Source: a virus. From it: a stretch of 64,000 bases of DNA. The translations under genes were made by a program, and so were the position numbers. The stretch lies in IMG/VR virus record IMGVR_UViG_3300028275_000006, positions 62,001-126,000 of that record; one strand, 5' to 3'. The notes below the pieces were generated by a model, which was given only the letters and a program-made list of their open reading frames with translations, was not told the origin of the DNA and made no database searches. How positions within the stretch are numbered: the first letter of the stretch is position 1; every line of letters starts with the position of its first letter. Shown in pieces: positions 1-64,000 of this stretch.

Positions 1-1177
1 CTAAGTTCTTATTACCATGTTTGCTTTTTAATTCGTAACCGCCTTTAACTTTAACAATATGTTCGTTAAACTGTTCTGGATTCATTTTACCCCAGTAACG
101 TAGCAATACTCCAGCAAGAGCATTGGCTTCGTTTTCGTCTGGACTGCCAGTTGCACCATCTAATTCTCTTGCTTCGTTTTGTTTGCGATGCACTAATTCG
201 TGTGCTAGTGTTCGCATAATATCCATTTGATGTCTATCTTTAACAGATACAACTATGTCTTGTGTTTCAGGATCAAAGTATCCAAGTGCAGTAGTCTTTG
301 TATCACCTACTAATTTAATACGTGGTGCTTGTTCTATTTCTAAAAGTTTGATAGCCCATAATGCAAAGTCTTTGATACGTTGCTTTTTATCTGGAGTCCA
401 TGCTTCCATCAATCCGCCGCCGTCACCGCCGTCTCCCGCAGGCACACTACCTACACCACTGTAGCCTGCATCGGTACCATATAGTCCGTAAGGACCTGGT
501 CCATATAACGCACCGTATTTGTTTCTGCGTTTTTTCTTACGACCTTCGTCTACATCTTTGTCACCACTAGTGGCAATTAATTTTCCTTGACTTCTATCTA
601 GACTTTTTAACTGCTGTGGTTCGTGTTCTTCTTCACCTTGTCCCACACGTTTAGCACGTTTAAGTCCATCTAATATTACTTGTAAACTATCTTCGTCTGC
701 TTGATATTTGATACCAATACCGCCAGCGGCTTCCCAAGCACTGATATTACTACCTCTGTCGTCAATTAATACGTTAGGCATTCCGCTAGGATTTCTAGCG
801 TACTTGGCTTTGTTTGAAACAATGTAAATGTTGTCTGGCAGTTGATTTAAGTGTTCATCGATCCAAATACGTTTGTATTTTTCACTGCCTTCGTGGTCGC
901 CGCGTAATGGGCTAGAACAAATATTGTAGCCACCGGCCACATCAACTACAATATCAATTAGTTTGTCTGCTGTAGGAAACTTTGGTAGACGTGCAAAAAA
1001 GTCTGTTCCTACCATTTTGTTTAATGTAGGATCAGTCTTCGCTGGTGGAATGTCTCTGTAGTTTCCGCTTTTAATGCCAGCAAGTTTAGCATACTCTGTG
1101 AAAAAGTCTGCAAGAACTCCGTCCATGTCTACATAGACTTCCATGCCTTGGGGTAATTCTAAATCGCTTGCTCTCAT
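1..1177 (-). CDS. HAD-type nucleotidase / zinc metallopeptidase fusion (C-terminus outside window)
   Basis: The frame is open from an ATG at 1177 to the window edge, so the C-terminus is missing (392 codons seen). Residues about 12-160 form a HAD phosphatase domain: DMDGVLADFF near residue 17 is motif I (two catalytic Asp), and NVLIDDRG near residue 150 matches the acidic motif IV of 5'-nucleotidase-type HADs. A Lys/Arg- and Gly-rich linker follows (about 200-250). The distal part carries HELVHRKQNEARELDG, an HExxH zinc-peptidase motif with a downstream NEANALAG that could give the third ligand. It overlaps the preceding gene by ATGA and is the last visible gene of the late operon starting near 4.8 kb. 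The HAD part is well supported; the peptidase part is a motif call. Fusion of the two is unusual. Confidence 0.8.
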   Translation of the reverse strand, partial: MRASDLELPQGMEVYVDMDGVLADFFTEYAKLAGIKSGNYRDIPPAKTDPTLNKMVGTDFFARLPKFPTADKLIDIVVDVAGGYNICSSPLRGDHEGSEKYKRIWIDEHLNQLPDNIYIVSNKAKYARNPSGMPNVLIDDRGSNISAWEAAGGIGIKYQADEDSLQVILDGLKRAKRVGQGEEEHEPQQLKSLDRSQGKLIATSGDKDVDEGRKKKRRNKYGALYGPGPYGLYGTDAGYSGVGSVPAGDGGDGGGLMEAWTPDKKQRIKDFALWAIKLLEIEQAPRIKLVGDTKTTALGYFDPETQDIVVSVKDRHQMDIMRTLAHELVHRKQNEARELDGATGSPDENEANALAGVLLRYWGKMNPEQFNEHIVKVKGGYELKSKHGNKNL

Positions 1178-1461
1178 TTTTTATTTACCGGTTTTTCGCC
1201 TGTCATGTAAGGTAAACTAAACCATAACTGAAACCACTCAGGTGTTCCAGGTTTAATGTTTTGTTCTCTCTGTATTCTGCCTTTATCACTGCCAGTAACA
1301 CTGATGTTACTGCCCTGATACTCGTGTAGTCTTGCGGCATGACCTAAGCCTGCAAGATACTGCATAGATTTAATTTCGTATATAGGATCAGAAGGATCAA
1401 GTAAGCAGTCGTCTGGACTGTCTTGATTTAAATTTTCTGTACTGATTCTATATTGTTTCAT
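1174..1461 (-). CDS. Conserved hypothetical phage protein with KPGTPEWF motif
   Basis: A 95-residue soluble protein with no recognised catalytic motif. The C-terminal third contains KPGTPEWFQLWF followed by LPYMTGEKP. A similar stretch (KEGSAEWFSWMQG) ends the nucleotidyltransferase-fold protein at 3583-4437, so the two may share a small C-terminal module. Start codon ATG at 1461, 3 bp after the stop of the nucleotidyltransferase gene; its own stop overlaps the next start (ATGA). It sits in the late operon of putative head-associated enzymes. Function unknown. Confidence 0.7.
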   Translation of the reverse strand: MKQYRISTENLNQDSPDDCLLDPSDPIYEIKSMQYLAGLGHAARLHEYQGSNISVTGSDKGRIQREQNIKPGTPEWFQLWFSLPYMTGEKPVNKK

Positions 1462-1464
1462 TTA

Positions 1465-2436
1465 TTATGAAACCTTAACAACAGTAAATCCTGCTTTTAC
1501 GTAGTGATCGTGAGCATAATTCTTTGCGTGTTCGCGACCTTTAGTAGTAGTTACACGGGGTGTTCTTTCAACTTCATTTCCGTCCTTGTCAATAAGAGTA
1601 AAACGGAATGAATACTCTTCTGGATCCGGTCCATTAACATATTCATCATCTTCGCGTTCACGACGTCCAAAGCCTGTGCGACTAGAATCGTAATCGCGTT
1701 GATACGCATCGTAACTACCGTAACGGCCTTCTTCTAATTCTGACATTTTCATAGCATCTTTTTCCTTCTTAGGTTCTTTTTCTTTTTTAGGCTCTTCTTT
1801 TTTCTTAGGTTCTTCTTTTTTCTTAGAATCTTTTTTCTTTGCTTTTTCCTTCGCCTTTTCTTCATAGGGCATCAAGTACTCGGCAACTAAGTCAAAGAAT
1901 GGTTTACCCATAACAGGTGTTTCTGAACTTACGCCAGCGGCATCGCTAAATGCTTGTCTGTCGCCTTTGGCTACTGCTTCACGTAAACTTGTAGCAGAGC
2001 TCTTACGTAATTCTAATTTTGCTTCTTCTATACTGTCGTGGAACAGTCTAATTTCTGGAAAATTGTATTCGCCGTGCGGACCAGACTTTCCATTATAATC
2101 TTGTACAGTAGGAACTACCCATGCTTCGTCAGTAACGATGATTAATTTTACTGCACCGTGTTTCTGATATACATAACTGGCTAATGTTAACCAACTTGTT
2201 TCGGCAACAATATGTCCTGTAACATCAGGCCAAATAACTTTCATACATTCTGTTTTTACATTGTATGGCAGTGGGTCTTTTGGTCCTACAGTACTTTCAT
2301 TAGTACCAACGTACCATACATCTTTAGTAGCGGCAGTTTCCCAAGCGGCTTTATGTCCTTTGTGCGGAGGATTGAATCGACCAAATATAATGGCTACTTC
2401 ACTTGTTTTATTTTCAAATAAATTTCTTAATCTCAT
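1465..2436 (-). CDS. HxGH cytidylyltransferase-like nucleotidyltransferase (NMN adenylyltransferase-like)
   Basis: 323 residues. The N-terminal half is a Rossmann-type nucleotidyltransferase: IFGRFNPPHKGH at about residues 17-28 is the GRFxPxHxGH ATP-binding motif, and SATSLREAVAKGD near residue 145 matches the ISxTxxR C-terminal motif of NMN/pantetheine adenylyltransferases. Such enzymes join a nucleotide to a small phosphorylated substrate (NadM-type in many phages). Residues about 195-230 are a very Lys/Glu-rich linker made of KKxEEPKK repeats, followed by a small C-terminal domain (RFTLIDKDGNEVERTPR onwards). The N-terminus MRLRNLFEN closely resembles that of the next gene upstream (MRLRELFVE) and looks like a T4-type capsid-targeting peptide, so packaging inside the head is possible. 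The substrate cannot be read from sequence. Confidence 0.8.
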   Translation of the reverse strand: MRLRNLFENKTSEVAIIFGRFNPPHKGHKAAWETAATKDVWYVGTNESTVGPKDPLPYNVKTECMKVIWPDVTGHIVAETSWLTLASYVYQKHGAVKLIIVTDEAWVVPTVQDYNGKSGPHGEYNFPEIRLFHDSIEEAKLELRKSSATSLREAVAKGDRQAFSDAAGVSSETPVMGKPFFDLVAEYLMPYEEKAKEKAKKKDSKKKEEPKKKEEPKKEKEPKKEKDAMKMSELEEGRYGSYDAYQRDYDSSRTGFGRREREDDEYVNGPDPEEYSFRFTLIDKDGNEVERTPRVTTTKGREHAKNYAHDHYVKAGFTVVKVS

Positions 2437-2437
2437 A

Positions 2438-3586
2438 TTATTCCCCAGGAGTCCACTGGTCTCTGTTTACTAACTTTACATTACCGAATTTCTTTTCAGG
2501 GCCAGCATAGCGTACACGACCTTCTCCGTTTGTGTCCCAGATATCTCCTTGCTCGCCTTCAACCTGTGCAAGTATTTGGTTTTTCATTGATTGTATTTGT
2601 TTAACTAGAGAAAATATAGCATCTACAGCGTTAGGATGGGCTTCTATTTTAGCCTGTATTTTTTCTTGTTTTCCTGCACTAACTTTTGACTTTTCCAACC
2701 ATGCGTTAAAATTCTGTAAACCTAAACTGCTTAACTGTTTAGCTCTTGCTGTTTGATTTACATAGGTGTAGAATATATTCTTAAGGTCACTTAACCCAGC
2801 AGTATCGGACAAGAATCCTTCGATTTGTTCTGCGTGTTGTTGTGCATAACCTTCAATGTTATCAATCATCTTAGTATCGATACTAACAGATTTTTTATTG
2901 TATATCGGACCTTGTACAATTAATTTAGGATTAGCATTAAATTGATCAAAATCGTCTAACGGTTCTTGTTCACTGTCATCCATTCCAAATTGTGGGAAAT
3001 AAGCATGACCGACAACCATTACATCTGCATAAGCAATACGCTTACCTAAATCACTGTCGCCTCTGACATGATAACAAGTTTGTGATTTAGGATTTGGACA
3101 GAATGTGTATACTCCGTCTTTTAAATCGGGCCTGTTTAAAAATAATGCGTCAGCATAGACAAAGCCTACAAAATCTTTTGGAGTTGCCGCATCAAATGCT
3201 GGATATAAATTTGCAAACTTGGCGGCAAATTCTTCACGTTGTTTACGCTCTTCTTCTGTCTTAGGTGTACCGCTCTTGTTAGCAATAAAATCTTTTACTG
3301 CTTCTGGATTATCTGTCTTAGCACCACGTGCCCAACCGTTGTGTCCTGCTAGAATTAATGGTCCATTCTTTGTTTCACGACCCCAATAGATTTGAGGATT
3401 ACCGTCCCATTTCATGCGAATGCTTTCAGAACCTTCTTGTGTAGCGATTTCTTTAACGTGGTCTAATGCTTCGATGGTACCGTCGATGCCGTAGAAGAAA
3501 ACTAGATCTTCGAGATGGTTGAATGCACGGCCCAGTTTCTTTTTAACTGTTTCTGTGGATTCAACAAATAGTTCTCTTAATCTCAT
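2438..3586 (-). CDS. Phage protein with ligase-like KxDG motif (DUF6267-like)
   Basis: 382 residues, starting MRLRELFVESTETVKK. The segment IRMKWDGNPQIYWGR at about residues 56-70 has the K-x-D-G of motif I in covalent nucleotidyltransferases (ATP-dependent DNA/RNA ligases, capping enzymes), followed by the usual downstream Arg. FVGFVYADALF (about 143-153) could be the motif III region, and VRYAGPEKKFGNVKLVNR near the C-terminus has lysines that could form motif V. It resembles conserved myovirus proteins that I recall as DUF6267, though I am not certain of the family name. It overlaps the upstream gene by 4 bp (ATGA) and ends 1 bp before the next gene. Ligase-like activity is an inference; conserved phage protein is secure. 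Confidence 0.65.
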   Translation of the reverse strand: MRLRELFVESTETVKKKLGRAFNHLEDLVFFYGIDGTIEALDHVKEIATQEGSESIRMKWDGNPQIYWGRETKNGPLILAGHNGWARGAKTDNPEAVKDFIANKSGTPKTEEERKQREEFAAKFANLYPAFDAATPKDFVGFVYADALFLNRPDLKDGVYTFCPNPKSQTCYHVRGDSDLGKRIAYADVMVVGHAYFPQFGMDDSEQEPLDDFDQFNANPKLIVQGPIYNKKSVSIDTKMIDNIEGYAQQHAEQIEGFLSDTAGLSDLKNIFYTYVNQTARAKQLSSLGLQNFNAWLEKSKVSAGKQEKIQAKIEAHPNAVDAIFSLVKQIQSMKNQILAQVEGEQGDIWDTNGEGRVRYAGPEKKFGNVKLVNRDQWTPGE

Positions 3587-4437
3587 TCTTCGCCCCTTGA
3601 CTGCTTGGGACCTTTACGTTGTTTCCATTTTTTATCTGTACTGCACCAGTAACGTCCATAAGTACCTTCTACTACGCCTTGCATCCATGAGAACCATTCG
3701 GCAGAACCTTCTTTAACATCTTCAGGCTTTTTGCCTTCGTTGCCAGGCCAGTTCTCATCGGCTAGTGCGTGTTGAATTTTTGGATTTTGTTCTTTACCTG
3801 GTAGTGCGGCAATAATTCTTTCTACATTACCTAAGTCAGCGGCAGTAGCATGAGCACCGATTAAAATTTTAGCAACTTCGTCTGCATTGTGAGAAACAAA
3901 GTCTGCCTTCTTTCCATTTTCATCTCGGGCAAACAGCCCTTGGAATCCGCTCCACATTAGTCCGTAAGGATATCTTTGGTTACGAGTTTCTTTAGCAATA
4001 CTGGAAAGTAGTATGTGCTTATGTAAACCTTTGAATGGAGTATTTTCAATGCTATAATCGTGTTGATGAAATTTACTAACAGAGCCAGCATCTTTAACAA
4101 ACATAATATCTGCTTGTGCAAACTTATCGCCGTTAGGAACTTTAATGTGTACATTGATGCCAGTTAGTGCAGATTCGGTGCCTCTATCTTGAAAGTATGT
4201 TTTTAATTTTTGTCTTGCTTCTTTGGCTGTCTTAACTTTAAAAAAGTCTAACATGGACTGCTCGTCGACCATTAAGTCCATGTCTCCAGAACTGGCTTTA
4301 TGGCCGGCACTGCCAACAGGAATTAAATCAATGCCCTGCGGCATCATTGATTGCGCCTTGGCTAGTACTTCCTTGGCTTCATCCTTGCCAAATGGTTCTA
4401 CATCAGGAAATACATTTCCACCTTCTAATAGGATCAT
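3583..4437 (-). CDS. Pol-beta-type nucleotidyltransferase-fold protein
   Basis: 284 residues. PVGSAGHKASSGDMDLMVD (about 41-59) fits the GS-x(9-13)-DxD signature of the DNA-polymerase-beta nucleotidyltransferase superfamily, and KFAQADIMFV (about 105-114) supplies the third acidic residue in a beta strand. The mid-region is rich in HxH/His residues (HQHDYSIENTPFKGLHKH). The C-terminus carries a KEGSAEWFSWMQG segment shared with the 95-residue protein at 1174-1461, then a basic tail. Enzymes of this fold transfer nucleotides to RNA ends, proteins or antibiotics; the acceptor here is unknown. It is 4-bp coupled to both neighbours in the late operon of putative internal-head enzymes. Confidence 0.7.
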   Translation of the reverse strand: MILLEGGNVFPDVEPFGKDEAKEVLAKAQSMMPQGIDLIPVGSAGHKASSGDMDLMVDEQSMLDFFKVKTAKEARQKLKTYFQDRGTESALTGINVHIKVPNGDKFAQADIMFVKDAGSVSKFHQHDYSIENTPFKGLHKHILLSSIAKETRNQRYPYGLMWSGFQGLFARDENGKKADFVSHNADEVAKILIGAHATAADLGNVERIIAALPGKEQNPKIQHALADENWPGNEGKKPEDVKEGSAEWFSWMQGVVEGTYGRYWCSTDKKWKQRKGPKQSRGEE

Positions 4438-4778
4438 TCATCTCTCCCATCATAAACACCGTTTTCGATGTTATGTTTTTCTTCGTGGAACATTTTAACA
4501 GCCAAGTCCTGTACTTCTTCGGGATCGAATAATACTTTTGGGTTTTGGGTGATTTTGAATTTATTGCAATAAACTGGTATGGCTTTATCGATGCAGGGCA
4601 TAAATGACATTTCGTTGCACTTGCCGCCGGATTTCAACTTGCCTTTTAATTCAGCGATTACAGGATAAACTACCTTACGATAAAAACGTGGGTCGTTGTG
4701 CATAAAAAACTTTAAATCATCGACGAAATCGACGTCTTTAAACTGTTCTGCTTGCTTATCTACATCATTTATTTTCAT
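4434..4778 (-). CDS. Conserved hypothetical myovirus protein
   Basis: 114 residues from the ATG at 4778 (MKINDVDKQAEQ), which has GGTGAT a few bases upstream. A longer version from a GTG at 4823 has no Shine-Dalgarno, so I prefer the ATG. A central segment DDLKFFMHNDPRFYRKVVYP is typical of a small conserved family in T4-like marine phages; four Cys lie between about residues 60 and 85 (KCNEMSFMPCIDKAIPVYC). First gene after the late promoter at 4831-4840, with 4-bp coupling to the next gene. Function unknown; probably late and head-related from its position. Confidence 0.65.
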   Translation of the reverse strand: MKINDVDKQAEQFKDVDFVDDLKFFMHNDPRFYRKVVYPVIAELKGKLKSGGKCNEMSFMPCIDKAIPVYCNKFKITQNPKVLFDPEEVQDLAVKMFHEEKHNIENGVYDGRDE

Positions 4779-4830
4779 ATAATCACCATGTTCTGCATAG
4801 AGCCGCGGATATACATACTCCACTAATAGA

Positions 4831-4840
4831 GTATTTATGC
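4831..4840 (-). promoter_or_regulatory. Late promoter (GCATAAATAC) of the 1-4.8 kb operon
   Basis: On the minus strand the sequence reads GCATAAATAC, a one-base variant of the T4 late-promoter box TATAAATA. It lies about 50 nt upstream of the preferred start of the first gene of the leftmost operon, in the only gap between it and the early ClpA operon. Confidence 0.6.
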
Positions 4841-4855
4841 TATTTTACAACTGTA

Positions 4856-5500
4856 TTAAATTTCGCTGATTAGGTACATTTCGTCCACTCTGCGTATCTT
4901 ATTGCCCAGGAATAGTCTGCACATTCCTAGGGTCTTTTCATTTGCGGCGTAAAAGTAGCCTTCGGAGTGGTATGTACGCTTTAGCAGTTTAATGCTGGGA
5001 ATCTGCTCTGCCCATGCGTGGAAACTTTCGCTAGAATCACGTAGAGGATTTACAGTTACTCTATACTTGTGCGTATACTTTTTAGATATAATACAGTTAG
5101 GGTTAGTTAATAGAAACTTCCTAACTTTATCGTCTGCAGGTTTAGTTACTTCTTTAACATGTCCTAATAGTTGAACAGCATCTAATAAAGAATCACTGTT
5201 GGTGTAAATGCTTAATGTGTCGCTTTCTACACGCAACAAAAAATCAGTTTCTTTATTAAGTAAATCTACAAGTTTGTTTATGTAGATTACATCACTGACT
5301 GTAGCATATTTCTTACGCCAGGATCTAAGTTGTACTCTACCATCCGGGACGGCTTCAATTTGATCACTAAGAATCTTGATTGAAGCCATTGCCCGAGCGA
5401 TAGTTCTGCTACGAAACTCCGAAGCAAAAACATTTATTACACTAATCTTGTTGACATATTTGTCAAAAAACAATTTAGATGTTTGCTTGTACAGTTTCAT
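4856..5500 (-). CDS. Hypothetical protein
   Basis: 214 residues from the ATG at 5500 (MKLYKQTSKLFFDKYVN). Longer upstream starts would overlap ClpA further. The protein is basic and lacks a motif I can name; it has mixed alpha/beta character with phrases such as YKYRVTVNPL-like strands and HAWAEQIPSIKLLKR. It overlaps the end of clpA by 26 bp, so it is translationally coupled to it and is the last gene of the DnaJ-deformylase-ClpA operon. It may be an early accessory protein of that operon; that is inferred from position only. Confidence 0.6.
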   Translation of the reverse strand: MKLYKQTSKLFFDKYVNKISVINVFASEFRSRTIARAMASIKILSDQIEAVPDGRVQLRSWRKKYATVSDVIYINKLVDLLNKETDFLLRVESDTLSIYTNSDSLLDAVQLLGHVKEVTKPADDKVRKFLLTNPNCIISKKYTHKYRVTVNPLRDSSESFHAWAEQIPSIKLLKRTYHSEGYFYAANEKTLGMCRLFLGNKIRRVDEMYLISEI

Positions 5501-7715
5501 TCTGTAATTCGAGTTTAATTTCATCGTCTTCAACATTGATGTTTACTGCTCCACCCTGTTTCAGACCACCAAACAACATAAGTTTGGATAATGGACGCTT
5601 AATATCCTTATCGATTACACGTTGCAATGGGCGAGCACCCATCTTCTTATCAAAGCCCTTATCTACCAAGTAGTCAATTGCTTCGTTGCTGATTGTAATC
5701 TTAATGCCCTTATCCTTGACCTGTGTTTTTAACTCAACTAAGAACTTGCCAACAATTTTAATCATTGTTTCTTTGCTTAGTTTACCAAATGTAACAACAC
5801 CATCTAAACGATTGCGGAACTCTGGAGCGAAGAATTTCTTAAGTTCTTTATCTTCGTAGTCATTATCTTGACTACCAAAACCAATAACGTTCTTTTCAGC
5901 ATCTTGTGCGCCAAGGTTAGTAGTCATAATCAAAATAATGTTACGAGCATCTGCTACTTTACCATTAGATCCTGTTACAAAACCATTGTCCATAATCTGT
6001 AATAGGATAGTTGCTACATCTGGATGTGACTTTTCAATTTCGTCTAACAATAGAACACAATGTGGATTCTCTTGTAGTTTAGTAATCAACAAGCCAGCGT
6101 TTTCTTCAAAGCCAACATATCCAGGAGGGCTACCAATCAACTTAGATACGCTGTGTTTTTCTTGATACTCCGACATGTCAAAGCGAATAAGTGGAACACC
6201 TAACTGTTTACTAAGTTGTTTTGCGGCTTCAGTCTTACCAACACCAGTTGGCCCCATGAATACAAAACTACCCACTGGTTTATTATCAGATTTAAGTCCT
6301 GCTTGTGCTACAAGAATCTTATCAACGATTTCGTCAATGGCTTCATCTTGCCCATAAACTTCACCTTTAAGGTTCTTTTCAAGGTTAACAAGATTTTCGT
6401 TTTCTTTTTCCTTGACTGTGTCTTCGGGAAGTTTAACCATTTTTGCTAATTCGTATTGAATCTCAGGAACATCGACAATCTTATGTTCTGCGTTCTTAAT
6501 ATTGAAACGACTACAAGCCACATCAATTAGATCAATTGCTTTATCTGGTAATTTCTTATCTGTCATATATTTTACAGATAATTTAACTGCTGTTTCAATA
6601 GCCGCATCTGTAATTTCAGCACCGTGATGTTTTTCGTAATACTTCTTAATACCTTTAAGAATATCTACTGCTACTTCTGGAGTAGGCTCGTCAACAGTGA
6701 TGCGTTGGAAACGGCGCATTAACGCACGATCCTTTTCAAAGTACTTACGATATTCTTCCCAAGTAGTAGATGCAACTACTTTAATGTTGCCTTTGCTTAG
6801 AGCAGGCTTCATCATATTAGCCAAGTCATTGGCATTACCTTGTCCACCTGCGCCTGCGCCACTAATCATGTGTGCTTCATCGATGAACAATACAGTTTTG
6901 CCTTTGCCTGTTAGTGCCTTAAGTACTAATTTAAAACGTTCTTCAAAGTCACCGCGATATTTACTACCAGCAAGCATAGCACTAATGTCTAAGTTATAGA
7001 CTGTATATTCTTTTAAGAAGTCAGGAACAGCACCATTAATAATATTATGTGCTAGGCCTTCTGCGATAGCAGTCTTACCTACACCAGGGTCGCCTACTAA
7101 CAATACATTATTTTTAGTTCTGCGACCGAGCCCTAGCGCAATTTGTTCTAGTTCTTCAGTTCTACCGATAACTGGATCGATTTTATTTTTCTTGACTTGG
7201 TCATTGAGGTTAGTAGTAAATGCTTTCAGTGCTTTTTCACTTTGTGCATCTGTGACCTGTTCTTCTTCGTCTTCATCGATTTCGCTGTTAATAAAATCAG
7301 CAAACTTTTCACGATCCACGCCGCCCTTATTAATATAGAATACAGCGTAACTGCGCTTTTCGCTAAGTGCGCTCATAAACACATCTACAAGCTCAATGCT
7401 TTGACGTCCGCTGAAAAGGACTTGTGTGAATGCACGATTAAGAACACGCTCAACAGTTTGAGTCTTCTTAGGTTTAAATCCTTTGGGAATTGGATCTATT
7501 TTAATTTCGTCTAATTGATTTTTAAGATAGTGTTCGAGATTCTTTTTAATGTAATCCCCGTCACCACCGAAGTTTACAAGAAGTTCGTAGAACTTTTCTT
7601 CGCAGAGCATAGCAAAAATAAGATGCTCTAGCGTGACATATTCGTGTCCTAATTTTTTACAGTCTGCAACAGCCTTTTCAAAAACTACTTGCAGTTGATC
7701 ACTTGGTTCTACCAT
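5475..7715 (-). CDS. clpA: ATP-dependent Clp protease ATP-binding subunit ClpA
   Basis: 746 residues, close to the 758 of E. coli ClpA. Order: N-domain (about 1-140, with EYVTLEHLIFAML), AAA+ module D1 (GDPGVGKT Walker A near 208, VLFIDEAH Walker B), AAA+ module D2 (GPTGVGKT near 488, VLLLDEIEKSHPD Walker B, APEFRNRLD sensor region) and the C-terminal D2-small domain. There is no ClpB middle coiled coil. VIGFGSQDN at about 610 sits exactly where ClpA carries its IGL/IGF ClpP-docking loop, so this unfoldase should dock onto ClpP; a ClpP is encoded at 44296-44919. The start overlaps the end of the deformylase gene by 17 bp. Expected role: ATP-driven unfolding of host or phage proteins for degradation in the infected cytoplasm. 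Confidence 0.95.
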   Translation of the reverse strand: MVEPSDQLQVVFEKAVADCKKLGHEYVTLEHLIFAMLCEEKFYELLVNFGGDGDYIKKNLEHYLKNQLDEIKIDPIPKGFKPKKTQTVERVLNRAFTQVLFSGRQSIELVDVFMSALSEKRSYAVFYINKGGVDREKFADFINSEIDEDEEEQVTDAQSEKALKAFTTNLNDQVKKNKIDPVIGRTEELEQIALGLGRRTKNNVLLVGDPGVGKTAIAEGLAHNIINGAVPDFLKEYTVYNLDISAMLAGSKYRGDFEERFKLVLKALTGKGKTVLFIDEAHMISGAGAGGQGNANDLANMMKPALSKGNIKVVASTTWEEYRKYFEKDRALMRRFQRITVDEPTPEVAVDILKGIKKYYEKHHGAEITDAAIETAVKLSVKYMTDKKLPDKAIDLIDVACSRFNIKNAEHKIVDVPEIQYELAKMVKLPEDTVKEKENENLVNLEKNLKGEVYGQDEAIDEIVDKILVAQAGLKSDNKPVGSFVFMGPTGVGKTEAAKQLSKQLGVPLIRFDMSEYQEKHSVSKLIGSPPGYVGFEENAGLLITKLQENPHCVLLLDEIEKSHPDVATILLQIMDNGFVTGSNGKVADARNIILIMTTNLGAQDAEKNVIGFGSQDNDYEDKELKKFFAPEFRNRLDGVVTFGKLSKETMIKIVGKFLVELKTQVKDKGIKITISNEAIDYLVDKGFDKKMGARPLQRVIDKDIKRPLSKLMLFGGLKQGGAVNINVEDDEIKLELQNETVQANI

Positions 7716-8226
7716 TTAATTTCCTCTGTTTTTTCAGTGCTAAATCTAACTTTAACTTACTTACTCTTTTGGTAAAAGTAATGCCGTCTAAGTGGTCAAT
7801 TTCATGTTGAATACACTTGGCGTCATAACCACTTAATGTAATTGTACATTCTTTTGCTGTCTTGTCAAGATATTTTATTGTAATATTATTAAATCTGTTA
7901 ATCTTTATGAACAAATTTGGAAAACTCAAACAGCCTTCCTCGTCTATACACTCGTCGGATCCGCTGACAATTTCGGGATTAAACATGGCAAATGGTTCTT
8001 GCCCACTAGGTTTGACTACAACAACTCTGCGATCAAATCCAACTTGATTAGCGGCAATGCCGATGCCACGGCCGCCTAGCATTATCTCGACCATGGCTTG
8101 TTCTATTTGGTTAGGATCGATGCCGCAATTAAAATCAAAGGGCTCTAATTTTGTATAGAGTATTGGGTCTGGATCTGTTCTAAGATAAAAATCTTTAGGT
8201 TCTGTAACGGTCTGAAAGTTGCTCAA
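7699..8226 (-). CDS. def: Peptide deformylase
   Basis: Removes the N-formyl group from nascent proteins. All three family motifs are present: [10 protein letters not shown] (GxGxAAxQ), EEGCLSFP (EGCLS, metal-binding Cys) and QHEIDHLDG (HExDH, two His ligands and catalytic Glu). Start choice: an ATG at 8337 would overlap dnaJ by 143 bp, whereas a TTG at 8226, with AGATAAGA upstream, gives 175 residues, the usual length, and an overlap of about 30 bp. It ends 17 bp inside clpA. Cyanophage deformylases are known and thought to help maturation of short-lived host proteins; here the gene is part of a protein-quality operon with dnaJ and clpA. Confidence 0.92.
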
Positions 8227-9019
8227 TTTGAATCTTATCTTCCGTGAATAGTATTTTGGGAATTGTAATTTGTACTTGTATAAACAAATTTCCTCTTTGA
8301 TGATTGTGTGGACCGACTGGAAGTCCGTAACTATCACACTTAATCATTTGACTAGGTTGTATGCCTGCCGGAACTTTGATTTCTAATTCTTTGTCTTCTA
8401 ATGTTTTAAAGCGGATTGTTTTTCCTAACATAGCATCAAACGCAGAAATTTCTACTTCTGCATATAAGTTCCTGCCATCACGTTTGAATCTTGGATGTGG
8501 AAGTTCAATAATTTGTGCTATTACATCGCCCCTAGGCATATTAGGAATGCTGTCGTCTCCTAATCCTCTAAAACGAATTGAGTCACCGTTTTGTACACCT
8601 GCAGGAATACTTAATTGTAGTGCCTGTTCTTTTCCACTAGGTAATCTGATACTGCCAGTAACTTCTTTGCCGACAAGTATTTCTTCTAAAGTCATTTCGA
8701 CACGGATATTGATATTCCTGTTCTTTCTGGACTGCTGTCTAAAGCCAGCACCAAAGGGATTAGCACCAAACATGGCACCAAACAAATCATTCATGTCGTT
8801 CATATTGCCAGTATGAAAACTATACTGTGGCATTGGGTTGTCGTATTGAGCTCGTTTTTGGTCATCACTAAGGGTGCGATATGCTTCTTCAATTTGTTGA
8901 AATTTAGAAGTATCGCCGCCTCTGTCAGGATGGTGCTTTGAAGCCAATTTACGATATGCTTTTTTGATATCGTCTTGGCTAGCAGATTTTGAAACTCCTA
9001 GTATTGAATAATAATCCAT
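8195..9019 (-). CDS. dnaJ: DnaJ-like co-chaperone (J-domain protein, no zinc finger)
   Basis: 274 residues. J-domain at about 1-62 with the HPD tripeptide at 30-32 (needed to stimulate DnaK ATPase) and AQYD end. A very short Gly/Phe region ([15 protein letters not shown]) follows, then the C-terminal substrate-binding beta domains ([19 protein letters not shown] and [19 protein letters not shown]). The four CxxCxGxG zinc repeats of classical DnaJ are absent, so it is a CbpA/class-B type. No DnaK is seen in the window, so it presumably recruits host DnaK. First gene after a consensus sigma-70 promoter at 9049-9077; no clear Shine-Dalgarno precedes the ATG. Confidence 0.93.
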
Positions 9020-9030
9020 AGTGTATGATG

Positions 9031-9064
9031 AAAAAAGGTATAGTAGTAATTATACTATACCTTT
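9031..9064 (-). terminator. Intrinsic terminator ending the lysis operon, overlapping the dnaJ promoter
   Basis: On the minus strand a perfect 12-bp stem, AAAGGTATAGTA / TACTATACCTTT with a 7-nt loop, is followed by further T residues. It lies just after the stop of the small secreted protein gene (9082) and should stop leftward late transcripts. The -10 box of the dnaJ promoter is inside it. Confidence 0.8.
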
Positions 9065-9077
9065 CTTAGGATGTCAA
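9049..9077 (-). promoter_or_regulatory. Sigma-70 promoter for dnaJ-def-clpA
   Basis: Minus strand TTGACA (9072-9077), 17-bp spacer, TATAAT (9049-9054): both hexamers perfect. The -10 box lies inside the terminator hairpin at 9034-9064, and the -35 is 4 bp beyond the stop of the gene at 9082. Confidence 0.9.
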
Positions 9078-9081
9078 GAAT

Positions 9082-9294
9082 TTATTTCTTAGTCGCTGTA
9101 TCTGGCTTAGTACCTTCTACTTTGGTACCTTCGTGCTTTTTGTGTACTTTGACTGTTTTACAAACTTCTTTTTCCTTACCAGTTTTTGCGTCCTTTTGAG
9201 TTACGCAAGCCTTTTTAGTTTTTGGTGCTTCTTCAGCAGCCATTGTTGGCATTGCAAATGCCGCTGTTAATAATAATGCTAAGAATGTTTTCAT
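9082..9294 (-). CDS. Small secreted (signal-peptide) protein
   Basis: 70 residues. MKTFLALLLTAAFAMPTMA is a textbook Sec signal peptide with cleavage expected after AMA or MAA before EEAPKTK. The mature part (about 50 residues) is Lys/Thr-rich with two Cys (KKACVTQKD and EVCKTVKV) that could form a disulphide in the periplasm. Last gene of the late lysis operon, separated from the holin-like gene by 12 bp containing a strong AGGAG. I recognise no family; periplasmic function related to lysis or superinfection is a guess. Confidence 0.7.
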   Translation of the reverse strand: MKTFLALLLTAAFAMPTMAAEEAPKTKKACVTQKDAKTGKEKEVCKTVKVHKKHEGTKVEGTKPDTATKK

Positions 9295-9306
9295 TTGTCT
9301 CTCCTT

Positions 9307-9828
9307 TTAGAGTTCTGGTTGTTCTGGTTGTACAGGCATTGGTTTGCCACTGCTTGAGAATCCTACTGCTGGCGCTGGAGTTGCCTTAGGTGTGCTTCCA
9401 AACCCGCCTCCGCCAAAGCCACTTGGTGCTGGTGCTGGGCTTGGTGTTGCAGAACCGAAAGTCCCAGGTGCGGCACCAAATCCTGTTGAAGGTGCGCTAG
9501 GTGCTGTAAAGCCGCTTGGTGCTGTGGTTGGTGCTCCGCCATTGTTTGCTCCTGCTAATTTTTCTTGTGTGCGACCCATTGCCGCGATACCTAGAACAGC
9601 ACCCATTGCGATGTGGAATAATCCAGCACCTTGTAATGTCAATGGTTGCCATTGTGTAATTTGTGATACGTGCATAATTGCTTGTAACATTGACCATAGG
9701 ATTGGAAATAGAACGAAGTCAAATGCACAAACGCCCATGTATAACCAGCCCATCATTGGACGCCATTTACTGTTCATCCAATCTTCTTTTTTCTTTTCTG
9801 AATCACTCATATCTTTATACTCGCTCAT
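9307..9828 (-). CDS. Holin-like membrane protein with Gly/Phe/Pro-rich tail
   Basis: 173 residues. NSKWRPMMGWLYMGVCAFDFVLFPIL is typical of the phage 3-TM holin family (WRPxMGWxY...CxFDFxxxP), with hydrophobic segments at about 25-50 and 70-90. From about residue 100 the protein turns into a low-complexity tail rich in Ala, Pro, Gly, Thr and Phe with repeated FG/GFG steps (GFGAAPGTFG, GFGGGGFGS). The holin family normally lacks such a tail. It lies in the lysis cluster downstream of endolysin and spanins. Role: inner-membrane hole formation to release the endolysin; the tail may regulate timing or interact with other proteins (inference). Confidence 0.75.
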   Translation of the reverse strand: MSEYKDMSDSEKKKEDWMNSKWRPMMGWLYMGVCAFDFVLFPILWSMLQAIMHVSQITQWQPLTLQGAGLFHIAMGAVLGIAAMGRTQEKLAGANNGGAPTTAPSGFTAPSAPSTGFGAAPGTFGSATPSPAPAPSGFGGGGFGSTPKATPAPAVGFSSSGKPMPVQPEQPEL

Positions 9829-9846
9829 ATTCGCTCCTTTTAATTT

Positions 9847-10410
9847 TTAGAACCAGAGGAATAAACCGTTTAGGCTTAATACTAGTCCGATACCTGCTAC
9901 TACAAAACTGCTCCAAAACATTGCCATACTAACTGCAAGAATACTTGCTGATAGAACAACAATGGCTAACTGATATGCTGTACTAGCATAACCAATCCAT
10001 GGACTAGATTTTTTAGCGTGTTCACGCTCTGCTTCCATCTTACGTGCATTTACAGCAATTTCTTTCTTATCACTGTCCATGCGTTCTGCTTCTGCTTTAA
10101 ACTCTGCACGTAGTTTAGGATCGCTAGTAGTCTTACTAGCAATTTCGTAACTAACTAAACGATTGTTTTTCGCTTGATATTGTGCCCAAGCATTGTTAGC
10201 ACCTAGTGTATTGTTTAAAACTGTACTAGACAATTTACCACCGTACCAACTGTTTACTGCTAGGAATAATGCAAATACAGAAATAACCATACCTGCTTTA
10301 TCTTTAATCTTTGCTTCACGCTCACTGCGAGAACCGGGTGCTGGCTTTGGTGCGCTTTCGTCCTTAGGTTCTTTATTGATTAGTTTTAAAATTGAATCAT
10401 GTAATGCCAC
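9847..10410 (-). CDS. DUF4337-like membrane protein
   Basis: 187 residues. One hydrophobic segment follows a charged N-terminal region (about 40-55, GMVISVFALFLAVNSWYG); a long charged helix with NNAWAQYQAKNNR, characteristic of DUF4337 membrane proteins, follows; two further hydrophobic segments close the protein (about 137-187). No catalytic motif. Located between holin-like gene and o-spanin, so it may take part in lysis, for example as an antiholin or a second holin, but this is inferred from position only. Confidence 0.7.
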   Translation of the reverse strand: MALHDSILKLINKEPKDESAPKPAPGSRSEREAKIKDKAGMVISVFALFLAVNSWYGGKLSSTVLNNTLGANNAWAQYQAKNNRLVSYEIASKTTSDPKLRAEFKAEAERMDSDKKEIAVNARKMEAEREHAKKSSPWIGYASTAYQLAIVVLSASILAVSMAMFWSSFVVAGIGLVLSLNGLFLWF

Positions 10411-10435
10411 TTCTCGGCTCCTTTATAATATACTA

Positions 10436-10696
10436 TTATTTAACACTATCTCTGATTTTTTTCTGCCCGTTGTACCATTCGATCCAATCGTCAACTTTAG
10501 CCTTACAGTCGTAGTATTGTTTGTAGTTATCTGCTACAGTATCTACAATAGTGCTTAATTTGTCGTTTTGTGGATCTACAGTTTTTAAGTCTGGGCAAGC
10601 CTCCAGCAATTCTTTAGGAACTTCAGGAAATGGTGGAATTGTTGTTAAACAACCAGTTAACAATACTGCGGGAATCAATAGGAGTAATCTTTTCAT
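10436..10696 (-). CDS. Outer-membrane spanin lipoprotein (Rz1-like)
   Basis: 86 residues. MKRLLLLIPAVLLTGC is a lipoprotein signal peptide with lipobox LTGC; Cys16 would be lipidated and, with Leu-Thr at +2, sorted to the outer membrane. A Pro-rich stretch (TIPPFPEVPKE) follows as in Rz1 proteins, then an amphipathic region with two Cys and YYDCKAKVDDWIEWYNGQKK. It overlaps the i-spanin gene by 4 bp, giving a two-component spanin pair that fuses inner and outer membranes at the last step of lysis. Confidence 0.8.
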   Translation of the reverse strand: MKRLLLLIPAVLLTGCLTTIPPFPEVPKELLEACPDLKTVDPQNDKLSTIVDTVADNYKQYYDCKAKVDDWIEWYNGQKKIRDSVK

Positions 10697-11154
10697 TTTG
10701 CCTCCGGATTCTTAGCGGCTTTGTTAATTAGATCATTGACTTTAGGATCTAACTTACAATCTGCGTTAATTTGTTTTTCAACTTCTTTAATTTCAGTTTT
10801 AACGGTGTTGTAATATTCAACACGAACTTTTTGTTTTTTCTTTCGTTCGTCTTCTAACTTTTTATTAAGTTCTGTGGACTGGTCGTTCATTTTAGCAACT
10901 TGAAGTTCTAGTTCTGCAACTTTAGCTCTCCAACTTGCTTCTGTGTCGTATCCACCTTTGAAATAAACACCGCCTACTAATAAAGTCACGCTGACTATTT
11001 GAATTAATAAGTGATATGGTGCTAATGCTGGAAACCAGCGAACAATTCTATGTAATAAAAAGAAACTTAGAACTGTTCCTACAATACCTGCCAGAAGAAC
11101 TGTATGAATAATCCACAGTAAAAAACTATCTGGTACCCACGCAAGTAGCCACAT
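10693..11154 (-). CDS. Inner-membrane spanin-like protein (Rz-like)
   Basis: 153 residues. Two hydrophobic segments (about 10-32 and 48-68) precede a long charged coiled coil (about 75-135, ELEVQ-type heptads, many Lys/Glu) and a C-terminal ADCKLDPKVNDLINKA segment; a lone Cys followed by a helix is common in i-spanins. Classical Rz has one TM, so the extra segment is unusual. It is 1 bp from the endolysin stop and overlaps the lipoprotein gene by ATGA. Role inferred: periplasmic partner of the o-spanin. Confidence 0.75.
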   Translation of the reverse strand: MWLLAWVPDSFLLWIIHTVLLAGIVGTVLSFFLLHRIVRWFPALAPYHLLIQIVSVTLLVGGVYFKGGYDTEASWRAKVAELELQVAKMNDQSTELNKKLEDERKKKQKVRVEYYNTVKTEIKEVEKQINADCKLDPKVNDLINKAAKNPEAK

Positions 11155-11155
11155 A

Positions 11156-11782
11156 TTATGCTCCTAATACGTGTAGTGCGTGATTGTAATGCTTGATACG
11201 GTCTTCTAAACCAATTGTTCCGCCGTTAATGCGTTTTGTTAATGTAAGGATGTCGCCCTTGTCTGCCCATTGGTTTAGGTTATTTGTTTCCCAGAACCAG
11301 CAGGCACTTTGTACAGCACCTTCAAATGTTTCTAGGTATTCTGATGCTTCTTCAACTGGGATTTCAAGGCTAGCGGCAAACCAACTGTAATTGTCTTTTC
11401 CGGTAAGTTGGATAAGACCTCTGCCACAGTAGCGGAAACCATCTCCGGACTCTTCTGGTCCGTTACCCATGCGGTTGCCATAAATTCTGTTAGCGATTTT
11501 CTCTGGTTTCTTTTCATATGCTTGTGCTAATTCATCTGTTGGAAAATACTTAGGAAATACTTTGCGTAAACTTGCGGCTTTGTAATTTAAATTTTCTTTT
11601 AAGAATTTGAACCCACCACTTTCATGAGCGCATTGTGCTAGGAAAGCCGCTACACGTTCTGGAGTATTAATATCATACTCTGGAAGTATTTCGCATAACG
11701 CATGATACCAGTGATCCACATAAGGATTGCCATGAATAATATCTGCTAAATGCTCTTTCTTAAAATCAAACGTAAAACTCAT
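11156..11782 (-). CDS. Endolysin, glycoside hydrolase family 19 (chitinase-like)
   Basis: 208 residues, single domain. FLAQCAHESGGFKFLKENLNY carries the catalytic Glu of the GH19 lysozyme/chitinase fold (HESGGF at about 52-57), and YCGRGLIQLTGKDNY (about 117-131) is the second conserved GH19 block. LTKRINGGTIGLEDRI near the C-terminus matches the third. It cleaves the glycan strands of peptidoglycan; no signal peptide is present, consistent with holin-dependent release. The start overlaps the stop of the upstream gene by 1 bp (TAATG). Confidence 0.92.
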   Translation of the reverse strand: MSFTFDFKKEHLADIIHGNPYVDHWYHALCEILPEYDINTPERVAAFLAQCAHESGGFKFLKENLNYKAASLRKVFPKYFPTDELAQAYEKKPEKIANRIYGNRMGNGPEESGDGFRYCGRGLIQLTGKDNYSWFAASLEIPVEEASEYLETFEGAVQSACWFWETNNLNQWADKGDILTLTKRINGGTIGLEDRIKHYNHALHVLGA

Positions 11783-12525
11783 TATAGTTTCTCCAAAATA
11801 ACTGCACGGCCTTTGTTTTCAAACATGAACTTGTTGCCCAGTTTGGTAATGTTGTAGTTGCCAATGTACTTGGTTAAAAACATAACTTCGGCCATGTCGT
11901 TGTATGAGACAGCAATCCTGTCTTCGACACTTTCTAATACTTCTCTTGTACCGCCGGAAACTAGATATTTGAACTTTAATGGCTCAGCGTACACCTTTTT
12001 AAATTCAATAATGTCGCCGTGCATACGAACACTTTCTAACATACTATTGTTGAAGAACTGTTCGTAACTATTTAGTTCCTGTTCCTGCATACGTTGTTTG
12101 TACAACATAGGATTAGTAGGAATAATTTCATCTAGTTTTTCTTGATTAGCCTCTAGGCTATCAAAACTCTTATGATATCTAAAAGCAAACTTGTCAATGC
12201 CTGCTAGTTTAGAAATACCATATAACATATCGCTGATTTGTTCTGTAACTTTACTTGTTCTTTGTAATTCTACAAACACACGATATTTTCCATCTTCTAA
12301 TTCACCGGGACTCATGTCAGCATCTAGAACAAAGTCGTAACCTTTTTCTACAAAACTAACTAAGTCTTCTGCCGGACTGCGACTTTCCACAGTAAAACTT
12401 AAAACAACGACATCTTCGTCGTCGCCCATTTTAGATTTATAATTGTCTACTTCGAATACACGATTTACTAGATTAACTAGATCGTTGGCTAGTAAACTTG
12501 TTTCATTAAGCGGCTGGTGGGGCAC
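11782..12525 (-). CDS. Conserved hypothetical phage protein (GTG start inside upstream gene)
   Basis: 247 residues from a GTG at 12525. The frame is open further upstream, but that part is a low-complexity shadow of the neighbouring Ala/Pro tail. CAGGAGGAGAAG, a near-perfect Shine-Dalgarno, lies about 7 nt before the GTG, inside the upstream gene's coding region, so the two genes overlap by 20 bp. The body (LLANDLVNLVNRVFEVDNY, then VVVLSFTVES and FVLDADMSPGELEDGKYRVFVELQR) is alpha/beta and resembles a conserved T4-like marine phage protein with no assigned function. Position in the late operon suggests a virion or assembly role. Confidence 0.65.
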   Translation of the reverse strand: MPHQPLNETSLLANDLVNLVNRVFEVDNYKSKMGDDEDVVVLSFTVESRSPAEDLVSFVEKGYDFVLDADMSPGELEDGKYRVFVELQRTSKVTEQISDMLYGISKLAGIDKFAFRYHKSFDSLEANQEKLDEIIPTNPMLYKQRMQEQELNSYEQFFNNSMLESVRMHGDIIEFKKVYAEPLKFKYLVSGGTREVLESVEDRIAVSYNDMAEVMFLTKYIGNYNITKLGNKFMFENKGRAVILEKL

Positions 12526-13072
12526 TTGCTTCTCCTCCTGGTGCTGGAGCGGCTGCGGCCGCTGGTGGTGCGCCTGCTGTGGCTTCACCTGCTGGTGGAG
12601 GTGTAAGCTCTGGCGCCTTTTCATTATTTGCTGGCTCTAGTTCGTCCATTAATTGGTTATGATATCCACGGAAAATTTCTAACATTAACTTCTTAGGCAT
12701 CTGTACTTCTACAATCCAAATTGGATGCTCGTCTAGTTTACCAAGTTTTGTACCTGGACGAATGTCGTCAGGTTCTTTAATTTCTCTAGGCTTGACTAAT
12801 GTATCTTTTTTGTAAATTACTCGACAGCCGTATTCCATCAAACGCTTTGCGGCCTGCGGGTTAGGCATTTGTTTGTGAGGCCACATAAAACTAGCACTGA
12901 CCCAATGACGGTCAACGACAGGTCCTTTGATAAGTTCTCCATCGCGCCAGTTTTCAAATACATACATATCCAACTCGTCAAATACACGCTCGAAATCCTT
13001 AAGGATTGCAAGGCTACTATTGTTGTTATATATGGTGTTGATGTTTTCTATAATATCTAAAATATCGTGCAT
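12506..13072 (-). CDS. Conserved hypothetical phage protein with Ala/Pro-rich tail
   Basis: 188 residues. The conserved core (about 1-150) contains LAILKDFERVFDELDMYVF, HWVSASFMWPHKQMP and RPGTKLGKLDEHPIWIVEVQMPK, wording common to a structural-region protein of T4-like cyanophages. From about 152 the chain is a low-complexity Pro/Ala/Gly tail (PPPAGEATAGAPPAAAAAP and so on), whose reverse-strand GC-rich DNA stands out from its AT-rich surroundings. First gene of the late operon behind the GATAAATAC box at 13095-13103. Function unknown. Confidence 0.65.
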   Translation of the reverse strand: MHDILDIIENINTIYNNNSSLAILKDFERVFDELDMYVFENWRDGELIKGPVVDRHWVSASFMWPHKQMPNPQAAKRLMEYGCRVIYKKDTLVKPREIKEPDDIRPGTKLGKLDEHPIWIVEVQMPKKLMLEIFRGYHNQLMDELEPANNEKAPELTPPPAGEATAGAPPAAAAAPAPGGEASAPPAA

Positions 13073-13094
13073 TTTTCAGTCATCCCTCGATGAA

Positions 13095-13103
13095 GTATTT
13101 ATC
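13095..13103 (-). promoter_or_regulatory. Late promoter (GATAAATAC) of the lysis operon
   Basis: Minus-strand GATAAATAC lies 23 nt upstream of the ATG at 13072, matching the T4-type late box (TATAAATA, one mismatch). It would drive the operon from 13072 leftward through the lysis genes to the terminator at 9031-9064. Confidence 0.6.
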
Positions 13104-13157
13104 TAGACGATTTTGATATAGTATCAGTTCTATTTTTCTTCTAGATGTTAAATATTT

Positions 13158-13184
13158 TTGTAGGACCTCTCAGTTGTCCTACAA
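13158..13184 (+). promoter_or_regulatory. Perfect 9-bp hairpin in the phoH leader
   Basis: TTGTAGGAC and GTCCTACAA form a perfect inverted repeat around a 9-nt loop, 46 nt before the phoH start. There is no T-run behind it, so it is more likely an mRNA leader structure or protein-binding site than a terminator. Confidence 0.5.
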
Positions 13185-13230
13185 GAAGTGTGACAATATG
13201 ACGTCCTACGCCTCAAAAGGAGAGCAGTTA

Positions 13231-13986
13231 ATGACGACAAAAAGAGCCAAAAAACGTTTTGCCAACGAGGGCTATAATAATCCTCGAGCAAATGTTATTG
13301 AGTTTCAACCATTTCAACACACACTTCCTCAAAGTCTTCCACAGAAGAAAAAGAGCGTACACGTAATTCCGCGCAACCGTAATCAGGAAGAATATCTATT
13401 TAAACTATTAGACCCATCAAAAAACATAGTTTTTGCTCTGGGCCCCGCTGGCACGGGCAAGACGCTGATAGCGTGTCAAGTCGGTATTAAACTCTTTAAA
13501 GAAGGGTTGGTAGATAAAATCGTGGTAACACGCCCTGCTGTTTCTGTAGACGAAGATCATGGATTCCTTCCTGGTACCCTAGAGCAAAAAATGGCTCCCT
13601 GGACTAGACCCATCTTTGATGTGCTAGCCGAGTACTATTACGCTCGCGATATCGAGAATATGATCCGAGAAGGTGTTATTGAAATTAGCCCGTTAGCATA
13701 TATGAGAGGTCGAACCTTCAAGAAGGCATACATTATTGCAGATGAAATGCAAAATGCTACGCCAAATCAAATGAAGATGTTGCTAACGAGATTGGGAGAA
13801 GGCTCTAAGATGGTCGTAACCGGTGATTTAAGACAAGCCGATAGATTAGAAGATAACGGTTTAATTGATTTCACGGAGCGATTGGCAAATAAACAACTAG
13901 ATTTGTTAAGCGTCGTGCAATTTGGTATGAAAGATATCGAAAGACACGAAGCAGTAAAGGAGGTGTTGTCTATTTACGGTGATTAA
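13231..13986 (+). CDS. phoH: PhoH-family ATPase
   Basis: 251 residues from the ATG at 13231, chosen over an upstream ATG because AAAAGGAGAG precedes it at ideal distance. GPAGTGKT (Walker A) and AYIIADEMQN (Walker B with PhoH-specific DExQN) define the PhoH ATPase; VVTRPAVSVDEDHGFLPG and VVTGDLRQAD are further family blocks. PhoH is very common in marine phages; it is linked to phosphate stress and RNA metabolism in bacteria, but its role in infection is not settled. It is the only plus-strand gene in the first 32 kb and is convergent with the dCMP deaminase gene. Confidence 0.93.
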   Translation: MTTKRAKKRFANEGYNNPRANVIEFQPFQHTLPQSLPQKKKSVHVIPRNRNQEEYLFKLLDPSKNIVFALGPAGTGKTLIACQVGIKLFKEGLVDKIVVTRPAVSVDEDHGFLPGTLEQKMAPWTRPIFDVLAEYYYARDIENMIREGVIEISPLAYMRGRTFKKAYIIADEMQNATPNQMKMLLTRLGEGSKMVVTGDLRQADRLEDNGLIDFTERLANKQLDLLSVVQFGMKDIERHEAVKEVLSIYGD

Positions 13987-13991
13987 ACCTA

Positions 13992-14011
13992 GGAGGGGTT
14001 AATCCCCCTCC
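13992..14011. terminator. Probable bidirectional terminator between phoH and dCMP deaminase
   Basis: GGAGGGG and CCCCTCC form a 7-bp GC-only stem with a 6-nt loop; on the plus strand it is followed by a T-rich stretch. The stop codon of the minus-strand gene (13999-14001) lies in the loop. Confidence 0.6.
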
Positions 14012-14448
14012 ACTTGTTTTACTTCGATGCCCGATGCTTTGAGAAACTTGACCCCCGAGTCATCTCTATAGTTTTCACCATAGTAAACACGATTAATGCC
14101 AGACTGATAGATAAGTTTGGCGCAATCGAGGCAAGGAGCATGAGTAATAAAAATATTAGCACCAAGCCCAGACTCATTACTACGGGCCAATTTAGCAATG
14201 GCGTTTGTTTCGGCATGTAGTACCTCCGGTTTAGTTTTTAAAACTGTTTCAGGTTCATCGTCGCCGTTATCTTCCCAAATCTCATATTCGCAGTTATTAT
14301 CCCAACCTGCTGGCATACCATTGTAGCCAATACTAATAATTCTATCGTCTTTAACTACAATGGCACCTACGTGTAATCGACGAGCATGACTGAGTTCTGC
14401 GAATGTTTCCGCAGTTTTCATGTATGCTTTTACTAACTTAGGCTTCAT
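13999..14448 (-). CDS. Deoxycytidylate (dCMP) deaminase
   Basis: 149 residues. The zinc site is HAETNAIAK (HAE, catalytic Glu) and THAPCLDCAKLI (PCxxC). The N-terminal YMKTAETFAELSHARRLHVGAIVVK matches the dCMP deaminase family, including T4 Cd. It converts dCMP to dUMP, feeding thymidylate synthesis for phage DNA. It overlaps the clamp-loader gene by 11 bp and is the last gene of the operon that starts at 15827. Confidence 0.93.
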   Translation of the reverse strand: MKPKLVKAYMKTAETFAELSHARRLHVGAIVVKDDRIISIGYNGMPAGWDNNCEYEIWEDNGDDEPETVLKTKPEVLHAETNAIAKLARSNESGLGANIFITHAPCLDCAKLIYQSGINRVYYGENYRDDSGVKFLKASGIEVKQVEGD

Positions 14449-15364
14449 TGAGTCTTGCTAATCTAATCAGCGTGGCCGCTAGATTAATTTCAGGATCTGC
14501 CATAGATACGTGATCCACTAATCCTTGTTTAATTACCAGCACAGCATTGTCTTGTGTATGCTCGTCCTTGCCAAACAGAGTAATGTTGTTGTACATCCAA
14601 GTGTAGATTTCTTCCATTTCTTCTGGACGGGCTTGACTACATAACAGTTTACGTGCTTCTTGAATACGGCCTTTCTTAAACAGTTCAACCATTTCAACTC
14701 TGTAATCTGCACTACCTTCTACAGCATCTGGCAGTATTAATTTACCAGCCAAACTGTTCATTTGAACGTTGTTAATACACTTACGCAAATCTGGATATGT
14801 ACCTTTGACATAAGTGTCCAGTGTATCCAAGTCAAATTCGATATTTTCTTCTACAAGAATAGTTGCTACACGAGCAGTAAACTCTGTAATGTCTGTGCGT
14901 TCAATTTTAATTTCTTGGCAACGACTTTTAACTGGAGTAATAATTCTGTGTGGATAGTTACAAGTAAAAATAAAGCGAACGCTGTTACTGTAATCTTCCA
15001 TTAAGTTACGTAGTGCTGGTTGAACAGAATCTTTGTTCATATAATCTGCTTCGTCGATCAGCACAACTTTATAGTCGCCAAACGGCATAGTTTGACAAAA
15101 ACCGATTAGTTTATCAATCCATTCAATTTTACGACCTTCCTTACTGCCGTTAGCAATAAGAATGTCTGTGTCTTCGACACCGATTTCATTTAACAATACT
15201 TTAGCCAGTGTAGTTTTGCCTGTACCAGCATTGCCGCTAAACAGCAAGTGCGGAATAGCCTTCTGACTAATCCATTTTTCAATTTGCTGTTTTAGTGTTT
15301 CATCCTTAAACACATAACCATCTACAGTTTTAGGACGATACTTTTCTACCCATAATTCTTTCAT
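14438..15364 (-). CDS. Sliding-clamp loader ATPase subunit (T4 gp44-like)
   Basis: 308 residues (T4 gp44 has 319). LWVEKYRPKTVDGYVF is the RFC/gp44 N-terminal signature; GNAGTGKTT is Walker A (about 43-51), VVLIDEAD Walker B (about 103-110), and VKSRCQEIK the SRC arginine-finger motif. It loads the ring clamp (gp45) on primer-template DNA and, in T4, thereby also enables late transcription. Its T4 partner gp62 is not evident nearby. Overlaps the upstream 73-residue gene by 4 bp. Confidence 0.92.
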   Translation of the reverse strand: MKELWVEKYRPKTVDGYVFKDETLKQQIEKWISQKAIPHLLFSGNAGTGKTTLAKVLLNEIGVEDTDILIANGSKEGRKIEWIDKLIGFCQTMPFGDYKVVLIDEADYMNKDSVQPALRNLMEDYSNSVRFIFTCNYPHRIITPVKSRCQEIKIERTDITEFTARVATILVEENIEFDLDTLDTYVKGTYPDLRKCINNVQMNSLAGKLILPDAVEGSADYRVEMVELFKKGRIQEARKLLCSQARPEEMEEIYTWMYNNITLFGKDEHTQDNAVLVIKQGLVDHVSMADPEINLAATLIRLARLNEA

Positions 15365-15582
15365 TGTAACGATGCCTTTTGAAAAGTTTTAACTTGATCT
15401 CTGCTTTCACTAATATTATCCACCATAGTGTCATATTCTTCTGGACTTAGCGCAGATTTATAAATGGTCAGTGCCTGTGCAATCATAATAGCCGCTACAG
15501 GCAATGGCCCGTATTCTCCAGCCATGGTATCTGTGAATGACAGATACGTTCCGTATAATTCTTCTAATCGTTCGTCTGTCAA
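15361..15582 (-). CDS. Conserved small phage protein next to clamp loader
   Basis: 73 residues with a TTG start at 15582 preceded by GGAGGAAT. LEELYGTYLSFTDTMAGEYGPLPVAAIMIAQALTIYK-like helix-rich sequence is conserved in T4-like marine phages, without known function. Overlaps both neighbours by 4 bp (15579-15582 and 15361-15364), so tightly coupled with clamp-loader synthesis; it could be a replication accessory, but nothing in the sequence shows this. Confidence 0.65.
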   Translation of the reverse strand: MTDERLEELYGTYLSFTDTMAGEYGPLPVAAIMIAQALTIYKSALSPEEYDTMVDNISESRDQVKTFQKASLQ

Positions 15583-15827
15583 AATAATTCCTCCGCAATT
15601 CCTAATACTTCAGCAATAATAATAAACACTCCTGCTCCAATTAAATCGCCTTGGATTAATCTATAACCTGCGGCAAATCTCATTCCGCTTTTAACGATGC
15701 TGATTCTAAAATGCCACTTACTTGTATCTTTAGATTGAATATCTATCATTGGTTTGTGGTGCGGACACCTTCCTTGTTTGTAGTCGCAATCTGGACTATA
15801 TTCTTTTTTACAAATATCACAGTTCAT
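15579..15827 (-). CDS. Zinc-ribbon / hydrophobic small protein, probably leaderless
   Basis: 82 residues from the ATG at 15827. MNCDICKKEYSPDCDYKQGRC contains CxxC, a third Cys, then CPHH, a likely zinc site. The second half has a hydrophobic stretch (LIGAGVFIIIAEVLGIAEELF) that may be a membrane helix. The -10 box TATAAT ends only 6 nt before the ATG, so the transcript should begin at or next to the start codon, without a Shine-Dalgarno. First gene of the clamp-loader/deaminase operon. Function unknown. Confidence 0.65.
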   Translation of the reverse strand: MNCDICKKEYSPDCDYKQGRCPHHKPMIDIQSKDTSKWHFRISIVKSGMRFAAGYRLIQGDLIGAGVFIIIAEVLGIAEELF

Positions 15828-15833
15828 TTTTTT

Positions 15834-15862
15834 ATTATACAGAATAAAAAAGGGTCCGTCAA
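15834..15862 (-). promoter_or_regulatory. Sigma-70 promoter (leaderless) for clamp-loader operon
   Basis: Minus strand TTGACG (15857-15862), 17-bp spacer, TATAAT (15834-15839). The -35 hexamer is exactly the 6-nt loop of the terminator hairpin at 15849-15870. The ATG at 15827 lies 6 nt after the -10 box. Confidence 0.88.
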
Positions 15863-15870
15863 GACCCTTT
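15849..15870 (-). terminator. Intrinsic terminator after the MazG-like gene, with -35 box as loop
   Basis: Minus strand AAAGGGTC - TTGACG - GACCCTTT: an 8-bp perfect stem followed by TTTATT. It lies 4 bp past the MazG-like stop (15875) and its loop is the -35 of the next promoter. Confidence 0.8.
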
Positions 15871-15874
15871 GGTG

Positions 15875-16246
15875 TTATTTTTTGGTAACAAATGGTTCTA
15901 ATACTGGAGGAGTCCAACCGAGCGGTTTAAGTACTTTTCCGTCTTCACGCTTGCGAACCTTGCCAGTTTCTTTGTCGATCTTGGCAAAGTTAGTTTTCAT
16001 AACTTCTTTCCAAGCACCTTCGGCATCTGCTCCCATACTATGTATAGCACCGATGGTAACAACCAAAATATCAATTAAGGCATCCAATTGTTCAACATCA
16101 TCATTGGCGGCAACTGCAAGTTGAAGTTCTTTATATTCTTCTTCAATTAATTTTAAGTACATGTCATATTGTGAAAAGTCGTAATCATCTACGCTTTGGT
16201 CACAAGCAACCATGAATTTTTCTTGATCTCGAAATGGGTTTGTCAT
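15875..16246 (-). CDS. MazG-like nucleotide pyrophosphohydrolase
   Basis: 123 residues. LIEEEYKELQLAVAAND and LDALIDILVVTIG give the ExxE(12-28)ExxD metal-binding pattern of the all-alpha NTP pyrophosphatase fold. NFAKIDKETGKVRKREDGK followed by KPLGWTPP is the typical tail of the phage/HisE-like subfamily. It hydrolyses NTPs/dNTPs to monophosphates plus pyrophosphate; in cyanophages it has been linked to (p)ppGpp or nucleotide salvage, but the true substrate is open. Overlaps the GroES-like gene by 4 bp. Confidence 0.88.
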   Translation of the reverse strand: MTNPFRDQEKFMVACDQSVDDYDFSQYDMYLKLIEEEYKELQLAVAANDDVEQLDALIDILVVTIGAIHSMGADAEGAWKEVMKTNFAKIDKETGKVRKREDGKVLKPLGWTPPVLEPFVTKK

Positions 16247-16587
16247 AGGTGTCCAATAATCATGTCTTTAGGTTCTTCGTCGTCCCACATCATAACTGCT
16301 TCGTTATCAATCATACGAATAGTAATTTCTTCACCGCTTTCATTTTCGTACTTGATACCTCTAGTCCATCGTCCGTGTTCAACTAATATCCAATCACCGA
16401 CTCCGTATTCTTCATCGTGTTCTGGACCAACAGCAAATACCTTAGCCCATCTTGGATGGATGCCGCGATCCTTGCCGTCATCGCTTTGAATGATGATACC
16501 GCTTTGCGTTTTAGTATCACCGAAATCCATATCTGTTACAATGACTTTGTCATGTAACGGTCTAATGGTTCCTTTAACTACCGCCAT
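16243..16587 (-). CDS. Co-chaperonin, GroES / gp31-like
   Basis: 114 residues. IRPLHDKVIVTDMDF is the GroES N-terminal strand; TQSGIIIQSDD occupies the mobile-loop position that docks on GroEL, and a longer middle (HPRWAKVFAVGPEHDEEYGVGDWILVEHGRWTRG) replaces the normal roof loop. T4 gp31 enlarges the GroEL cage for folding the capsid protein gp23; this protein is likely the counterpart here. It is encoded between the MazG-like gene and a conserved 74-residue protein. Confident for family, inferred for client. Confidence 0.9.
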   Translation of the reverse strand: MAVVKGTIRPLHDKVIVTDMDFGDTKTQSGIIIQSDDGKDRGIHPRWAKVFAVGPEHDEEYGVGDWILVEHGRWTRGIKYENESGEEITIRMIDNEAVMMWDDEEPKDMIIGHL

Positions 16588-16590
16588 TTA

Positions 16591-16815
16591 TTATTCCTTT
16601 TCTTGTGGTAATTCGGATTGTTCGTAAAAGTCTTTTAGAATATCTTCACGTTTGCGAAGAATTTGACCACCAGGTCCTAGTTCGTCTCCGCGGGCATTAA
16701 CACGAGCATTACCTACTGCTGGAGTTAATTCGTTGCGTTGACGCAATAGATCCATATCTACAGTTCTACCGTTGGCTGTACGATAAACTTTCTTTGGTGC
16801 TGGTTTCATGGGCAT
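16591..16815 (-). CDS. Conserved small T4-like phage protein
   Basis: 74 residues, basic and probably extended. VYRTANGRTVDMDLLRQRN and ELTPAVGNARVNARGDELGPGG are strongly conserved-looking stretches seen in many T4-like marine phages; I do not know the function. It has a strong ribosome binding site (AAGGAGGACATT before the ATG) and lies 3 bp upstream of the co-chaperonin gene, so a role linked to capsid protein folding or assembly is possible. Confidence 0.65.
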   Translation of the reverse strand: MPMKPAPKKVYRTANGRTVDMDLLRQRNELTPAVGNARVNARGDELGPGGQILRKREDILKDFYEQSELPQEKE

Positions 16816-16841
16816 TTTAATGTCCTCCTTAATATATGTAC

Positions 16842-17348
16842 TTATCTCAGGAATTCGCGCCAGTCTAAATTATATTTCAAACTGTCAATTTTATGTACAC
16901 CAATTAAGTATAGTACATAACTGGCTACGCTACTTCCTCTTCCTACACCCCAAACTATACCTTCCTTACGACAAGTATCTACAAAGTATTTTAGCCAGCG
17001 TAGTAGATCCAGCATATTTCTTTCTCTATACTCTTGTAATTCTTCTATTAGTCTTTGGTAGTTTTCTTTAGGACATTCGTTAACAAGGAACCCTTCAATG
17101 TCCATTTGTTTGTATTCCTCAGGCATATTCCAATTACTCTGCATTAAGGAATCAAACTCTGTTTTAGAAAGTTGTGGTTCTTGATATTCTCGTATTTTTA
17201 CAGATTCAGTATGTAGATTAAACTGCTTAACGTCTGTATCGTCAGGCTCTGCCAAAATATTAGGCAAGACATCCAATTTACCTTGGTAAATTAAATCAAA
17301 GATGTCTTTGGCTGAATATACTGGAATACCTAAATTATCAATCCTCAT
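16842..17348 (-). CDS. Stand-alone fragment related to DNA polymerase III alpha (DnaE)
   Basis: 168 residues. The C-terminal third, GIVWGVGRGSSVASYVLYLIG followed by HKIDSLKYNLDWREFLR, matches the family-C polymerase block (GPGRGSxxGSLVxYxLGIT...DPLxxxLxFERFL) that binds the incoming nucleotide, but the catalytic PDxDxDF aspartates and the PHP domain are absent because the protein ends there. The N-terminal half (residues 1-110) is helix-rich and phage specific. It therefore cannot be a polymerase; it may be a domesticated domain. Its ATG is 6 nt after a TAAAAT -10 box, so the mRNA is probably leaderless. Confidence 0.65.
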   Translation of the reverse strand: MRIDNLGIPVYSAKDIFDLIYQGKLDVLPNILAEPDDTDVKQFNLHTESVKIREYQEPQLSKTEFDSLMQSNWNMPEEYKQMDIEGFLVNECPKENYQRLIEELQEYRERNMLDLLRWLKYFVDTCRKEGIVWGVGRGSSVASYVLYLIGVHKIDSLKYNLDWREFLR

Positions 17349-17354
17349 GCAAGT

Positions 17355-17383
17355 ATTTTAACTTACATTAATGAGGCTGTCAA
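17355..17383 (-). promoter_or_regulatory. Sigma-70 promoter (leaderless) for the GroES operon
   Basis: Minus strand TTGACA (17378-17383), 17-bp spacer, TAAAAT (17355-17360). The ATG at 17348 is 6 nt beyond the -10. The promoter overlaps the last codons and the stop of the upstream gene (17358). Confidence 0.85.
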
Positions 17384-17591
17384 GATCTGTGTCTCGTTTT
17401 TGGTATTGTTCTTCCCAGAGTTTTTGTCTGCGAATGTTTAGTTCTGCTTTATACATGTCCAACAACATAATAATCTGCTGTTGAACTCCAGAGTTACTAG
17501 CGGCCATGAAATATCTTCTACTAAGATCTTGGATCTTAGTTTCAAGTTCCACATCCTTTAGTTTGGAAAAATCTTCTGCTAGTGGGTGCAT
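17358..17591 (-). CDS. Conserved small phage protein
   Basis: 77 residues. MHPLAEDFSKLKDVELETKI, LSRRYFMAASNSGVQQQI and a final RDTDLDSLINVS match a small helical protein that recurs near baseplate/tail genes of T4-like marine phages. No catalytic residues. Its start overlaps the stop of the tail-region gene upstream by 1 bp, so it belongs to the late operon from 18194. Function unknown; possibly an assembly factor. Confidence 0.65.
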   Translation of the reverse strand: MHPLAEDFSKLKDVELETKIQDLSRRYFMAASNSGVQQQIIMLLDMYKAELNIRRQKLWEEQYQKRDTDLDSLINVS

Positions 17592-18172
17592 TATAGTGCT
17601 GTAAAGTTACCTAAGTATCTTCCAAATACGTTTACGCCACCATCGTAAGTCCAGAATTCAAAAATCTTTGGACTTGTCGAACTAGTAACGCTTTGTGTAC
17701 CGGGCCATCCTGATTCTACATAGAAGTCACCAATGGATTCTGTGTTAAAGGAAAAGAATTGTTCTGTACCATTTCCATATAAATGAACTCTAATAACAGC
17801 CAATGTTCCGCTTGCTGGTAAGTCAGAGAATGTAAGTTCTAAAGGACTTCCTGCGTCAGGATCTGTTGCAGCCAATGTGTACACATGATATGCTCCGCTG
17901 GTAAAACTTACGTTTTGACTAGCAACAATGTTGCCACCTGCATTAAATTCGAAACTGGCACCTTTTAGGTTTGCATTAGCAATGGTGTTTCCGCTAAGAT
18001 CTGTTTCTGGACTAGAAATGTCTAGTCTAGATGCTTGTAAATCTTGAATGTCAGACTTGGCCTGAATTAGCGTATCTTTAATTGCTGAGAAGTTATCACG
18101 GAAGCCTTGGCTTTCGTTGTCTACGCCCGCTACTGGGAACGCTTCATCTATTTGGGTCTCGCGGTATGTCAT
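17591..18172 (-). CDS. Tail/fibre-region structural protein
   Basis: 193 residues. Residues 1-45 (IDEAFPVAGVDNESQGFRDNFSAIKDTLIQAKSDI-like) belong to the short N-terminal module used by many T4-like marine virion proteins, a 'D-N-x-x-Q-G-F-R-D-N-F' helix thought to anchor appendages. The rest is beta-rich with a small C-terminal sandwich (ELTFSDLPASGTLAVIRVHLYGN). Follows a late promoter at 18194-18203. Likely minor tail or collar component; exact place unknown. Confidence 0.65.
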   Translation of the reverse strand: MTYRETQIDEAFPVAGVDNESQGFRDNFSAIKDTLIQAKSDIQDLQASRLDISSPETDLSGNTIANANLKGASFEFNAGGNIVASQNVSFTSGAYHVYTLAATDPDAGSPLELTFSDLPASGTLAVIRVHLYGNGTEQFFSFNTESIGDFYVESGWPGTQSVTSSTSPKIFEFWTYDGGVNVFGRYLGNFTAL

Positions 18173-18193
18173 TTTACTGGGTATCCTTTATTT

Positions 18194-18203
18194 GATATTT
18201 ATC
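18194..18203 (-). promoter_or_regulatory. Late promoter (GATAAATATC)
   Basis: Minus strand GATAAATATC starts at the stop codon of the 1040-residue structural gene and lies about 22 nt before the ATG at 18172, with AAAGGAT between as ribosome binding site. Confidence 0.6.
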
Positions 18204-21200
18204 ATATGTTATAACGTGCATCGGAGAATTTTAGGTATTTTTCCTGCACATCGTTGATGTCAGAATCTATGATAAATCTGTCAATTTCAAAATCTAACTG
18301 ATTAAAATCAAAGTTTCTGTTAATAATGTTGTCTAAAATATACTGTCCCTCGCCAGGTTTACAGTAGCATAGAGGTACTGCTTTAACAAATCCTGTAGCC
18401 GCAGTTCTAGCATCCTGTGGAGTAGTCATCCAAAGTGGCAGGAATTCATTTTCAGTTAATCCTACTTCTGAGATATTTGCTCTAACATTTTTAATACTGC
18501 TAGGGTAAACATATTCTGTATCATTGCCACTGACCATAACATTTGCTGTATCGATAGTCACAGGTGTCGACATAGGACTAAATCTGTCAAATGCTTGTTC
18601 ATTTAGTTTGCCATTAATGTATGTACTTCCGTAGGTAACAGTTCCGTTACCGTCAACAGTTCCTAGGGAACCGTCCACTGGATTACGTCTTGCTTGATTA
18701 ATTTTTGTTGGGCTGTTTACACCTCTGTCCAACTTAATTCTGCTGGCCGCAGATTTATTAGCAATTTCATAATCATCTAATATTTCAAGATAAATCACTT
18801 CATAGACAATGTCGTTAGTGCCCTGTACTTTAGCAATGGCCTTTTTAAGATTACCAATTCTGTAACGTTTACGTCGAATGTTCTTTGATATGGCAGCAAT
18901 ATATTCTGGCATTGCTTTACTCTCAATTCCAGCATAGATTAACATTTTTAATTCTGTCTGTAATCCGTAATTAGGATCGCCTAAGCGATAAATTTTTTCT
19001 GGAGTAAACACAGTTGTGTCATTGATAAAGTTATAAAACAATTCTCTCTTTGATTGTTTAGGCAAAGGTTTGGTATAGATATTACTATACAGAGTTAGTG
19101 TACCTTCGCTGATTGTAATTATAAATTCTTTACTTACTGAACTATATCTAAATTGATCCTGTGCATTAACAACAAATCTATAAGAACGATCTACGGTTAA
19201 TAAGTCACCGTCGAATGTGGTATCGCCACCGTCGAATAATGTAAATCCTGAAATGCTGTTAGCACGGAACTGATTAATTTTTCCTTCAATAATACCAGAT
19301 GATTTTAATGTAAGTCCTTCAGGCAATCTTCCGTCTACTAATGTGTATCTTAATTTAGCATTAGGCACGGTTGTAGTTGCTTCCACATAAAAGTTACTTG
19401 GGAAACTTGGTTTAATTGATCCTAGTATTCTATCTGTTGTAAATTGAATTACAGAATCTACTTCGCCTAAGATAGCAATAGTAAATGTCTTCGGAGCAAT
19501 CTGTGTTGAAAACTCACTAACTGATTGGTTATATGTTTTTCTAATAATTAATCCGTCTGTTACATTAGTTAATAATGCATCGGATAGTTTAAGTGTAGCC
19601 ATTGTTCCGCCTAGCACAGTATTACTAATATATTCAGTCATAGTATAGATACTAGGACCAATACGGATAACGTCTCCTATTAGTAAGCCAACATCTTCTT
19701 CTGGTAAAGGCAGTATCTTTAAGAAAGTTTGACCAATAGGTGCATCGTCTGCTACTACAATAGCGACTTCAACTTCTGTTAAATTTTCTTTGTCGTACTT
19801 AATGGCATTAACTGTAAATTTAAACTCTTTAGTAATTGCTGGCTGATACGGTGCAAATCCAAATACTTCAGCAGTATCGGAATCAATATATAAGCCGTCA
19901 GGCAATACGCTTGGAGTCAAATCGTCATTGAGTGCGGCTAATTCATATCTTACAGGACCAACTTCTGGATTAGGATCGAAAACATCCAATAAAATAGTTA
20001 CATAATTGTTGGCTCTTCTTAGGCCAAGGTTGGCGGCACTTAACCATATTGGTGCTCTTAAGTATGTAGAGTCTGCCGTGTAAGCACCGTTACCAACTTG
20101 TAAAAGTGTATTGTCGGTTCTTAAGAAGTCATCGCCTACTACATAAATTCTAAATCTTCTTCTAGCAACAGATTCACCATCGCTGACTGTAACAATAAAT
20201 TCGTAATTTCGATTTAGTTTTCTAGGAGTAACAACATTTAAATAATCTTCTTCTCCTATGTTAGGACGCTTACCAAAGTCATAGGCATAGGCATCATACA
20301 AGTTTGTATCATAGAATCCTGTACGTGCTGTTACGTCTAGGGCAAGGATAGGATCGATAATACCAGTAATTCTTCCTGTGCTACTCATAGACAGACCTGG
20401 GGGAAGTTCTCCATCGCCGTCACCGATAAAATATTCCAAAGTATCTGTTGATGACAAATCTGTATCTGTTGCTTCTAATTGAAAATCTACAGGTGTATTA
20501 TCTAACACAAATGTTAACGGATCTTTAATTAATGTAACAGTACCAGAAACAGTTTGTGAACCTAGGTCGCCACCAAGTTTATTAAAGGTAATTGTAGTAG
20601 AAATTCTTGTTAGATATTCTTCGTACTGTTCTCCGTCTAAAGGCAATGGTTGTAGCACTTCTACATTGGCAGCGTTGAATGCCGCAACGTTGGTAGCAAT
20701 AGTTACAATATTTCCAAATACAAAGTTGTGAGCGGATGCAGTAGTTATAGTAACAAGGTTACTTTGACGTTTGGCGCTAACAACTGCCGACACCCTAGTT
20801 GTGACTGGACCGACTGGTAGTAATCCGGTATCTTCTGTGAAAACTTGATAATATGTACTGTTTGGAGGAGTCACTCCTGAAACAGTAGTTGTAGTTCTGT
20901 ATAGTGTACTTTCGTTAGACACAGTATGTCTAATAACAGTATCTGGGATATAAGTTGCTTCTGGATCAAAATCGTAGATTTGAATGTCTGGATTTGGACC
21001 AGGAGTGATCCATACAGGTGCGTCTGGACCTGCAATGGTCATTGTAAATGTTCTGTCGGAAATTTCTGTACCGTTAGATGCACGGATTACAAATGTAGAT
21101 GTTGTGTTAGTAGAAACTTCTAAAGGAGAGCCCTTGATAACCCAAGTGCTTAAATTTGTATCGTAGGCGACTCGTAGCCCGCTGGGCAAATTGCCTGCGA

Positions 21201-21324
21201 TAACTGAAAATGTTACTCCGGTTAAGTCTGCGCTTGGAATTATAGGCAGAGGTATAGTCTGGGTCTGTCGTTCGTTGTAAGTATTAAAACTGTATCCAGA
21301 CGGTTGATTCCATATATTAAGCAT
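18202..21324 (-). CDS. Large virion protein with putative Ig (He_PIG) domains
   Basis: 1040 residues, beta-rich. Several cadherin-like/putative Ig repeats are recognisable by the 'LPxGLxxxxxGxIxGxP' turn: LPSGLRVAYD, LPPGLSMSSTGRITG, LPDGLYIDSDTAEVFG and LPEGLTLKSSGIIEG, spread from about residue 48 to 665. The C-terminal about 250 residues are different (TELKMLIYAGIESKAMPEYIAAI, FNQLDFEIDRFIID) and resemble a conserved cyanophage structural domain. Probably a tail, neck or fibre protein; the Ig-like parts may bind carbohydrate. Own late promoter at 21343-21352. Confidence 0.75.
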   Translation of the reverse strand: MLNIWNQPSGYSFNTYNERQTQTIPLPIIPSADLTGVTFSVIAGNLPSGLRVAYDTNLSTWVIKGSPLEVSTNTTSTFVIRASNGTEISDRTFTMTIAGPDAPVWITPGPNPDIQIYDFDPEATYIPDTVIRHTVSNESTLYRTTTTVSGVTPPNSTYYQVFTEDTGLLPVGPVTTRVSAVVSAKRQSNLVTITTASAHNFVFGNIVTIATNVAAFNAANVEVLQPLPLDGEQYEEYLTRISTTITFNKLGGDLGSQTVSGTVTLIKDPLTFVLDNTPVDFQLEATDTDLSSTDTLEYFIGDGDGELPPGLSMSSTGRITGIIDPILALDVTARTGFYDTNLYDAYAYDFGKRPNIGEEDYLNVVTPRKLNRNYEFIVTVSDGESVARRRFRIYVVGDDFLRTDNTLLQVGNGAYTADSTYLRAPIWLSAANLGLRRANNYVTILLDVFDPNPEVGPVRYELAALNDDLTPSVLPDGLYIDSDTAEVFGFAPYQPAITKEFKFTVNAIKYDKENLTEVEVAIVVADDAPIGQTFLKILPLPEEDVGLLIGDVIRIGPSIYTMTEYISNTVLGGTMATLKLSDALLTNVTDGLIIRKTYNQSVSEFSTQIAPKTFTIAILGEVDSVIQFTTDRILGSIKPSFPSNFYVEATTTVPNAKLRYTLVDGRLPEGLTLKSSGIIEGKINQFRANSISGFTLFDGGDTTFDGDLLTVDRSYRFVVNAQDQFRYSSVSKEFIITISEGTLTLYSNIYTKPLPKQSKRELFYNFINDTTVFTPEKIYRLGDPNYGLQTELKMLIYAGIESKAMPEYIAAISKNIRRKRYRIGNLKKAIAKVQGTNDIVYEVIYLEILDDYEIANKSAASRIKLDRGVNSPTKINQARRNPVDGSLGTVDGNGTVTYGSTYINGKLNEQAFDRFSPMSTPVTIDTANVMVSGNDTEYVYPSSIKNVRANISEVGLTENEFLPLWMTTPQDARTAATGFVKAVPLCYCKPGEGQYILDNIINRNFDFNQLDFEIDRFIIDSDINDVQEKYLKFSDARYNI

Positions 21325-21342
21325 TGTTTAATCCCCGATACT

Positions 21343-21352
21343 GTATTTATCG
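21343..21352 (-). promoter_or_regulatory. Late promoter (CGATAAATAC) inside a small hairpin
   Basis: Minus strand CGATAAATAC lies about 20 nt upstream of the ATG at 21324. It is embedded in CCGATA-AATACAG-TATCGG, a 6-bp inverted repeat. Confidence 0.6.
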
Positions 21353-21372
21353 GTACCGGGAAATTAAATTTA

Positions 21373-22602
21373 TTACCAAGTACCGCCAGTAAATGCTACT
21401 CTGACCCAAATATCGGCTGCGCCGGTTGTATAATCTGCAATACAGCGATAAATGTACGAATTTGTAATAATAACAGTTCCGGCAGCATCTCCAGATGCGC
21501 CCTTAGATGAAGTAGGTGCAGTGGCTGTACTTAATATTAAAGAATCGTTAAGTACAAAATTTCCGCTTACTAGTACACCGTCTCCGTCAAAACTTAGGGG
21601 AATTAGGTCATATGAGCTGGTTCCAGTATTGTAAACTTTAAAGTTTAAACCAGGACTTAGTGCAGGAATTAAGTTGGACTGTGTATATGCTTCTAACTTA
21701 ACTAACTGCTCAGTTGTTGTACCGTTGTTTACTTTAAACTCCATAGCAGAGCCAGATCCTAGCAAATCTAATGCGCGACCATTAATTTCTAATGCTATAG
21801 GACGAGCGCCTGAAGTTGAAGTATCAGTAACCTTTAATAATGTAGGGCTACCAGCAGTTGCATTAAACGTACCGACGCCAGTAACTGTTACATTTCCAAA
21901 TGTAGAAGCACCTGTTACATCGATACCGTTTGAAAAATTAGTGTTAGGAGTTACAGTTAAATCCCCAGAAGTAGTAGTAATGGAACTTGTAACAACACCA
22001 CCAGTAAAACTAGAACCAGTAATAGCGCCGCTAACAGCAAGACTAGTCAGCGTACCAACGCTGGTAATGTTTGTCTGTGCGGCAGTTAATACTGTTCCTG
22101 TTAAATTGCCTGATACATTACCAGTTACATTGCCTGATACATTACCAGTTACATTGCCTGTAAACGTACCTTTAACAACTTCTGCTGGAATTCTTCCGTT
22201 ACCCGAATCAACAAGGAGAGTTGAGTCGCTTGCAAATACATTACCTTCAAGCCACCCATTAAAACCATTAGCATTAACTAGACCAGTAACATTCACGTTA
22301 CCAACATAAGGAGTAGATGTTAAGTTAACAGCGGCACTAAAACTACCAATATTGTTGCCATCGTCAACATATGAAAAGTTTATATTTGTGTGTGTACCTG
22401 TTGCAAATACTGCCGCAACTGCATCTCTTGCGTTTTCGTCTGAAAACGCAGTTACTGATTTGCCACCGGCTGTTCCGTCGATGCCGTTGGTACTGTCGCC
22501 TACATACACTTGCTGAAGTGTTGTATCATAAATTAGTTCGCCTTCGAGGAATTTTCTTGCGGTTCTCTCAGCGGTTGTTCCTCTACGGATTTGTAATGCC
22601 AT
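21373..22602 (-). CDS. Fibre-like virion protein with RRGTTAER N-terminus
   Basis: 409 residues. MALQIRRGTTAERTARKFLEG and ELIYDTTLQQVYVGDS form the N-terminal module found on many marine phage fibres. The shaft is Gly/Asn/Thr-rich with GNVTGNVS octapeptide repeats (about 142-165) and TSVGTLTSLAVSGAITG-type beta-helix repeats. C-terminal about 60 residues (GDAAGTVIITNSYIYRC onwards, ending AFTGGTW) form a small beta domain common in such fibres. Likely tail or baseplate fibre. Shares operon with the two fibre-locus genes upstream. Confidence 0.75.
   Translation of the reverse strand: MALQIRRGTTAERTARKFLEGELIYDTTLQQVYVGDSTNGIDGTAGGKSVTAFSDENARDAVAAVFATGTHTNINFSYVDDGNNIGSFSAAVNLTSTPYVGNVNVTGLVNANGFNGWLEGNVFASDSTLLVDSGNGRIPAEVVKGTFTGNVTGNVSGNVTGNVSGNLTGTVLTAAQTNITSVGTLTSLAVSGAITGSSFTGGVVTSSITTTSGDLTVTPNTNFSNGIDVTGASTFGNVTVTGVGTFNATAGSPTLLKVTDTSTSGARPIALEINGRALDLLGSGSAMEFKVNNGTTTEQLVKLEAYTQSNLIPALSPGLNFKVYNTGTSSYDLIPLSFDGDGVLVSGNFVLNDSLILSTATAPTSSKGASGDAAGTVIITNSYIYRCIADYTTGAADIWVRVAFTGGTW
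22103..22166. repeat. 24-bp tandem repeat coding GNVTGNVS
   Basis: About two and a half copies of a 24-bp unit (on plus: acattgcctgatacattacc plus agtt) encode the octapeptide repeats of the fibre shaft. Such repeats can change copy number by slippage. Confidence 0.6.
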
Positions 22603-22614
22603 TCTATTCTCTCC

Positions 22615-23196
22615 TTATGCTATGGGTCCAGCGTCTATACTTATAGGGCTCGGGTCGGTAAACGTGCCCATGTCCGTTCCAATTTCATTTAACAAATAAG
22701 TAATTGGATCGTAGTACGTAGGTGCAATGGGTCCATAGTCAAATGTATTTACCTGTCTATCTAAAAGTGTTACATCAACAAACGGGTTTTGAGTTGCAGT
22801 TCCGCCGTTTCTAATTAAACCTACAACATTTCCAGTTAAAGTGCCAGAAAATGTAGTGGCTGTAACAGTACTAATGTTATTAATAGCCTGCCCATTAAAG
22901 TCAACTGTAGCCGTTGGATGTAAATCTAACTGCAACACATCTCCTACTAATTGTAATCTTAGTGGTCCTAGCGCATCTAGTTTTCTAAGTTCTAGATTGC
23001 TGTCTGCGTTCTTTTGTTTAAAAACACCTAGTCCTGAAGTGCCTATATTTTCAGCACTAACTGGAGCATAACCGTTGTTGTACAGATATTCAAAGTTAGT
23101 TTTAACTTTTTCAAAGGCTGTACGCAGGTCGTCCCCAGTACCGTCGTTGACGACATTTCCTAGGTTAATCTCTTGTAAATCATCATATAATGCCAT
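22615..23196 (-). CDS. Virion protein with NDGTGD N-terminal module
   Basis: 193 residues from the ATG at 23196 (MALYDDLQEINLGNVVNDG), preceded by AGGAAAAT; an in-frame ATG further upstream lies inside the giant fibre gene. The N-terminal module (VNDGTGDDLRTAFEKVKTNFEYLY) is homologous to that of the 3092-residue protein upstream. The middle (ATTFSGTLTGNVVGLI) looks like a fibre shaft segment, and the C-terminus (DYGPIAPTYYDPITYLLNE) is Pro/Tyr-rich. Probable small fibre or adaptor. Confidence 0.7.
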   Translation of the reverse strand: MALYDDLQEINLGNVVNDGTGDDLRTAFEKVKTNFEYLYNNGYAPVSAENIGTSGLGVFKQKNADSNLELRKLDALGPLRLQLVGDVLQLDLHPTATVDFNGQAINNISTVTATTFSGTLTGNVVGLIRNGGTATQNPFVDVTLLDRQVNTFDYGPIAPTYYDPITYLLNEIGTDMGTFTDPSPISIDAGPIA

Positions 23197-23206
23197 GTTA
23201 TTTTCC

Positions 23207-26200
23207 TTAGAATCTACCAACAACAATCTCAACTAGGCCTTCGCCTAAATCGTCTTTGTTCTCTAAACTCTTACCAATAATAGTTCCTACAGATGGAGTA
23301 TTATTAACTATTGCGTAACCTTTCTTAGCCGCAGTAACTAGAATATCACCTTTCTTAACCTTACCAAGTACTTTACATGGCAAGCGTCCTGTTAGGCCTA
23401 CTGCTAGTGGATGTTTTCCTGCTAAATCAGAGTTCATCAAATGCGCTGGTTTTTCAGAAATAACACCAGCAACTCTAGTATCGTTATGTTTGTCAGTGAC
23501 TGTAATTTCTTCATCACCACCAAATACTACAACAGTACCAGTTTCATATTCTGCATCTGACAAGTATTTTTCAGCCAAGTCAGCGTAACGAGCACTTGTA
23601 GCAGTACCATTGAATAATGTTGCGTATAGTGTGTCGGTAAATGGATTACAATAAATGCCGCCTGTGCCATATACACTATTACCGCTACCCCATAACATTT
23701 GATATGTGCTGTTACTATCGTTGTTATAGTTAATTGTAACTGTACTTGCATTACCTGCAATGTTCATTGACTGTCCGCTAATGAACGAAGCAACTTTTGC
23801 GGCTGTAGCAGAGCGATAGTAGTTATCGCCAAACTTAGCCATTATGTATGTAATGGTGCCACCACTTACATCGTCGCTACTGTTAAAGTAACTGCTGTTA
23901 ATATAACGTCCGTTGAAGTCACCGTTAACGTCACGTGCAACTAATGTGCTTCCTGTGGCCGCACTTGTTGCGTTAGTTTGGATTGTACGTGTTGTACTAC
24001 CATCGTAACTTGAACCAGCAGTGAAACTTAGGTATGTGCTTAGACCCAGTGTACCAGCCAATGTACCAGTAACAGCACCGTAGATAGTTCCACCAACACG
24101 TAGGTCGCCACTGATACCTGCACCGCCTGTAACCTGTAATGTACCAGTACCGTTGGCAGCACCTGTTACTGCTTGGTTAGCAGTTAAGGTTACTGTATCG
24201 TTAGCAGACAACAATTTAAAATAACCATTACCTCGAGTAGTTGCACCAATGTTTACGTTGTTTATTGATCCGACACTGGCCGGAGCAATAGTTACAGTAC
24301 CGGTACCACTTGGACTTAGTGTTACGTTAGCATTAGCAGGACTAAATGTTGTAGTGCTTGCTGATGTTATTGCGTTTGCACTTAAAGTACCAACTGTGGT
24401 AATAGTTGTGCCTGCTGAAGTAGTTCCAACTGCTGTTAAGAAGTCTACAGCACCGGGTGTAGTCATAGTCAGTGTAGTTCCGCTGACGCTTAAGGTCTTA
24501 TAACTACTTGAAGTTAAGTCTAACTGTGCTACAGCAACACGGCCGCTACCATCAGATTGTATCAATGAACTAGCCTGAGCACTTGTACTAATGTTTGTTG
24601 TACTGTAAGCGTTTGGACCAATAGCAGTTAAAATCATTGCACGACCATTGCTACCTACTGATCCTGGAGCAAATGACGCATTCTTAATACCATCGCCGTT
24701 GGTAACAATCTGTCCAGATGTTACTTGACGAGGATATGTAGCACTGCCTGTATTATTACCTAAATAAGTGTCGTTGGCAATATACTGTAATTTAGTTTGT
24801 AATACACCTGTAGTTGTTGAACTGGATGTTTGCAACTCAATCCAACCGTTAGTTGCAGTAAATTCTGTACTCTTGAAACTTGCTAGACCCAAATCTGCCT
24901 GTGCAATACTTGTAGCATTTGCACGAGTAGTTGCTTTATTCATGTCTAACTTACTTTGTGCAATAGCCGCACTAGAATTAACGTCTGCGTTAATAATTAC
25001 ATTAGACTTGATGTTTAAAGCAAGATTTTTAGTTCCAGGAGTCAATGAAGTTTGAATATCGCCTGTGCTAACTGTTTCAGCGTTGATCCATTTAACTCCG
25101 TTATAAACTAATAAATCATTTAAACTTCTTGCTGGACTTGTTGAAGTATCAACTCTGTCATCGCTTAGTTCTTGATTTCTAACATATAACTTGTTAGCCG
25201 CATCTGTATCAGCAGTAGGACTACCTAAGTTAGCAATAACAAATCCGCCCATGTCCATTGGATCTGGACCAGTAAATGTTAACAAACCAGCACGATCCAT
25301 GTAGCCTGGACCAATTAGTGCAGTTGGATCTAGAACGTTATTTGTACGATCCATTCCAAGACGTCTGTCAATGTAACCTTGTGTTGCCGCTTCAGTTGGT
25401 AGCGCATCGTTAGCACCGTCAGTAAATCTATCATCGTTTGAGAATTCACTAACTGTAACACCACGCTTAAATCCTAGACCGTCTAAGTTTGACAACGCAA
25501 TAGATGCCGCAAACGTTACACGACCAGTACCTTGGTCAACTGTAAAGAATCGACCTACACGGAAAATACCGTCTTGGTCTGTGGTTACATAGAAACAACG
25601 TCCTCTTGTACGTTCTGTAACTTCACGTGCTTGGTTAGGTTCTTTTGGAGCACCGTAAATCTTGCTTGGGAAGTTAGTATCGTTATAGCCTCCAGTACCA
25701 ATGTCTAAGAAGTCATGTCCTGTAACACGGCAAGTACTAATACGTACAATAACTTCTGCTGGCTCTGTGCTAGATAAACCTGCACGTAATGTTGGAGGTT
25801 CAGAAATATCCAAGTTAAAGTCTGGATCAACTGGTGTATTAATACCGCTAGCAGATGTTCCTGCTAGACACTTATCAGCGACATCTTCTATTTCAACATA
25901 AGCGTAACCGGCTAATAACCCCATGTCAGTGTAACTTAAAATTTTATGAATCTTGCCATCCCAGGCAGTAATCATATCTCCGGTATTAAGTCTGCTTTCA
26001 ATGTCAGTTTCGTTTACACGGTCGATGGCAATCTTAGTATCACCAGCAGTCGACCCCATAGTCTGTCCAACATTATCTGGATCAGCGTTAGATACATTTT
26101 CTGCATTGACTAGTAATTTTACATAATCGTAAGTTGTATCGAAGCCTAGAATACTTTCGTCTACCGCAAGGTCTTCATTTAATGGACCTTTGTTACCGTA

Positions 26201-29200
26201 TGCTAACACACGATAAACAATAGCACCTGCATCGGGATCACCGACGAATGTCAATGCAGTACTTGGACGAACCGGGTTAGTGTCATCGACTTCGTAGAAC
26301 TTAAAGTTTTGGTTACTGCGAATAATAATTGGTTGGTCATGTGACAATGCTACGGCCAAGCCGTTTGTAGCAGTATCATTATTACCGCCAGTGTTGATGT
26401 TTAGACGTAGAACGTTGCCTAGGCCCCATAGGCTAGCCAAACCGCCTGCCCATGTTCCAGGATTGGTACTGTACTCTAGTGTAACACTAGATGTTGTACT
26501 AGCGGTAGCAGTATATACACCGTTAAACCCAGAAGTTGTTGATCCACTAACTGTGTAAGGTACACCAATTCTTGGTGTATATGGTTCAGCAGTGAACGAA
26601 TATGTTACGTAATATTTTCCGCCTGTTGGCCCAGTCTTAAGTGGTGTTCCAGAAACAGACTGTGCCAAGGTACTTGAAACATCAGTTACACCTGCAACTT
26701 CGTAACGAGCAATACCGTTACCAATAATAGTTTTAACAGTGATAAAGAAGCCCGAACCTGTTCCGCCTACGTTTGTATTACTGCAACTTAAAATATCACC
26801 TTCGCTGTATCTAATACCTGCGGCAACTAAACCTACAGTAGTTACTACACCTCCTGACACAACAATGTTAGCAGTGATACCACTACCAGTTCCGCCTGTT
26901 AACGGAACATTAATATATGTGCCGTTGGTATAACCACTACCACCGATTAAACTAGTTGCGTCTAGTTCTGTAACAACGCCAGCGCCGTGGTTAATTTCAA
27001 CTTCAGATACGTTGTATGGTGAGTAATCATGTTGGTAGAAAAATACCTGTAAATCACCAACATCGTTGTCTGTGCTATAAATTCCTTGTTTGTAAACACG
27101 AGCAACCTGCATCATGTTGTCTGACAAGTTACACTTATCTGGAACTTCTAATGGATCACTACCTTCAGAAATAATACCATACTCGCCGTGTGCGTTAGAA
27201 CCGTTCAATGAACGAATCTGTCCACCGTTGTTGGCATAATAAGCAGTCCAGCAATAGTAACTGAACACAGAAACTGTTTCAATCAAACCAATGTTTGTAG
27301 CAACCAGTCCATAACCTAAGTCGTTAATCTGTGTAAAGTCATTTGAACACATACTGGTGTTACCAGCACTTAGTAGCATAAAGTCTTTTACATACTCTAT
27401 GGTAGTAGTGCCAGTGCCAAATGCACCCGGGTCACTTGGATAACGTAGTGTCATCGAAGTTAGTGTAGATGCTACACACTCTACAGCATCATTGTTATAG
27501 TTAGAGTTGCTGTTGCCAAACACTCTATAACGTGTTTTAGTTCTAGGAGCAGTAGTTCCAACGGGCGTAACAATGCTGAATACTACATCGTAAGATCCAT
27601 CCCCGACGCCCGAGTCTGCCTTGCTAGTGAAGGTAGAAATAGTATATTCTAAGTCGTTAGTTACAGGAGTAGTTGTAGAAAGAACTAATCTGTATGTTGG
27701 GTAAACGATAGGTTTGGCACCAGTTAATACTGTTGAAACATCTACTTCCGGGTCTGTAATAACTTCGTTTAATAAATCAAACAACTGTCCTGCTCGTGTA
27801 ACAAATGCAGAGCCGTCGTAGTCAGAACTGAATACCTGTGATACTCTATTCTCTACAGCAACATCGTTAATAACTTGATAATTTAATGTTGGTGGAACTT
27901 GATTCAATACAGCCTGTGCAACTTCCTTGGCATAGGCAAATGAATCTAATGTTTGTGATAATTGATTTTCTAATACAACACGGCTACTAGCAGTACCTAC
28001 ATAGTAACGCTGTGCGGCACGAATTGTTAAGTATGTTCCGCCATATAACAAGTCTGCTGAAACTGCGGCAACAATAAAGCCAACGTCTCGTGAACAAATT
28101 TCTTCATTGTAAACTAATGTGTTTGTATAATTAGCATCGATATAATTTGTTACAGCAGTTTGTAAAGTTGACTTAGCACTTTGTAGTGCAGAATTTGCAC
28201 CAGTTAAGCCAGCACTTACCCAAGCAGTACTTGGAGTAATTGTTGAAGGAACAGAACCGAGCCCAAGGTCGATAATTGTTAAAATTTCTCCAATACGCTG
28301 TCCAGCAGTAGCACTGGCAGAACTGTTACCTGGAGTACCGCGAACCTGCGCAACACCACCTTGTAATGCAGTAATAGGTAAGTCTAATGCAATGTCTTCA
28401 ACTAGACTTTGTAGATAACCATATGCGGCCAATGTTGCTGGTTTCTCAGGAGCCGCAACTTGTAGAGTTGTGTAAGAATAATAAGCCTTACCAGCAATCA
28501 ATGTTTGAATGTTACCACCGTAGGTTAGGTCGTGATATAGTGCATCTAAAATGTATTCTGTATCACGTAAGCATACAGCAGGGTCATAACTTAATCCAAC
28601 ATAGTTGTTAGAAATATATTGAATTACTTCTGCTTTAATAAATTCTCTGTTAGATTCAATCAGTGTTCTAGCACGATTATAATTTACATCGTAGCCTGTT
28701 GGATCAGGAGTTACGATTGCAGGTTCTTGAGTTAGTCCGTTAGTAATAACATCTAAGAACATATTCATGTTGGTAGTTACACTAGTAACTGCGGTAGCAC
28801 TTGCACTAACAACAGATAATATTTCATCTCTTAAGAAAGTAAATGCGTCAATAGTTGCGGCTTTTTGTACGCCAACAGCCACAGCGGCTGAAGCTCTGTA
28901 ATAAGATCTTGCCGCTGTAATTGTCTGGAAGTTGCCGCCAAACATTAAGTCGTAACCAATAGCATCAATTACATAACCCACGTCACGTTGACATGTAGCA
29001 GAATCATAGGTAAATCCTACATATTTGTTGTTAATGTAGTTAATAACTTCTGCTTTGATAAAATCTTTATTATCGACTAACAATGCACGAGCACCACGAG
29101 CACTTGGCGGATTTTCTAAAATGCCAATGAACTCGTCAAACAAATCTTGAATAGTTGCTTCTGCTAAGCCGCCATCGGTAATATCGGTATCGATATACTG

Positions 29201-32200
29201 TAGAACAGATTGTTGATATCGTACTGTTGGATCTTCGTTATTAATAACATTTAATATCAATGTTTCAATGTAGTTAATAGCCGCAAGTGTGTTGGCCAAC
29301 TGCTGGTCAATAACAATCTTAGAACTAGCACTAGCATTGAAGTATGCTAGAGCTGCCTGAACTGTTTTTAAATTACCGCTATAATAAATGTCGTGTGCAA
29401 TAGCATCGCAGATGTATCCAGTGTCACGAGCACAAGTATCTTGGTTGTAACTATATCTTTGTTGTAGATAAACTAATGTGTCAGACTTGATACTTTCTTT
29501 GTTGTTTAACAATAATGTTCTGCTGTCTGTTAACGAACCAGACACACTATAGAAAGTTGGATATTCAATAGTAGGAGCCGCTTCACGTCCGCTTAAAATA
29601 ATAGTATTAATGTAGCCCATTAACACACCTACTCTAGCAGATTCAGTTGCGCTACCTGGATTAACTAAATCAAATACCTGTGTTACAGCACTTTGTTTAG
29701 GGAACGGAACAGGAGTATTAGTAACAACTAACTGTGCAACACCACTGGCATAGGCCAATGCTTCTGTGGTTTGCAATGTTTGTCCAGGAATTTGCAAACT
29801 TCCGTTACCATCGTAATATTGATATCCGGCTTCTACAGTTGCCGAGTTACCTTCATATAGTAAGTCGTAAACAATAGAATTTAAAATGTATGCCGCATCT
29901 CGACGACACTTGTCTTCGTCGTAGACAAAGTCTGGATATTCTTCAGCAATCCAGGCAATAATTTCTTCTTTAATAAATTCAATGTTATCTAAAATAAGAT
30001 TTTTTGCATTTACTCTTGAAGTAGGAGCACCTGACGGATCTGACCATGTAATTGTATCTGATGAAATAATACCGTTAGCAATGATATCTGTTATCTCATC
30101 AAAACTTGCTTCTGCTCTTAGACGTGCAACAGAGTTACCGGCTAATACATCAGAAATTAATGTTCTTGTATAGATTAACGCATCTAAGTATTCATCTTTT
30201 TGGTCTGGAAGAATACTGTATTGTGTGCCGCGATAGTATGATTGTCCAGCACGTACAGCATTAAAGTTTGTACCTAGTGCTAGATCGTAACCTAGTGCAT
30301 CAACAATCAATCCAACGTCACGAGCACATTTGGTTTCGTTGAATGTAAATGGTGGACTTAGTTCTGTATTAATATAACCAATAACTTCTGCTTTGATAAA
30401 GTCGATGTTTCGACGAATTAATTTTCTAGCATTTCCATAGCCGTTGCCGTCATCAGTGTATGCTTCAACTTTAAAAGTTCTTCCGTCAATAACAAATGAG
30501 CAAGGAGTTGTTGGAGCACGTTCACTGCCTGTTACTAGGAATTCTGTGTCGCTGATTTTTTCTTGAATCTTAAGAGGAACGTTACCAGCAAAGCCGTCAA
30601 CATACTGTCCACCAGCAAAACGTTGTTTGTTTAGTGATCCTGCAAAAGAACCGGACTGTTGAATATATGCAGACTTGGTTAAAATTTGACCTTCTGGGTC
30701 AAGTACCATCATAAAGCCGCCGTGGCCTTGACAGGTAATCTGACGAATAATAACAGCATCGTTACATAAGAATACGTCAAGGTCTCTGTTGTTCTTTGGT
30801 TCACTTAAAATATCAGACGGGTCTGTTAGATAGTGATAACCGTATTCTGTGCTGGTTAAAGTTAATCCGTCAAATGTTTTATCTCTACGGAACCAAACGT
30901 CAACCCATGGACTGCGACTTGGGCGGTCCGCTGGACGAACAATACATCTACGCAATTCGTCACCAACGATAGCAACGTTTGGCGGGACACGAATTGGATA
31001 GTCTTCAAAATAGATACCAGATTCAACAACAATACTAATTTGGATATTTTTAACTGCTTGGTCAAACTCTAGGTTTTCGCCAGGCACAAAATCACCAATA
31101 ACATCCTGCAAGTCAAAATAGTCTTCGCCGATACTTGAACTACCATCGGAGCCATAGTATTGATAAATGAAACCCTGTGCGCCGCTGGTACGTCCAACAA
31201 CAATCTTACCGGAGACAATATCTGGTTTTGGTAATTGACCTTGGTCAACACGAGAACCACCGTTGTTAGTAAAGTAAACACGAGTAGTACCAGATGCACC
31301 AGATTCAATTCTTGTAACTTCAGAGAACGCTTCACCGCCACCGTAGGCAATTAACTGACGATAAGGACCAGTTTCCCATGGTGCATCATTTACTAATTGT
31401 TCTGCTTTTTGACAGGCTTTGTTAATACTTGCATAAGCATAAGAACGATCGCGTCCTTCTTTTCCACGCGGTGTACGTGCCTGTGTGTCGTCACCGCCTG
31501 TGGTAACGTACAAGTTAAATCTGCTTGAATAACTTGAATTATCTACATAATATTTTGTAGCGGCTTGTAAGTCATCTTCTCCGTTAGGCGTACCAGCACC
31601 TGCAAGTCCGCCTGGATGATCTGCTAAGTTTAGCACACCAGTCATATCGCCGCCAGTTTTTAATACAACTTCTGCGGCACGTGGTGCTTGGTTACCTGTG
31701 GCGTTTGCTGGCACATTTAAGTGACCAGTCATTGTGTCGCCTGTAATGTTTACATATTTGGAGTCGGCATAACCTTTGTTAATAGCAAAGGAATCTATGC
31801 TATAAAGAGTTTCGTGCTGTGTGTTGAAACTATTAACAGCAGTTTGGAAATCTGTTTGATTAATAGGACTGCGTAAGCCGCCGATTAATTGATTACGTGC
31901 ATCCAGCGCATATTGTAATTTTGGTAATGGGTCGTCCTGTAATTTAGAACTTAATGTATCAATTTTAACGGAACCGTAACTGGTAATAGTACCAGTTGCC
32001 GCACTAGTTGATAAGTTTGTTCCTGCGTTTGTATATACTAGAACATTGTCTACTGTGCCAGTTAACAATAGGGCAGAAGTAGTGTTAAATGAAGTATTGT
32101 CTGTGGACGCGATTGTAACTCGTTGTCCAGGATCTAAATTGTGGTTTGCTGAAAGTGTAATAGTGGCAACGTTGCTACTTCTTGATACACTAACAATATC

Positions 32201-32485
32201 AAAGGTTTCTTGCTCGGAATAATCAAACTGGATAGTACCGTTAGGACTGAAAAAGTCTTTGAATACTAAACTAGTACCAATAGAATTAACTACTGGAATC
32301 TTATTACCTTGTCCTACTAATGTATCAGGAGTATCGCTAAGGTCAGTGAACTTTAAAAATCCGCCTTGACCGAAAACAGCATATAACTCTTGGAAGTTTT
32401 CATTCGTTTTTCTAAACGCTTCACGGATACTATCACCAGTTCCGTCATTACCTGATACGCCGATGTCGACTATTTTACGTGCCAT
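23207..32485 (-). CDS. Giant fibre/virion protein with six helical Cys-Arg-Asp repeats and an autocleavage-like C-terminus
   Basis: 3092 residues from the ATG at 32485 (MARKIVDIGVSGNDGTGD), which has TTGGAG upstream; an earlier in-frame ATG has no such site. Order: NDGTGD N-terminal module (1-40); beta region; a domain opening YVTTGGDDTQARTPRGKEGRD (about 330) as in cyanophage fibres; at about 690-1560 six repeats of roughly 140-160 residues, each with an FIKAEVIxYI helix, a CxRDxGYIxDAIxYDL core and a GGNxxTxxAxxYY end; further beta domains; a long Thr/Ser/Gly shaft; and a C-terminus (ADLAEKYLSDAEYE, then HPLAVGLTGRLPCKVLGKVKKGDI) resembling peptidase-G2/intramolecular chaperone modules of fibres. 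The conserved Cys in each repeat is notable. Probably the main long fibre. Confidence 0.8.
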   Translation of the reverse strand: MARKIVDIGVSGNDGTGDSIREAFRKTNENFQELYAVFGQGGFLKFTDLSDTPDTLVGQGNKIPVVNSIGTSLVFKDFFSPNGTIQFDYSEQETFDIVSVSRSSNVATITLSANHNLDPGQRVTIASTDNTSFNTTSALLLTGTVDNVLVYTNAGTNLSTSAATGTITSYGSVKIDTLSSKLQDDPLPKLQYALDARNQLIGGLRSPINQTDFQTAVNSFNTQHETLYSIDSFAINKGYADSKYVNITGDTMTGHLNVPANATGNQAPRAAEVVLKTGGDMTGVLNLADHPGGLAGAGTPNGEDDLQAATKYYVDNSSYSSRFNLYVTTGGDDTQARTPRGKEGRDRSYAYASINKACQKAEQLVNDAPWETGPYRQLIAYGGGEAFSEVTRIESGASGTTRVYFTNNGGSRVDQGQLPKPDIVSGKIVVGRTSGAQGFIYQYYGSDGSSSIGEDYFDLQDVIGDFVPGENLEFDQAVKNIQISIVVESGIYFEDYPIRVPPNVAIVGDELRRCIVRPADRPSRSPWVDVWFRRDKTFDGLTLTSTEYGYHYLTDPSDILSEPKNNRDLDVFLCNDAVIIRQITCQGHGGFMMVLDPEGQILTKSAYIQQSGSFAGSLNKQRFAGGQYVDGFAGNVPLKIQEKISDTEFLVTGSERAPTTPCSFVIDGRTFKVEAYTDDGNGYGNARKLIRRNIDFIKAEVIGYINTELSPPFTFNETKCARDVGLIVDALGYDLALGTNFNAVRAGQSYYRGTQYSILPDQKDEYLDALIYTRTLISDVLAGNSVARLRAEASFDEITDIIANGIISSDTITWSDPSGAPTSRVNAKNLILDNIEFIKEEIIAWIAEEYPDFVYDEDKCRRDAAYILNSIVYDLLYEGNSATVEAGYQYYDGNGSLQIPGQTLQTTEALAYASGVAQLVVTNTPVPFPKQSAVTQVFDLVNPGSATESARVGVLMGYINTIILSGREAAPTIEYPTFYSVSGSLTDSRTLLLNNKESIKSDTLVYLQQRYSYNQDTCARDTGYICDAIAHDIYYSGNLKTVQAALAYFNASASSKIVIDQQLANTLAAINYIETLILNVINNEDPTVRYQQSVLQYIDTDITDGGLAEATIQDLFDEFIGILENPPSARGARALLVDNKDFIKAEVINYINNKYVGFTYDSATCQRDVGYVIDAIGYDLMFGGNFQTITAARSYYRASAAVAVGVQKAATIDAFTFLRDEILSVVSASATAVTSVTTNMNMFLDVITNGLTQEPAIVTPDPTGYDVNYNRARTLIESNREFIKAEVIQYISNNYVGLSYDPAVCLRDTEYILDALYHDLTYGGNIQTLIAGKAYYSYTTLQVAAPEKPATLAAYGYLQSLVEDIALDLPITALQGGVAQVRGTPGNSSASATAGQRIGEILTIIDLGLGSVPSTITPSTAWVSAGLTGANSALQSAKSTLQTAVTNYIDANYTNTLVYNEEICSRDVGFIVAAVSADLLYGGTYLTIRAAQRYYVGTASSRVVLENQLSQTLDSFAYAKEVAQAVLNQVPPTLNYQVINDVAVENRVSQVFSSDYDGSAFVTRAGQLFDLLNEVITDPEVDVSTVLTGAKPIVYPTYRLVLSTTTPVTNDLEYTISTFTSKADSGVGDGSYDVVFSIVTPVGTTAPRTKTRYRVFGNSNSNYNNDAVECVASTLTSMTLRYPSDPGAFGTGTTTIEYVKDFMLLSAGNTSMCSNDFTQINDLGYGLVATNIGLIETVSVFSYYCWTAYYANNGGQIRSLNGSNAHGEYGIISEGSDPLEVPDKCNLSDNMMQVARVYKQGIYSTDNDVGDLQVFFYQHDYSPYNVSEVEINHGAGVVTELDATSLIGGSGYTNGTYINVPLTGGTGSGITANIVVSGGVVTTVGLVAAGIRYSEGDILSCSNTNVGGTGSGFFITVKTIIGNGIARYEVAGVTDVSSTLAQSVSGTPLKTGPTGGKYYVTYSFTAEPYTPRIGVPYTVSGSTTSGFNGVYTATASTTSSVTLEYSTNPGTWAGGLASLWGLGNVLRLNINTGGNNDTATNGLAVALSHDQPIIIRSNQNFKFYEVDDTNPVRPSTALTFVGDPDAGAIVYRVLAYGNKGPLNEDLAVDESILGFDTTYDYVKLLVNAENVSNADPDNVGQTMGSTAGDTKIAIDRVNETDIESRLNTGDMITAWDGKIHKILSYTDMGLLAGYAYVEIEDVADKCLAGTSASGINTPVDPDFNLDISEPPTLRAGLSSTEPAEVIVRISTCRVTGHDFLDIGTGGYNDTNFPSKIYGAPKEPNQAREVTERTRGRCFYVTTDQDGIFRVGRFFTVDQGTGRVTFAASIALSNLDGLGFKRGVTVSEFSNDDRFTDGANDALPTEAATQGYIDRRLGMDRTNNVLDPTALIGPGYMDRAGLLTFTGPDPMDMGGFVIANLGSPTADTDAANKLYVRNQELSDDRVDTSTSPARSLNDLLVYNGVKWINAETVSTGDIQTSLTPGTKNLALNIKSNVIINADVNSSAAIAQSKLDMNKATTRANATSIAQADLGLASFKSTEFTATNGWIELQTSSSTTTGVLQTKLQYIANDTYLGNNTGSATYPRQVTSGQIVTNGDGIKNASFAPGSVGSNGRAMILTAIGPNAYSTTNISTSAQASSLIQSDGSGRVAVAQLDLTSSSYKTLSVSGTTLTMTTPGAVDFLTAVGTTSAGTTITTVGTLSANAITSASTTTFSPANANVTLSPSGTGTVTIAPASVGSINNVNIGATTRGNGYFKLLSANDTVTLTANQAVTGAANGTGTLQVTGGAGISGDLRVGGTIYGAVTGTLAGTLGLSTYLSFTAGSSYDGSTTRTIQTNATSAATGSTLVARDVNGDFNGRYINSSYFNSSDDVSGGTITYIMAKFGDNYYRSATAAKVASFISGQSMNIAGNASTVTINYNNDSNSTYQMLWGSGNSVYGTGGIYCNPFTDTLYATLFNGTATSARYADLAEKYLSDAEYETGTVVVFGGDEEITVTDKHNDTRVAGVISEKPAHLMNSDLAGKHPLAVGLTGRLPCKVLGKVKKGDILVTAAKKGYAIVNNTPSVGTIIGKSLENKDDLGEGLVEIVVGRF
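28080..30420. repeat. Six diverged about 0.45-kb protein-level repeats within the giant fibre gene
   Basis: Repeat starts fall near 30413, 29985, 29515, 29090, 28670 and 28180 (reading leftward). They are clear at protein level (CxRDxGYI...YDLxxGGN) but diverged at DNA level, showing old internal duplication. Confidence 0.7.
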
Positions 32486-32513
32486 TGAATACTCCAAAAA
32501 AGACTTTGTATCC

Positions 32514-32523
32514 AATATTTAGC
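32514..32523 (-). promoter_or_regulatory. Late promoter (GCTAAATATT) of the giant fibre gene
   Basis: Minus strand GCTAAATATT lies about 28 nt upstream of the ATG at 32485, a two-base variant of TATAAATA shared with the fibre promoter at 59688-59697. Confidence 0.55.
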
Positions 32524-32543
32524 AGATAATTTTATAACCTTAA

Positions 32544-32552
32544 TGTAAATAA
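32544..32552 (+). promoter_or_regulatory. Possible late promoter (TGTAAATAA)
   Basis: Plus-strand TGTAAATAA, 3 nt before the ATG at 32556 and divergent from the fibre late promoter. If used, its transcript would start at about the ATG. Weak match. Confidence 0.35.
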
Positions 32553-32555
32553 CTG

Positions 32556-32843
32556 ATGTTCATACGTATAGATACAGAAAAAAGTCAGCATACACGAACT
32601 AGTAAACTTGGTCGTGAGCATACTTATGAACGTAAAAAAACTATTGTAGTCCTGCGCTGTGATAACTGCGGTGAAACATTTACTAGGACTAAAGGATCAA
32701 TGGATCCTAATAGGTTAAACAATAATTTCTTTCACTGTTGCCCTAGTTGCGATCCTAAGAGATTTGCACAGAAAAAAGGTGCAGAACGCAAAATCATATG
32801 GGATAAGACTGTTTCGAGCCTGGATGATATTAGTAAACTATAA
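32556..32843 (+). CDS. Four-cysteine zinc-ribbon protein
   Basis: 95 residues, basic. VLRCDNCGETFTRTKGSMD and FFHCCPSCDPKRF supply two CxxC knuckles about 25 residues apart, a treble-clef/zinc-ribbon pattern. The rest is Lys/Arg/Thr-rich (EHTYERKKTIV). No HNH residues are complete enough to call a nuclease. It lies on the plus strand with the histone-like gene, between two leftward blocks. Likely nucleic-acid binding; role unknown. Confidence 0.65.
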   Translation: MFIRIDTEKSQHTRTSKLGREHTYERKKTIVVLRCDNCGETFTRTKGSMDPNRLNNNFFHCCPSCDPKRFAQKKGAERKIIWDKTVSSLDDISKL

Positions 32844-32846
32844 ATA
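32839..32846 (+). promoter_or_regulatory. Late promoter (TATAAATA) of the histone-like gene
   Basis: An exact T4 late consensus TATAAATA on the plus strand, overlapping the stop codon of the zinc-ribbon gene and 23 nt upstream of the ATG at 32869; TGGAGGACAC provides the ribosome binding site. Confidence 0.75.
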
Positions 32847-32868
32847 TTTGCTCATGGAGGACACTAGA

Positions 32869-33087
32869 ATGTTGTCATTATTAAAAAAACTATTTGGCGG
32901 TAAGTCTCAAGAAACCGTAGCAGAAGCACCATACAAGGTTGAAGCACCTAAAGTGGAAGAAACTAAAGTAGAAGCACCTGCTCCAGTTGCTGAGGCACCT
33001 AAAGCAGAAGCACCTAAGAAAAAGGCCGCTGGCCGTAAACCAGCAGCCGCAAAAAAGGCTCCTGCTAAGAAAGCCCCTAAGAAGTAA
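32869..33087 (+). CDS. Histone H1-like Lys/Ala/Pro-rich protein
   Basis: 72 residues from the ATG at 32869 (MLSLLKKLFGGKS), chosen because GGAGG precedes it. The N-terminus is amphipathic, the middle has acidic VEAPKVEETKVEAPAP repeats, and the last 25 residues are a PAKKA-type basic tail (KKKAAGRKPAAAKKAPAKK), like bacterial/eukaryotic H1 tails. Late promoter just upstream. Likely binds DNA non-specifically in the virion or during packaging; Lys/Pro/Ala tails can also arise as simple low complexity, so function is inferred. Confidence 0.6.
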   Translation: MLSLLKKLFGGKSQETVAEAPYKVEAPKVEETKVEAPAPVAEAPKAEAPKKKAAGRKPAAAKKAPAKKAPKK

Positions 33088-34096
33088 TCGCTTGTTTGTG
33101 TAGTGCAAACGAGGCTAGATTTTTAGCCTTGCTTTCGCACATAATATCAAACTGATCCCAAAAACTCAGTGCCCATTCGTTCACTGCTGTGTTCCAGTAG
33201 AAGTTCGAATGTGCTCTGAGTTTTGCTTTTTTGTGTCCACTTTCCATTAGTGAAAGTAGGGAGGGAGCGGAGTCTGTGGCATGGCCATTAAGATGCTCTT
33301 CCCGTGAAACACTATAATGTATGACAGGGCGCACACCACGCCAACTATCGATAATCCTTTTAACACGGTCGTCAGTTGCTTCAATATATTCTCCAGTATT
33401 AATCCAATGATGGTGTATGTCTAGCACCAAAGCGAGATCTTTGGCAAGTTCGAGGCTTGAGTCGATTCCCCAGGTGATTTCGTCATTTTCGATGGTGATG
33501 CAGTTTCTTGCTTCGGGGGAAAGTCTCGGGAGGGCACTTTTAATACCGGCTGGACCGGCTCTACCGGCGATGTGGACGTTGATCTTAAAGTCCTGAAATC
33601 TTTTACCATACCCCATCCATCTCGCCATATCCGCATGATACTCAAACTCCTCTATAGAACGCTGAACAATATCAGGATTGTCGCTTGCCAACACAGTAAA
33701 TTGACCAGGATGAAAACTGAGACGAACGTTGCGGGAACGAGCAATATCTCCCACTTCTGCAAAATGTTTTTGGGCGTATGTCTGCACATCATTTTCACGC
33801 CAAAACCAGCACCAAGTAGGCTCAGTGTAGACAGGAAGAATATCACTGCTAAGGCGTACCATACGTAAGTCATCATCTAATTGCCCTACCCTTTCTACTA
33901 ATAATTTAGTTGAGTTGATATTTTGTTCAAGCAAAGACCACAATTTTTCAACAGCCACATCTTTGGTTTGACGGTTAAGCCAAGCCACAGTTGTTGCTCC
34001 TGTATTGTATTTCTTACATTCATCTTTGGGTTTAATACCGTCTACTTGATCTGGACGGTCGATCCATTTACAGGCAAAGCCAATACGTTTGTTCAC
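33077..34096 (-). CDS. uvdE: UV damage endonuclease (UvdE/Uve1)
   Basis: 339 residues from a GTG at 34096 (M-NKRIGFACKWID), as in the family; the frame upstream belongs to the promoter and preceding gene. TIM-barrel metal-site blocks are seen: RLSFHPGQFTVLAS, INVHIAGRAG, ITIENDEITWG, LALVLDIHHHWIN and PVIHYSVSRE. It nicks DNA 5' to UV photoproducts, starting an excision pathway independent of UvrABC; useful to a sunlit-water phage. It ends 11 bp inside the histone-like gene on the other strand (convergent). Driven by a perfect sigma-70 promoter at 34125-34153. Confidence 0.93.
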   Translation of the reverse strand: MNKRIGFACKWIDRPDQVDGIKPKDECKKYNTGATTVAWLNRQTKDVAVEKLWSLLEQNINSTKLLVERVGQLDDDLRMVRLSSDILPVYTEPTWCWFWRENDVQTYAQKHFAEVGDIARSRNVRLSFHPGQFTVLASDNPDIVQRSIEEFEYHADMARWMGYGKRFQDFKINVHIAGRAGPAGIKSALPRLSPEARNCITIENDEITWGIDSSLELAKDLALVLDIHHHWINTGEYIEATDDRVKRIIDSWRGVRPVIHYSVSREEHLNGHATDSAPSLLSLMESGHKKAKLRAHSNFYWNTAVNEWALSFWDQFDIMCESKAKNLASFALHKQAITS

Positions 34097-34124
34097 AAAA
34101 CTCTCGATAAAGTTACGATAATAT

Positions 34125-34153
34125 ATTATAGCATCGTTACTGCCAGTTGTCAA
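34125..34153 (-). promoter_or_regulatory. Sigma-70 promoter for uvdE
   Basis: Minus strand TTGACA (34148-34153), 17 bp, TATAAT (34125-34130). It overlaps the end of the glycosyltransferase gene (stop 34137). Leader about 22 nt. Confidence 0.9.
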
Positions 34154-34832
34154 CAATGATTTGGTCCTGGACATCTTCGGGATTTGGTGTTCCGTGGAAC
34201 GCAATTACGCTACAATCCGGGTTCATAGACGGGCTACGCACCGTCTTAAACACGTTTTTACCCTGAACCCTAATCAACTCTTCCCGCTGTCTTATTTCCC
34301 ACTTGTAGCTCTGTATCCAAGTTTCAGGGAAAAATTTTATAATACTTTTGTGTGACTGCCAAATCCAATCTTGATCACCTGGGAACTTTTTGGTTAACGC
34401 TGGATTGTTTTCCAAATCGTCCCAAATATTGCTGAAATGGTTACTGGGCCAACGCAGTACAGCACTACCTAATTTTGGTGGCACACGTCTAAACACTCTG
34501 CCTACATCTTCCAAACCAACAAAATTTCCAGGCAGGTACGAAACCAATTTGTCTATATTACCTACAATAACCATATCCAAATCAAAGAACAAATTTACAT
34601 CACCGTCTGGAAAATGTCCTTGTTTAAAGATATATGGTTTCCACCACCAACCAGAAAACAGTCCTTTGGGCAAGGGTTTAATTTTAATTGCAGGATTTAA
34701 GTTTGTAGGATCTTCAGTAAAGCAATAAAAATCAAAAGGCACAGTTAAGTGCCTTGAGACCATATTGTAAAGTTTGTTTACATATTCCGGACCGTACTTT
34801 GTACCGTGTTTTAAACTAATGACGTTTAGCAT
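34137..34832 (-). CDS. Glycosyltransferase (GT-A type, DxD)
   Basis: 231 residues. MLNVISLKHGTKYGPEYVNKL and FYCFTEDP open a GT-A fold; NLFFDLDMVIVGNID (about 81-95) carries the DxD metal/sugar-nucleotide motif, GDQDWIWQSH (about 151) is the acceptor-side block and SVIAFHGTPNPED the C-terminal His block seen in GT8-like families. Phage glycosyltransferases modify phage DNA bases or host surface glycans; nothing here tells which. It overlaps the upstream small membrane gene by 1 bp (TAATG). Confidence 0.75.
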   Translation of the reverse strand: MLNVISLKHGTKYGPEYVNKLYNMVSRHLTVPFDFYCFTEDPTNLNPAIKIKPLPKGLFSGWWWKPYIFKQGHFPDGDVNLFFDLDMVIVGNIDKLVSYLPGNFVGLEDVGRVFRRVPPKLGSAVLRWPSNHFSNIWDDLENNPALTKKFPGDQDWIWQSHKSIIKFFPETWIQSYKWEIRQREELIRVQGKNVFKTVRSPSMNPDCSVIAFHGTPNPEDVQDQIIVDNWQ

Positions 34833-34993
34833 TACCAGTGCCTTATTACACCCGCTACAATGAATATGTTAGTTATTATATAAGTCAATACAATAACAGT
34901 TCGAATCAATGCAATCCTGTCCGCTTCTTGTTTGGTAACACCGGCTTTCTCTCCTAGTGCCTTGGCCCATAGTCTCCAAAACTTACGTACCAT
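34832..34993 (-). CDS. Small single-TM conserved phage protein
   Basis: 53 residues, easily missed because of length. MVRKFWRLWAKALGEKAGV, then TKQEADRIALIRT, then a transmembrane stretch VIVLTYIITNIFIVAGVI. Its ATG lies inside the last codons of the QueD-like gene (overlap 11 bp) and its stop overlaps the glycosyltransferase start (TAATG), which strongly supports translation. Similar tiny RLWAKALGEKA proteins occur in T4-like cyanophages. Likely inner-membrane protein of unknown function. Confidence 0.75.
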   Translation of the reverse strand: MVRKFWRLWAKALGEKAGVTKQEADRIALIRTVIVLTYIITNIFIVAGVIRHW

Positions 34994-35540
34994 CTTTATA
35001 AAAAACACTACGACTCTTAGGAGTTTCCCACCATTCGATGCTGTGAACTTTGACGCCTAATTTTTTCATTTTGACATCAACTAATTCTGCCATCCAACTA
35101 CTTAGGTGTTCCGATGTTGGAACAAAGTCTACTACCATAAATCCTTCGTAGTATTCTTGTTCAGGACCAGACATATTAGCATAATAGATTGGATGAATAT
35201 GCCAACCTGCAACGTATTCGGTTTCTGGAACATACACTGGAATTAGCTCGACTTTTTCTCCCAGCATCTTAGTAAACAGCGGATCGTTTTTATCAATAAT
35301 AAATTGATGATCAATATAAGTGTTGATCCATTTCTTTAGCCATTCTAAATGTCTAAAGTCAGTGACCATTCCAGTTTTATCTAATCCGTCGCCTGTTAAA
35401 TGAACCTGCATTTTACCTTCGTGTCCATGTAAATGTCTGCAAGCACATTTCAAGTCTGCCGCATATTCGCCGTTTAGTGTTTGTGTATGAACACGATGTC
35501 CATAACAAAATTCAAATGTTTTATCAATGATCCAAGTCAT
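34983..35540 (-). CDS. queD: QueD-like 6-carboxy/6-pyruvoyl-tetrahydropterin synthase
   Basis: 185 residues. The zinc site is formed by His in FCYGHRVH and CRHLHGHEG; MVTDFRHLEWLKKW, IDHQFIIDKND and FVPTSEHLSSW are the other family blocks, and IEWWETPKSRSVFY closes the fold. It makes 6-carboxy-tetrahydropterin, a precursor of preQ0, used for queuosine tRNA or 7-deazaguanine DNA modification. The partner genes (folE, queE, queC) are not in this window. Slightly longer than bacterial QueD (about 120) because of an insertion around residues 95-130. Confidence 0.88.
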   Translation of the reverse strand: MTWIIDKTFEFCYGHRVHTQTLNGEYAADLKCACRHLHGHEGKMQVHLTGDGLDKTGMVTDFRHLEWLKKWINTYIDHQFIIDKNDPLFTKMLGEKVELIPVYVPETEYVAGWHIHPIYYANMSGPEQEYYEGFMVVDFVPTSEHLSSWMAELVDVKMKKLGVKVHSIEWWETPKSRSVFYKDGT

Positions 35541-35618
35541 CTCTTGCCCTTTTTAAGTTAAGTTTGATGACACGCAGAGTATTTAAAGAGGGGTGAGCGT
35601 CTAGTCCTCTATTGATAC

Positions 35619-35647
35619 AGTATATAGGTATTACATTATACTGTCAA
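35619..35647 (-). promoter_or_regulatory. Sigma-70 promoter for queD operon
   Basis: Minus strand TTGACA (35642-35647), 17 bp, TATACT (35619-35624), on the stop of the upstream gene (35631). The leader is about 70 nt. Confidence 0.8.
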
Positions 35648-36206
35648 TAGTTTTGAATTTAACATTTGCCAAAAGCCAACTACTGGGCATCTGCCATTCT
35701 GTATTGTTAAAAACTACAAAGTACTTATCGGGGAAACATTCAAACACGCGAGCAATCTGGTATATCCAATACCTTGGATCCACTGCGGGTTTAGTAGCAT
35801 CTGCATAGTTAGCAGTATCTTTGTAAATGTTATTGACAAACTGTGTTGGGCTGTGTAGATCAAAACCAAATAAGTTTACATGGTCGTCTAGCATAGCGGC
35901 TAACAAAACAGCATACGGACCACTGCCCCATTGAAAAGGCTCGTCAGGTCTAGTAGTGCCCTGGTAAGGCAAGTCTGGTAATATTTTTACAGGATTGTTT
36001 TTGTAGAAGTGTGCCCAATCTTTTCTAGTATAGATTGTGCCAGCAAAGTGGCTATCCAGTGCTTCTTGTACCATACGTCTGTCTACACAGACTAAATGGT
36101 CGACTGAGTAGTCTCTATGTATGGCGTTACAGCCAACTTTAGTTTCTGTAAGTGAATTTAAATCTAAATGTTTTCTGGATTCGCCGTTGCCAAATACAGA
36201 TATCAT
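35631..36206 (-). CDS. Rossmann-like protein of the DUF115/MptE or motility-glycosyltransferase type
   Basis: 191 residues from the ATG at 36206 (MISVFGNGESRKHLDLNSL), which overlaps the fibre stop as ATGA. FGNGESRKHLD is a nucleotide-binding-like glycine turn; TKVGCNAIHRDYSVDHLVCVD and NLFGFDLHSPTQFVNNIYK match the DUF115/6-hydroxymethylpterin-pyrophosphokinase-like group (GNGPSL...GVN...D...D). In phages these often lie beside fibre or glycan genes. Substrate unknown; could modify surface sugars. Confidence 0.6.
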   Translation of the reverse strand: MISVFGNGESRKHLDLNSLTETKVGCNAIHRDYSVDHLVCVDRRMVQEALDSHFAGTIYTRKDWAHFYKNNPVKILPDLPYQGTTRPDEPFQWGSGPYAVLLAAMLDDHVNLFGFDLHSPTQFVNNIYKDTANYADATKPAVDPRYWIYQIARVFECFPDKYFVVFNNTEWQMPSSWLLANVKFKTIDSIM

Positions 36207-37816
36207 CTTCCGCCAATATAACCGAACGGCTCCCAAGTACCAGGAGTACCGCTCATTACGCAGATCCATCCAACGTAACTAGTTCTTACTGGACTGCTAT
36301 TCCAAATGATATCGCCTTTGTTCCAGGCTTTTTCTGTAGGAGCACCTACGCCGTGTGCAAAGCGTTTACCATTGATAACCATCATTCCGTCTACGCTGAA
36401 TGCCGCATCTTCTTGTGGGTTGGTAATGTTTACACTTAGTTGTCCATAGATGTTTACATTTCTAGTTGTATTATTTTTGTCACCGATACGGATACTGCCA
36501 GCGTTATCTACTTCAAAGTCTTCGCCAATGCCAAACTTATCTGCTGTAATACCACTGCTGGATAATCTTAATGTGCCCGAGCCGTCTTTGATTGTTACAG
36601 AATTGTTAATTGTAACTACGCTGTCTTGTACAGTAATGCTGTCTGACAAGTTTACTGTTCCAGCAACATCTAATGATGTCAGTGTGCCTAAACGAGTAAG
36701 ACTAGAGTTAACAACGCTAACTCCTAGGTCAGTTCTGTTTAATACACTCTTACCGTCGATCCAGAATTCTTTGTTAATTGCTAATTCAAGACTTTCTGAA
36801 GAATAGATTCTGTCAGGGTTTGGAAGCATAATAAACTGACGTGTACCACCTTCGCCCTTCCATTGCATACCCTTGCCAAAAATACTGTTATCCTTACTGG
36901 CTATAAATTCTATTGGACTAGTTTTTTCGATTCTGATGTCAGATACAATGCTGTCTACTTCTAATCTGCCGTGAACTTTGACTATTGCGCCTTTGCTCTT
37001 AGCATTGCCAAACTCTGTAGTGTTTCCTGATACTGTAATACGTCTTGTGTTATCGGTAACAATACTGAAACTGTTACTGCCCCAAGTACCTACAAAACCC
37101 ACTGAGTCTTGATCCGCACCTAAAATTACTTCTACATTATTGTCAACGGCACTGATAACTGCGTTTGGTTCTTCTGTATTGACACCTAGTCTTCCTAGGG
37201 CATTAACAAAAACTGTGTCACCTAGGTTTGTTTCGCCTGTAACACGTAGTTCTTCTAAAGGACCCACTGTGCGTAGGTTACTGTCACGTACTGAATTACC
37301 TAATCTTGTGCGCTCTAAAACATCTGTGCCTTCAATTTGATACTTAGAACCTTTGTATAAATCAATAGATTCTGTGCTGAAAATTCTTTTTGGGTTTGCT
37401 TTAAAAACAAACTGATAACTTACATCTGGGCTGTCCCATTGCAAGCCTTTACCATCTAAATCGCTGAGTTGTCTGCTGGCAAAAGAAATGGATTTTGTAA
37501 ATGATTCTAGGCTTTGTTCTGAAATAACATTCTTAACTAACAGCGTATCTGCTTCTAATTTGCCGTTAACTTTTAAGTTAGCAAATTCGCTAGTACCTGC
37601 GGCAACAATTTTTCCAGCGCCAAGAACGCCTTCTACGTGAATGTTTCCGCTAATTCTGTCAGCACTTAATACGCCAACCTGTACACCTTTATCTGTAACA
37701 ATCATCTGCTCACGTGTAGCAGTATCAGAAATGCCCTTAGATAGTGTGCCACCGTTAGCGGCTGATTTTAGTGCGTCACCTAAATCTTGAAGAATTTTGT
37801 CGATGTTTGAGCTCAT
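36203..37816 (-). CDS. Fibre-like virion protein
   Basis: 537 residues from the ATG at 37816 (MSSNIDKILQDLGDALKSA), placed just behind a TATAAATAC late promoter. Two long related segments are visible: FASRQLSDLDGKGLQWDSPDVSY...IFSTESIDLYKGSKYQI and FIASKDNSIFGKGMQWKGEGGTR...IYSSESLELAINKEFWI, each followed by a 'VLxRTxLGxSVxxSxLxxxGxL' turn, so the shaft contains an internal duplication. The C-terminus (KAWNKGDIIWNSSPVRTSYVGWICV) is a small domain common at fibre tips. Probable tail fibre. Confidence 0.75.
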   Translation of the reverse strand: MSSNIDKILQDLGDALKSAANGGTLSKGISDTATREQMIVTDKGVQVGVLSADRISGNIHVEGVLGAGKIVAAGTSEFANLKVNGKLEADTLLVKNVISEQSLESFTKSISFASRQLSDLDGKGLQWDSPDVSYQFVFKANPKRIFSTESIDLYKGSKYQIEGTDVLERTRLGNSVRDSNLRTVGPLEELRVTGETNLGDTVFVNALGRLGVNTEEPNAVISAVDNNVEVILGADQDSVGFVGTWGSNSFSIVTDNTRRITVSGNTTEFGNAKSKGAIVKVHGRLEVDSIVSDIRIEKTSPIEFIASKDNSIFGKGMQWKGEGGTRQFIMLPNPDRIYSSESLELAINKEFWIDGKSVLNRTDLGVSVVNSSLTRLGTLTSLDVAGTVNLSDSITVQDSVVTINNSVTIKDGSGTLRLSSSGITADKFGIGEDFEVDNAGSIRIGDKNNTTRNVNIYGQLSVNITNPQEDAAFSVDGMMVINGKRFAHGVGAPTEKAWNKGDIIWNSSPVRTSYVGWICVMSGTPGTWEPFGYIGGR

Positions 37817-37822
37817 AGTGTA

Positions 37823-37831
37823 GTATTTATA
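37823..37831 (-). promoter_or_regulatory. Late promoter (TATAAATAC), leftward
   Basis: Exact TATAAATA on the minus strand, 7 nt upstream of the ATG at 37816; back-to-back with a rightward late box at 37847-37854. Confidence 0.75.
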
Positions 37832-37846
37832 TAGAATCCAACATAG

Positions 37847-37854
37847 CATAAATA
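37847..37854 (+). promoter_or_regulatory. Late promoter (CATAAATA), rightward
   Basis: CATAAATA on the plus strand, 25 nt upstream of the ATG at 37880, divergent from the leftward late promoter only 15 bp away. Confidence 0.65.
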
Positions 37855-37879
37855 TTGGTAACACAGGAATATACCTAAA

Positions 37880-39814
37880 ATGCCAGCAGCCTTTTACGAT
37901 TTTTTTAGAAAAATAAGATTTAGACCCAGCGAAAGCGTTACAACTATCCCCAACGCAATTACTGTAGATACTGAAATTGAAGCAGACAGCGTCACGGATA
38001 CTGCTACCATTGTTGCTGGGCAGAATATTGCATTTAGCATTGAGGATAGTTCCACAGCAACGCCTGGACAGACAACTGATACCATTACAATTCATGGTCC
38101 AGATTATCAAACTTATGTACCGTTAGGCACAACAAAGTTACGTTTAGAGCGCGACCTAGGCGCAGAGACTAGCGATATCGAATTATATCCAGATCCACTA
38201 AGTCCAATTCTTATTACTAGAACTGGCGCAAATCAGATTACAATTGGTTCTAACAGTCCTAGTTTACCATTTAGCCAAGAACAAATTGAAGATTTATCTG
38301 CTTCACTTTTGACTAACGGAACACATACAGAGTTAACAGTTACCTATCAGGATTCCGTTACTTTGCCATCGACATTTGCTCAAAATGCAACTAGCGGCTC
38401 GGGCATTAATGCTGTATTCAATATTTCAATTATTAACAATACCTATGTGGCCAGCGTTAGCAATGGTGGTACTGGTTTTGCCGCAGGTAATACCGTAACA
38501 GTCTATGGAACTAATTTCCCAGGCGGATTGAATCCGGCCAACAATGTAACAATTACTGTAGGCTCTGTTGATGGTAGCGGAACAATTTTAACTATTACTT
38601 CTGCAACAGGAACTCCAATAGCATCAGATAACATAGATTTGGCTGTTACATCTACACTACAAAATGTTACAAGCCGCGGTGCAACAACTACATCAGCAAT
38701 TACGATTAGTAATGCTACAGGCAGTAGTAATACATCTACTGGCGCATTAAAATTAACCGCCGGCGGCCTTGCTGTATTTGAAAATGCTAACATTGGTGGG
38801 TATGTAAAAGCAACAACATTTGAAAGTACTCAGACAACTGGTACTGCTCCATTTACTGTGGCTAGCACTACCGCTGTGGCAAATTTACAAGCCGCCACTG
38901 CAAGTAAATGGCATACTGCTCGTACAGTTACATTCACAGGCGATGTAACAGGTTCATTCAGCATCGATGGATCGGCAGATGTTACTAGCGTAGCATTAAC
39001 AGTTGGCAGTGATACAGTTGCACTTGGTACAGATACTACAGGTAACTATGTTGCTACAGCCGGAGTAAGCGGTAACGGTCTATCAGGAAGTTCGAGTTCA
39101 GAAGGTGGAACATTTACAGTTAGTTCAAATGCTACTGCAAACAACACAGCATCAACTATTGTATTCCGTGATACTAACGGCGACTTTAGTGCAGGCACAA
39201 TTACAGCCACAGCGTTTACAGGACCAGCAAGTCAGGTAGCATTAACAGCAACATCGACTAATGCCGCACACTATCTAACATTTGTCGATACAACCACAGG
39301 TAACGAAAATATTAGAACTGATGTAGACTTAGCCTACAATCCTAGCACAAATGTTCTTACAGCAGGGACATTCAGTGGTATTATCAGTGGTAGTACAGTC
39401 AGTGCAAGTAGTACACTTAGCATTGGCACTAGCACAATTGAAACGGTTTCAGTTAACCCAGCGGCACTTACTGGCGCAACAACATTAGATTGCAAAACAA
39501 ATAGTGTGTTTTACTATTCCTCTAATGCAGCCGCAAACTGGACACTGAACTTCCGTGGTGACGGAAGTACAACAATGAATACATTCTTAACCACAGGACA
39601 GAGTGTAACAGTAGTATTGCTAGCCACACAAGGCGGCACAGCATACTATCCAACAGCGTTTACTGTCGATGGATCTGCCGTTACTCCTAAATGGTTAGGC
39701 GGTGCCGCACCGACAGGCGGTAATGCTAGTAGCATTGACTCATATTCATTTACAATTATTAAAACAGCCGCAAGTACATATACAATTATTGCTAGTCAGG
39801 CTAGATTTGCTTAA
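37880..39814 (+). CDS. Fibre-like virion protein
   Basis: 644 residues. The N-terminus MPAAFYDFFRKIRFRPSESV is followed by repetitive Thr/Ser/Gly/Ala-rich beta-structure, e.g. ITVDTEIEADSVTDTATIV, TFTGDVTGSFSIDGSADVT and SNATANNTASTIVFRDTNG, typical of marine myovirus fibres; the latter sections resemble the shaft of the giant fibre protein at 23207-32485. The C-terminal domain (WTLNFRGDGSTTMNTFLTTG onwards) resembles a small beta domain seen on cyanophage fibres. It is one of two plus-strand fibre genes transcribed away from the leftward fibre. Confidence 0.75.
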   Translation: MPAAFYDFFRKIRFRPSESVTTIPNAITVDTEIEADSVTDTATIVAGQNIAFSIEDSSTATPGQTTDTITIHGPDYQTYVPLGTTKLRLERDLGAETSDIELYPDPLSPILITRTGANQITIGSNSPSLPFSQEQIEDLSASLLTNGTHTELTVTYQDSVTLPSTFAQNATSGSGINAVFNISIINNTYVASVSNGGTGFAAGNTVTVYGTNFPGGLNPANNVTITVGSVDGSGTILTITSATGTPIASDNIDLAVTSTLQNVTSRGATTTSAITISNATGSSNTSTGALKLTAGGLAVFENANIGGYVKATTFESTQTTGTAPFTVASTTAVANLQAATASKWHTARTVTFTGDVTGSFSIDGSADVTSVALTVGSDTVALGTDTTGNYVATAGVSGNGLSGSSSSEGGTFTVSSNATANNTASTIVFRDTNGDFSAGTITATAFTGPASQVALTATSTNAAHYLTFVDTTTGNENIRTDVDLAYNPSTNVLTAGTFSGIISGSTVSASSTLSIGTSTIETVSVNPAALTGATTLDCKTNSVFYYSSNAAANWTLNFRGDGSTTMNTFLTTGQSVTVVLLATQGGTAYYPTAFTVDGSAVTPKWLGGAAPTGGNASSIDSYSFTIIKTAASTYTIIASQARFA

Positions 39815-39823
39815 GGTTTAACA

Positions 39824-41905
39824 ATGCCATTATTAACTACATTAGGTAGCGCAGGCGTACAATCATATGGAACTTCTGGAATACAGCCGGGAGGAAGTTT
39901 GTACTTTGTTGGCGGCAGTCAGTACTTAACATTTTCGGGAACTAGTTTAACCTACGGTACGGCAAACTTTACCATAGAGTTTTGGTGGAAACCAATTACT
40001 AATTTGACTGGTATTAAAGTTTTATATGCTCAATGGTTTGGTAACAATAATTATCTTTGGATTTATCAACGTGATGGCCAAATTGTATTTGCCACAGTAG
40101 GCGGCGCCATTCGAGCATTTGGTGGAACATTGACATTAAACACTTGGAATCATATTGCTTTAGTTCGAAACAGTGGTAGTGCTAGATTGTTCGTAAACGG
40201 TGTAGCCTATGCTTCTGCAACCTGTACTAATAACTATGCTACTAATACAACATATAATCCGTGTGTGGGGCAATGGTATCCGGGCAATAGTACTTACCCA
40301 GCATTGGGTTACTTAACCAATTTAAGAATTTCTAAGAGTGCGTTATACACTACAGGATTTACTCCTAGCAAAGTTCCTTTTACTAGAACAAGTCAGGGTG
40401 CAACCGCATCTCTATTATTAAATGTAAAATCTAGTGGAACATTTACTACTGATAGTTCAGCCAATGCGATAGCAGTGACAAACAATCTTGTAACATATAT
40501 TGCTGAATCTCCATATACTGAAAATTATGTAACGCCGCCAACAGTAACAGTAGTATCTGCTACAGTAACTCCATCTACTCTTACAGGCAGCGAGGGTAGT
40601 GCAATTACGTTTACTATTGCTGGAACAAACGTTACAGATGGAACATACTACTATACAATTGAACAAGCATCCGGTAGTACAGCAATTACTACATCTGATT
40701 TTACCTCTGCATCCTTGTCTGGTACATTTACAATGACCAGCAATAGCGGATCATTTAATATAACACCTGCAAAGGATTTATTTACAGAAGGTACCGAAAC
40801 GTTTTCTGTTGCAGTAAGACAAACATCGATTACAGGAACAATTATTGGCGCCAGTGATGAAATAACTATAACAGATATTTCTATTACACCAACATTAACA
40901 CCTGACGCGGCAACTGTAAACGAAGGAAGTAGTGTATCGTTCACCGCAGCCAATGTTGGCCCAGACGGAACATACTACTGGACAACATCTGGTATTAGTG
41001 CAGGCGATGTAACTGCTACTAGCGGCTCATTTACAATAAGCGGTAGTACTGGTGGAATAGAAAACGGCACGGGCACATTTAGCATCACTACGTCTTCGGA
41101 TAGAACAACCGAAGGATCTGAAACTATGAACGTACAAGTTCGAAGTGGCAGTACTAGCGGAACTATTATTGTATCAACTAGTGTAACGATACTTGATACC
41201 TCATTGACACCATTTACTTCATTTACTGCCAATAGTACTATTGCAGAAATGGCAGGCAACATATCCGGGTATGCTACATCGACTACATTACAAGTAGGAA
41301 ACCTTGGGCCTGCTGGAACATATTATTATACATTTAATAACGTATCTGGAACACTATTGACCACAGATATTTCTACAGGAAGTCTATCAGGATCTTTCAC
41401 AACAACTTCATTAAATCAAACAACTACATTAACTATCGGTGCGGCCTCTGATACTGTAGCAGAAACTAATAGTGTCCAAGTGTTTACAGTTCAAATTAGA
41501 GAAGGTTCTATATCAGGAACAGTATTAGTAACTAGTGGACAGATAATATTATACGATTCATCGATGACAATTTCTGCAGTTTCTCCGAACCCTGCTAGTG
41601 AAGGTAACGGATTAAACATTACAGTAACTACACCATTATCGTCTCCTAACGGAATGGTTCAAGGAACATATTGGTTAACATTTGAAAGCACCAGCTCTGC
41701 TGTAGCCGCAGACGTTAGCGGACTACCGTATTCGTTTAATATTACCAGCCAAGGAAACTATTTTATTAACGGTATAGTTTCTATTCGTGCCACGGACGGA
41801 GCAGAAGCCGCAGAAACATTTAGAATTGGTGTGAGACAAGGGTCCACTACCGGAACCCTTGTTGGACTAAGTCCTGTGATTACAATTAACGCTAGTGCTA
41901 CTTAA
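39824..41905 (+). CDS. LamG/concanavalin-like plus Calx-beta repeat fibre, candidate receptor-binding protein
   Basis: 693 residues. About 25-195 is a LamG/jellyroll domain (SLYFVGGSQYLTFSGTSLTYG, FTIEFWWKP, WNHIALVRNSGSARLFVNG, YLTNLRISKSALY). From about 245 follow four Calx-beta-like repeats, each with an (N)EGSxxxFT strand, a DGTYYYT/GTYYWT strand and a TEGxETFxVxVRxGSxxGT strand. LamG domains bind glycans; Calx-beta domains bind calcium and build adhesins. Ten bp after the preceding fibre gene; its stop overlaps that of the convergent gene. Probable receptor-binding fibre. Confidence 0.75.
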   Translation: MPLLTTLGSAGVQSYGTSGIQPGGSLYFVGGSQYLTFSGTSLTYGTANFTIEFWWKPITNLTGIKVLYAQWFGNNNYLWIYQRDGQIVFATVGGAIRAFGGTLTLNTWNHIALVRNSGSARLFVNGVAYASATCTNNYATNTTYNPCVGQWYPGNSTYPALGYLTNLRISKSALYTTGFTPSKVPFTRTSQGATASLLLNVKSSGTFTTDSSANAIAVTNNLVTYIAESPYTENYVTPPTVTVVSATVTPSTLTGSEGSAITFTIAGTNVTDGTYYYTIEQASGSTAITTSDFTSASLSGTFTMTSNSGSFNITPAKDLFTEGTETFSVAVRQTSITGTIIGASDEITITDISITPTLTPDAATVNEGSSVSFTAANVGPDGTYYWTTSGISAGDVTATSGSFTISGSTGGIENGTGTFSITTSSDRTTEGSETMNVQVRSGSTSGTIIVSTSVTILDTSLTPFTSFTANSTIAEMAGNISGYATSTTLQVGNLGPAGTYYYTFNNVSGTLLTTDISTGSLSGSFTTTSLNQTTTLTIGAASDTVAETNSVQVFTVQIREGSISGTVLVTSGQIILYDSSMTISAVSPNPASEGNGLNITVTTPLSSPNGMVQGTYWLTFESTSSAVAADVSGLPYSFNITSQGNYFINGIVSIRATDGAEAAETFRIGVRQGSTTGTLVGLSPVITINASAT

Positions 41906-43098
41906 GAACTAGCCTTAAGAAGAATAATCTCTTCGTTAATGCGTCCATTCATACGAGCCTCTGTAGCATTAATCTCGTCTAAGAACTTACGCAACTGCAC
42001 CTTACCAGCGGCTTTGAACTCTTTCATCTTTTCCTCTGGCTTACGCACAGTCTTCATAATGCTGAGTGTTTCGCTAAAGCCGGTAATTGTGGTGCCTTTA
42101 ACACCTAATTCCATATATTCGTTGGCAACATACTTGCCCAACTTACGGCTCTTAGTGTTATAAACCCACAACTCCTTGCTACCGATAATGTCAGTAGGAT
42201 TAATTGACACCAATTTCAATGGCTCGTCAGTTTTCTTGTACTTGAGTTTAGCAACAAGTTTGTCAACACTGACTGCTTTCTTAGCACGAGGAGCACGATT
42301 CACTTTGGCTTCCTGCATTAACATAGTACAGGCGTTTTGAATCTCCTGCAAAAATGTAATGAAGTTACGAATCTGCTTTTTGCTACGATGACTGTAACCT
42401 TCTTTCAACTGTTCGTCTGCTTTACCGCTGGCAAGCTCTTCTAGTTCTGCCAAATCGCGAGCATAAAAGTCACGAATGATACGAGCGTGTGCGGCTTTGG
42501 CCTGCTGGCTCTTCAACAAATTAAGAACCTTAAATGCTTTTGGATCAAAGTTTTCCGGATCGATTTGAAACGACTCATAGGCCTTTTCAATTTCTTCAGT
42601 CATATTCAGCGCAACTTCACGCAGACGTTCTTGAATGCTAGGAGTGTACACTTCTTTTTTGACTTCAACTTTTTCTTCGCCCTCGGTATCGTCTTTGCCT
42701 TCGAGGATTACATTGACAATGGCATTACGCAACCAAGCGGCGGTGTCCTTGCCGCTGTTAAAGTCTGCACGTTGCGGAGTCATACCACGTAACAGACAGT
42801 GAGCAATGGCGCCCATTGTGGTGCTGATACGATTGTCTTTGACTTTCTTAATAGCAACAATGTCTTCTTTAGCACAGCCTGCATCAGTCATCCACTTAAC
42901 AATAATTGGCTTGTAAGTTTTAATGTCGCTTTCTAAACGATAGTAGTCCATGCTACTACGAAAGTGTTTATGGAACTTGTCGGCATCCCAAGATTCGCAA
43001 CCTTCCCAATTTGGGCTAGTATCTTTGACTGCACGAGTGCGGTGTGCAATAACTTGCTTTTTGGTTACACGGGTTTTGGTTGCTGTCTTAGTAGCCAT
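41902..43098 (-). CDS. Large conserved hypothetical phage protein
   Basis: 398 residues, highly charged and largely helical. The N-terminus is basic (TKTATKTRVTKKQVIAHRTR); the centre has a DDTEGEEKVEVKKEV acidic/basic linker and a coiled-coil region (ERLREVALNMTEEIEKAYES). The second half has YSHRSKKQIRNFITFLQEIQ and KLVSINPTDIIGSKELWVYNTK, wording that recurs in T4-like marine phages. No enzyme motif. Single-gene unit under a perfect sigma-70 promoter; its stop overlaps the fibre gene on the other strand. Function unknown. Confidence 0.7.
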   Translation of the reverse strand: MATKTATKTRVTKKQVIAHRTRAVKDTSPNWEGCESWDADKFHKHFRSSMDYYRLESDIKTYKPIIVKWMTDAGCAKEDIVAIKKVKDNRISTTMGAIAHCLLRGMTPQRADFNSGKDTAAWLRNAIVNVILEGKDDTEGEEKVEVKKEVYTPSIQERLREVALNMTEEIEKAYESFQIDPENFDPKAFKVLNLLKSQQAKAAHARIIRDFYARDLAELEELASGKADEQLKEGYSHRSKKQIRNFITFLQEIQNACTMLMQEAKVNRAPRAKKAVSVDKLVAKLKYKKTDEPLKLVSINPTDIIGSKELWVYNTKSRKLGKYVANEYMELGVKGTTITGFSETLSIMKTVRKPEEKMKEFKAAGKVQLRKFLDEINATEARMNGRINEEIILLKASS

Positions 43099-43129
43099 TT
43101 TTGCTCCTGTTAATTAACTTAATAAACAT

Positions 43130-43158
43130 ATTATATAGTCACTCTTCCGAAATGTCAA
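43130..43158 (-). promoter_or_regulatory. Sigma-70 promoter for the 398-residue protein
   Basis: Minus strand TTGACA (43153-43158), 17 bp, TATAAT (43130-43135); overlaps the last codons of the upstream gene (stop 43139). Leader about 25 nt with AGGAGC. Confidence 0.9.
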
Positions 43159-43429
43159 CTCCGCTCCAATACAGAACAAACCAATCCAAATCCTTTTTAT
43201 TCTTAAACCAAAATTGGGTATAGCTCATTCTGCGAGCTCTTTTGGGCCAAATATACGTCTTAAACGTATTGTAACACCAATTACTTATATTTTGGTAAGT
43301 AGATTCGCTAAACGGTTCTTCAAACCCGTCCCATTCCGGAAAGAGTTCTTGTTGTCCACTTTGGGTAACATAATAAACGTCAGCAGTCCAAAACCCGTCT
43401 CTTTTGTCGATTCGGAACTGTGGTTTCAT
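43139..43429 (-). CDS. Hypothetical protein
   Basis: 96 residues, aromatic-rich (12 Trp/Tyr in the last 60). DGFWTADVYYVTQSGQQELF, WCYNTFKTYIWPKRARRM and FWFKNKKDLDWFVLYWSG show an alpha/beta RRM-like rhythm ending in a ridge typical of phage 'FxFxxxxDxxxFxLxW' proteins. Its start overlaps the upstream stop by 1 bp. Last gene of the ClpP operon. Function unknown. Confidence 0.6.
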   Translation of the reverse strand: MKPQFRIDKRDGFWTADVYYVTQSGQQELFPEWDGFEEPFSESTYQNISNWCYNTFKTYIWPKRARRMSYTQFWFKNKKDLDWFVLYWSGVDISEE

Positions 43430-43734
43430 TACAACATGAAATTTATTTTTTGGATGTTCTCAAACTTAAAACTACGCCAATTGCCAATTACGGTATCCCA
43501 AACTGTACAAAGAACTTCTGAAGTTTTTGGGTTCTCTACTGTAGGGCAAATGCCTTCTTTAAGAGTACACTTCATTTCTCTCAGTGTGCCATCAGTTTTT
43601 TTGAATGTTACTTCCACTGTGTCGTGCATACGTAGAACGTTAATCAACCATTCGCGAAATGACTTGCGTTCATCTTCTGTGGCAGTAGCATACCAATCAC
43701 TTTGAAACTCTACTAAATCTGTTACCTGTGTCAT
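43429..43734 (-). CDS. DUF2693-like SH3-fold phage protein
   Basis: 101 residues. VEVTFKKTDGTLREMKCTL and a later TVWDTVIGNWRSFKFENIQ match the small SH3-like DUF2693 family ('VxFxKxDGxxRxMxCTL...vWDxxxxxWRSF'), common in T4-like phages and Bacteroides. Residues 1-40 are helical. One base from both neighbours. No catalytic residues; probably a nucleic-acid- or protein-binding early protein. Confidence 0.65.
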   Translation of the reverse strand: MTQVTDLVEFQSDWYATATEDERKSFREWLINVLRMHDTVEVTFKKTDGTLREMKCTLKEGICPTVENPKTSEVLCTVWDTVIGNWRSFKFENIQKINFML

Positions 43735-43735
43735 A

Positions 43736-44299
43736 TTAAAACTCCAAATCTGCGGCTAATACATATCTAAATTCTTTACTCTGTGGAGGAGTTGGTCTGT
43801 GATATATCTTGCCAGGATATATTAACCAATGATTCTGCACAGGCTCTATGGTGATTCGTTCTGGCTGACCGACACCGTTAGGGGCAAACTCTGTACCACT
43901 TGACTTATAGTCTGCATCGGTGGGTATCTTTAAATACCAAATGCCTGATACAGTAGTTTTCCCTTCGGTATAATGGTGCGTGTGCCAAAGATTATCTCGA
44001 TCCTCGGTAATTTCATTGTTAGTCATGAAACTCCAAGCCATTAATTGATTAATCTTTACTTCTTTACCTAAATACATAAACACACTAAAGATAAAACTCA
44101 TTCTAAATTTCATCCAAAGCGGGTCAGGCAATCCAAATAAATTAACCTGTGTTTGATACTTGGGACTGTTTTTAAAATACTGTCCAGAATTTACAATGTC
44201 TGTAATTCGTTGTATAGCATCGGCCTGGTCTTGTTCTGTAATTACAGAACTAAAATTATATTTTTCAAATTGCCCAGTATGGTCTACGTATGTGGTCAT
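43736..44299 (-). CDS. Putative 2-oxoglutarate/Fe(II)-dependent oxygenase
   Basis: 187 residues. [20 protein letters not shown] contains the HxH of the iron site at about 103-107; the distal His is in [14 protein letters not shown], and the 2OG-binding Arg in [14 protein letters not shown], in the expected order of the double-stranded beta-helix. 'SGTEFAPN' resembles the G-x-L-x-F strand of phage 2OG enzymes. Such enzymes are abundant in cyanophages; substrate unknown (nucleic acid, protein or metabolite). Overlaps clpP by 4 bp. Confidence 0.65.
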
Positions 44300-44919
44300 T
44301 CACGTTTCTCAATTACTTTATCTGCAAGTCCATATTCAACAGCCTGTTGTGCAGATAAGAATGTATCAAACTTCATGTCGCCAAACATTTCGTCATAGGT
44401 TTTACCTGCCGTATTGTGTTTAACATACAATTCAGTTAGACGTTTGTTGATACGCTGACTTTCCTCGTAAGTACGTTTAGCATCTTCGAACTGTAGTTCT
44501 TGTACGTGTACGCTACCACGTGTGCCAGGAGTTCCTGAACTAACACGATGAATCATTGTGCGACTTTCTGGCAATACAAATCGTTTACCTTTTGCACCAG
44601 CAGACGCTAGGAATGATCCCATACTTGCGGCCTGCCCAACTACGTAAGTGGCAACATCTGGTTTGATAAACTGCATGGTATCGTAAATAGCCAGTCCCGC
44701 AGTTACACTTCCACCAGGACTGTTAATAAACAGACTAATGTCTTTTTCGCTATTCTCACTTTCGAGGAATAGCAGTTGTGCCACAATCACACTGGCTGAA
44801 TGTTCATTGACGTCGGTGTCTAACATAATTACACGATCCTTTAATAGACGTGAATAAATGTCATAGGCACGTTCGCCTTTGTTTGTGGACTCTACTACCA
44901 TTGGCACCAAATGTGGCAT
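44296..44919 (-). CDS. clpP: ATP-dependent Clp protease proteolytic subunit ClpP
   Basis: 207 residues, same length as E. coli ClpP. Catalytic triad: Ser in [14 protein letters not shown] (about 99), His in [11 protein letters not shown] (about 123), Asp in [18 protein letters not shown] (about 182). [21 protein letters not shown] is the conserved handle strand and oxyanion loop. A propeptide is short or absent. It should form the 14-mer peptidase chamber; the phage also encodes ClpA (5475-7715) with a docking loop. The N-terminal [22 protein letters not shown] matches the axial loop region. 1 bp after the upstream gene's stop; ATGA with the oxygenase. Confidence 0.95.
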
Positions 44920-44920
44920 C

Positions 44921-45205
44921 TTATTCTACCTTTTCGTAAGTTTGTTCAAAAATATCTGGCTTGCAGGCATAGAACTCGCCCTGCACTCCTTTAATAATCC
45001 AATCGCCTTCGGTGGCAATATGTTTAACTGTTAAACCTATACCGTCTTCTAATGTGCGTATTTCTGCTTCGGCTGGATCATTGTTATGTTCTTTGCGAAT
45101 GTTGCCTAGAGATTCTCCGCAGAATTCTTCTAACTGTGCAACAGATTCGTCTGTGTAAAAAAATTGTACAGCCTCGATAATCACAGGCTTCTTACGAAAT
45201 TTCAT
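44921..45205 (-). CDS. Conserved small phage protein (KKPVIIEA type)
   Basis: 94 residues. [21 protein letters not shown] at the start and [25 protein letters not shown] at the end match a very widespread small phage protein with no known function. Start overlaps the upstream gene by 14 bp; ends 1 bp before clpP, so cotranslated with it. No motif beyond the family pattern. Confidence 0.75.
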
Positions 45206-45908
45206 TATGTTCCTTTGCTAACGTAAAATTAAAAAGTTTATAAAAATACAATTGATCTATCCTGTCAACTTCATAGAAGGTATCAAACGCAACTTCAGTC
45301 TTGTCAACAACTAACTGCTTAAACATCTCCAATAAAGGATTATCGCTGGCTACTTCGATGTTGTATAGATAACGGTCATCTGTAAACCAAAAACGATTAA
45401 TATTTCGCTTCTGTTGTCTGCTAGAAGTAGTCTTCAAATACTTTAATTTTAGTTGACTCTTAACAGGCTTACCCATACCACGAATTATACGTGGAACATC
45501 TGTGGTGTTATATTGTTTTTTGAAATCATCGTATATCATATCTTCTTCGTAAAAGTAAGGAAGTTTATAATATATACCTAGGTCTTTGCCTTCGCAGGTA
45601 TGAATACGATTTTCTAACAAATAGCAAACACGACTTCTAAAGTCACTGATATTTCTAGCATTAGTAAGATTAGACCAAAAGTATTTCTTACCGTAATATT
45701 TTCTAATCTTTTCGGCTAATGTTCTAGTTTCATCTTTGATATTATTTTTTACACGGTCGTCTTCCATGGAATAAAAAGAACCTGGATTTCCCTCCATAAG
45801 TTCTTTTAGACTTACAGACAACACCAGTGGATCTTCTTGAAACTCCGTGGCTTTTTCTTTATAAGTTGCGGAAAAAATATTATCAAGATCTGAAACTACA
45901 ACGTTCAT
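45192..45908 (-). CDS. Hypothetical protein
   Basis: 238 residues, charged, mixed alpha/beta. Notable stretches: GNPGSFYSMEDDRVKNNIKDE, YYGKKYFWSNLTNARNISDF, SRVCYLLENRIHTCEGKDLG and SRQQKRNINRFWFTDDRYLY. No motif I can assign. Its stop overlaps the next gene by 14 bp and its ATG overlaps the previous stop by 1 bp. Part of the early ClpP operon. Confidence 0.6.
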   Translation of the reverse strand: MNVVVSDLDNIFSATYKEKATEFQEDPLVLSVSLKELMEGNPGSFYSMEDDRVKNNIKDETRTLAEKIRKYYGKKYFWSNLTNARNISDFRSRVCYLLENRIHTCEGKDLGIYYKLPYFYEEDMIYDDFKKQYNTTDVPRIIRGMGKPVKSQLKLKYLKTTSSRQQKRNINRFWFTDDRYLYNIEVASDNPLLEMFKQLVVDKTEVAFDTFYEVDRIDQLYFYKLFNFTLAKEHNEIS

Positions 45909-46144
45909 TATCTGCCCTCTGTATATTTTTGACCTTTTGGTCCGTTACTAATAAAATCCATTCCGGCCATACGACCTTCGTAAACTCTGCCATTCCAGTT
46001 CATTAATAGTTTAACACTTTTGTTCATTACCACAGTTAAGTTACGACCTTCATTGAATGCCATAACATCTGCTTGAACAACTCTACCCGAACTTTCCTGT
46101 TTAACTTCGCAGGTAGCATCGTATCTCACTTTAATATTACTCAT
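45908..46144 (-). CDS. Hypothetical small beta-rich protein
   Basis: 78 residues, probably a small beta barrel: VRYDATCEVKQESSGRVVQ, LTVVMNKSVKLLMNWNGR and VYEGRMAGMDFISNGP alternate strands ending KGQKYTEGR. 4-bp overlap with the gene upstream and 1-bp with the next. Function unknown. Confidence 0.6.
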   Translation of the reverse strand: MSNIKVRYDATCEVKQESSGRVVQADVMAFNEGRNLTVVMNKSVKLLMNWNGRVYEGRMAGMDFISNGPKGQKYTEGR

Positions 46145-46530
46145 GGCGCACTCTGTACTTGTTCTGATTCGGATTCATATTTGCCAGCAATGGCTTCTAA
46201 TAAATCAAAGTTTTCTTCTGCACGTTGAATTGCTTCATATGCTTTCTTCAGTGCGGGATTATTTTCTGCGGCATATTTTCTGGCCTGTTGCTTACTACGC
46301 TGTTCACGTGCCCACTCTAACAAACTTTCTGCTTCTTGTGTAAGTTCAACAGTGGCATAATTCATGTTTAGTTGTTGCCATGAATTGCCATCGTTGACTT
46401 CCATAGCACTCGTGTTAGGGTTATACCGCAACATACCTGCACCACTGGAGCCAGGACTAATATAGTTACTGCTGGGCTGGCCACCAGATACAGTAACAAA
46501 TCTTCCACTAGAATTAATACCTTTAATCAT
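46141..46530 (-). CDS. Conserved hypothetical, fibre-tip-like N-terminus with coiled coil
   Basis: 129 residues. Residues 1-60 (INSSGRFVTVSGGQPSSNYI, GAGMLRYNPNTSAMEVNDG, NSWQQLN) resemble the 'G-x-x-R-Y-x-xx-x-x-x-EV-x-DG-x-x-W' module found on phage virion proteins. Residues 65-125 are a charged helix (LLEWAREQRSKQQARKYAAE) likely to be a coiled coil. It is, however, placed in an early operon. Conserved in T4-like phages; function unknown. Confidence 0.6.
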   Translation of the reverse strand: MIKGINSSGRFVTVSGGQPSSNYISPGSSGAGMLRYNPNTSAMEVNDGNSWQQLNMNYATVELTQEAESLLEWAREQRSKQQARKYAAENNPALKKAYEAIQRAEENFDLLEAIAGKYESESEQVQSAP

Positions 46531-46952
46531 TTATACTCCTTATCTAATTCTACATTAGTTAGTCCAGCCACTGTTTGAAATTTATCCCATGCCGCCTTGG
46601 CCGCGGGATTAGTAGCCAACTCACTGCTAGGCAAAACTGTTTCTAACCAAATCTCTGGGCGACGACTTGGATGTGCGCCAAACTTTCTTGGCTGGTGCAT
46701 TTTACCCGAATCATACAATTCGATGCTAATATCACGAAACTGTTGTTCGTTATGATAACCAGTCCATTCTGGGTTACTCCAGATACTGCCCGCACTACGA
46801 CCACCGCCGTAGCCTTCCCAAATATTGCCCCATTGTTCATCGTTATGCGGATCAAAGTCCGTACGAGTAATGAGAACAAGAACATCATTGATATCTACAA
46901 CACCATCAACAATGTCTCGAACACAACGGCTATAACTTAATCCAACTTTCAT
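46527..46952 (-). CDS. Conserved hypothetical phage protein (VGLSYSRCVRDIVDG type)
   Basis: 141 residues. MKVGLSYSRCVRDIVDGVVD, VLVLITRTDFDPHNDEQWGNI and IWEGYGGGRSAGSIWSNPEW form a pattern I recognise from many phages but without a function. FGAHPSRRPEIWLETVLPSSE follows. 4-bp overlap with the next gene and 1-bp with the phosphoesterase gene. Confidence 0.65.
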   Translation of the reverse strand: MKVGLSYSRCVRDIVDGVVDINDVLVLITRTDFDPHNDEQWGNIWEGYGGGRSAGSIWSNPEWTGYHNEQQFRDISIELYDSGKMHQPRKFGAHPSRRPEIWLETVLPSSELATNPAAKAAWDKFQTVAGLTNVELDKEYK

Positions 46953-47803
46953 TATACTTCCAATACTATGTTAGGGTTCCAGCCACTATCTTCGCTGTAA
47001 CCATCTGATTCGTAACCACGTGGATTACACACAACTCTTGTTTCACCAATCATATAATCAAAACAATGATGAGTGTGACCGTGTACCCACAGTTTGATTT
47101 GTGGACGATCCAAGATGAACTCACTCAAATCACTGTGGTAAGCACCGTTCATTAGTGTTTCACCTCTGTACTGTTCGTGTACACTTTGGAAACTCGGCGA
47201 ATGATGTCCTACTACAACAAACTTTTCGTCAGGGCGTTCTGCTACTACATTTTTGATGTAGCCAAGCATATGACGATGACGGATAACAGTATCATGTGGC
47301 TTAAGGTTAGTGTAACCTTCTTCTTCCTTTTTGATAACACGAAAGTCATTCATCATATCCCGCACAGCATGGAGTGTCAAAGGATCACCTTTGTTCATGT
47401 CAGTCCACAATGTACCACCAATAAATGTTACATCATCAATTTTCTTTGAGCCTGCCTCCAAGAAGTAGACATTAGGGAACTGAGCGCACTCCTCAGATAG
47501 TACAGTAAGTGTACGATTCCATTTACCGTGATAGAATTCATGGTTACCCGCTACGTAAATTGTATTTGGGAATTGGAAACTGCAACGTTTCAAAAAGTCA
47601 CGAAAGCGAGCTACCCTTTGTTGTTTACGTCCAAGGTCAGCAAACGCACCATACTCGTAGATGCTGGGCACAACAGGATGGTCGTAGAGTTCCTCTGCAA
47701 TCATAATATCGCCGGCAAGAATAAGCACATCGTAATCCTGATCATTTTGGATATTGATGTCGCTAAACTCTAAATGGAGATCTGACACAAGTTTAATTTT
47801 CAT
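46952..47803 (-). CDS. Calcineurin-like metallophosphoesterase, probably leaderless mRNA
   Basis: 283 residues from the ATG at 47803. Metal-ligand blocks in order: VSDLHLEF (DxH), ILAGDIM (GD), YVAGNHEFYHG (GNHE), VVGHHSPSF (H) and LWVHGHTHHCFDY (GHxH). Hydrolyses phosphomono- or diesters; likely nucleotide or nucleic-acid substrate. The -10 TATAAT ends 6 nt before the ATG, so the operon mRNA should start at the AUG. Upstream in-frame ATGs lie inside the promoter and the previous gene. First gene of the ClpP operon. Confidence 0.9.
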   Translation of the reverse strand: MKIKLVSDLHLEFSDINIQNDQDYDVLILAGDIMIAEELYDHPVVPSIYEYGAFADLGRKQQRVARFRDFLKRCSFQFPNTIYVAGNHEFYHGKWNRTLTVLSEECAQFPNVYFLEAGSKKIDDVTFIGGTLWTDMNKGDPLTLHAVRDMMNDFRVIKKEEEGYTNLKPHDTVIRHRHMLGYIKNVVAERPDEKFVVVGHHSPSFQSVHEQYRGETLMNGAYHSDLSEFILDRPQIKLWVHGHTHHCFDYMIGETRVVCNPRGYESDGYSEDSGWNPNIVLEV

Positions 47804-47809
47804 ACTAGT

Positions 47810-47839
47810 ATTATACTTGAAATGTACCGATTCTGTCAA
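47810..47839 (-). promoter_or_regulatory. Sigma-70 promoter (leaderless) for phosphoesterase-ClpP operon
   Basis: Minus strand TTGACA (47834-47839), 18-bp spacer, TATAAT (47810-47815), lying within the 3' end of the upstream gene (stop 47811). The ATG is 6 nt after the -10. Confidence 0.88.
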
Positions 47840-48206
47840 TGCTATTGCCCCATTTTAATATAAAAAATGTAGCATCTTGAGCAGTTAGTTTGGCTGTTAT
47901 AGCATAATCGGTATGATAGTTCATTGGAGCCATATGTCTATGCCATATAGGAGTTTCTACAGCGTGACTCATAACCCATTTACCCGATTCGCTTTCCTGC
48001 CATTCTAATAATGGTTGTGCGGCATACAGGTCTGGATCTTCCACATCTCCCATTTTAAATCGATGTACAATTAGTTCTTTGAACTCTACAACCTTGTCAT
48101 CGATTAAATTATATTGATGTTTGTAATGACCCGGAGGATTATTATTGTAATTGTTTGGAGTGGGCATAGTTACAGGCCAATTAAAACGGCCACTTATTGT
48201 TCCCAT
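47811..48206 (-). CDS. Hypothetical protein
   Basis: 131 residues from the ATG at 48206 (MGTISGRFNWPVTMPTPNN). PPGHYKHQYNLIDDKVVEFK, WQESESGKWVMSHAVETPIW and TAKLTAQDATFFILKWG are beta-rich stretches that often appear in phage early proteins; no motif assigned. Its start overlaps the upstream acidic gene by 26 bp; its 3' end contains the next promoter. Confidence 0.6.
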   Translation of the reverse strand: MGTISGRFNWPVTMPTPNNYNNNPPGHYKHQYNLIDDKVVEFKELIVHRFKMGDVEDPDLYAAQPLLEWQESESGKWVMSHAVETPIWHRHMAPMNYHTDYAITAKLTAQDATFFILKWGNSIDRIGTFQV

Positions 48207-48720
48207 TTTCTTCCTGCCATTTTCGAACAGACTCAGCAAGTTCTTCTCTAGTACGTAATTTAACGTTTTCTTCAACAACAGTACCGTCATCTTCACAGAG
48301 ACTGACTTGGAAAGGAGCGTCGATAACTAGGTAGTCATCTTCAACTTGCCAATCATGATTGCCTTCAAACAACCAAGCCGCACCACTGCGCTCGTCGTCA
48401 TCGTCTGGATCGCCTTCTAGGTAACACTCTTTAATTTGTTCTTGCTCTTCTTCAGTGATATCATCGCTAAATTCAAACCAACAAGCGTGTTGGTCATCTA
48501 ATTCAGACCCCCAACCGCAGTCTGTCTTAGCGTGTGCTTGAGCATCGCCTTCTAAAGGCAAGTTACAATCCATGTCTTCTTCAACAAACCCTTGACCCCA
48601 ACGATAGTGATCATCGATGTTGAACCAACTAATTGAACCATCCGCATTTTCGCGGTACATTTCAATGTGCCAGCAGATACTTTTCTTTTCTAACGGTTTG
48701 ATCAGATATACTTTGCTCAT
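48181..48720 (-). CDS. Highly acidic phage protein, paralogue of the 48942-49445 product
   Basis: 179 residues with a strong excess of Asp/Glu (EGDPDDDDERS, EEDMDCNL). CWFEFSDDITEEEQEQIKECY aligns with CWYDIEFDGLTEEEEEELQEF of the neighbouring gene, and both have a downstream W-rich 'WQVEDDYLVIDAPFQV / WWIWGPIEIKNE' strand, so they are probably paralogues. Acidic phage proteins of this kind sometimes mimic DNA or inhibit host enzymes; no direct evidence here. Part of the ligase operon. Confidence 0.65.
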   Translation of the reverse strand: MSKVYLIKPLEKKSICWHIEMYRENADGSISWFNIDDHYRWGQGFVEEDMDCNLPLEGDAQAHAKTDCGWGSELDDQHACWFEFSDDITEEEQEQIKECYLEGDPDDDDERSGAAWLFEGNHDWQVEDDYLVIDAPFQVSLCEDDGTVVEENVKLRTREELAESVRKWQEENGNNKWPF

Positions 48721-48723
48721 TCT

Positions 48724-48945
48724 TCAACTCCGAAATGTTCTTGCCACATACGCTTGGGTTCGCTGATTATTGGTTGCCTTGCCATGAAACCATTCAGATT
48801 CTACCATTGCATCCAACACCATTCGTTCCATCAACTCTACATACTTTTCTGCGTATGCTTGACTATACGGCATTGCTGTAGTTTCGTTTTGCTTGACAGC
48901 ATAGATACGAGCCTGTTGCTCAAGTTGTTGAATTCGTTCGTTCAT
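48724..48945 (-). CDS. Small conserved phage protein
   Basis: 73 residues, helical. MNERIQQLEQQARIYAVKQN and YAEKYVELMERMVLDAMVE resemble the widespread phage 'NERIxxLxxxA...EKFAELIVRE' family of short helical proteins (unknown function). It lies between the two acidic paralogues; start overlaps the previous stop by 4 bp. Confidence 0.65.
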   Translation of the reverse strand: MNERIQQLEQQARIYAVKQNETTAMPYSQAYAEKYVELMERMVLDAMVESEWFHGKATNNQRTQAYVARTFRS

Positions 48946-49445
48946 TCTTCGTCCTTAAAGTCAATAACATTACCGTCTTCATCTGCACAGATGATGCGTA
49001 CAGTTTCGCCGTCTTCGTTTTTAATCTCAATAGGACCCCAAATCCACCATTCAGTTTCATCTTGATACCATGAATCTTCGCGATCTTCTAAATCGTAAAT
49101 GCTATTCTCGTCGATAAACTCTTGCAGTTCTTCTTCCTCTTCTTCTGTTAGGCCATCAAACTCGATATCATACCAGCAACCACCGTCGTCCATACTGATA
49201 AGTTCAACTTCTTCAATATTATTGTATGAGCAGTCTAGCATATTGATGCTGTCTTTTCGGCCATCGCCTCCAGGAACTTCTGTAAATTCAAATTCTGGAG
49301 GATTGTCGTCACTGGTTTCTACTGACCATTCTCCCCAACGGAATCCATTGGTGGTAGTAATTCTGCCTTTACCTTCTCGTTGAACCCAAAATTCAACTTC
49401 TTGTACACTCTTTTTGTAATAAGTTCTTACTGTCCAGGTTGCCAT
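48942..49445 (-). CDS. Highly acidic phage protein, paralogue of the 48181-48720 product
   Basis: 167 residues from the ATG at 49445 (MATWTVRTYYKKSVQEVEF), preceded by AAGGAGAAGTAG. Acidic core WYDIEFDGLTEEEEEELQEF then EDREDSWYQDETEWWIWG. The arrangement (beta N-terminus, EF-DG/TEEE helix, W-rich strand, ADEDGNV end) parallels the other acidic protein two genes downstream, pointing to local duplication. Function unknown; a decoy or inhibitor is possible. Confidence 0.65.
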   Translation of the reverse strand: MATWTVRTYYKKSVQEVEFWVQREGKGRITTTNGFRWGEWSVETSDDNPPEFEFTEVPGGDGRKDSINMLDCSYNNIEEVELISMDDGGCWYDIEFDGLTEEEEEELQEFIDENSIYDLEDREDSWYQDETEWWIWGPIEIKNEDGETVRIICADEDGNVIDFKDEE

Positions 49446-49456
49446 GCTACTTCTCC

Positions 49457-49939
49457 TTAAAGTTCTAAACCGTTTTGTTTGGCATAATCCTCGGGTGATT
49501 GACGTTTTTTCTGATACTCTGCTTCGTGCATATCGCATAGCGTACGAATCCATCCGCCATCTCTACGTTTGCCAGGAGCACAACATTCTTCGCAACAAGA
49601 GTCTGCCCAGGATTCTGCCATGGTAACCATGCCGTGAATGTATTCGTCACCGCCTTGATAATAGAAACGAAGCCCGCCAAACTTTTCTTTAATTTGTTCT
49701 ACAACTACCTGCGGAATAAGTTCACGAGCAGGTTCTTTTTTATTTTCAACGTCCCAATCGTGTTGCTTCTTTGCCCAATCAATCCTGCCCTGTATATTGG
49801 CACAGAGATTTTCTAGGATAGGCCACCAACCTTTACCTACAGCAAATCCGCCGTAGCGTTCCGCAAACATTAATGGAAATCTTTCTTCCATACGTTTAGC
49901 AAAGGCTTCGTATTCGTTATACTCTTGATCTTCTGTCAT
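49457..49939 (-). CDS. Conserved phage protein with Cys-rich zinc motif
   Basis: 160 residues. QIKEKFGGLRFYYQGGDEYI then GMVTMAESWADSCCEECCAPG and GWIRTLCDMHEAEY: this 'EKFGGLRFY...G...I...ExxSxxxCExCGxxG...TLCxxH' pattern is a known but uncharacterised phage family, with Cys-x2-Cys and Cys-x2-His as probable zinc ligands. 4-bp overlap with the upstream gene. Confidence 0.7.
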   Translation of the reverse strand: MTEDQEYNEYEAFAKRMEERFPLMFAERYGGFAVGKGWWPILENLCANIQGRIDWAKKQHDWDVENKKEPARELIPQVVVEQIKEKFGGLRFYYQGGDEYIHGMVTMAESWADSCCEECCAPGKRRDGGWIRTLCDMHEAEYQKKRQSPEDYAKQNGLEL

Positions 49940-50190
49940 TTTATATCATCCGAGGTTTCAGGGAAATGGCTAATAATTAAATCTAATGCTTCAATGGTAC
50001 GCATATTGATTACAACATCTTCAGGGTGTAACCAATAGCCGTCTGGATTTGATTCTGTTTTAGGATTCTTTTTCCATTGACGTAATTCTTTTTTCAAGTA
50101 AGCACGATAGTCTTTTAGATTAAGACTAGTAATTCGATCCGCAGTTTCGCCATCAATCCATTGATAAGGTTTATGCTTTGCTTTACTCAC
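49936..50190 (-). CDS. Hypothetical protein
   Basis: 84 residues, basic N-terminal half with helix (NLKDYRAYLKKELRQWKKN) and DGYWLHPEDVVINMRTIEALD, a pattern seen in small early phage proteins. No domain recognised. 4-bp overlaps on both sides place it firmly in the ligase operon. Confidence 0.6.
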   Translation of the reverse strand: MSKAKHKPYQWIDGETADRITSLNLKDYRAYLKKELRQWKKNPKTESNPDGYWLHPEDVVINMRTIEALDLIISHFPETSDDIK

Positions 50191-50408
50191 GACTTCAGTC
50201 CTTCTAACGTTTGACGTTTGGCTTCTTCTTTGACTTCTTGTTTATGAATTGTCTGCAATCCGCGAAACATTTCTTCGACTACATGAATAATAGCATTCTT
50301 ACCGTCTTCAGTTAAGTGACTGTATTCAGGACTTACAGTACTTTCGTGCCAGACTCTACCGTTTTGGCTAAGTTCTAGTAATGCTCCATAGAGCATATCC
50401 TTGTGCAT
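50187..50408 (-). CDS. Small hypothetical protein following DNA ligase
   Basis: 73 residues from the ATG at 50408 (MHKDMLYGALLELSQNGRV), 13 nt after the ligase stop with GCAGAAG upstream. Longer in-frame starts would run deep into the ligase gene and I judge them spurious. Helical, with HLTEDGKNAIIHVVEEMFRG and a charged tail. Function unknown. Confidence 0.6.
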   Translation of the reverse strand: MHKDMLYGALLELSQNGRVWHESTVSPEYSHLTEDGKNAIIHVVEEMFRGLQTIHKQEVKEEAKRQTLEGLKS

Positions 50409-50421
50409 ACTTCTGCGGATA

Positions 50422-51744
50422 TCAAATTTTCTCGCCACTTTGGAACCCTCTAAAATGTAAGAAGCGCGGAAAGCGTAAAGAGTAACTTCCATCCTGGTTT
50501 TGTGTGATAGCGTCAGCACGTACCTCAACGATTTTGCCAACCACCTCTTCACGACCGGACCAATAAGCATCGCGATCAGCATCAGTAAAACCGCTACCAA
50601 CATTAACAATGATATCACGTCCATCGTCTCTGCCTTCGCAAACAAAAGCGCCAAGTTTTCCGACATTTTTACCTGTTCCTTCTTCTACTGCTGTAACAGC
50701 CAATGACACTTCGATAAATGGCTTTAGTTTAAGCCAAGCCACACTACGTTTACATTCATATCCAGCATTAGGATCTTTGATCATAATACCTTCGTAACCG
50801 CCATCGATTGCCTTTTGATTAATTTCTTTGAAACGTTTTTTACCTGCATCAGTATCGAGATCGACAAGTTCGTGTCCAACAACTGCTACATTAGGTAACG
50901 CATCTTTATGTTTCTTGTGCCAGTAGTAGACCATATCGCTACGATCCGATTGGCTTTTATCCCAAGAGCCTTGTTCAAAGTTTGACAAAGGTAGTACGTC
51001 AAACAAATTAAGTACAGCATCATCGCTTTGTACATCACTCTTGCGGTGTACCTGCTTCATCAAATCTTGGAAACTGCTAGACATAACTTCGCCGTCTAGC
51101 ACCAAATCATATGGCGGAGGATCTTGTTTAACTACTGCACTAATCTGCTCTGCTATGTGAGGAAAATTGACAAGCTCTTTGCCGTTACGACTAAACATAT
51201 CAACACGCCCGTCGGCCCTGACGATAGTAATAACTCGTACTCCATCAAGTTTGACTTCGATAAGTTTCTTTCCAACCACCTTAGCCTCATGATTTGCGCT
51301 ATCGTGAGCGAGCTGGCAACTAAACACAGGCACACTATAGTGAGCATATTTCTTCTCCACAACTTTGTTGATTGTTTTTTCGCTTACGCCACAACGCAAG
51401 TCTTTAATAAGGATACGACGATACCAGCCATTCCACTGTTTCTTAGTGGCTGACTTTATCATTGTTTGAATCATATCCCTCGCTGTATTACCGGTGACAT
51501 TGCGAGTGACAAAGCCAGTAATAGCGAGAGTAAAACTGCCCCAGTCTAAGCCTGGACCGTCTGCATCTGTTTTCTCTGGGATTTGTTTAAGTCCAAAGGT
51601 AATCATTGGATCTAATGCAAGACGCACACCTTCGAAGAATTCGTTGTTACCTGCCTCCGCTTGTGCAAGAATGATTGCTTCTTTGTTCAAACGACTAGGA
51701 TGATCTTCTAGTGTACTAATAACATTTTGGCATGGATCGCTCAC
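50422..51744 (-). CDS. ATP-dependent DNA ligase (T4 gp30-like)
   Basis: 440 residues, GTG start at 51744 with TAGGAGATATT upstream. EVKLDGVR (about 163-170) is motif I with the adenylated Lys; FSRNGKEL is motif Ia-like/III region, VLDGEVM motif III-IV, GYEGIMIKDP motif IV and WLKLKP motif V, all in order. An N-terminal helical DNA-binding domain (about 1-140) and C-terminal OB domain complete the T4/eukaryotic-type layout (T4 gp30 487 aa). Seals nicks during replication and repair. First gene of an eight-gene operon. Confidence 0.93.
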   Translation of the reverse strand: MSDPCQNVISTLEDHPSRLNKEAIILAQAEAGNNEFFEGVRLALDPMITFGLKQIPEKTDADGPGLDWGSFTLAITGFVTRNVTGNTARDMIQTMIKSATKKQWNGWYRRILIKDLRCGVSEKTINKVVEKKYAHYSVPVFSCQLAHDSANHEAKVVGKKLIEVKLDGVRVITIVRADGRVDMFSRNGKELVNFPHIAEQISAVVKQDPPPYDLVLDGEVMSSSFQDLMKQVHRKSDVQSDDAVLNLFDVLPLSNFEQGSWDKSQSDRSDMVYYWHKKHKDALPNVAVVGHELVDLDTDAGKKRFKEINQKAIDGGYEGIMIKDPNAGYECKRSVAWLKLKPFIEVSLAVTAVEEGTGKNVGKLGAFVCEGRDDGRDIIVNVGSGFTDADRDAYWSGREEVVGKIVEVRADAITQNQDGSYSLRFPRFLHFRGFQSGEKI

Positions 51745-51773
51745 AATATCTCCTAAAATTTAACTATGCTATT

Positions 51774-51802
51774 ATTTTACTGCCAAATTAACTCTTTGTC
51801 AA
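51774..51802 (-). promoter_or_regulatory. Sigma-70 promoter for the DNA ligase operon
   Basis: Minus strand TTGACA (51797-51802), 17 bp, TAAAAT (51774-51779), overlapping the stop of the upstream gene at 51777. Leader about 25 nt. Confidence 0.85.
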
Positions 51803-52490
51803 TTGGTTTGACATAATTTAATTGGGTTTCAATGGATTTGGTTGTGTAATTTACACCGTGTGCTTTGACTCTGGCACGTATAGTTTGAGTCTCTCCAGTC
51901 TTACCTAGTGCAGACTTATTCAAAAAGTTTACCAAATGACCGCCATCTGTGACAGCATCGTGGGCATAGCAGTTAAGTTTTTTGACATATCTAGTATTAA
52001 CATATCTAATATTCAGTAAAATTGGCTCACCTACTACTCCGATATGCTCTTGTTTGGCAGTTTTGGACTCTGTGATAATACGTTTCTTTTCCATTTCTTT
52101 GAAATACAAACTAGGAACGCTGGCCAAAATACCAAAGTCTTTAAAAATTACTTCAGGTTTTTGAGTACTAGAAAACACTCGTTGCATATAGTCGTTGAGA
52201 TTGTCTGCAATAACACCAAATGTCAGTCTACGATAATAATGTATAATAGCACTGGCTGTATCTGTATCTTCCTGAGTAACTTTGACCAGTACTTTATAAT
52301 CTTTATTCAAGTCCGGAACCATTTGATAACTCAAATGTTCTTTGCTATTCCAGCGTTCATCGCTGTCAGGATCTGCATTGGTAAAAGCACTAACGCTGGT
52401 ATAGCCTTTAGTTCTAAAAATAGCACAGGCCATAGCCAAAACATTTTCAGCAGGCCATGTACGTTCATTTAATGGAGTAAAATCATTCAT
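51777..52490 (-). CDS. Conserved hypothetical phage protein
   Basis: 237 residues. TASAIIHYYRRLTFGVIADNL, GEPILLNIRYVNTRYVKKLN and GGHLVNFLNKSALGKTGETQTIRARVK with ETQLNYVKPI at the end recur in T4-like marine phages. The C-terminal strand-rich part with GHLVxFxNK...xxTIRARVKxH resembles small nucleic-acid-binding folds, but no function is established. 8-bp overlap with the upstream gene. Confidence 0.6.
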   Translation of the reverse strand: MNDFTPLNERTWPAENVLAMACAIFRTKGYTSVSAFTNADPDSDERWNSKEHLSYQMVPDLNKDYKVLVKVTQEDTDTASAIIHYYRRLTFGVIADNLNDYMQRVFSSTQKPEVIFKDFGILASVPSLYFKEMEKKRIITESKTAKQEHIGVVGEPILLNIRYVNTRYVKKLNCYAHDAVTDGGHLVNFLNKSALGKTGETQTIRARVKAHGVNYTTKSIETQLNYVKPIDKELIWQ

Positions 52491-52728
52491 AATCGATCAT
52501 CGTTTGTTGTTGAATAAGAATGTTTTTGCCTATTTCAAATAAGCCTACCCCGCCAATAAGGTCTTTAACGCTGGCGTGAATGTTTACTTCGCCATCTTTG
52601 TCTATACTGGCCATGACAAATTCTTCCATGCTACCTTCTTCGATACGCTTACGCACTTCTTCGATAACATCCAGCATATTTTCTTTGCGACGTTTTTCGT
52701 TGCGGTCGTTGATGTTAATTACTTCCAT
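52483..52728 (-). CDS. Hypothetical protein
   Basis: 81 residues. Helical charged start (NDRNEKRRKENMLDVIEEVR) then EFVMASIDKDGEVNIHASVKD and GGVGLFEIGKNILIQQQ; a small alpha/beta protein that looks like a conserved phage early family. 14-bp overlap with the HNH gene and 8-bp with the next gene. Confidence 0.6.
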   Translation of the reverse strand: MEVININDRNEKRRKENMLDVIEEVRKRIEEGSMEEFVMASIDKDGEVNIHASVKDLIGGVGLFEIGKNILIQQQTMIDYE

Positions 52729-53185
52729 TAGATTCTCCTTTATTACCCTTAAGATAATCTTTTTCTTTGTAAGTCTTAATCATGTGACAACGACAGCAGA
52801 GTGTTTGAATATTTTCTGCAACATCTTTACCACCATCGCTTTGACGTTCTAAGTGGTCGCCGTGCATTACACCACGCATACAACGTAATTTATGGAACGG
52901 ATCTTCGATATCGTCAAACTGCGGATCAACACGAGGATCGTATCCACACTTCTCGCACACCCACCCACGATAGAATGTGTGTGGACGATCCGCTTTGCCC
53001 ATACCACCGTACTCTGTTAATTGCAGTTGGTGTTCACGACAGTAACCATCGCTACCAGGACCATCGAAGATTGTAAGGTCATTGTCACAATCTTCTAACT
53101 TACATTTGCATTGTAAGCGATATTGTTCCTTAAGGATACTCTGTCCTTTGAGTTTATCCTTATTAGGATCTCTGAGCTTGGACAT
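52715..53185 (-). CDS. HNH endonuclease
   Basis: 156 residues from the ATG at 53185. VCEKCGYDPRVDP and LCCRCHMIKTYK give two zinc knuckles; MHGDHLERQSDGGKDVAENIQ is the His-me finger (DH, N) of HNH nucleases. An N-terminal extra Cys cluster (CKCKLEDCDND) and DGYCREH suggest a second zinc site. It directly follows the DGQHT protein gene (ATG is 3 nt over its stop), so the two may act together. Could be a free-standing homing nuclease or part of a restriction-type pair. Confidence 0.85.
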   Translation of the reverse strand: MSKLRDPNKDKLKGQSILKEQYRLQCKCKLEDCDNDLTIFDGPGSDGYCREHQLQLTEYGGMGKADRPHTFYRGWVCEKCGYDPRVDPQFDDIEDPFHKLRCMRGVMHGDHLERQSDGGKDVAENIQTLCCRCHMIKTYKEKDYLKGNKGESNGSN

Positions 53186-53186
53186 A

Positions 53187-54332
53187 TTACCACAAGTCTT
53201 TCTTAGCAACAGTAAAACCGTTGTTAGCAGAATATTCTGGTGTCTTCAATTTAGTACTCTTCTTAACCTGTGCAATCAAGAACGGAATACCTGTACGCAT
53301 TTCTGAAGTAAAGCCACGCAATCCTGACTCTGCGTATGACTCTGGGTTGGCCTTCTTGTACCATTCTTCATAGGCCATCTTAACCTTATCCCAGAACGGA
53401 CCGTTGGGGCCAAAGTCACCATCGAAGTATTCTTTTGTAAATGCCGCAAAGTCTAGCAAGTATTTGTCATCAACAGTAATGCCTTGTTCAAAACACAGAT
53501 TAAAGTATTCGTATAACTGACGTGCTTCCTTAGGTTCTACAGGACGTTGTTGGTTTAAGTAAGTCCAGTACTGAGCAAACATACGGGTGACTTCCGGATC
53601 CTTACGAGTCTTCAGACTCTTGCTCATAAGTGTGTCAGCCAACAAACTGAACGCACCAGGTTGGTCTTCGTCACCAAACTTGCTGTGTGTGGCAAACAAG
53701 CCAGCGGCCGCAAGATAATCGTTCTTCTTGGCTGTGTCAGTCCATTCGGTGTCATCTGCACCGTCAACCTTAGAGCCATAAACCATTTGCTTGTACTTGT
53801 CAATGAAGTCAAGTTCTTCTTTAGCATCGCCGTTTAACAAAATAAAGTTACGACGAATTTCTAATTTGTGTTTTACATTATACACAACCACTGGCACCAT
53901 TGTTTGTGCTGTGCGTTCACCGAACACTTTGGTAAGAATAATGTAAAGAGTAATTGCGGTGTGCTGTCCGTCCCAGGCAATGTAATAACCAGGCTTGTCT
54001 TCGTCAATATAAACTTGAATAGCCATAGTCATTGTGCTACGGAAGTGTTGAAGAATGTTTAGAACATGTCGCAGATTAAGACTGCGTTGCATCGTGGAGT
54101 CAATTAGGATCTTGTCCATTGGCACCATGATTGCTTGGCACAACAGCAGGTCGGTAAAGGTTGTCCATTCTTTGTGACGACGTTTAAATTCGTCAACTAC
54201 TCCGGTGAGTAGTCCAACAAACATAGGAGCGGTTTTGAGTGCTTCAGCCAAACGTTCTTGTAGAGTTACAAAATGGCTATCCGATTTGAGATATTGCTCG
54301 TTGATAATCTGAGCATGGGTTTTTTGTGTCAT
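53187..54332 (-). CDS. ParB/DndB-like DGQHT-motif protein
   Basis: 381 residues. YYIAWDGQHTAITLYIILT (about 115-133) is the DGQHR/DGQxR-type core of ParB/Srx-fold proteins (DndB, DUF262, ParB), preceded by ILIDSTMQRSLNLRHVLNI, which matches the 'I-x-x-x-x-xQR-x-x' strand of that fold. The remainder is helical and phage specific. In DUF262/GmrSD and DndB systems this fold binds or hydrolyses NTP or senses DNA modification. It is paired with an HNH gene. Driven by a sigma-70 promoter just after IF-1; leader contains GGCC...GGCC. Confidence 0.6.
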   Translation of the reverse strand: MTQKTHAQIINEQYLKSDSHFVTLQERLAEALKTAPMFVGLLTGVVDEFKRRHKEWTTFTDLLLCQAIMVPMDKILIDSTMQRSLNLRHVLNILQHFRSTMTMAIQVYIDEDKPGYYIAWDGQHTAITLYIILTKVFGERTAQTMVPVVVYNVKHKLEIRRNFILLNGDAKEELDFIDKYKQMVYGSKVDGADDTEWTDTAKKNDYLAAAGLFATHSKFGDEDQPGAFSLLADTLMSKSLKTRKDPEVTRMFAQYWTYLNQQRPVEPKEARQLYEYFNLCFEQGITVDDKYLLDFAAFTKEYFDGDFGPNGPFWDKVKMAYEEWYKKANPESYAESGLRGFTSEMRTGIPFLIAQVKKSTKLKTPEYSANNGFTVAKKDLW

Positions 54333-54397
54333 ATAATTTCCTTTCTAGGCCTTCTCTTGGCCACCTACACACAACATTATTATTGTGTATATGGAAT

Positions 54398-54426
54398 ATT
54401 ATACAGTCAAATTATTTAAAAGTCAA
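54398..54426 (-). promoter_or_regulatory. Sigma-70 promoter for the DGQHT-HNH operon
   Basis: Minus strand TTGACT (54421-54426), 17 bp, TATAAT (54398-54403); starts 1 nt after the IF-1 stop codon. Leader about 60 nt. Confidence 0.85.
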
Positions 54427-54427
54427 G

Positions 54428-54643
54428 TCAAAGGCGGTATGTAATTCGGCCTTTGGACAAATCGTAAGGGCTCATTTCAATCCGAACTTTGTCGCCCAAG
54501 ATGATTTTGATTTTATTTTGGCGCAGTCGGCCATTAGTGTAGCAAGTAAGAACATGCCCATTTTCCAAAGTTACCCTAAACATATTGCTAGGTAATACTT
54601 CAGAAATGGATCCTTCCATTTCTAATAAATCGCTTTTGCTCAT
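54428..54643 (-). CDS. infA: Translation initiation factor IF-1
   Basis: 71 residues, as in E. coli (72). [20 protein letters not shown], then [20 protein letters not shown], then [21 protein letters not shown] can be aligned along the full IF-1 S1/OB fold; the E. coli counterpart reads [20 protein letters not shown] and ends [13 protein letters not shown]-like. IF-1 binds the 30S A site and tunes initiation fidelity. A phage-encoded copy is rare. Overlaps the AbrB-like gene by ATGA, so made from the same mRNA, which is predicted leaderless. Confidence 0.93.
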
Positions 54644-54813
54644 TCTTTAGTAAAGATCATACGACCATCGGTTACGGAGATATGAATTTTATCTCCTTCT
54701 TTCCATCCCATTTTTTCACAGATTTCAGGAGGAATTTTGAACATGACATTATCTGGATCTCCAGGTATGTCTTCGAATATTTCCTCTACCGTGTACGTTT
54801 TTGATTCGTTCAT
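54640..54813 (-). CDS. Small AbrB/MazE-like (SpoVT-fold) protein
   Basis: 57 residues, below the usual length cut-off for gene calls. [22 protein letters not shown] followed by [13 protein letters not shown] is the swapped-hairpin AbrB pattern ('xxxIPxExxxxLGxxxGDxxxxxxxxxxxxi'), usually a DNA-binding dimer or the antitoxin of toxin-antitoxin pairs. It overlaps infA by 4 bp. The ATG is 7 nt after a TAAACT -10 box. It may autoregulate the infA operon (inference). T4-like phages carry comparable small SpoVT proteins. Confidence 0.8.
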
Positions 54814-54820
54814 AATCCTT

Positions 54821-54849
54821 AGTTTATTATATTAGTTTAAAAATGTCAA
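54821..54849 (-). promoter_or_regulatory. Probable sigma-70 promoter (leaderless) for AbrB-IF-1
   Basis: Minus strand TTGACA (54844-54849), 17 bp, TAAACT (54821-54826). The -10 matches only 4 of 6. Alternative TATAAT at only 12-bp spacing is less likely. ATG at 54813 is 7 nt beyond. Confidence 0.65.
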
Positions 54850-54852
54850 CTT

Positions 54853-57507
54853 TTAGTTTACCGATATATTGACATTTGGTGCAGGAAATATCCCCAAACG
54901 CACATTCATAGTCAGCGCCGATTGGGTGTTAATAGTTATTGGTAATGATGCGGTATTACTGCTAACCGTCATTACTCCAGTTAATGGAACACTAACATCA
55001 CCAGCCGCAAATGGATATGTTGCTACAGTAGTAGACCAACGAGCGTTAACTCCTGTATGTACATCAACTTGATTAGGAGTGGCTTCGTAAAAGACTGCTT
55101 CGTAAACCATATTAGGTGAACCTAGTGTGCCAGATGTAGACGCTGTTCCCTCCCAGCGAACACGGAAAGTTCTGTTAGGTGCTGTGCCTTCTGCACCATA
55201 ATAGATTCGTTGACAACTATTGTCTGCAGAACTTATCATTATCTTTGGATAAGGAGGGTTAGTACCATTTAACTGACTCCAGTTTGATGAACCAGCACCA
55301 AATGTGATATATGTATTTGTTCCAATATAAATTGTATTGTATGTTGTACCACAGAATGTTACATTGAACGGCAGTGGAACAGTCCAGTATCCATCGTCTT
55401 GACTGCCAACAAAGGTCAACGCTCCAGGCACAGTAGGTGTTGAACTAGACAATGCTAGGGCACCTAATATACTATTTGTAATAACACTACTGGAACCGTT
55501 AGGTAAACCAGTAGTTAAGAATCTATTTCCGCTGTTAGGTCTTGTATCTAAAGTTATACCAGTAACTATAGCATCAGCAGTATAAACACCAGAGAACGCA
55601 GTAGTAGTCAATGAACCGGACGGCGCAGGCTTTGCTGTAATAATATAAGGAACCTGTGTACCATTAGCAACGTTAGTAGTAGTTAATGTTACTGTAGCAG
55701 TTTGAGTATTTGATACTGTTGAATCGTCTACTGCTAGACTAAATGTTGCGGCCTTATTATAACTGTTAAGAGTTTTCTTTCTTGGATATACTTGTCCACT
55801 GGTAGGTCTGTACCAGTTGTTTACTGTTGGGAAAGGTGTTGGATAATATCCACCGACTTCTTGACCTGGATGTCTTGTTCCTTGAAAGAACAACATCTTT
55901 CTACAACTATTTGGATTGTAAGTAAACCCAGCATCTTTACCATCAAACGTTCCGCCGTTGGTACTTAATACTGTGTCTGTACTAATTGCGGCTATTAATG
56001 CACGAGCATCTGCCTGTGTCATACGAGGATATTTTTCTGCATAACAGGCAATTACACCTACGGTATTAGGACAACTCATACTAGTGCCAGGACACTTTTT
56101 AAAATTATTATTAATTGAGTCAGATCCGCCTAATGCAGTAACTCTTGGATCAGTAGCGGCAGTCCCATCATACAACGATGCTCCACTATTCCAAACACTT
56201 TGAACACCAGAACCGGGTGCATATACATCAATGCGAGGACCGTAGTTACTAAATTCTGCTTTGTAGTCGCCGACCTCAATACCAGTCGAGGCGTAGATAC
56301 TAGCATTTGTTGCTTCGTTGTGTTGTCCTATTGCTCCGCTACAGATAATTTTTGTATCTTCTGTGCCACCATTTGCCGAGCCAGGACTACTACCTCGGTG
56401 AATATAGTAACTAACTCCTCCGTAGACCATATAATTGTCATAGTCAGGACCTCCAGGAACATCTATATACCAATAACTATTTCCTGCGCTGGCTACAATG
56501 ATGACGCCTTCGCTCATCGCCTCAATCATATCTATATCCGTTGCGGAACTTTGTGTTGGCAATGCCGCACCAGTACGGATCCTAAATGTGTCTAAATCTG
56601 CTGTAGTCCATCCTGTACTAGGACGATTATATGTAACACCTCTATAATACACAGAACTAATGCTAGACTCTGTAATTCCATTTAAACGATATCCCCAACT
56701 GTTATTCATAACTGTTGGATTTTTAACACCAGTCAACGGATTGATTGGTTTATTTTTATGAAATTCTCTTACATAATCTATGCTATCGTAGAATGTAATA
56801 TTATAGATATTAGCATCGCGAGCAAACCCTTGTGTGTTACCTGCACAGTTTCCAGTAGTATGTCCACCATGTTCTTGTAATCGGTAACCCGGATAACTGT
56901 ATTCGCCTGCCGCACCACCAGTTACTACAGGATTGTGTTGCTCCCAGTTGTATTCAACCATTCGGCTATAACCAGTACCATCTGGATTCTGTGCATATTC
57001 GTACACAGTAGGGTACGGAGTTCCATCGTCCATAACAACTACGTCAACATTTTTACCACTGGCATCCATAATAATAGTTGCCGCTTGATTAACTGTGCCA
57101 GTAATACCCCAATTACTAATATCTGTTTTTCTGTTTAGTCGTAACAGGCCCCAGTTGATATCGACGCTGTCGCTGGCCACACGTTTGTCAAAGTTTGAAC
57201 TAGTTTGAGTAAACCCGTCACAGCCGATAACCATACCAAGATCTGTATGATTTAATTCAACAGTAAAAACTCTAGGATCGTTTCTAACCTGTGCCGCTTC
57301 GTCATAGGTCAACATATAATGTGTATTTCGACTAATAGGTCGTCTGTTAACACACTCTACCATTCGATCAGGAATGTATAAATTTCCGCTAGGTGTTTCC
57401 ATATCTTTATAAAACTCTTCCGAGTCTTTAAAGTCTTTTAAGGTAACAATGTATTCTTTAAGACTTTGATCTTCTGGATTCCCTAGATGAGGAATTGGTG
57501 TTGTCAT
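54853..57507 (-). CDS. Subtilisin-like serine protease (S8) with beta-sandwich C-terminus, virion locus
   Basis: 884 residues. Catalytic triad in order: Asp in VDVVVMDDGTPYP (about 155), His in LQEHGGHTTGNCAG (about 214), Ser in GTSMSCPNTVGVIACYAEKYP (about 474); the oxyanion Asn is in VMNNSWG and VASAGN lies before it. No Sec signal. Residues about 600-884 are beta-rich, with FSLAVDDSTVSNTQTATVTL, GYWTVPLPFNVTFCGTTYNTIYIG and a Thr/Ser-rich end, like virion appendage domains. Two nt after the fibre gene in a late operon. Suggests a particle-bound protease that may act on the host surface, or a maturation protease. Confidence 0.88.
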   Translation of the reverse strand: MTTPIPHLGNPEDQSLKEYIVTLKDFKDSEEFYKDMETPSGNLYIPDRMVECVNRRPISRNTHYMLTYDEAAQVRNDPRVFTVELNHTDLGMVIGCDGFTQTSSNFDKRVASDSVDINWGLLRLNRKTDISNWGITGTVNQAATIIMDASGKNVDVVVMDDGTPYPTVYEYAQNPDGTGYSRMVEYNWEQHNPVVTGGAAGEYSYPGYRLQEHGGHTTGNCAGNTQGFARDANIYNITFYDSIDYVREFHKNKPINPLTGVKNPTVMNNSWGYRLNGITESSISSVYYRGVTYNRPSTGWTTADLDTFRIRTGAALPTQSSATDIDMIEAMSEGVIIVASAGNSYWYIDVPGGPDYDNYMVYGGVSYYIHRGSSPGSANGGTEDTKIICSGAIGQHNEATNASIYASTGIEVGDYKAEFSNYGPRIDVYAPGSGVQSVWNSGASLYDGTAATDPRVTALGGSDSINNNFKKCPGTSMSCPNTVGVIACYAEKYPRMTQADARALIAAISTDTVLSTNGGTFDGKDAGFTYNPNSCRKMLFFQGTRHPGQEVGGYYPTPFPTVNNWYRPTSGQVYPRKKTLNSYNKAATFSLAVDDSTVSNTQTATVTLTTTNVANGTQVPYIITAKPAPSGSLTTTAFSGVYTADAIVTGITLDTRPNSGNRFLTTGLPNGSSSVITNSILGALALSSSTPTVPGALTFVGSQDDGYWTVPLPFNVTFCGTTYNTIYIGTNTYITFGAGSSNWSQLNGTNPPYPKIMISSADNSCQRIYYGAEGTAPNRTFRVRWEGTASTSGTLGSPNMVYEAVFYEATPNQVDVHTGVNARWSTTVATYPFAAGDVSVPLTGVMTVSSNTASLPITINTQSALTMNVRLGIFPAPNVNISVN

Positions 57508-57508
57508 A

Positions 57509-59668
57509 TTATGCTTCCAATTGTAGTAGTTTTACTGTAACAGTAATAGCCGCTGTTGAGCCGCTTCTGTTAACTACTTTAATTTGTATATCTGTAGTTG
57601 GACTAGATTCATCGTTATAGCCAAATACACCAGGAGTAAATGTTTGTGTTTGTGCTCCGGTAGTAATTACCTCAGCAATTACTCCACTACCTGGTACTGG
57701 ATCATCTGTAATTGCACGACTAGCATCTGCTGTACGTGCCGCAGAAGATGTATAAACAGTTACCCAAGCCGCCGCACTAGTTTGAATACTTAATAACGCA
57801 TAACCACTGAAGCCTGTAATTGTAGCATTAGCACTGGCTAAGTTTGCTATCGAAGAAGTAGTAACAGAACGTGTTGTTCTGGTCGATAGTGTACCACCGC
57901 CGCCCCCGCCACCAGTTGCATCGGTATCATTAACCCATGCACTACCATTCCATTTTAAAACTTGCCCAACACTTGGACTAGAAACAGTCACATCTGCCAG
58001 GTCATTAATACTGGCCGTAGAAATATCTGTGCCACCACCTCCGCCGCTAATTGTTGTCCATGCCAATGTTCCTGAACCGTTTGTTGCTAGAACTTGTCCA
58101 CTGGTTCCGTCTGTGGCTGGGAATGTGAACCCTGGAAATCTTGTTGTGCCGTTTTCTTTGAATACCCATGTAGGCTTGGTAATATCGTTGAACGTTTGAA
58201 TATAGATATCGTTCTCAGCATATAGCCCCCAACCAATAGTTGGACCTGCTAGGAATTCTTTCCAACCAACTGATGCTTGTCCATTGGCAGCACTGCCTGC
58301 ATTAATAATACCGTTGTTAGGTAGTGTTACTGAACCGTCTGTATTAAATGTAAAATCTTTAGTACCGTTTGTAGTTAATTTAACACCGGTATTATTTAAA
58401 ATAATTTTATTAGTATATGCGCTATGACTTACACCCCAGTTAAGTGTAATGCTACCTGCGGTATCGGCAACATTAATGGCAAACGGGTCGTTAGTATTTC
58501 TTGTATATCCGTCCACAGCCAATGTACCGTTGTCAAATGCAATAGTGCCACCTGCTGGTAATGTTAGAGTACCATCGTCTCCAAATATCCAACCATGCAC
58601 GGTTGCACCATAGTTACCAGTTGAAATCTTTACTGCCTTTAATCCATCGGAATCAGAATTAAAGCCAATGGTCGCCAAATCGAGACCGTTAGAAGATGTC
58701 CAGCCTACTAATATCTGAGAATTATTACCCGGTGCCGCAATATGTATTGATTCATTTAGTGCCTGAATCATCATCGTTCCGAGACTTGGGCTATAGTCGC
58801 CTAACTTAGCAATTTTTAAATTAGTAGGAAAATCTAACGCACCGTCTGTACCAAATGACCAAGTATTAGTACTATTAGTAATCGAAGGAGTTGTGACGTC
58901 TGCAAATTCTACGCTATCTGTTGTGTTTAAATTTTGATTAGGTGCATCTAACAAATCGTTATAACTTACACTCTGACCAATAGTTGCACTTAAAGTGGTA
59001 GCAGTTGCTTGACAGCGAACAGCGAAAGGAATCTGTTGCCAATCGGACGCTACAAAGGAGGCAAACGGATCAGTTACGCCACCGATGTAAACATACATAT
59101 AATCTGTACAGATTGTAGCAACATCAACAACTCCATTGATATCGCTGTCAGAATAGTGGTTACCGCCAGTGTCTACGGTGGCGCCGCTGATATAACCATC
59201 AGCATCTAATGTTGCAGAATACGTTGCTCTGATCCATCCATAGGGAACAGTTAGTTGTGTACCACCTAATACTGCCCATGCAAAAGCATCGATTAATTTA
59301 ACATTTAAAGCGTTCCCCCATGTTCTGTCTTGTACTGGACCTGCTTTGGGATAGACTTCAACTGCTTGGTGTCCAGTAGGATCATAAACACCAGGAAGAA
59401 TAACCTGTCCATTAGTAGTTGCTGATAGTTTGGCATCGCCAATATACACAGATCCAGAACCAACATATAAACTGTGCCAACGATTTGTAGGGCTACCTAA
59501 GTTGTATGTTAAATCACTGTCTGGAACAATATTTTGTGATACTGCTGAAAAGTCACCTTCTGGAATTGTAGTGTACAATTCTCCGATCATTGTATCAATC
59601 TTTTTTAAGGCTGATCCTAACGGTTCTCTACTAATGCCGTCGCCTAAATTTAATGGTGTATATGCCAT
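57509..59668 (-). CDS. Fibre-like virion protein
   Basis: 719 residues. The N-terminal module LNLGDGISREPLGSALKKID TMIGELY (split here) resembles the 'NDGTGDxxRxAFxKxxxNFxxLY' anchors of other virion proteins in this window. NIVPDSDLTYNLGSPTNRWHSLYVG is a fibre-type peptide. The shaft has repeats GDDGTLTLPAGGTI, NTDGSVTLPNNGII, and FKENGTTRFPGFTFPATDG, plus GGGGG linkers; the C-terminus (AITVTVKLLQLEA) is beta-rich. Late promoter at 59688-59697. Probably a tail fibre or its adaptor. Confidence 0.75.
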   Translation of the reverse strand: MAYTPLNLGDGISREPLGSALKKIDTMIGELYTTIPEGDFSAVSQNIVPDSDLTYNLGSPTNRWHSLYVGSGSVYIGDAKLSATTNGQVILPGVYDPTGHQAVEVYPKAGPVQDRTWGNALNVKLIDAFAWAVLGGTQLTVPYGWIRATYSATLDADGYISGATVDTGGNHYSDSDINGVVDVATICTDYMYVYIGGVTDPFASFVASDWQQIPFAVRCQATATTLSATIGQSVSYNDLLDAPNQNLNTTDSVEFADVTTPSITNSTNTWSFGTDGALDFPTNLKIAKLGDYSPSLGTMMIQALNESIHIAAPGNNSQILVGWTSSNGLDLATIGFNSDSDGLKAVKISTGNYGATVHGWIFGDDGTLTLPAGGTIAFDNGTLAVDGYTRNTNDPFAINVADTAGSITLNWGVSHSAYTNKIILNNTGVKLTTNGTKDFTFNTDGSVTLPNNGIINAGSAANGQASVGWKEFLAGPTIGWGLYAENDIYIQTFNDITKPTWVFKENGTTRFPGFTFPATDGTSGQVLATNGSGTLAWTTISGGGGGTDISTASINDLADVTVSSPSVGQVLKWNGSAWVNDTDATGGGGGGGTLSTRTTRSVTTSSIANLASANATITGFSGYALLSIQTSAAAWVTVYTSSAARTADASRAITDDPVPGSGVIAEVITTGAQTQTFTPGVFGYNDESSPTTDIQIKVVNRSGSTAAITVTVKLLQLEA

Positions 59669-59687
59669 GGGAAATCCTCGCTTATCC

Positions 59688-59697
59688 TATATTTAGC
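59688..59697 (-). promoter_or_regulatory. Late promoter (GCTAAATATA) in a small hairpin
   Basis: Minus strand GCTAAATATA about 20 nt before the ATG at 59668. CTCGCT and AGCGAG (59695-59700 and 59677-59682 on plus) flank it as a 6-bp inverted repeat. Confidence 0.6.
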
Positions 59698-59722
59698 GAG
59701 TTTTGGTATAGATACAATAGTC

Positions 59723-59746
59723 AAAAAAATACCCGCCGAAGCGGGT
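59723..59746 (-). terminator. Intrinsic terminator after the exonuclease operon
   Basis: Minus strand ACCCGC-TTCG-GCGGGT followed by ATTTTTTT: 6-bp GC-rich stem with a UUCG-type tetraloop and T-run, 12 bp past the stop at 59759. It separates early from late transcription. Confidence 0.92.
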
Positions 59747-59758
59747 AAAGTTTGTAGT

Positions 59759-60352
59759 TTATTCGTCTTCCCAGGGTACAGGAATCCAACCTAGTTTAAG
59801 TAAATCTGCTTCTATTTCTTCTGTAACAATGCCTTCGGGCACATATCCTGTACGCTTTTGCCATTGTTCATTAGTTTCTTTAGCATCGTACTCTTGATTA
59901 AGTCCGCCCATACCTGAACAGTACCAATCAATGTAATCACCTTCTTGACGCATATCTGCAACAATGCCGCCAGCACTACGCCAACTAGCACTCCACAAAT
60001 CTTTGTCAGGATCTTGTCGCAGATAAGGAAACATTTCTTTACGAACAAAACGCATATTACACATAGCCGCATAAAGATTCTGTGCATAGGCATCGCTGTT
60101 ACGAACCTTGGCTAGAATCCAATCTGTACTACGTAGGTCGTATTCTAAATTATTTTCCTGCCATTCGGGGTTAGACATGTTTTCTTCGTCTTGTTCACGA
60201 AAGGTTTTAAAAAGATTTAAGTAATCTTCTCTAGGCTCTTTACCTTCTTCCGCACAACGTTCGATATATCCGTTTAATTGAAAACTATGACGCTCTGGGC
60301 TTGAGCTTATTTTAACGTTTGTATCCGGTGAATCCGAGTTTTCTGTAGGCAT
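59759..60352 (-). CDS. Conserved hypothetical phage protein
   Basis: 197 residues. LRSTDWILAKVRNSDAYAQN, LYAAMCNMRFVRKEMFPYL and SASWRSAGGIVADMRQEGD then YIDWYCSG form a pattern common to an uncharacterised T4-like family ('WSCSWRxAGGIVAxxRxxGDYxDWYCSG'). It overlaps the exonuclease gene by 41 bp. Last gene of the early operon, followed by a strong terminator. Function unknown. Confidence 0.65.
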   Translation of the reverse strand: MPTENSDSPDTNVKISSSPERHSFQLNGYIERCAEEGKEPREDYLNLFKTFREQDEENMSNPEWQENNLEYDLRSTDWILAKVRNSDAYAQNLYAAMCNMRFVRKEMFPYLRQDPDKDLWSASWRSAGGIVADMRQEGDYIDWYCSGMGGLNQEYDAKETNEQWQKRTGYVPEGIVTEEIEADLLKLGWIPVPWEDE

Positions 60353-60845
60353 TACGCACTCCTATAGCCTGTCGTTTAGCATCTTCTAACGCATTGTGTT
60401 TTGCATCCTGCGGCATTTCAGGATCTGCTAGTTCAAACAATGTACGTGTGTCACGCATTTCCCAGAAGTTCCAAGGATATGCACGACCTAATTTTTCGTA
60501 GATATTCTGCAAAATCATTAAGTCAAAAGTAGCACCGTGACTCCAAAAATGACTGCACCCCCATGCTAGTGCATGAAACTGATTAATAACTTCATGGATT
60601 GGAATACGATCCCTTGGATCAAATGCTTCCTCCATGATGTTAGTATCCTGCTGATTCCACCATTTTAGTGTGTCGTCGCTTACAGTACAACCTAGAGCAT
60701 CTTGGCTGTCTATCTCCACACGCAGATAAAGTTCTTTCATGGGTGCATTTGTAAACGGATCAAACCTTACTGCGCCCAAGGTAAGAATAGTTGCTGTAGT
60801 CTTTGTGTCAAGAGTTTCCAAGTCGACCATTAAGTGTTGTGCCAT
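60312..60845 (-). CDS. DEDDh 3'-5' exonuclease/exoribonuclease
   Basis: 177 residues. MVDLETLDT supplies the first Asp/Glu pair (residues about 7-9), SHGATFDLMIL the second Asp, and KHNALEDAKRQAIGVRNAY the His/Asp of the DEDDh site. The WNFWEMRDTRTLFELAD stretch is typical of the small phage/YfjH-like exonuclease group. Probably trims 3' ends of DNA or RNA. Start codon 3 bp after the membrane-protein stop. Confidence 0.87.
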   Translation of the reverse strand: MAQHLMVDLETLDTKTTATILTLGAVRFDPFTNAPMKELYLRVEIDSQDALGCTVSDDTLKWWNQQDTNIMEEAFDPRDRIPIHEVINQFHALAWGCSHFWSHGATFDLMILQNIYEKLGRAYPWNFWEMRDTRTLFELADPEMPQDAKHNALEDAKRQAIGVRNAYRKLGFTGYKR

Positions 60846-60848
60846 ATA

Positions 60849-61211
60849 TTATACCAGAATGAAAATGATTAAAAGATAACCTAGTTGATGAGCCATTTGA
60901 TCTAGGCCTAAATGATTCCAAAATTCCTTAGTAGTAATATCTCTATTACCCCAATTCATTTTAGCCCAGTCTATGTGGTAGTGCATTATAAAATCTAACG
61001 CACCCATAGCCAGTGCTACATTAAGATTGGCCACAGTTAGCACGACTACGGTTGTACCAAAGCCGTGTTTTAGACTGTGTTTAATGCCACGCCAGTCGAG
61101 ATAAATTCCTTTATGCTTGACCTCTTCGTCACTTTGATTAACAAAGTCAATGTACCAATGCTTAACCTGAAGTAAAGCCAATAGAATGAGTGCAATAGTT
61201 AGATAGTCCAT
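60849..61211 (-). CDS. DUF3307-like membrane protein, probably leaderless mRNA
   Basis: 120 residues with hydrophobic segments at about 3-22, 48-70 and 105-120. KHWYIDFVNQSDEEVKHKGI and YLDWRGIKHSLKHGFGTTVVVL resemble DUF3307 ('L-x-x-H-x-x-x-DF-x-x-Q ... H...'). The -10 TATAAT lies 7 nt before the ATG, so the mRNA is probably leaderless. First gene of the exonuclease operon. Function unknown. Confidence 0.7.
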   Translation of the reverse strand: MDYLTIALILLALLQVKHWYIDFVNQSDEEVKHKGIYLDWRGIKHSLKHGFGTTVVVLTVANLNVALAMGALDFIMHYHIDWAKMNWGNRDITTKEFWNHLGLDQMAHQLGYLLIIFILV

Positions 61212-61218
61212 GCTTATG

Positions 61219-61247
61219 ATTATACTATCTTATTAATGTAAAGTCAA
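61219..61247 (-). promoter_or_regulatory. Sigma-70 promoter (leaderless) for the DUF3307-exonuclease operon
   Basis: Minus strand TTGACT (61242-61247), 17 bp, TATAAT (61219-61224), adjoining the stop of the upstream gene (61250). Confidence 0.88.
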
Positions 61248-61249
61248 GT

Positions 61250-61435
61250 TTACTTCTTGGGTTTATCGTTCGATTCGTCCAAATCGTAGTATTCGTTTTT
61301 CATTATTGCTTCATCAAACTTTTCTGCATCTGTCTTTTTATTTTTTCGAAAAATGTTATCGTAATTATTACGATAGTTGTCAGTGACTCCTTTGGTTTGA
61401 ATAGAGTCGCCTGTGATGTCGTTTCTTGCTACCAT
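61250..61435 (-). CDS. Small hypothetical protein
   Basis: 61 residues, very charged, probably disordered. VARNDITGDSIQTKGVTDNY and IFRKNKKTDAEKFDEAIMKN resemble a short conserved phage early protein ('GDxIxTKxxSxxYxxNYDxIF'). Preceded by AAGGAGTGTGGT. No function assigned. Confidence 0.65.
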   Translation of the reverse strand: MVARNDITGDSIQTKGVTDNYRNNYDNIFRKNKKTDAEKFDEAIMKNEYYDLDESNDKPKK

Positions 61436-61459
61436 ACCACACTCCTTAAAAGTATAGTT

Positions 61460-61487
61460 ATCTGGAGAAGGTCAAGTTCTCCAGATT
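61460..61487 (-). promoter_or_regulatory. Hairpin after the polynucleotide kinase gene
   Basis: ATCTGGAGAA-CTTGACC-TTCTCCAGAT on the minus strand: a 10-bp inverted repeat overlapping the stop of the kinase gene, with TTGAC in the loop but no -10 at proper distance and no T-run. Possibly an RNA processing or attenuation hairpin. Confidence 0.45.
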
Positions 61488-61930
61488 TCCTTAAAGCCTT
61501 CGTCTTCGGTTGGCATTTCAAAAGTATCAATCATGCTACGCATAACTGAATCTGGAATGTTCTTGCCTGGACGACTGGCTAAACGTCGATCCAATTCTTC
61601 CTTTTTAGGAGTTGGAAATACCACAGCAATATGTTCATAGTTAGGCAACATATTGAACTTACGCTTACGGCTCTTAATCGAAACACTGGTCTGATCCCAG
61701 ATGATATCTAAATTATTTGCCTTACAAATTTCGACTTGGTTAGCCATCAACTTTACGGCAATAGGCATATATTCATCAAAAACTTCGTTGTAGGTTTTAC
61801 CCATTTTTTCAGCGTATTCTTCCACAAACTTATCTGTGCTAACCACAGGAATATCCTTAGCCCAGTCTTGATTCTTAATCCAAGTGCTCTTACCTGCACC
61901 TGGCACTCCGATTAATTGATAACACTTCAT
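61472..61930 (-). CDS. Polynucleotide 5'-kinase (kinase domain only)
   Basis: 152 residues. IGVPGAGKSTWIKN is the P-loop (about 7-20), VVSTDKFVEEYAEKMGKTYNE resembles the T4 Pnk/AAA_33 kinase lid, IIWDQTSVSIKSRKRK the Walker B/Arg region and RRLASRPGKNIPDSVM the C-terminal nucleotide-binding segment. T4 Pnk has an additional HAD 3'-phosphatase domain, absent here. Probably phosphorylates 5'-OH ends for the RNA ligase encoded two genes upstream. 4-bp overlap with its upstream gene. Confidence 0.82.
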   Translation of the reverse strand: MKCYQLIGVPGAGKSTWIKNQDWAKDIPVVSTDKFVEEYAEKMGKTYNEVFDEYMPIAVKLMANQVEICKANNLDIIWDQTSVSIKSRKRKFNMLPNYEHIAVVFPTPKKEELDRRLASRPGKNIPDSVMRSMIDTFEMPTEDEGFKEIWRT

Positions 61931-62160
61931 GGTTGAAAGTTGTCCCTTCCTTTTGTATGCTTACTGATTTCGGCTAAGGTTGCCCTTAGCATTTGAATTT
62001 CCATTGCGGCTTCTTCTAACAAGTTAGCAATCTTGTCGGGCTTACCTTCTGTGACTGCTAACCTGCCAGGAATCTGCCTACGTATCTCTGCTCGTTTATA
62101 CAAGCGGAACACTAGGCTTTGCTCTGCTACAGGCAAATGACTTTCATCTTCACATCTCAT
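61927..62160 (-). CDS. Hypothetical protein between kinase and RNA ligase
   Basis: 77 residues from the ATG at 62160 (MRCEDESHLPVAEQSLVFR), which overlaps the RNA ligase stop as ATGA. Coiled C-terminal helix KIANLLEEAAMEIQMLRATL resembles the short 'ANLLxEAAxEIxxLR' helices of many phage small proteins. Function unknown; its position suggests a partner of the RNA repair enzymes. Confidence 0.6.
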   Translation of the reverse strand: MRCEDESHLPVAEQSLVFRLYKRAEIRRQIPGRLAVTEGKPDKIANLLEEAAMEIQMLRATLAEISKHTKGRDNFQP

Positions 62161-63041
62161 ACTGTCTCCATATAGTTGCGTACCCAAGATAAACGAGCTT
62201 GCTCGTCCATAGCAGTATACTCCTCAATGTTAGCACGGATAGCATCCACTAGTGGATAGTATTCTTCGTCTAAATTGTGCTTGATGTCTTTGTTCAAGTC
62301 TACTAACTTGTCTGTGCGTGGATTGCGAGCAACCCACTTTGAAGTCAAGTAGTAAGGTGACTTGATCTTAGAACCAACGCCGTCCTTAGTATAGAATACA
62401 AAACCTTCGTGCTTAACAGTCTTTACTAGAGCCTTTAACTCGCCTACTGTAGTAGTAAAGATATCCACAGGGAGGCATCCAAGATGCTTGCCCAAAGGTT
62501 CTAGCGTAAACTTTTCGTAGTATAACTTACCGTTCCAGTCTTTGTGACGGAATCCGATAAAGTACAGTCCAGGTTCTTCAGGTATGATGTGTGGGTCAGT
62601 TGGATGAACGCACTCAAACATAAAAGTAAAATCTGGGGCACATCTTAGTACATCACGGAAGTTATCAGTGATATATTCCTTTGCCATATCGACAAACTCG
62701 CCTGAAGTAGAACCTGTTGTTGAAACTAGGATATCTCCATTGTGCCAAGTCATAGCAACCATAAAGCCGTTAACTTTACGAAGTGCTGTGATCTCAGTAT
62801 CGTCGGATAGCACTGGTGCTTCCTTTTCAATACCATAGTTATAGATCTTTGTGAATGGTCGTTGTACTACATTAAACTCAGAGTCTACAATAGTACCTCG
62901 ACATTCGGCGATGTATTCGTTCCACAAGTTATCGTAGAACACTTTCTTCTTGTACTTTAGCACATAGATACCATCGCCACATTCTTTCATGTTGACTAGG
63001 TTACTAGTGTTTACATACTCCTTCAATTCATCTTTAAACAT
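62157..63041 (-). CDS. T4 RNA ligase 1-like (Rnl1/RnlA)
   Basis: 294 residues from the ATG at 63041 (MFKDELKEYVNTSNLVNM). ALRKVNGFMVAMTWHNGD holds motif I KxNG with the AMP-accepting Lys; AECRGTIVDSEFNVVQRPF is the preceding RG block; FMFECVHPTDPH is motif IIIa/IV-like, and EGFVFYTKDGVGSKIKSPYYL motifs IV-V. T4 Rnl1 (374 aa) has an extra C-terminal tRNA-recognition domain; here it is shorter. It seals RNA breaks, classically repairing tRNA cut by PrrC. Start overlaps the phosphoesterase stop by 8 bp. Confidence 0.88.
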   Translation of the reverse strand: MFKDELKEYVNTSNLVNMKECGDGIYVLKYKKKVFYDNLWNEYIAECRGTIVDSEFNVVQRPFTKIYNYGIEKEAPVLSDDTEITALRKVNGFMVAMTWHNGDILVSTTGSTSGEFVDMAKEYITDNFRDVLRCAPDFTFMFECVHPTDPHIIPEEPGLYFIGFRHKDWNGKLYYEKFTLEPLGKHLGCLPVDIFTTTVGELKALVKTVKHEGFVFYTKDGVGSKIKSPYYLTSKWVARNPRTDKLVDLNKDIKHNLDEEYYPLVDAIRANIEEYTAMDEQARLSWVRNYMETV

Positions 63042-63582
63042 GATGACCCTTAATTTCGTTGTTTTTAATTCTGCCAATCGCATATTCCATTGACACAACA
63101 ATCTCACCGGTTGAATCCATACCTACATCGAATGCACGATACTTTTCTAATCCACTAACACCTCCGTGTAAGTGACCATGAAAATGTAATGCTCCTCTGT
63201 GCATTTGATCCCACTCAGCAATCGGATAGTGAAACATGACAATCTTGTGACCATCATATGTAATATCCAAATACTCGTGTACTTCTGCAAACGCACCACG
63301 GAACGTTTCGTCCATCAATGTCTTACGGTCATGATTTCCTCTAATTAAAATCTTTGTGCCATTCAAACGCTTTACCATTCTACCAGCATCACTACCTGAC
63401 ATGAACGCTACATCGCCTAAGATGTAGACTGTGTCTTCAGGTTTGACTTTATGGTTCCATTCTTCGGCCATGGCGTTGTTCATATATGCAACGTCGTCTT
63501 TAAATCGTGCTCTCGTCACTGGACAGAACTTCATGATGTTCTTATGTCCAAAGTGTAAGTCGCTTGTAATCCATGTTTTCAT
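63034..63582 (-). CDS. Calcineurin-like phosphoesterase
   Basis: 182 residues from the ATG at 63582 (MKTWITSDLHFGHKNIMKF). Metal-site blocks: TSDLHFGHKN, YILGDVAFM, ILIRGNHDRKT, VMFHYPIAEWD and HFHGHLHGG, in order. It resembles phage/bacterial small MPE proteins related to YfcE/2',3'-cyclic phosphodiesterases. It is the first gene of the RNA ligase-kinase operon, so it could supply the end-healing phosphatase activity that the truncated kinase lacks (inference). Preceded by a sigma-70 promoter. Confidence 0.9.
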   Translation of the reverse strand: MKTWITSDLHFGHKNIMKFCPVTRARFKDDVAYMNNAMAEEWNHKVKPEDTVYILGDVAFMSGSDAGRMVKRLNGTKILIRGNHDRKTLMDETFRGAFAEVHEYLDITYDGHKIVMFHYPIAEWDQMHRGALHFHGHLHGGVSGLEKYRAFDVGMDSTGEIVVSMEYAIGRIKNNEIKGHHV

Positions 63583-63606
63583 TTTTTCGCTCTTCTTTCT
63601 TGTTAT

Positions 63607-63635
63607 ATTATACAGCCAAAAGAACGCCCTGTCAA
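63607..63635 (-). promoter_or_regulatory. Sigma-70 promoter for the RNA repair operon
   Basis: Minus strand TTGACA (63630-63635), 17 bp, TATAAT (63607-63612); both hexamers perfect. The -35 overlaps the terminator stem at 63626-63651. Confidence 0.9.
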
Positions 63636-63651
63636 CTCTCGAAGACAGGGC
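63626..63651 (-). terminator. Intrinsic terminator overlapping the next -35 box
   Basis: Minus strand GCCCTGTC / GACAGGGC (8-bp perfect stem, 10-nt loop) followed by GTTCTTTT, 11 nt past the phosphatase stop (63663). The -35 TTGACA is shared between loop and stem. Confidence 0.8.
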
Positions 63652-63662
63652 AAATGTTGTTT

Positions 63663-64000
63663 TTATACAACGGGCTTGTATGTGCGCCAATCGTCGATGT
63701 TGGGCTTTTCGTCCGCATCGTAGGTCCAACCCAAGGCTCGCATCATTCTGTGCTTAACGAGCAGATTAGGGCTTCTAAACCGCCCTGTATCCTGAAAGCC
63801 CAGCATTACGCCTACTTCGCATACAGCACCGCTACGACAAATTCCAGCAAAACAATGAACAACAACGTTCATTTTGTTATCCAAAGCGTGTTGTAAAAGA
63901 GCCACAAGTTGATTGGCTTGTTCTTGACTACACTTCATTGCTTCGTCGTCTACGTGGTCGTTTTCCTCCACGTCCAAAAATTCAAAGTTATGAATTTCCT
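63663..64000 (-). CDS. Tyrosine/dual-specificity phosphatase-like protein (N-terminus outside window)
   Basis: The frame runs off the right edge (EIHNFEFLDVEENDH is still coding there), so the start is missing. VVVHCFAGICRSGAVCEVGVML is the PTP loop (HCx5RS: Cys nucleophile and Arg), with a possible general acid in the preceding DDEAMKCSQEQA region. C-terminus SPNLLVKHRMMRALGW then DWRTYKPVV. Similar small phage phosphatases are known. Substrate (protein, RNA cap-like 5' phosphate or lipid) cannot be told. Followed by a terminator. Confidence 0.8.
   Translation of the reverse strand, partial: EIHNFEFLDVEENDHVDDEAMKCSQEQANQLVALLQHALDNKMNVVVHCFAGICRSGAVCEVGVMLGFQDTGRFRSPNLLVKHRMMRALGWTYDADEKPNIDDWRTYKPVV

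Follow-up and report, generated by a model that had tools for sequence, protein, structure and literature searches.

The subtilase locus

The window, the 64,000-nucleotide stretch analysed here, spans positions 62001-126000 of a 212,542-bp virus record. On its minus strand, a fibre-like gene is directly followed by a gene for a subtilisin-like protease of the peptidase S8 family. The features of this locus are:

59722-59745, minus strand: terminator-like hairpin CCCGC-TTCG-GCGGG with a T-run, parting the gene pair from the upstream gene (read from the sequence)
59690-59696, minus strand: T4-type late promoter-like CTAAATA, 28 bp before the fibre ATG (motif enrichment)
57509-59668, minus strand: partner fibre-like gene, 719 aa, with a variable N-terminal part (phrog_9627 and phrog_15343 at the C-terminus; linkage)
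57512-57856, minus strand: conserved C-terminal "adaptor" domain, the last 115 aa of the fibre protein (alignment; linkage)
54853-57507, minus strand: subtilase gene, 884 aa, peptidase S8 (ORF; PF00082; phrog_9158)
57253-57459, minus strand: predicted I9-like propeptide, residues 17-85 (AF2 pLDDT about 86-95; PF05922 sub-threshold)
55873-57153, minus strand: catalytic domain, about residues 119-545 (AF2 pLDDT mostly above 90; proteinase K-type fold)
57028-57030, minus strand: catalytic Asp160 (conserved in 88/88)
56869-56871, minus strand: catalytic His213 (conserved in 88/88)
56479-56481, minus strand: oxyanion Asn343 (conserved in 88/88)
56080-56082, minus strand: catalytic Ser476 (conserved in 88/88)
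54856-55746, minus strand: beta-rich C-terminal region, residues 588-884 (AF2; tblastn to S-SRM01; higher dN/dS)

An earlier note on this DNA had identified an 884-residue subtilisin-like protease at 54853-57507, and this identification is confirmed by both PF00082 (Peptidase_S8; E=6.1e-18, 65.6 bits against a curated cut-off of 21.8) and PHROG 9158 (E=4.5e-85 over residues 13-667), with the gene on the minus strand, from an ATG at 57507 to a TAA stop. The protease domain is the only clear Pfam domain of the protein, and the Pfam domain search detected no secretion domain. No other S8 protein was found across the 212,542-bp record, and a 270-kb IMG/VR contig holds an identical subtilase protein. 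The family is already annotated in cyanophages, either as subtilisin-like protease or as hypothetical protein.

The two genes appear to be expressed late. Of 187 ORFs, 37 have TAAATA in the 60 nt upstream, versus 5 with its reverse complement; the heptamers CTAAATA and ATAAATA head, or tie for the head of, the permuted-heptamer lists, with baseplate and fibre-like genes among the ORFs they precede. The CTAAATA before the fibre gene fits a T4-type late promoter, and the presence of a motif of this kind, enriched before structural genes, supports the earlier description of the subtilase as a late protein. An inverted repeat, CTCGCT...AGCGAG (59677-59700, minus strand), brackets the motif in the 5' leader of the fibre gene.

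Two small ORFs lie beyond the subtilase. One encodes a phage-borne IF-1 (window 54428-54643, minus strand; PF01176, 5e-23) that is nearest to those of Lak and other jumbo phages, and the other, between the subtilase and IF-1 and overlapping the IF-1 start, is an AbrB/MazE-like ORF of 57 aa (window 54640-54813, minus strand). IF-1 also follows the subtilase in five distinct loci (L006, L007, L008, L017 and L058), three of which keep the AbrB/MazE-like ORF (L006, L007 and L017), and IF-1-like starts occur in three more (L107, L118 and L119).

The active site is intact and conserved

We aligned the window protein with subtilases from 14 Kyanoviridae and 73 IMG/VR loci. Asp160, His213, Asn343 and Ser476 are each invariant in all 88 sequences (80 distinct), and they follow the Asp-His-Ser order, with an oxyanion Asn, of peptidase S8. 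Identity to the window subtilase is as low as about 28-45% for many relatives, and the invariance therefore cannot be put down to chance. The catalytic region has a dN/dS of 0.04-0.06 wherever computable, in comparisons with three relatives that are 83-87% identical, some of these comparisons being saturated at synonymous sites. Taken together, the 88/88 conservation and the dN/dS values rule out a chance or degenerate catalytic motif. The earlier note had reported the intact triad and oxyanion Asn, and had held that its reading would suffer if the catalytic residues were not conserved; no such loss was seen at any of the four positions. As judged by these comparisons, the active site is intact and conserved, and purifying selection on the catalytic region is strong. 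A protein that merely retains the subtilase fold while serving as a non-catalytic adhesin would suit the tip slot and the swapped C-termini described below, but the four invariant residues, many of them in sequences at 28-45% identity, and a dN/dS of about 0.05 make such a role barely credible.

A proteinase K-type fold with an I9-like propeptide

Residues 1-590 were modelled with AlphaFold at a pLDDT of 85.9 and a pTM of 0.78, from an alignment of 61 sequences. The closest PDB matches to this model are proteinase K-type enzymes (2b6n; Foldseek E=5e-17, TM 0.81 by target length), which places the predicted catalytic domain in the subtilisin fold, and among the matches are structures determined together with the propeptide. 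Residues 17-85, which precede the catalytic domain, are predicted to adopt the beta-alpha-beta-beta-alpha-beta layout of the I9 fold, with strands at 17-23, 52-55, 61-66 and 80-85 and helices at 26-37 and 68-74 (DSSP of the model). In the window subtilase, PF05922 (Inhibitor I9) scores below its curated cut-off (14.9 versus 21.2 bits); it is also the commonest family at E<=1 in the N-termini, again sub-threshold, with 16 hits and a best E of 0.0053 among 37 sequences. Because the layout is predicted while the Pfam match is sub-threshold, we describe the modelled N-terminal propeptide as I9-like and not as a Pfam I9 member.

Fibre gene and subtilase form a near-obligate module

The ORF directly upstream of the subtilase bears the adaptor domain in 70/71 IMG/VR loci, these being the loci with a complete subtilase start among the matches listed, near-duplicate contigs included. 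In the same 71 loci, the end of this ORF falls between 20 bp inside the subtilase gene and 8 bp before its start, and the commonest spacing is 1 bp (42 loci). Contigs from a MAG-binned genome collection that carry a subtilase relative have the adaptor followed by the subtilase in 6/6 cases. Reciprocally, when viral contigs were searched with the ~115-aa adaptor alone, a subtilase came next in 77/79 copies with downstream room, in a set that comprises the best 80 of at least 577 matches, leans to the window type and includes near-duplicate contigs. Confirmed matches in the two collection scans number at least 557 and at least 577. Like this large, uncultured water-borne phage, hundreds of other aquatic phages have the pair. 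Such linkage to fibre genes (70/71 and 77/79) is one mark of a virion-associated fibre enzyme, and on this evidence the fibre gene and the subtilase form a near-obligate two-gene module. Adaptor and subtilase are not inseparable, since L226 and S-CRES1 have an adaptor with no neighbouring subtilase.

When 64 complete partner proteins were compared pairwise, 85% of pairs were recognisably alike over the C-terminal 110 aa, against 22% over the N-terminal 90 aa, a pattern that would be expected if an exchangeable virion anchor were joined to a fixed docking domain. The locus had been described earlier as a tail-fibre operon. What stands is a two-gene unit of fibre (57509-59668) and protease, but it is not this genome's main tail operon. 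In five relatives (L010, L012, L013, L018 and L019), the subtilase does lie inside the main fibre operon; in L010, L012 and L013 a second subtilase sits close behind the first, its identity to the nearest cyanophage relative being only about 36%.

The linkage bears on whether the subtilase could be an intracellular late protease, acting in head maturation, lysis or host takeover and placed beside a fibre gene by accident. No secretion domain was found and the protease is the only clear Pfam domain, as such an enzyme would have it. However, the same fibre domain accompanies the subtilase across Kyanoviridae, the uncultured jumbo lineage and MAG contigs, mostly with 1-bp spacing, and the linkage is thus no coincidence; we consider an intracellular role very improbable.

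Alternative occupants and swapped C-terminal domains

The adaptor does not always precede a recognizable subtilase. In S-BM3, Sf-CH1b and a second S-H9-1 locus, it is followed, after 1 bp, by an unrelated family of ~600-770 aa that has no Pfam match and no S8 match, and whose relatives occur in S-SCSM1 (gp140) and ACG-2014i. S-CAM1 has the adaptor and then a very diverged subtilase. Because the same adaptor precedes alternative occupants, the slot after it is probably a tip position. The unrelated family replaces the subtilase at L139:3844-6141, L140:3847-5673 and L039:1572-3875. A second class of C-terminus is seen in the partner proteins of P-SSM2, S-SCSM1, S-T4 and Sf-CH5.

The subtilase itself varies beyond its catalytic domain. 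From about residue 588, mostly beta strands are predicted (AF2, pLDDT mostly 65-90), in keeping with the beta-rich C-terminus that had been noticed in the 884-residue protein; these strands were read from a full-length, shallow-alignment run in which the catalytic half has a pLDDT of 49, and a PDB search with that model returned only meaningless immunoglobulin-type matches. The region evolves faster, with a dN/dS of about 0.10-0.15 against the same three relatives, and it is absent in S-H38, Sf-FR1 and S-CREM1. In S-SCSM1 the C-terminus carries lectin domains, and in ACG-2014h it has a weak cupredoxin-like match (Pfam). A 286-aa protein of S-SRM01, which lacks a protease domain, contains a counterpart of residues 702-807 (tblastn, 47%); its gene takes the corresponding slot, with a "baseplate wedge" ORF immediately before it and a large ORF after it. 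These comparisons indicate that the C-terminal domain of the subtilase is swapped between phages, being lectin, cupredoxin-like or missing altogether.

A virion location is suggested by analogy with S-SCSM1, in whose record both the subtilase (gp144) and its partner (gp145) are labelled virion protein. We counted 47 such labels, against 45 virion proteins reported from virion mass spectrometry (PMC9602691), so the label very probably denotes detection by mass spectrometry. The earlier proposal of a protease carried on the particle gains indirect support from these labels, as well as from the fibre-gene coupling, the late-type motif and the swapped C-terminal domains, and the subtilase may be present on this virion.

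These data also bear on fibre maturation, in which the subtilase would cleave its partner fibre (for example by removing the C-terminal domain as a folding chaperone) or other tail proteins during assembly, and would perhaps stay on the particle only as a remnant. Phage fibres with cleaved C-terminal chaperones exist, and both the strict coupling to one conserved fibre domain and synthesis in the cytoplasm with a propeptide would suit such an enzyme. Yet the adaptor does not always need this protease, because the unrelated non-S8 family takes the same place in other cyanophages; fused lectin and other binding domains suit an outward-facing enzyme better; and the catalytic protein of S-SCSM1 is labelled virion. 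We therefore regard maturation as unlikely, though it is the foremost of the alternatives.

The module is shared between cyanophages and a jumbo lineage

The kinship of the subtilase raised the possibility that this is a cyanophage, which we reject. The DNA polymerase is nearest to that of Sinorhizobium phage Phosso (50%) and then Atu_ph07 (47%), ClpA is nearest to that of Phosso (46%), and neither psbA nor psbD has a match in this genome or in the 270-kb sibling contig. By its core genes the phage falls outside Kyanoviridae and within the Phosso/Atu_ph07/Rak2-like jumbo lineage. The ClpA-like ATPase (window 5475-7715, minus strand; phrog_4871, 1.9e-250) is typical of Rak2-like jumbo phages. 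Other large contigs that carry the gene pair have DNA polymerases 66-80% identical to the one in this genome.

The earlier note had proposed a survey of related phages, and the module is present both in Kyanoviridae cyanophages and in this uncultured jumbo lineage. Kyanoviridae sequences are scattered through the subtilase tree, at several points among environmental ones, the deeper nodes being weakly supported, and one fully supported clade unites S-H38 and S-CREM1 with L079, a contig that has a jumbo-type polymerase. Because of this scatter and this mixed clade, the module probably moved between phage lineages.

Three other features of the lineage were seen in passing. Outside the window, L053 encodes a CTA-anticodon tRNA (L053:13927-14000, minus strand; ARAGORN: Pyl) near a cluster of 31 tRNAs, possibly an amber suppressor. 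A relative contig (G004) has an in-frame TAG inside its DNA polymerase gene, and stop-codon recoding in this jumbo lineage is possible. Very large ORFs of 3102 aa (window 23207-32515, minus strand) and 4694 aa (G000, 9907-23991, plus strand) are probably structural.

A protease-tipped fibre as the proposed role

We propose, with confidence somewhat above even, that the module encodes a modular fibre tip in which a zymogen-type subtilase, docked on the fibre, cuts host surface proteins during adsorption. The variable N-terminal part of the fibre protein would serve as its anchor on the virion, and the conserved C-terminal domain would dock the subtilase encoded by the next, translationally coupled gene. 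The subtilase would be a late cytoplasmic product, a zymogen that bears an I9-like propeptide and presumably processes itself; the swapped C-terminal beta domain may help to hold or aim it. Its active site would cut host surface proteins, allowing the fibre to reach, or commit to, its receptor. Here, docking to the adaptor is suggested by gene linkage, and host surface proteins are a putative substrate. Among the three roles first suggested (cutting host surface proteins, aiding fibre maturation and degrading S-layer-like barriers), the cutting of host surface proteins fits best, fibre maturation is the main rival, and nothing in the data speaks for or against S-layer digestion in particular. 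Alternatively, the enzyme could destroy receptors or aid release, by freeing particles from debris or decoy proteins or by limiting re-binding at lysis. This would be compatible with all of the linkage and conservation data, but nothing specific points to it, and we think it improbable.

A broader reading, which we hold at slightly less than even confidence, is that widespread, horizontally exchanged fibres with a self-activating protease-zymogen tip act as a "protein depolymerase" on aquatic bacteria, breaching or remodelling their protein coat, and are common to T4-like cyanophages and the uncultured jumbo lineage. Fibre-tip enzymes known so far act mostly against glycans or peptidoglycan. 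If the broader reading is right, proteolysis joins the means by which phages act on the cell surface, through a common, catalytically intact protease locked to one fibre domain. The two-gene module offers a concrete test object in cultured cyanophages and helps to annotate hundreds of environmental contigs, their relatives at present being called hypothetical or baseplate proteins. It might also supply phage-made proteases whose targeting domains can be exchanged.

Comparison with known systems

The open-access literature that we searched contained neither an account of a phage fibre bearing a subtilase nor any description of the three aspects we consider new: the near-obligate fibre-protease module, the alternative tip occupants and the sharing with a jumbo lineage. 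The closest known relatives are the PHROG 9158 subtilases of Kyanoviridae (S-H38, Sf-FR1, S-CREM1, S-RSM4 and P-SSM2 T4-GC292), which belong to the same family over the propeptide and catalytic domain (about 29-44% identity, tblastn), have the same catalytic residues and sit in the same place, right after a fibre-type gene. They differ in having another C-terminal domain or none, and their carriers are T4-like cyanophages, whereas the window comes from a jumbo phage whose core is not of cyanophage type. S-SCSM1 gp144 is likewise homologous and lies directly after a fibre-type virion protein, but it is 1411 aa long, with ConA/laminin-G lectin domains, and its partner has the second class of adaptor C-terminus.

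Atu_ph07 gp329 (Polybotosvirus) is an S8 protein of a cultured jumbo phage; its gene lies two genes away from one annotated as tail fibre, a position that accords with the proposed role. It is distant from the window subtilase, with no tblastn match at 1e-5, and no adaptor domain was found in the neighbouring genes tested. The proteinase K-type subtilases (2b6n, aqualysin) and the pro-subtilisin structures share the catalytic fold and active site. Proteinase K-type enzymes are secreted with signal peptides, whereas the window subtilase is encoded by a phage, shows no detected secretion domain and has a large beta-rich tail region.

In concept, the module recalls the polysaccharide depolymerases of tailspikes and tail fibres and the gp37-gp38 pairs of T4-like phages, in which a tip enzyme or adhesin is encoded with the fibre. 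The T4 gp38-type adhesin family is absent among the Pfam matches at E<=1. Compared with the depolymerases, the window subtilase would cut protein instead of glycan.
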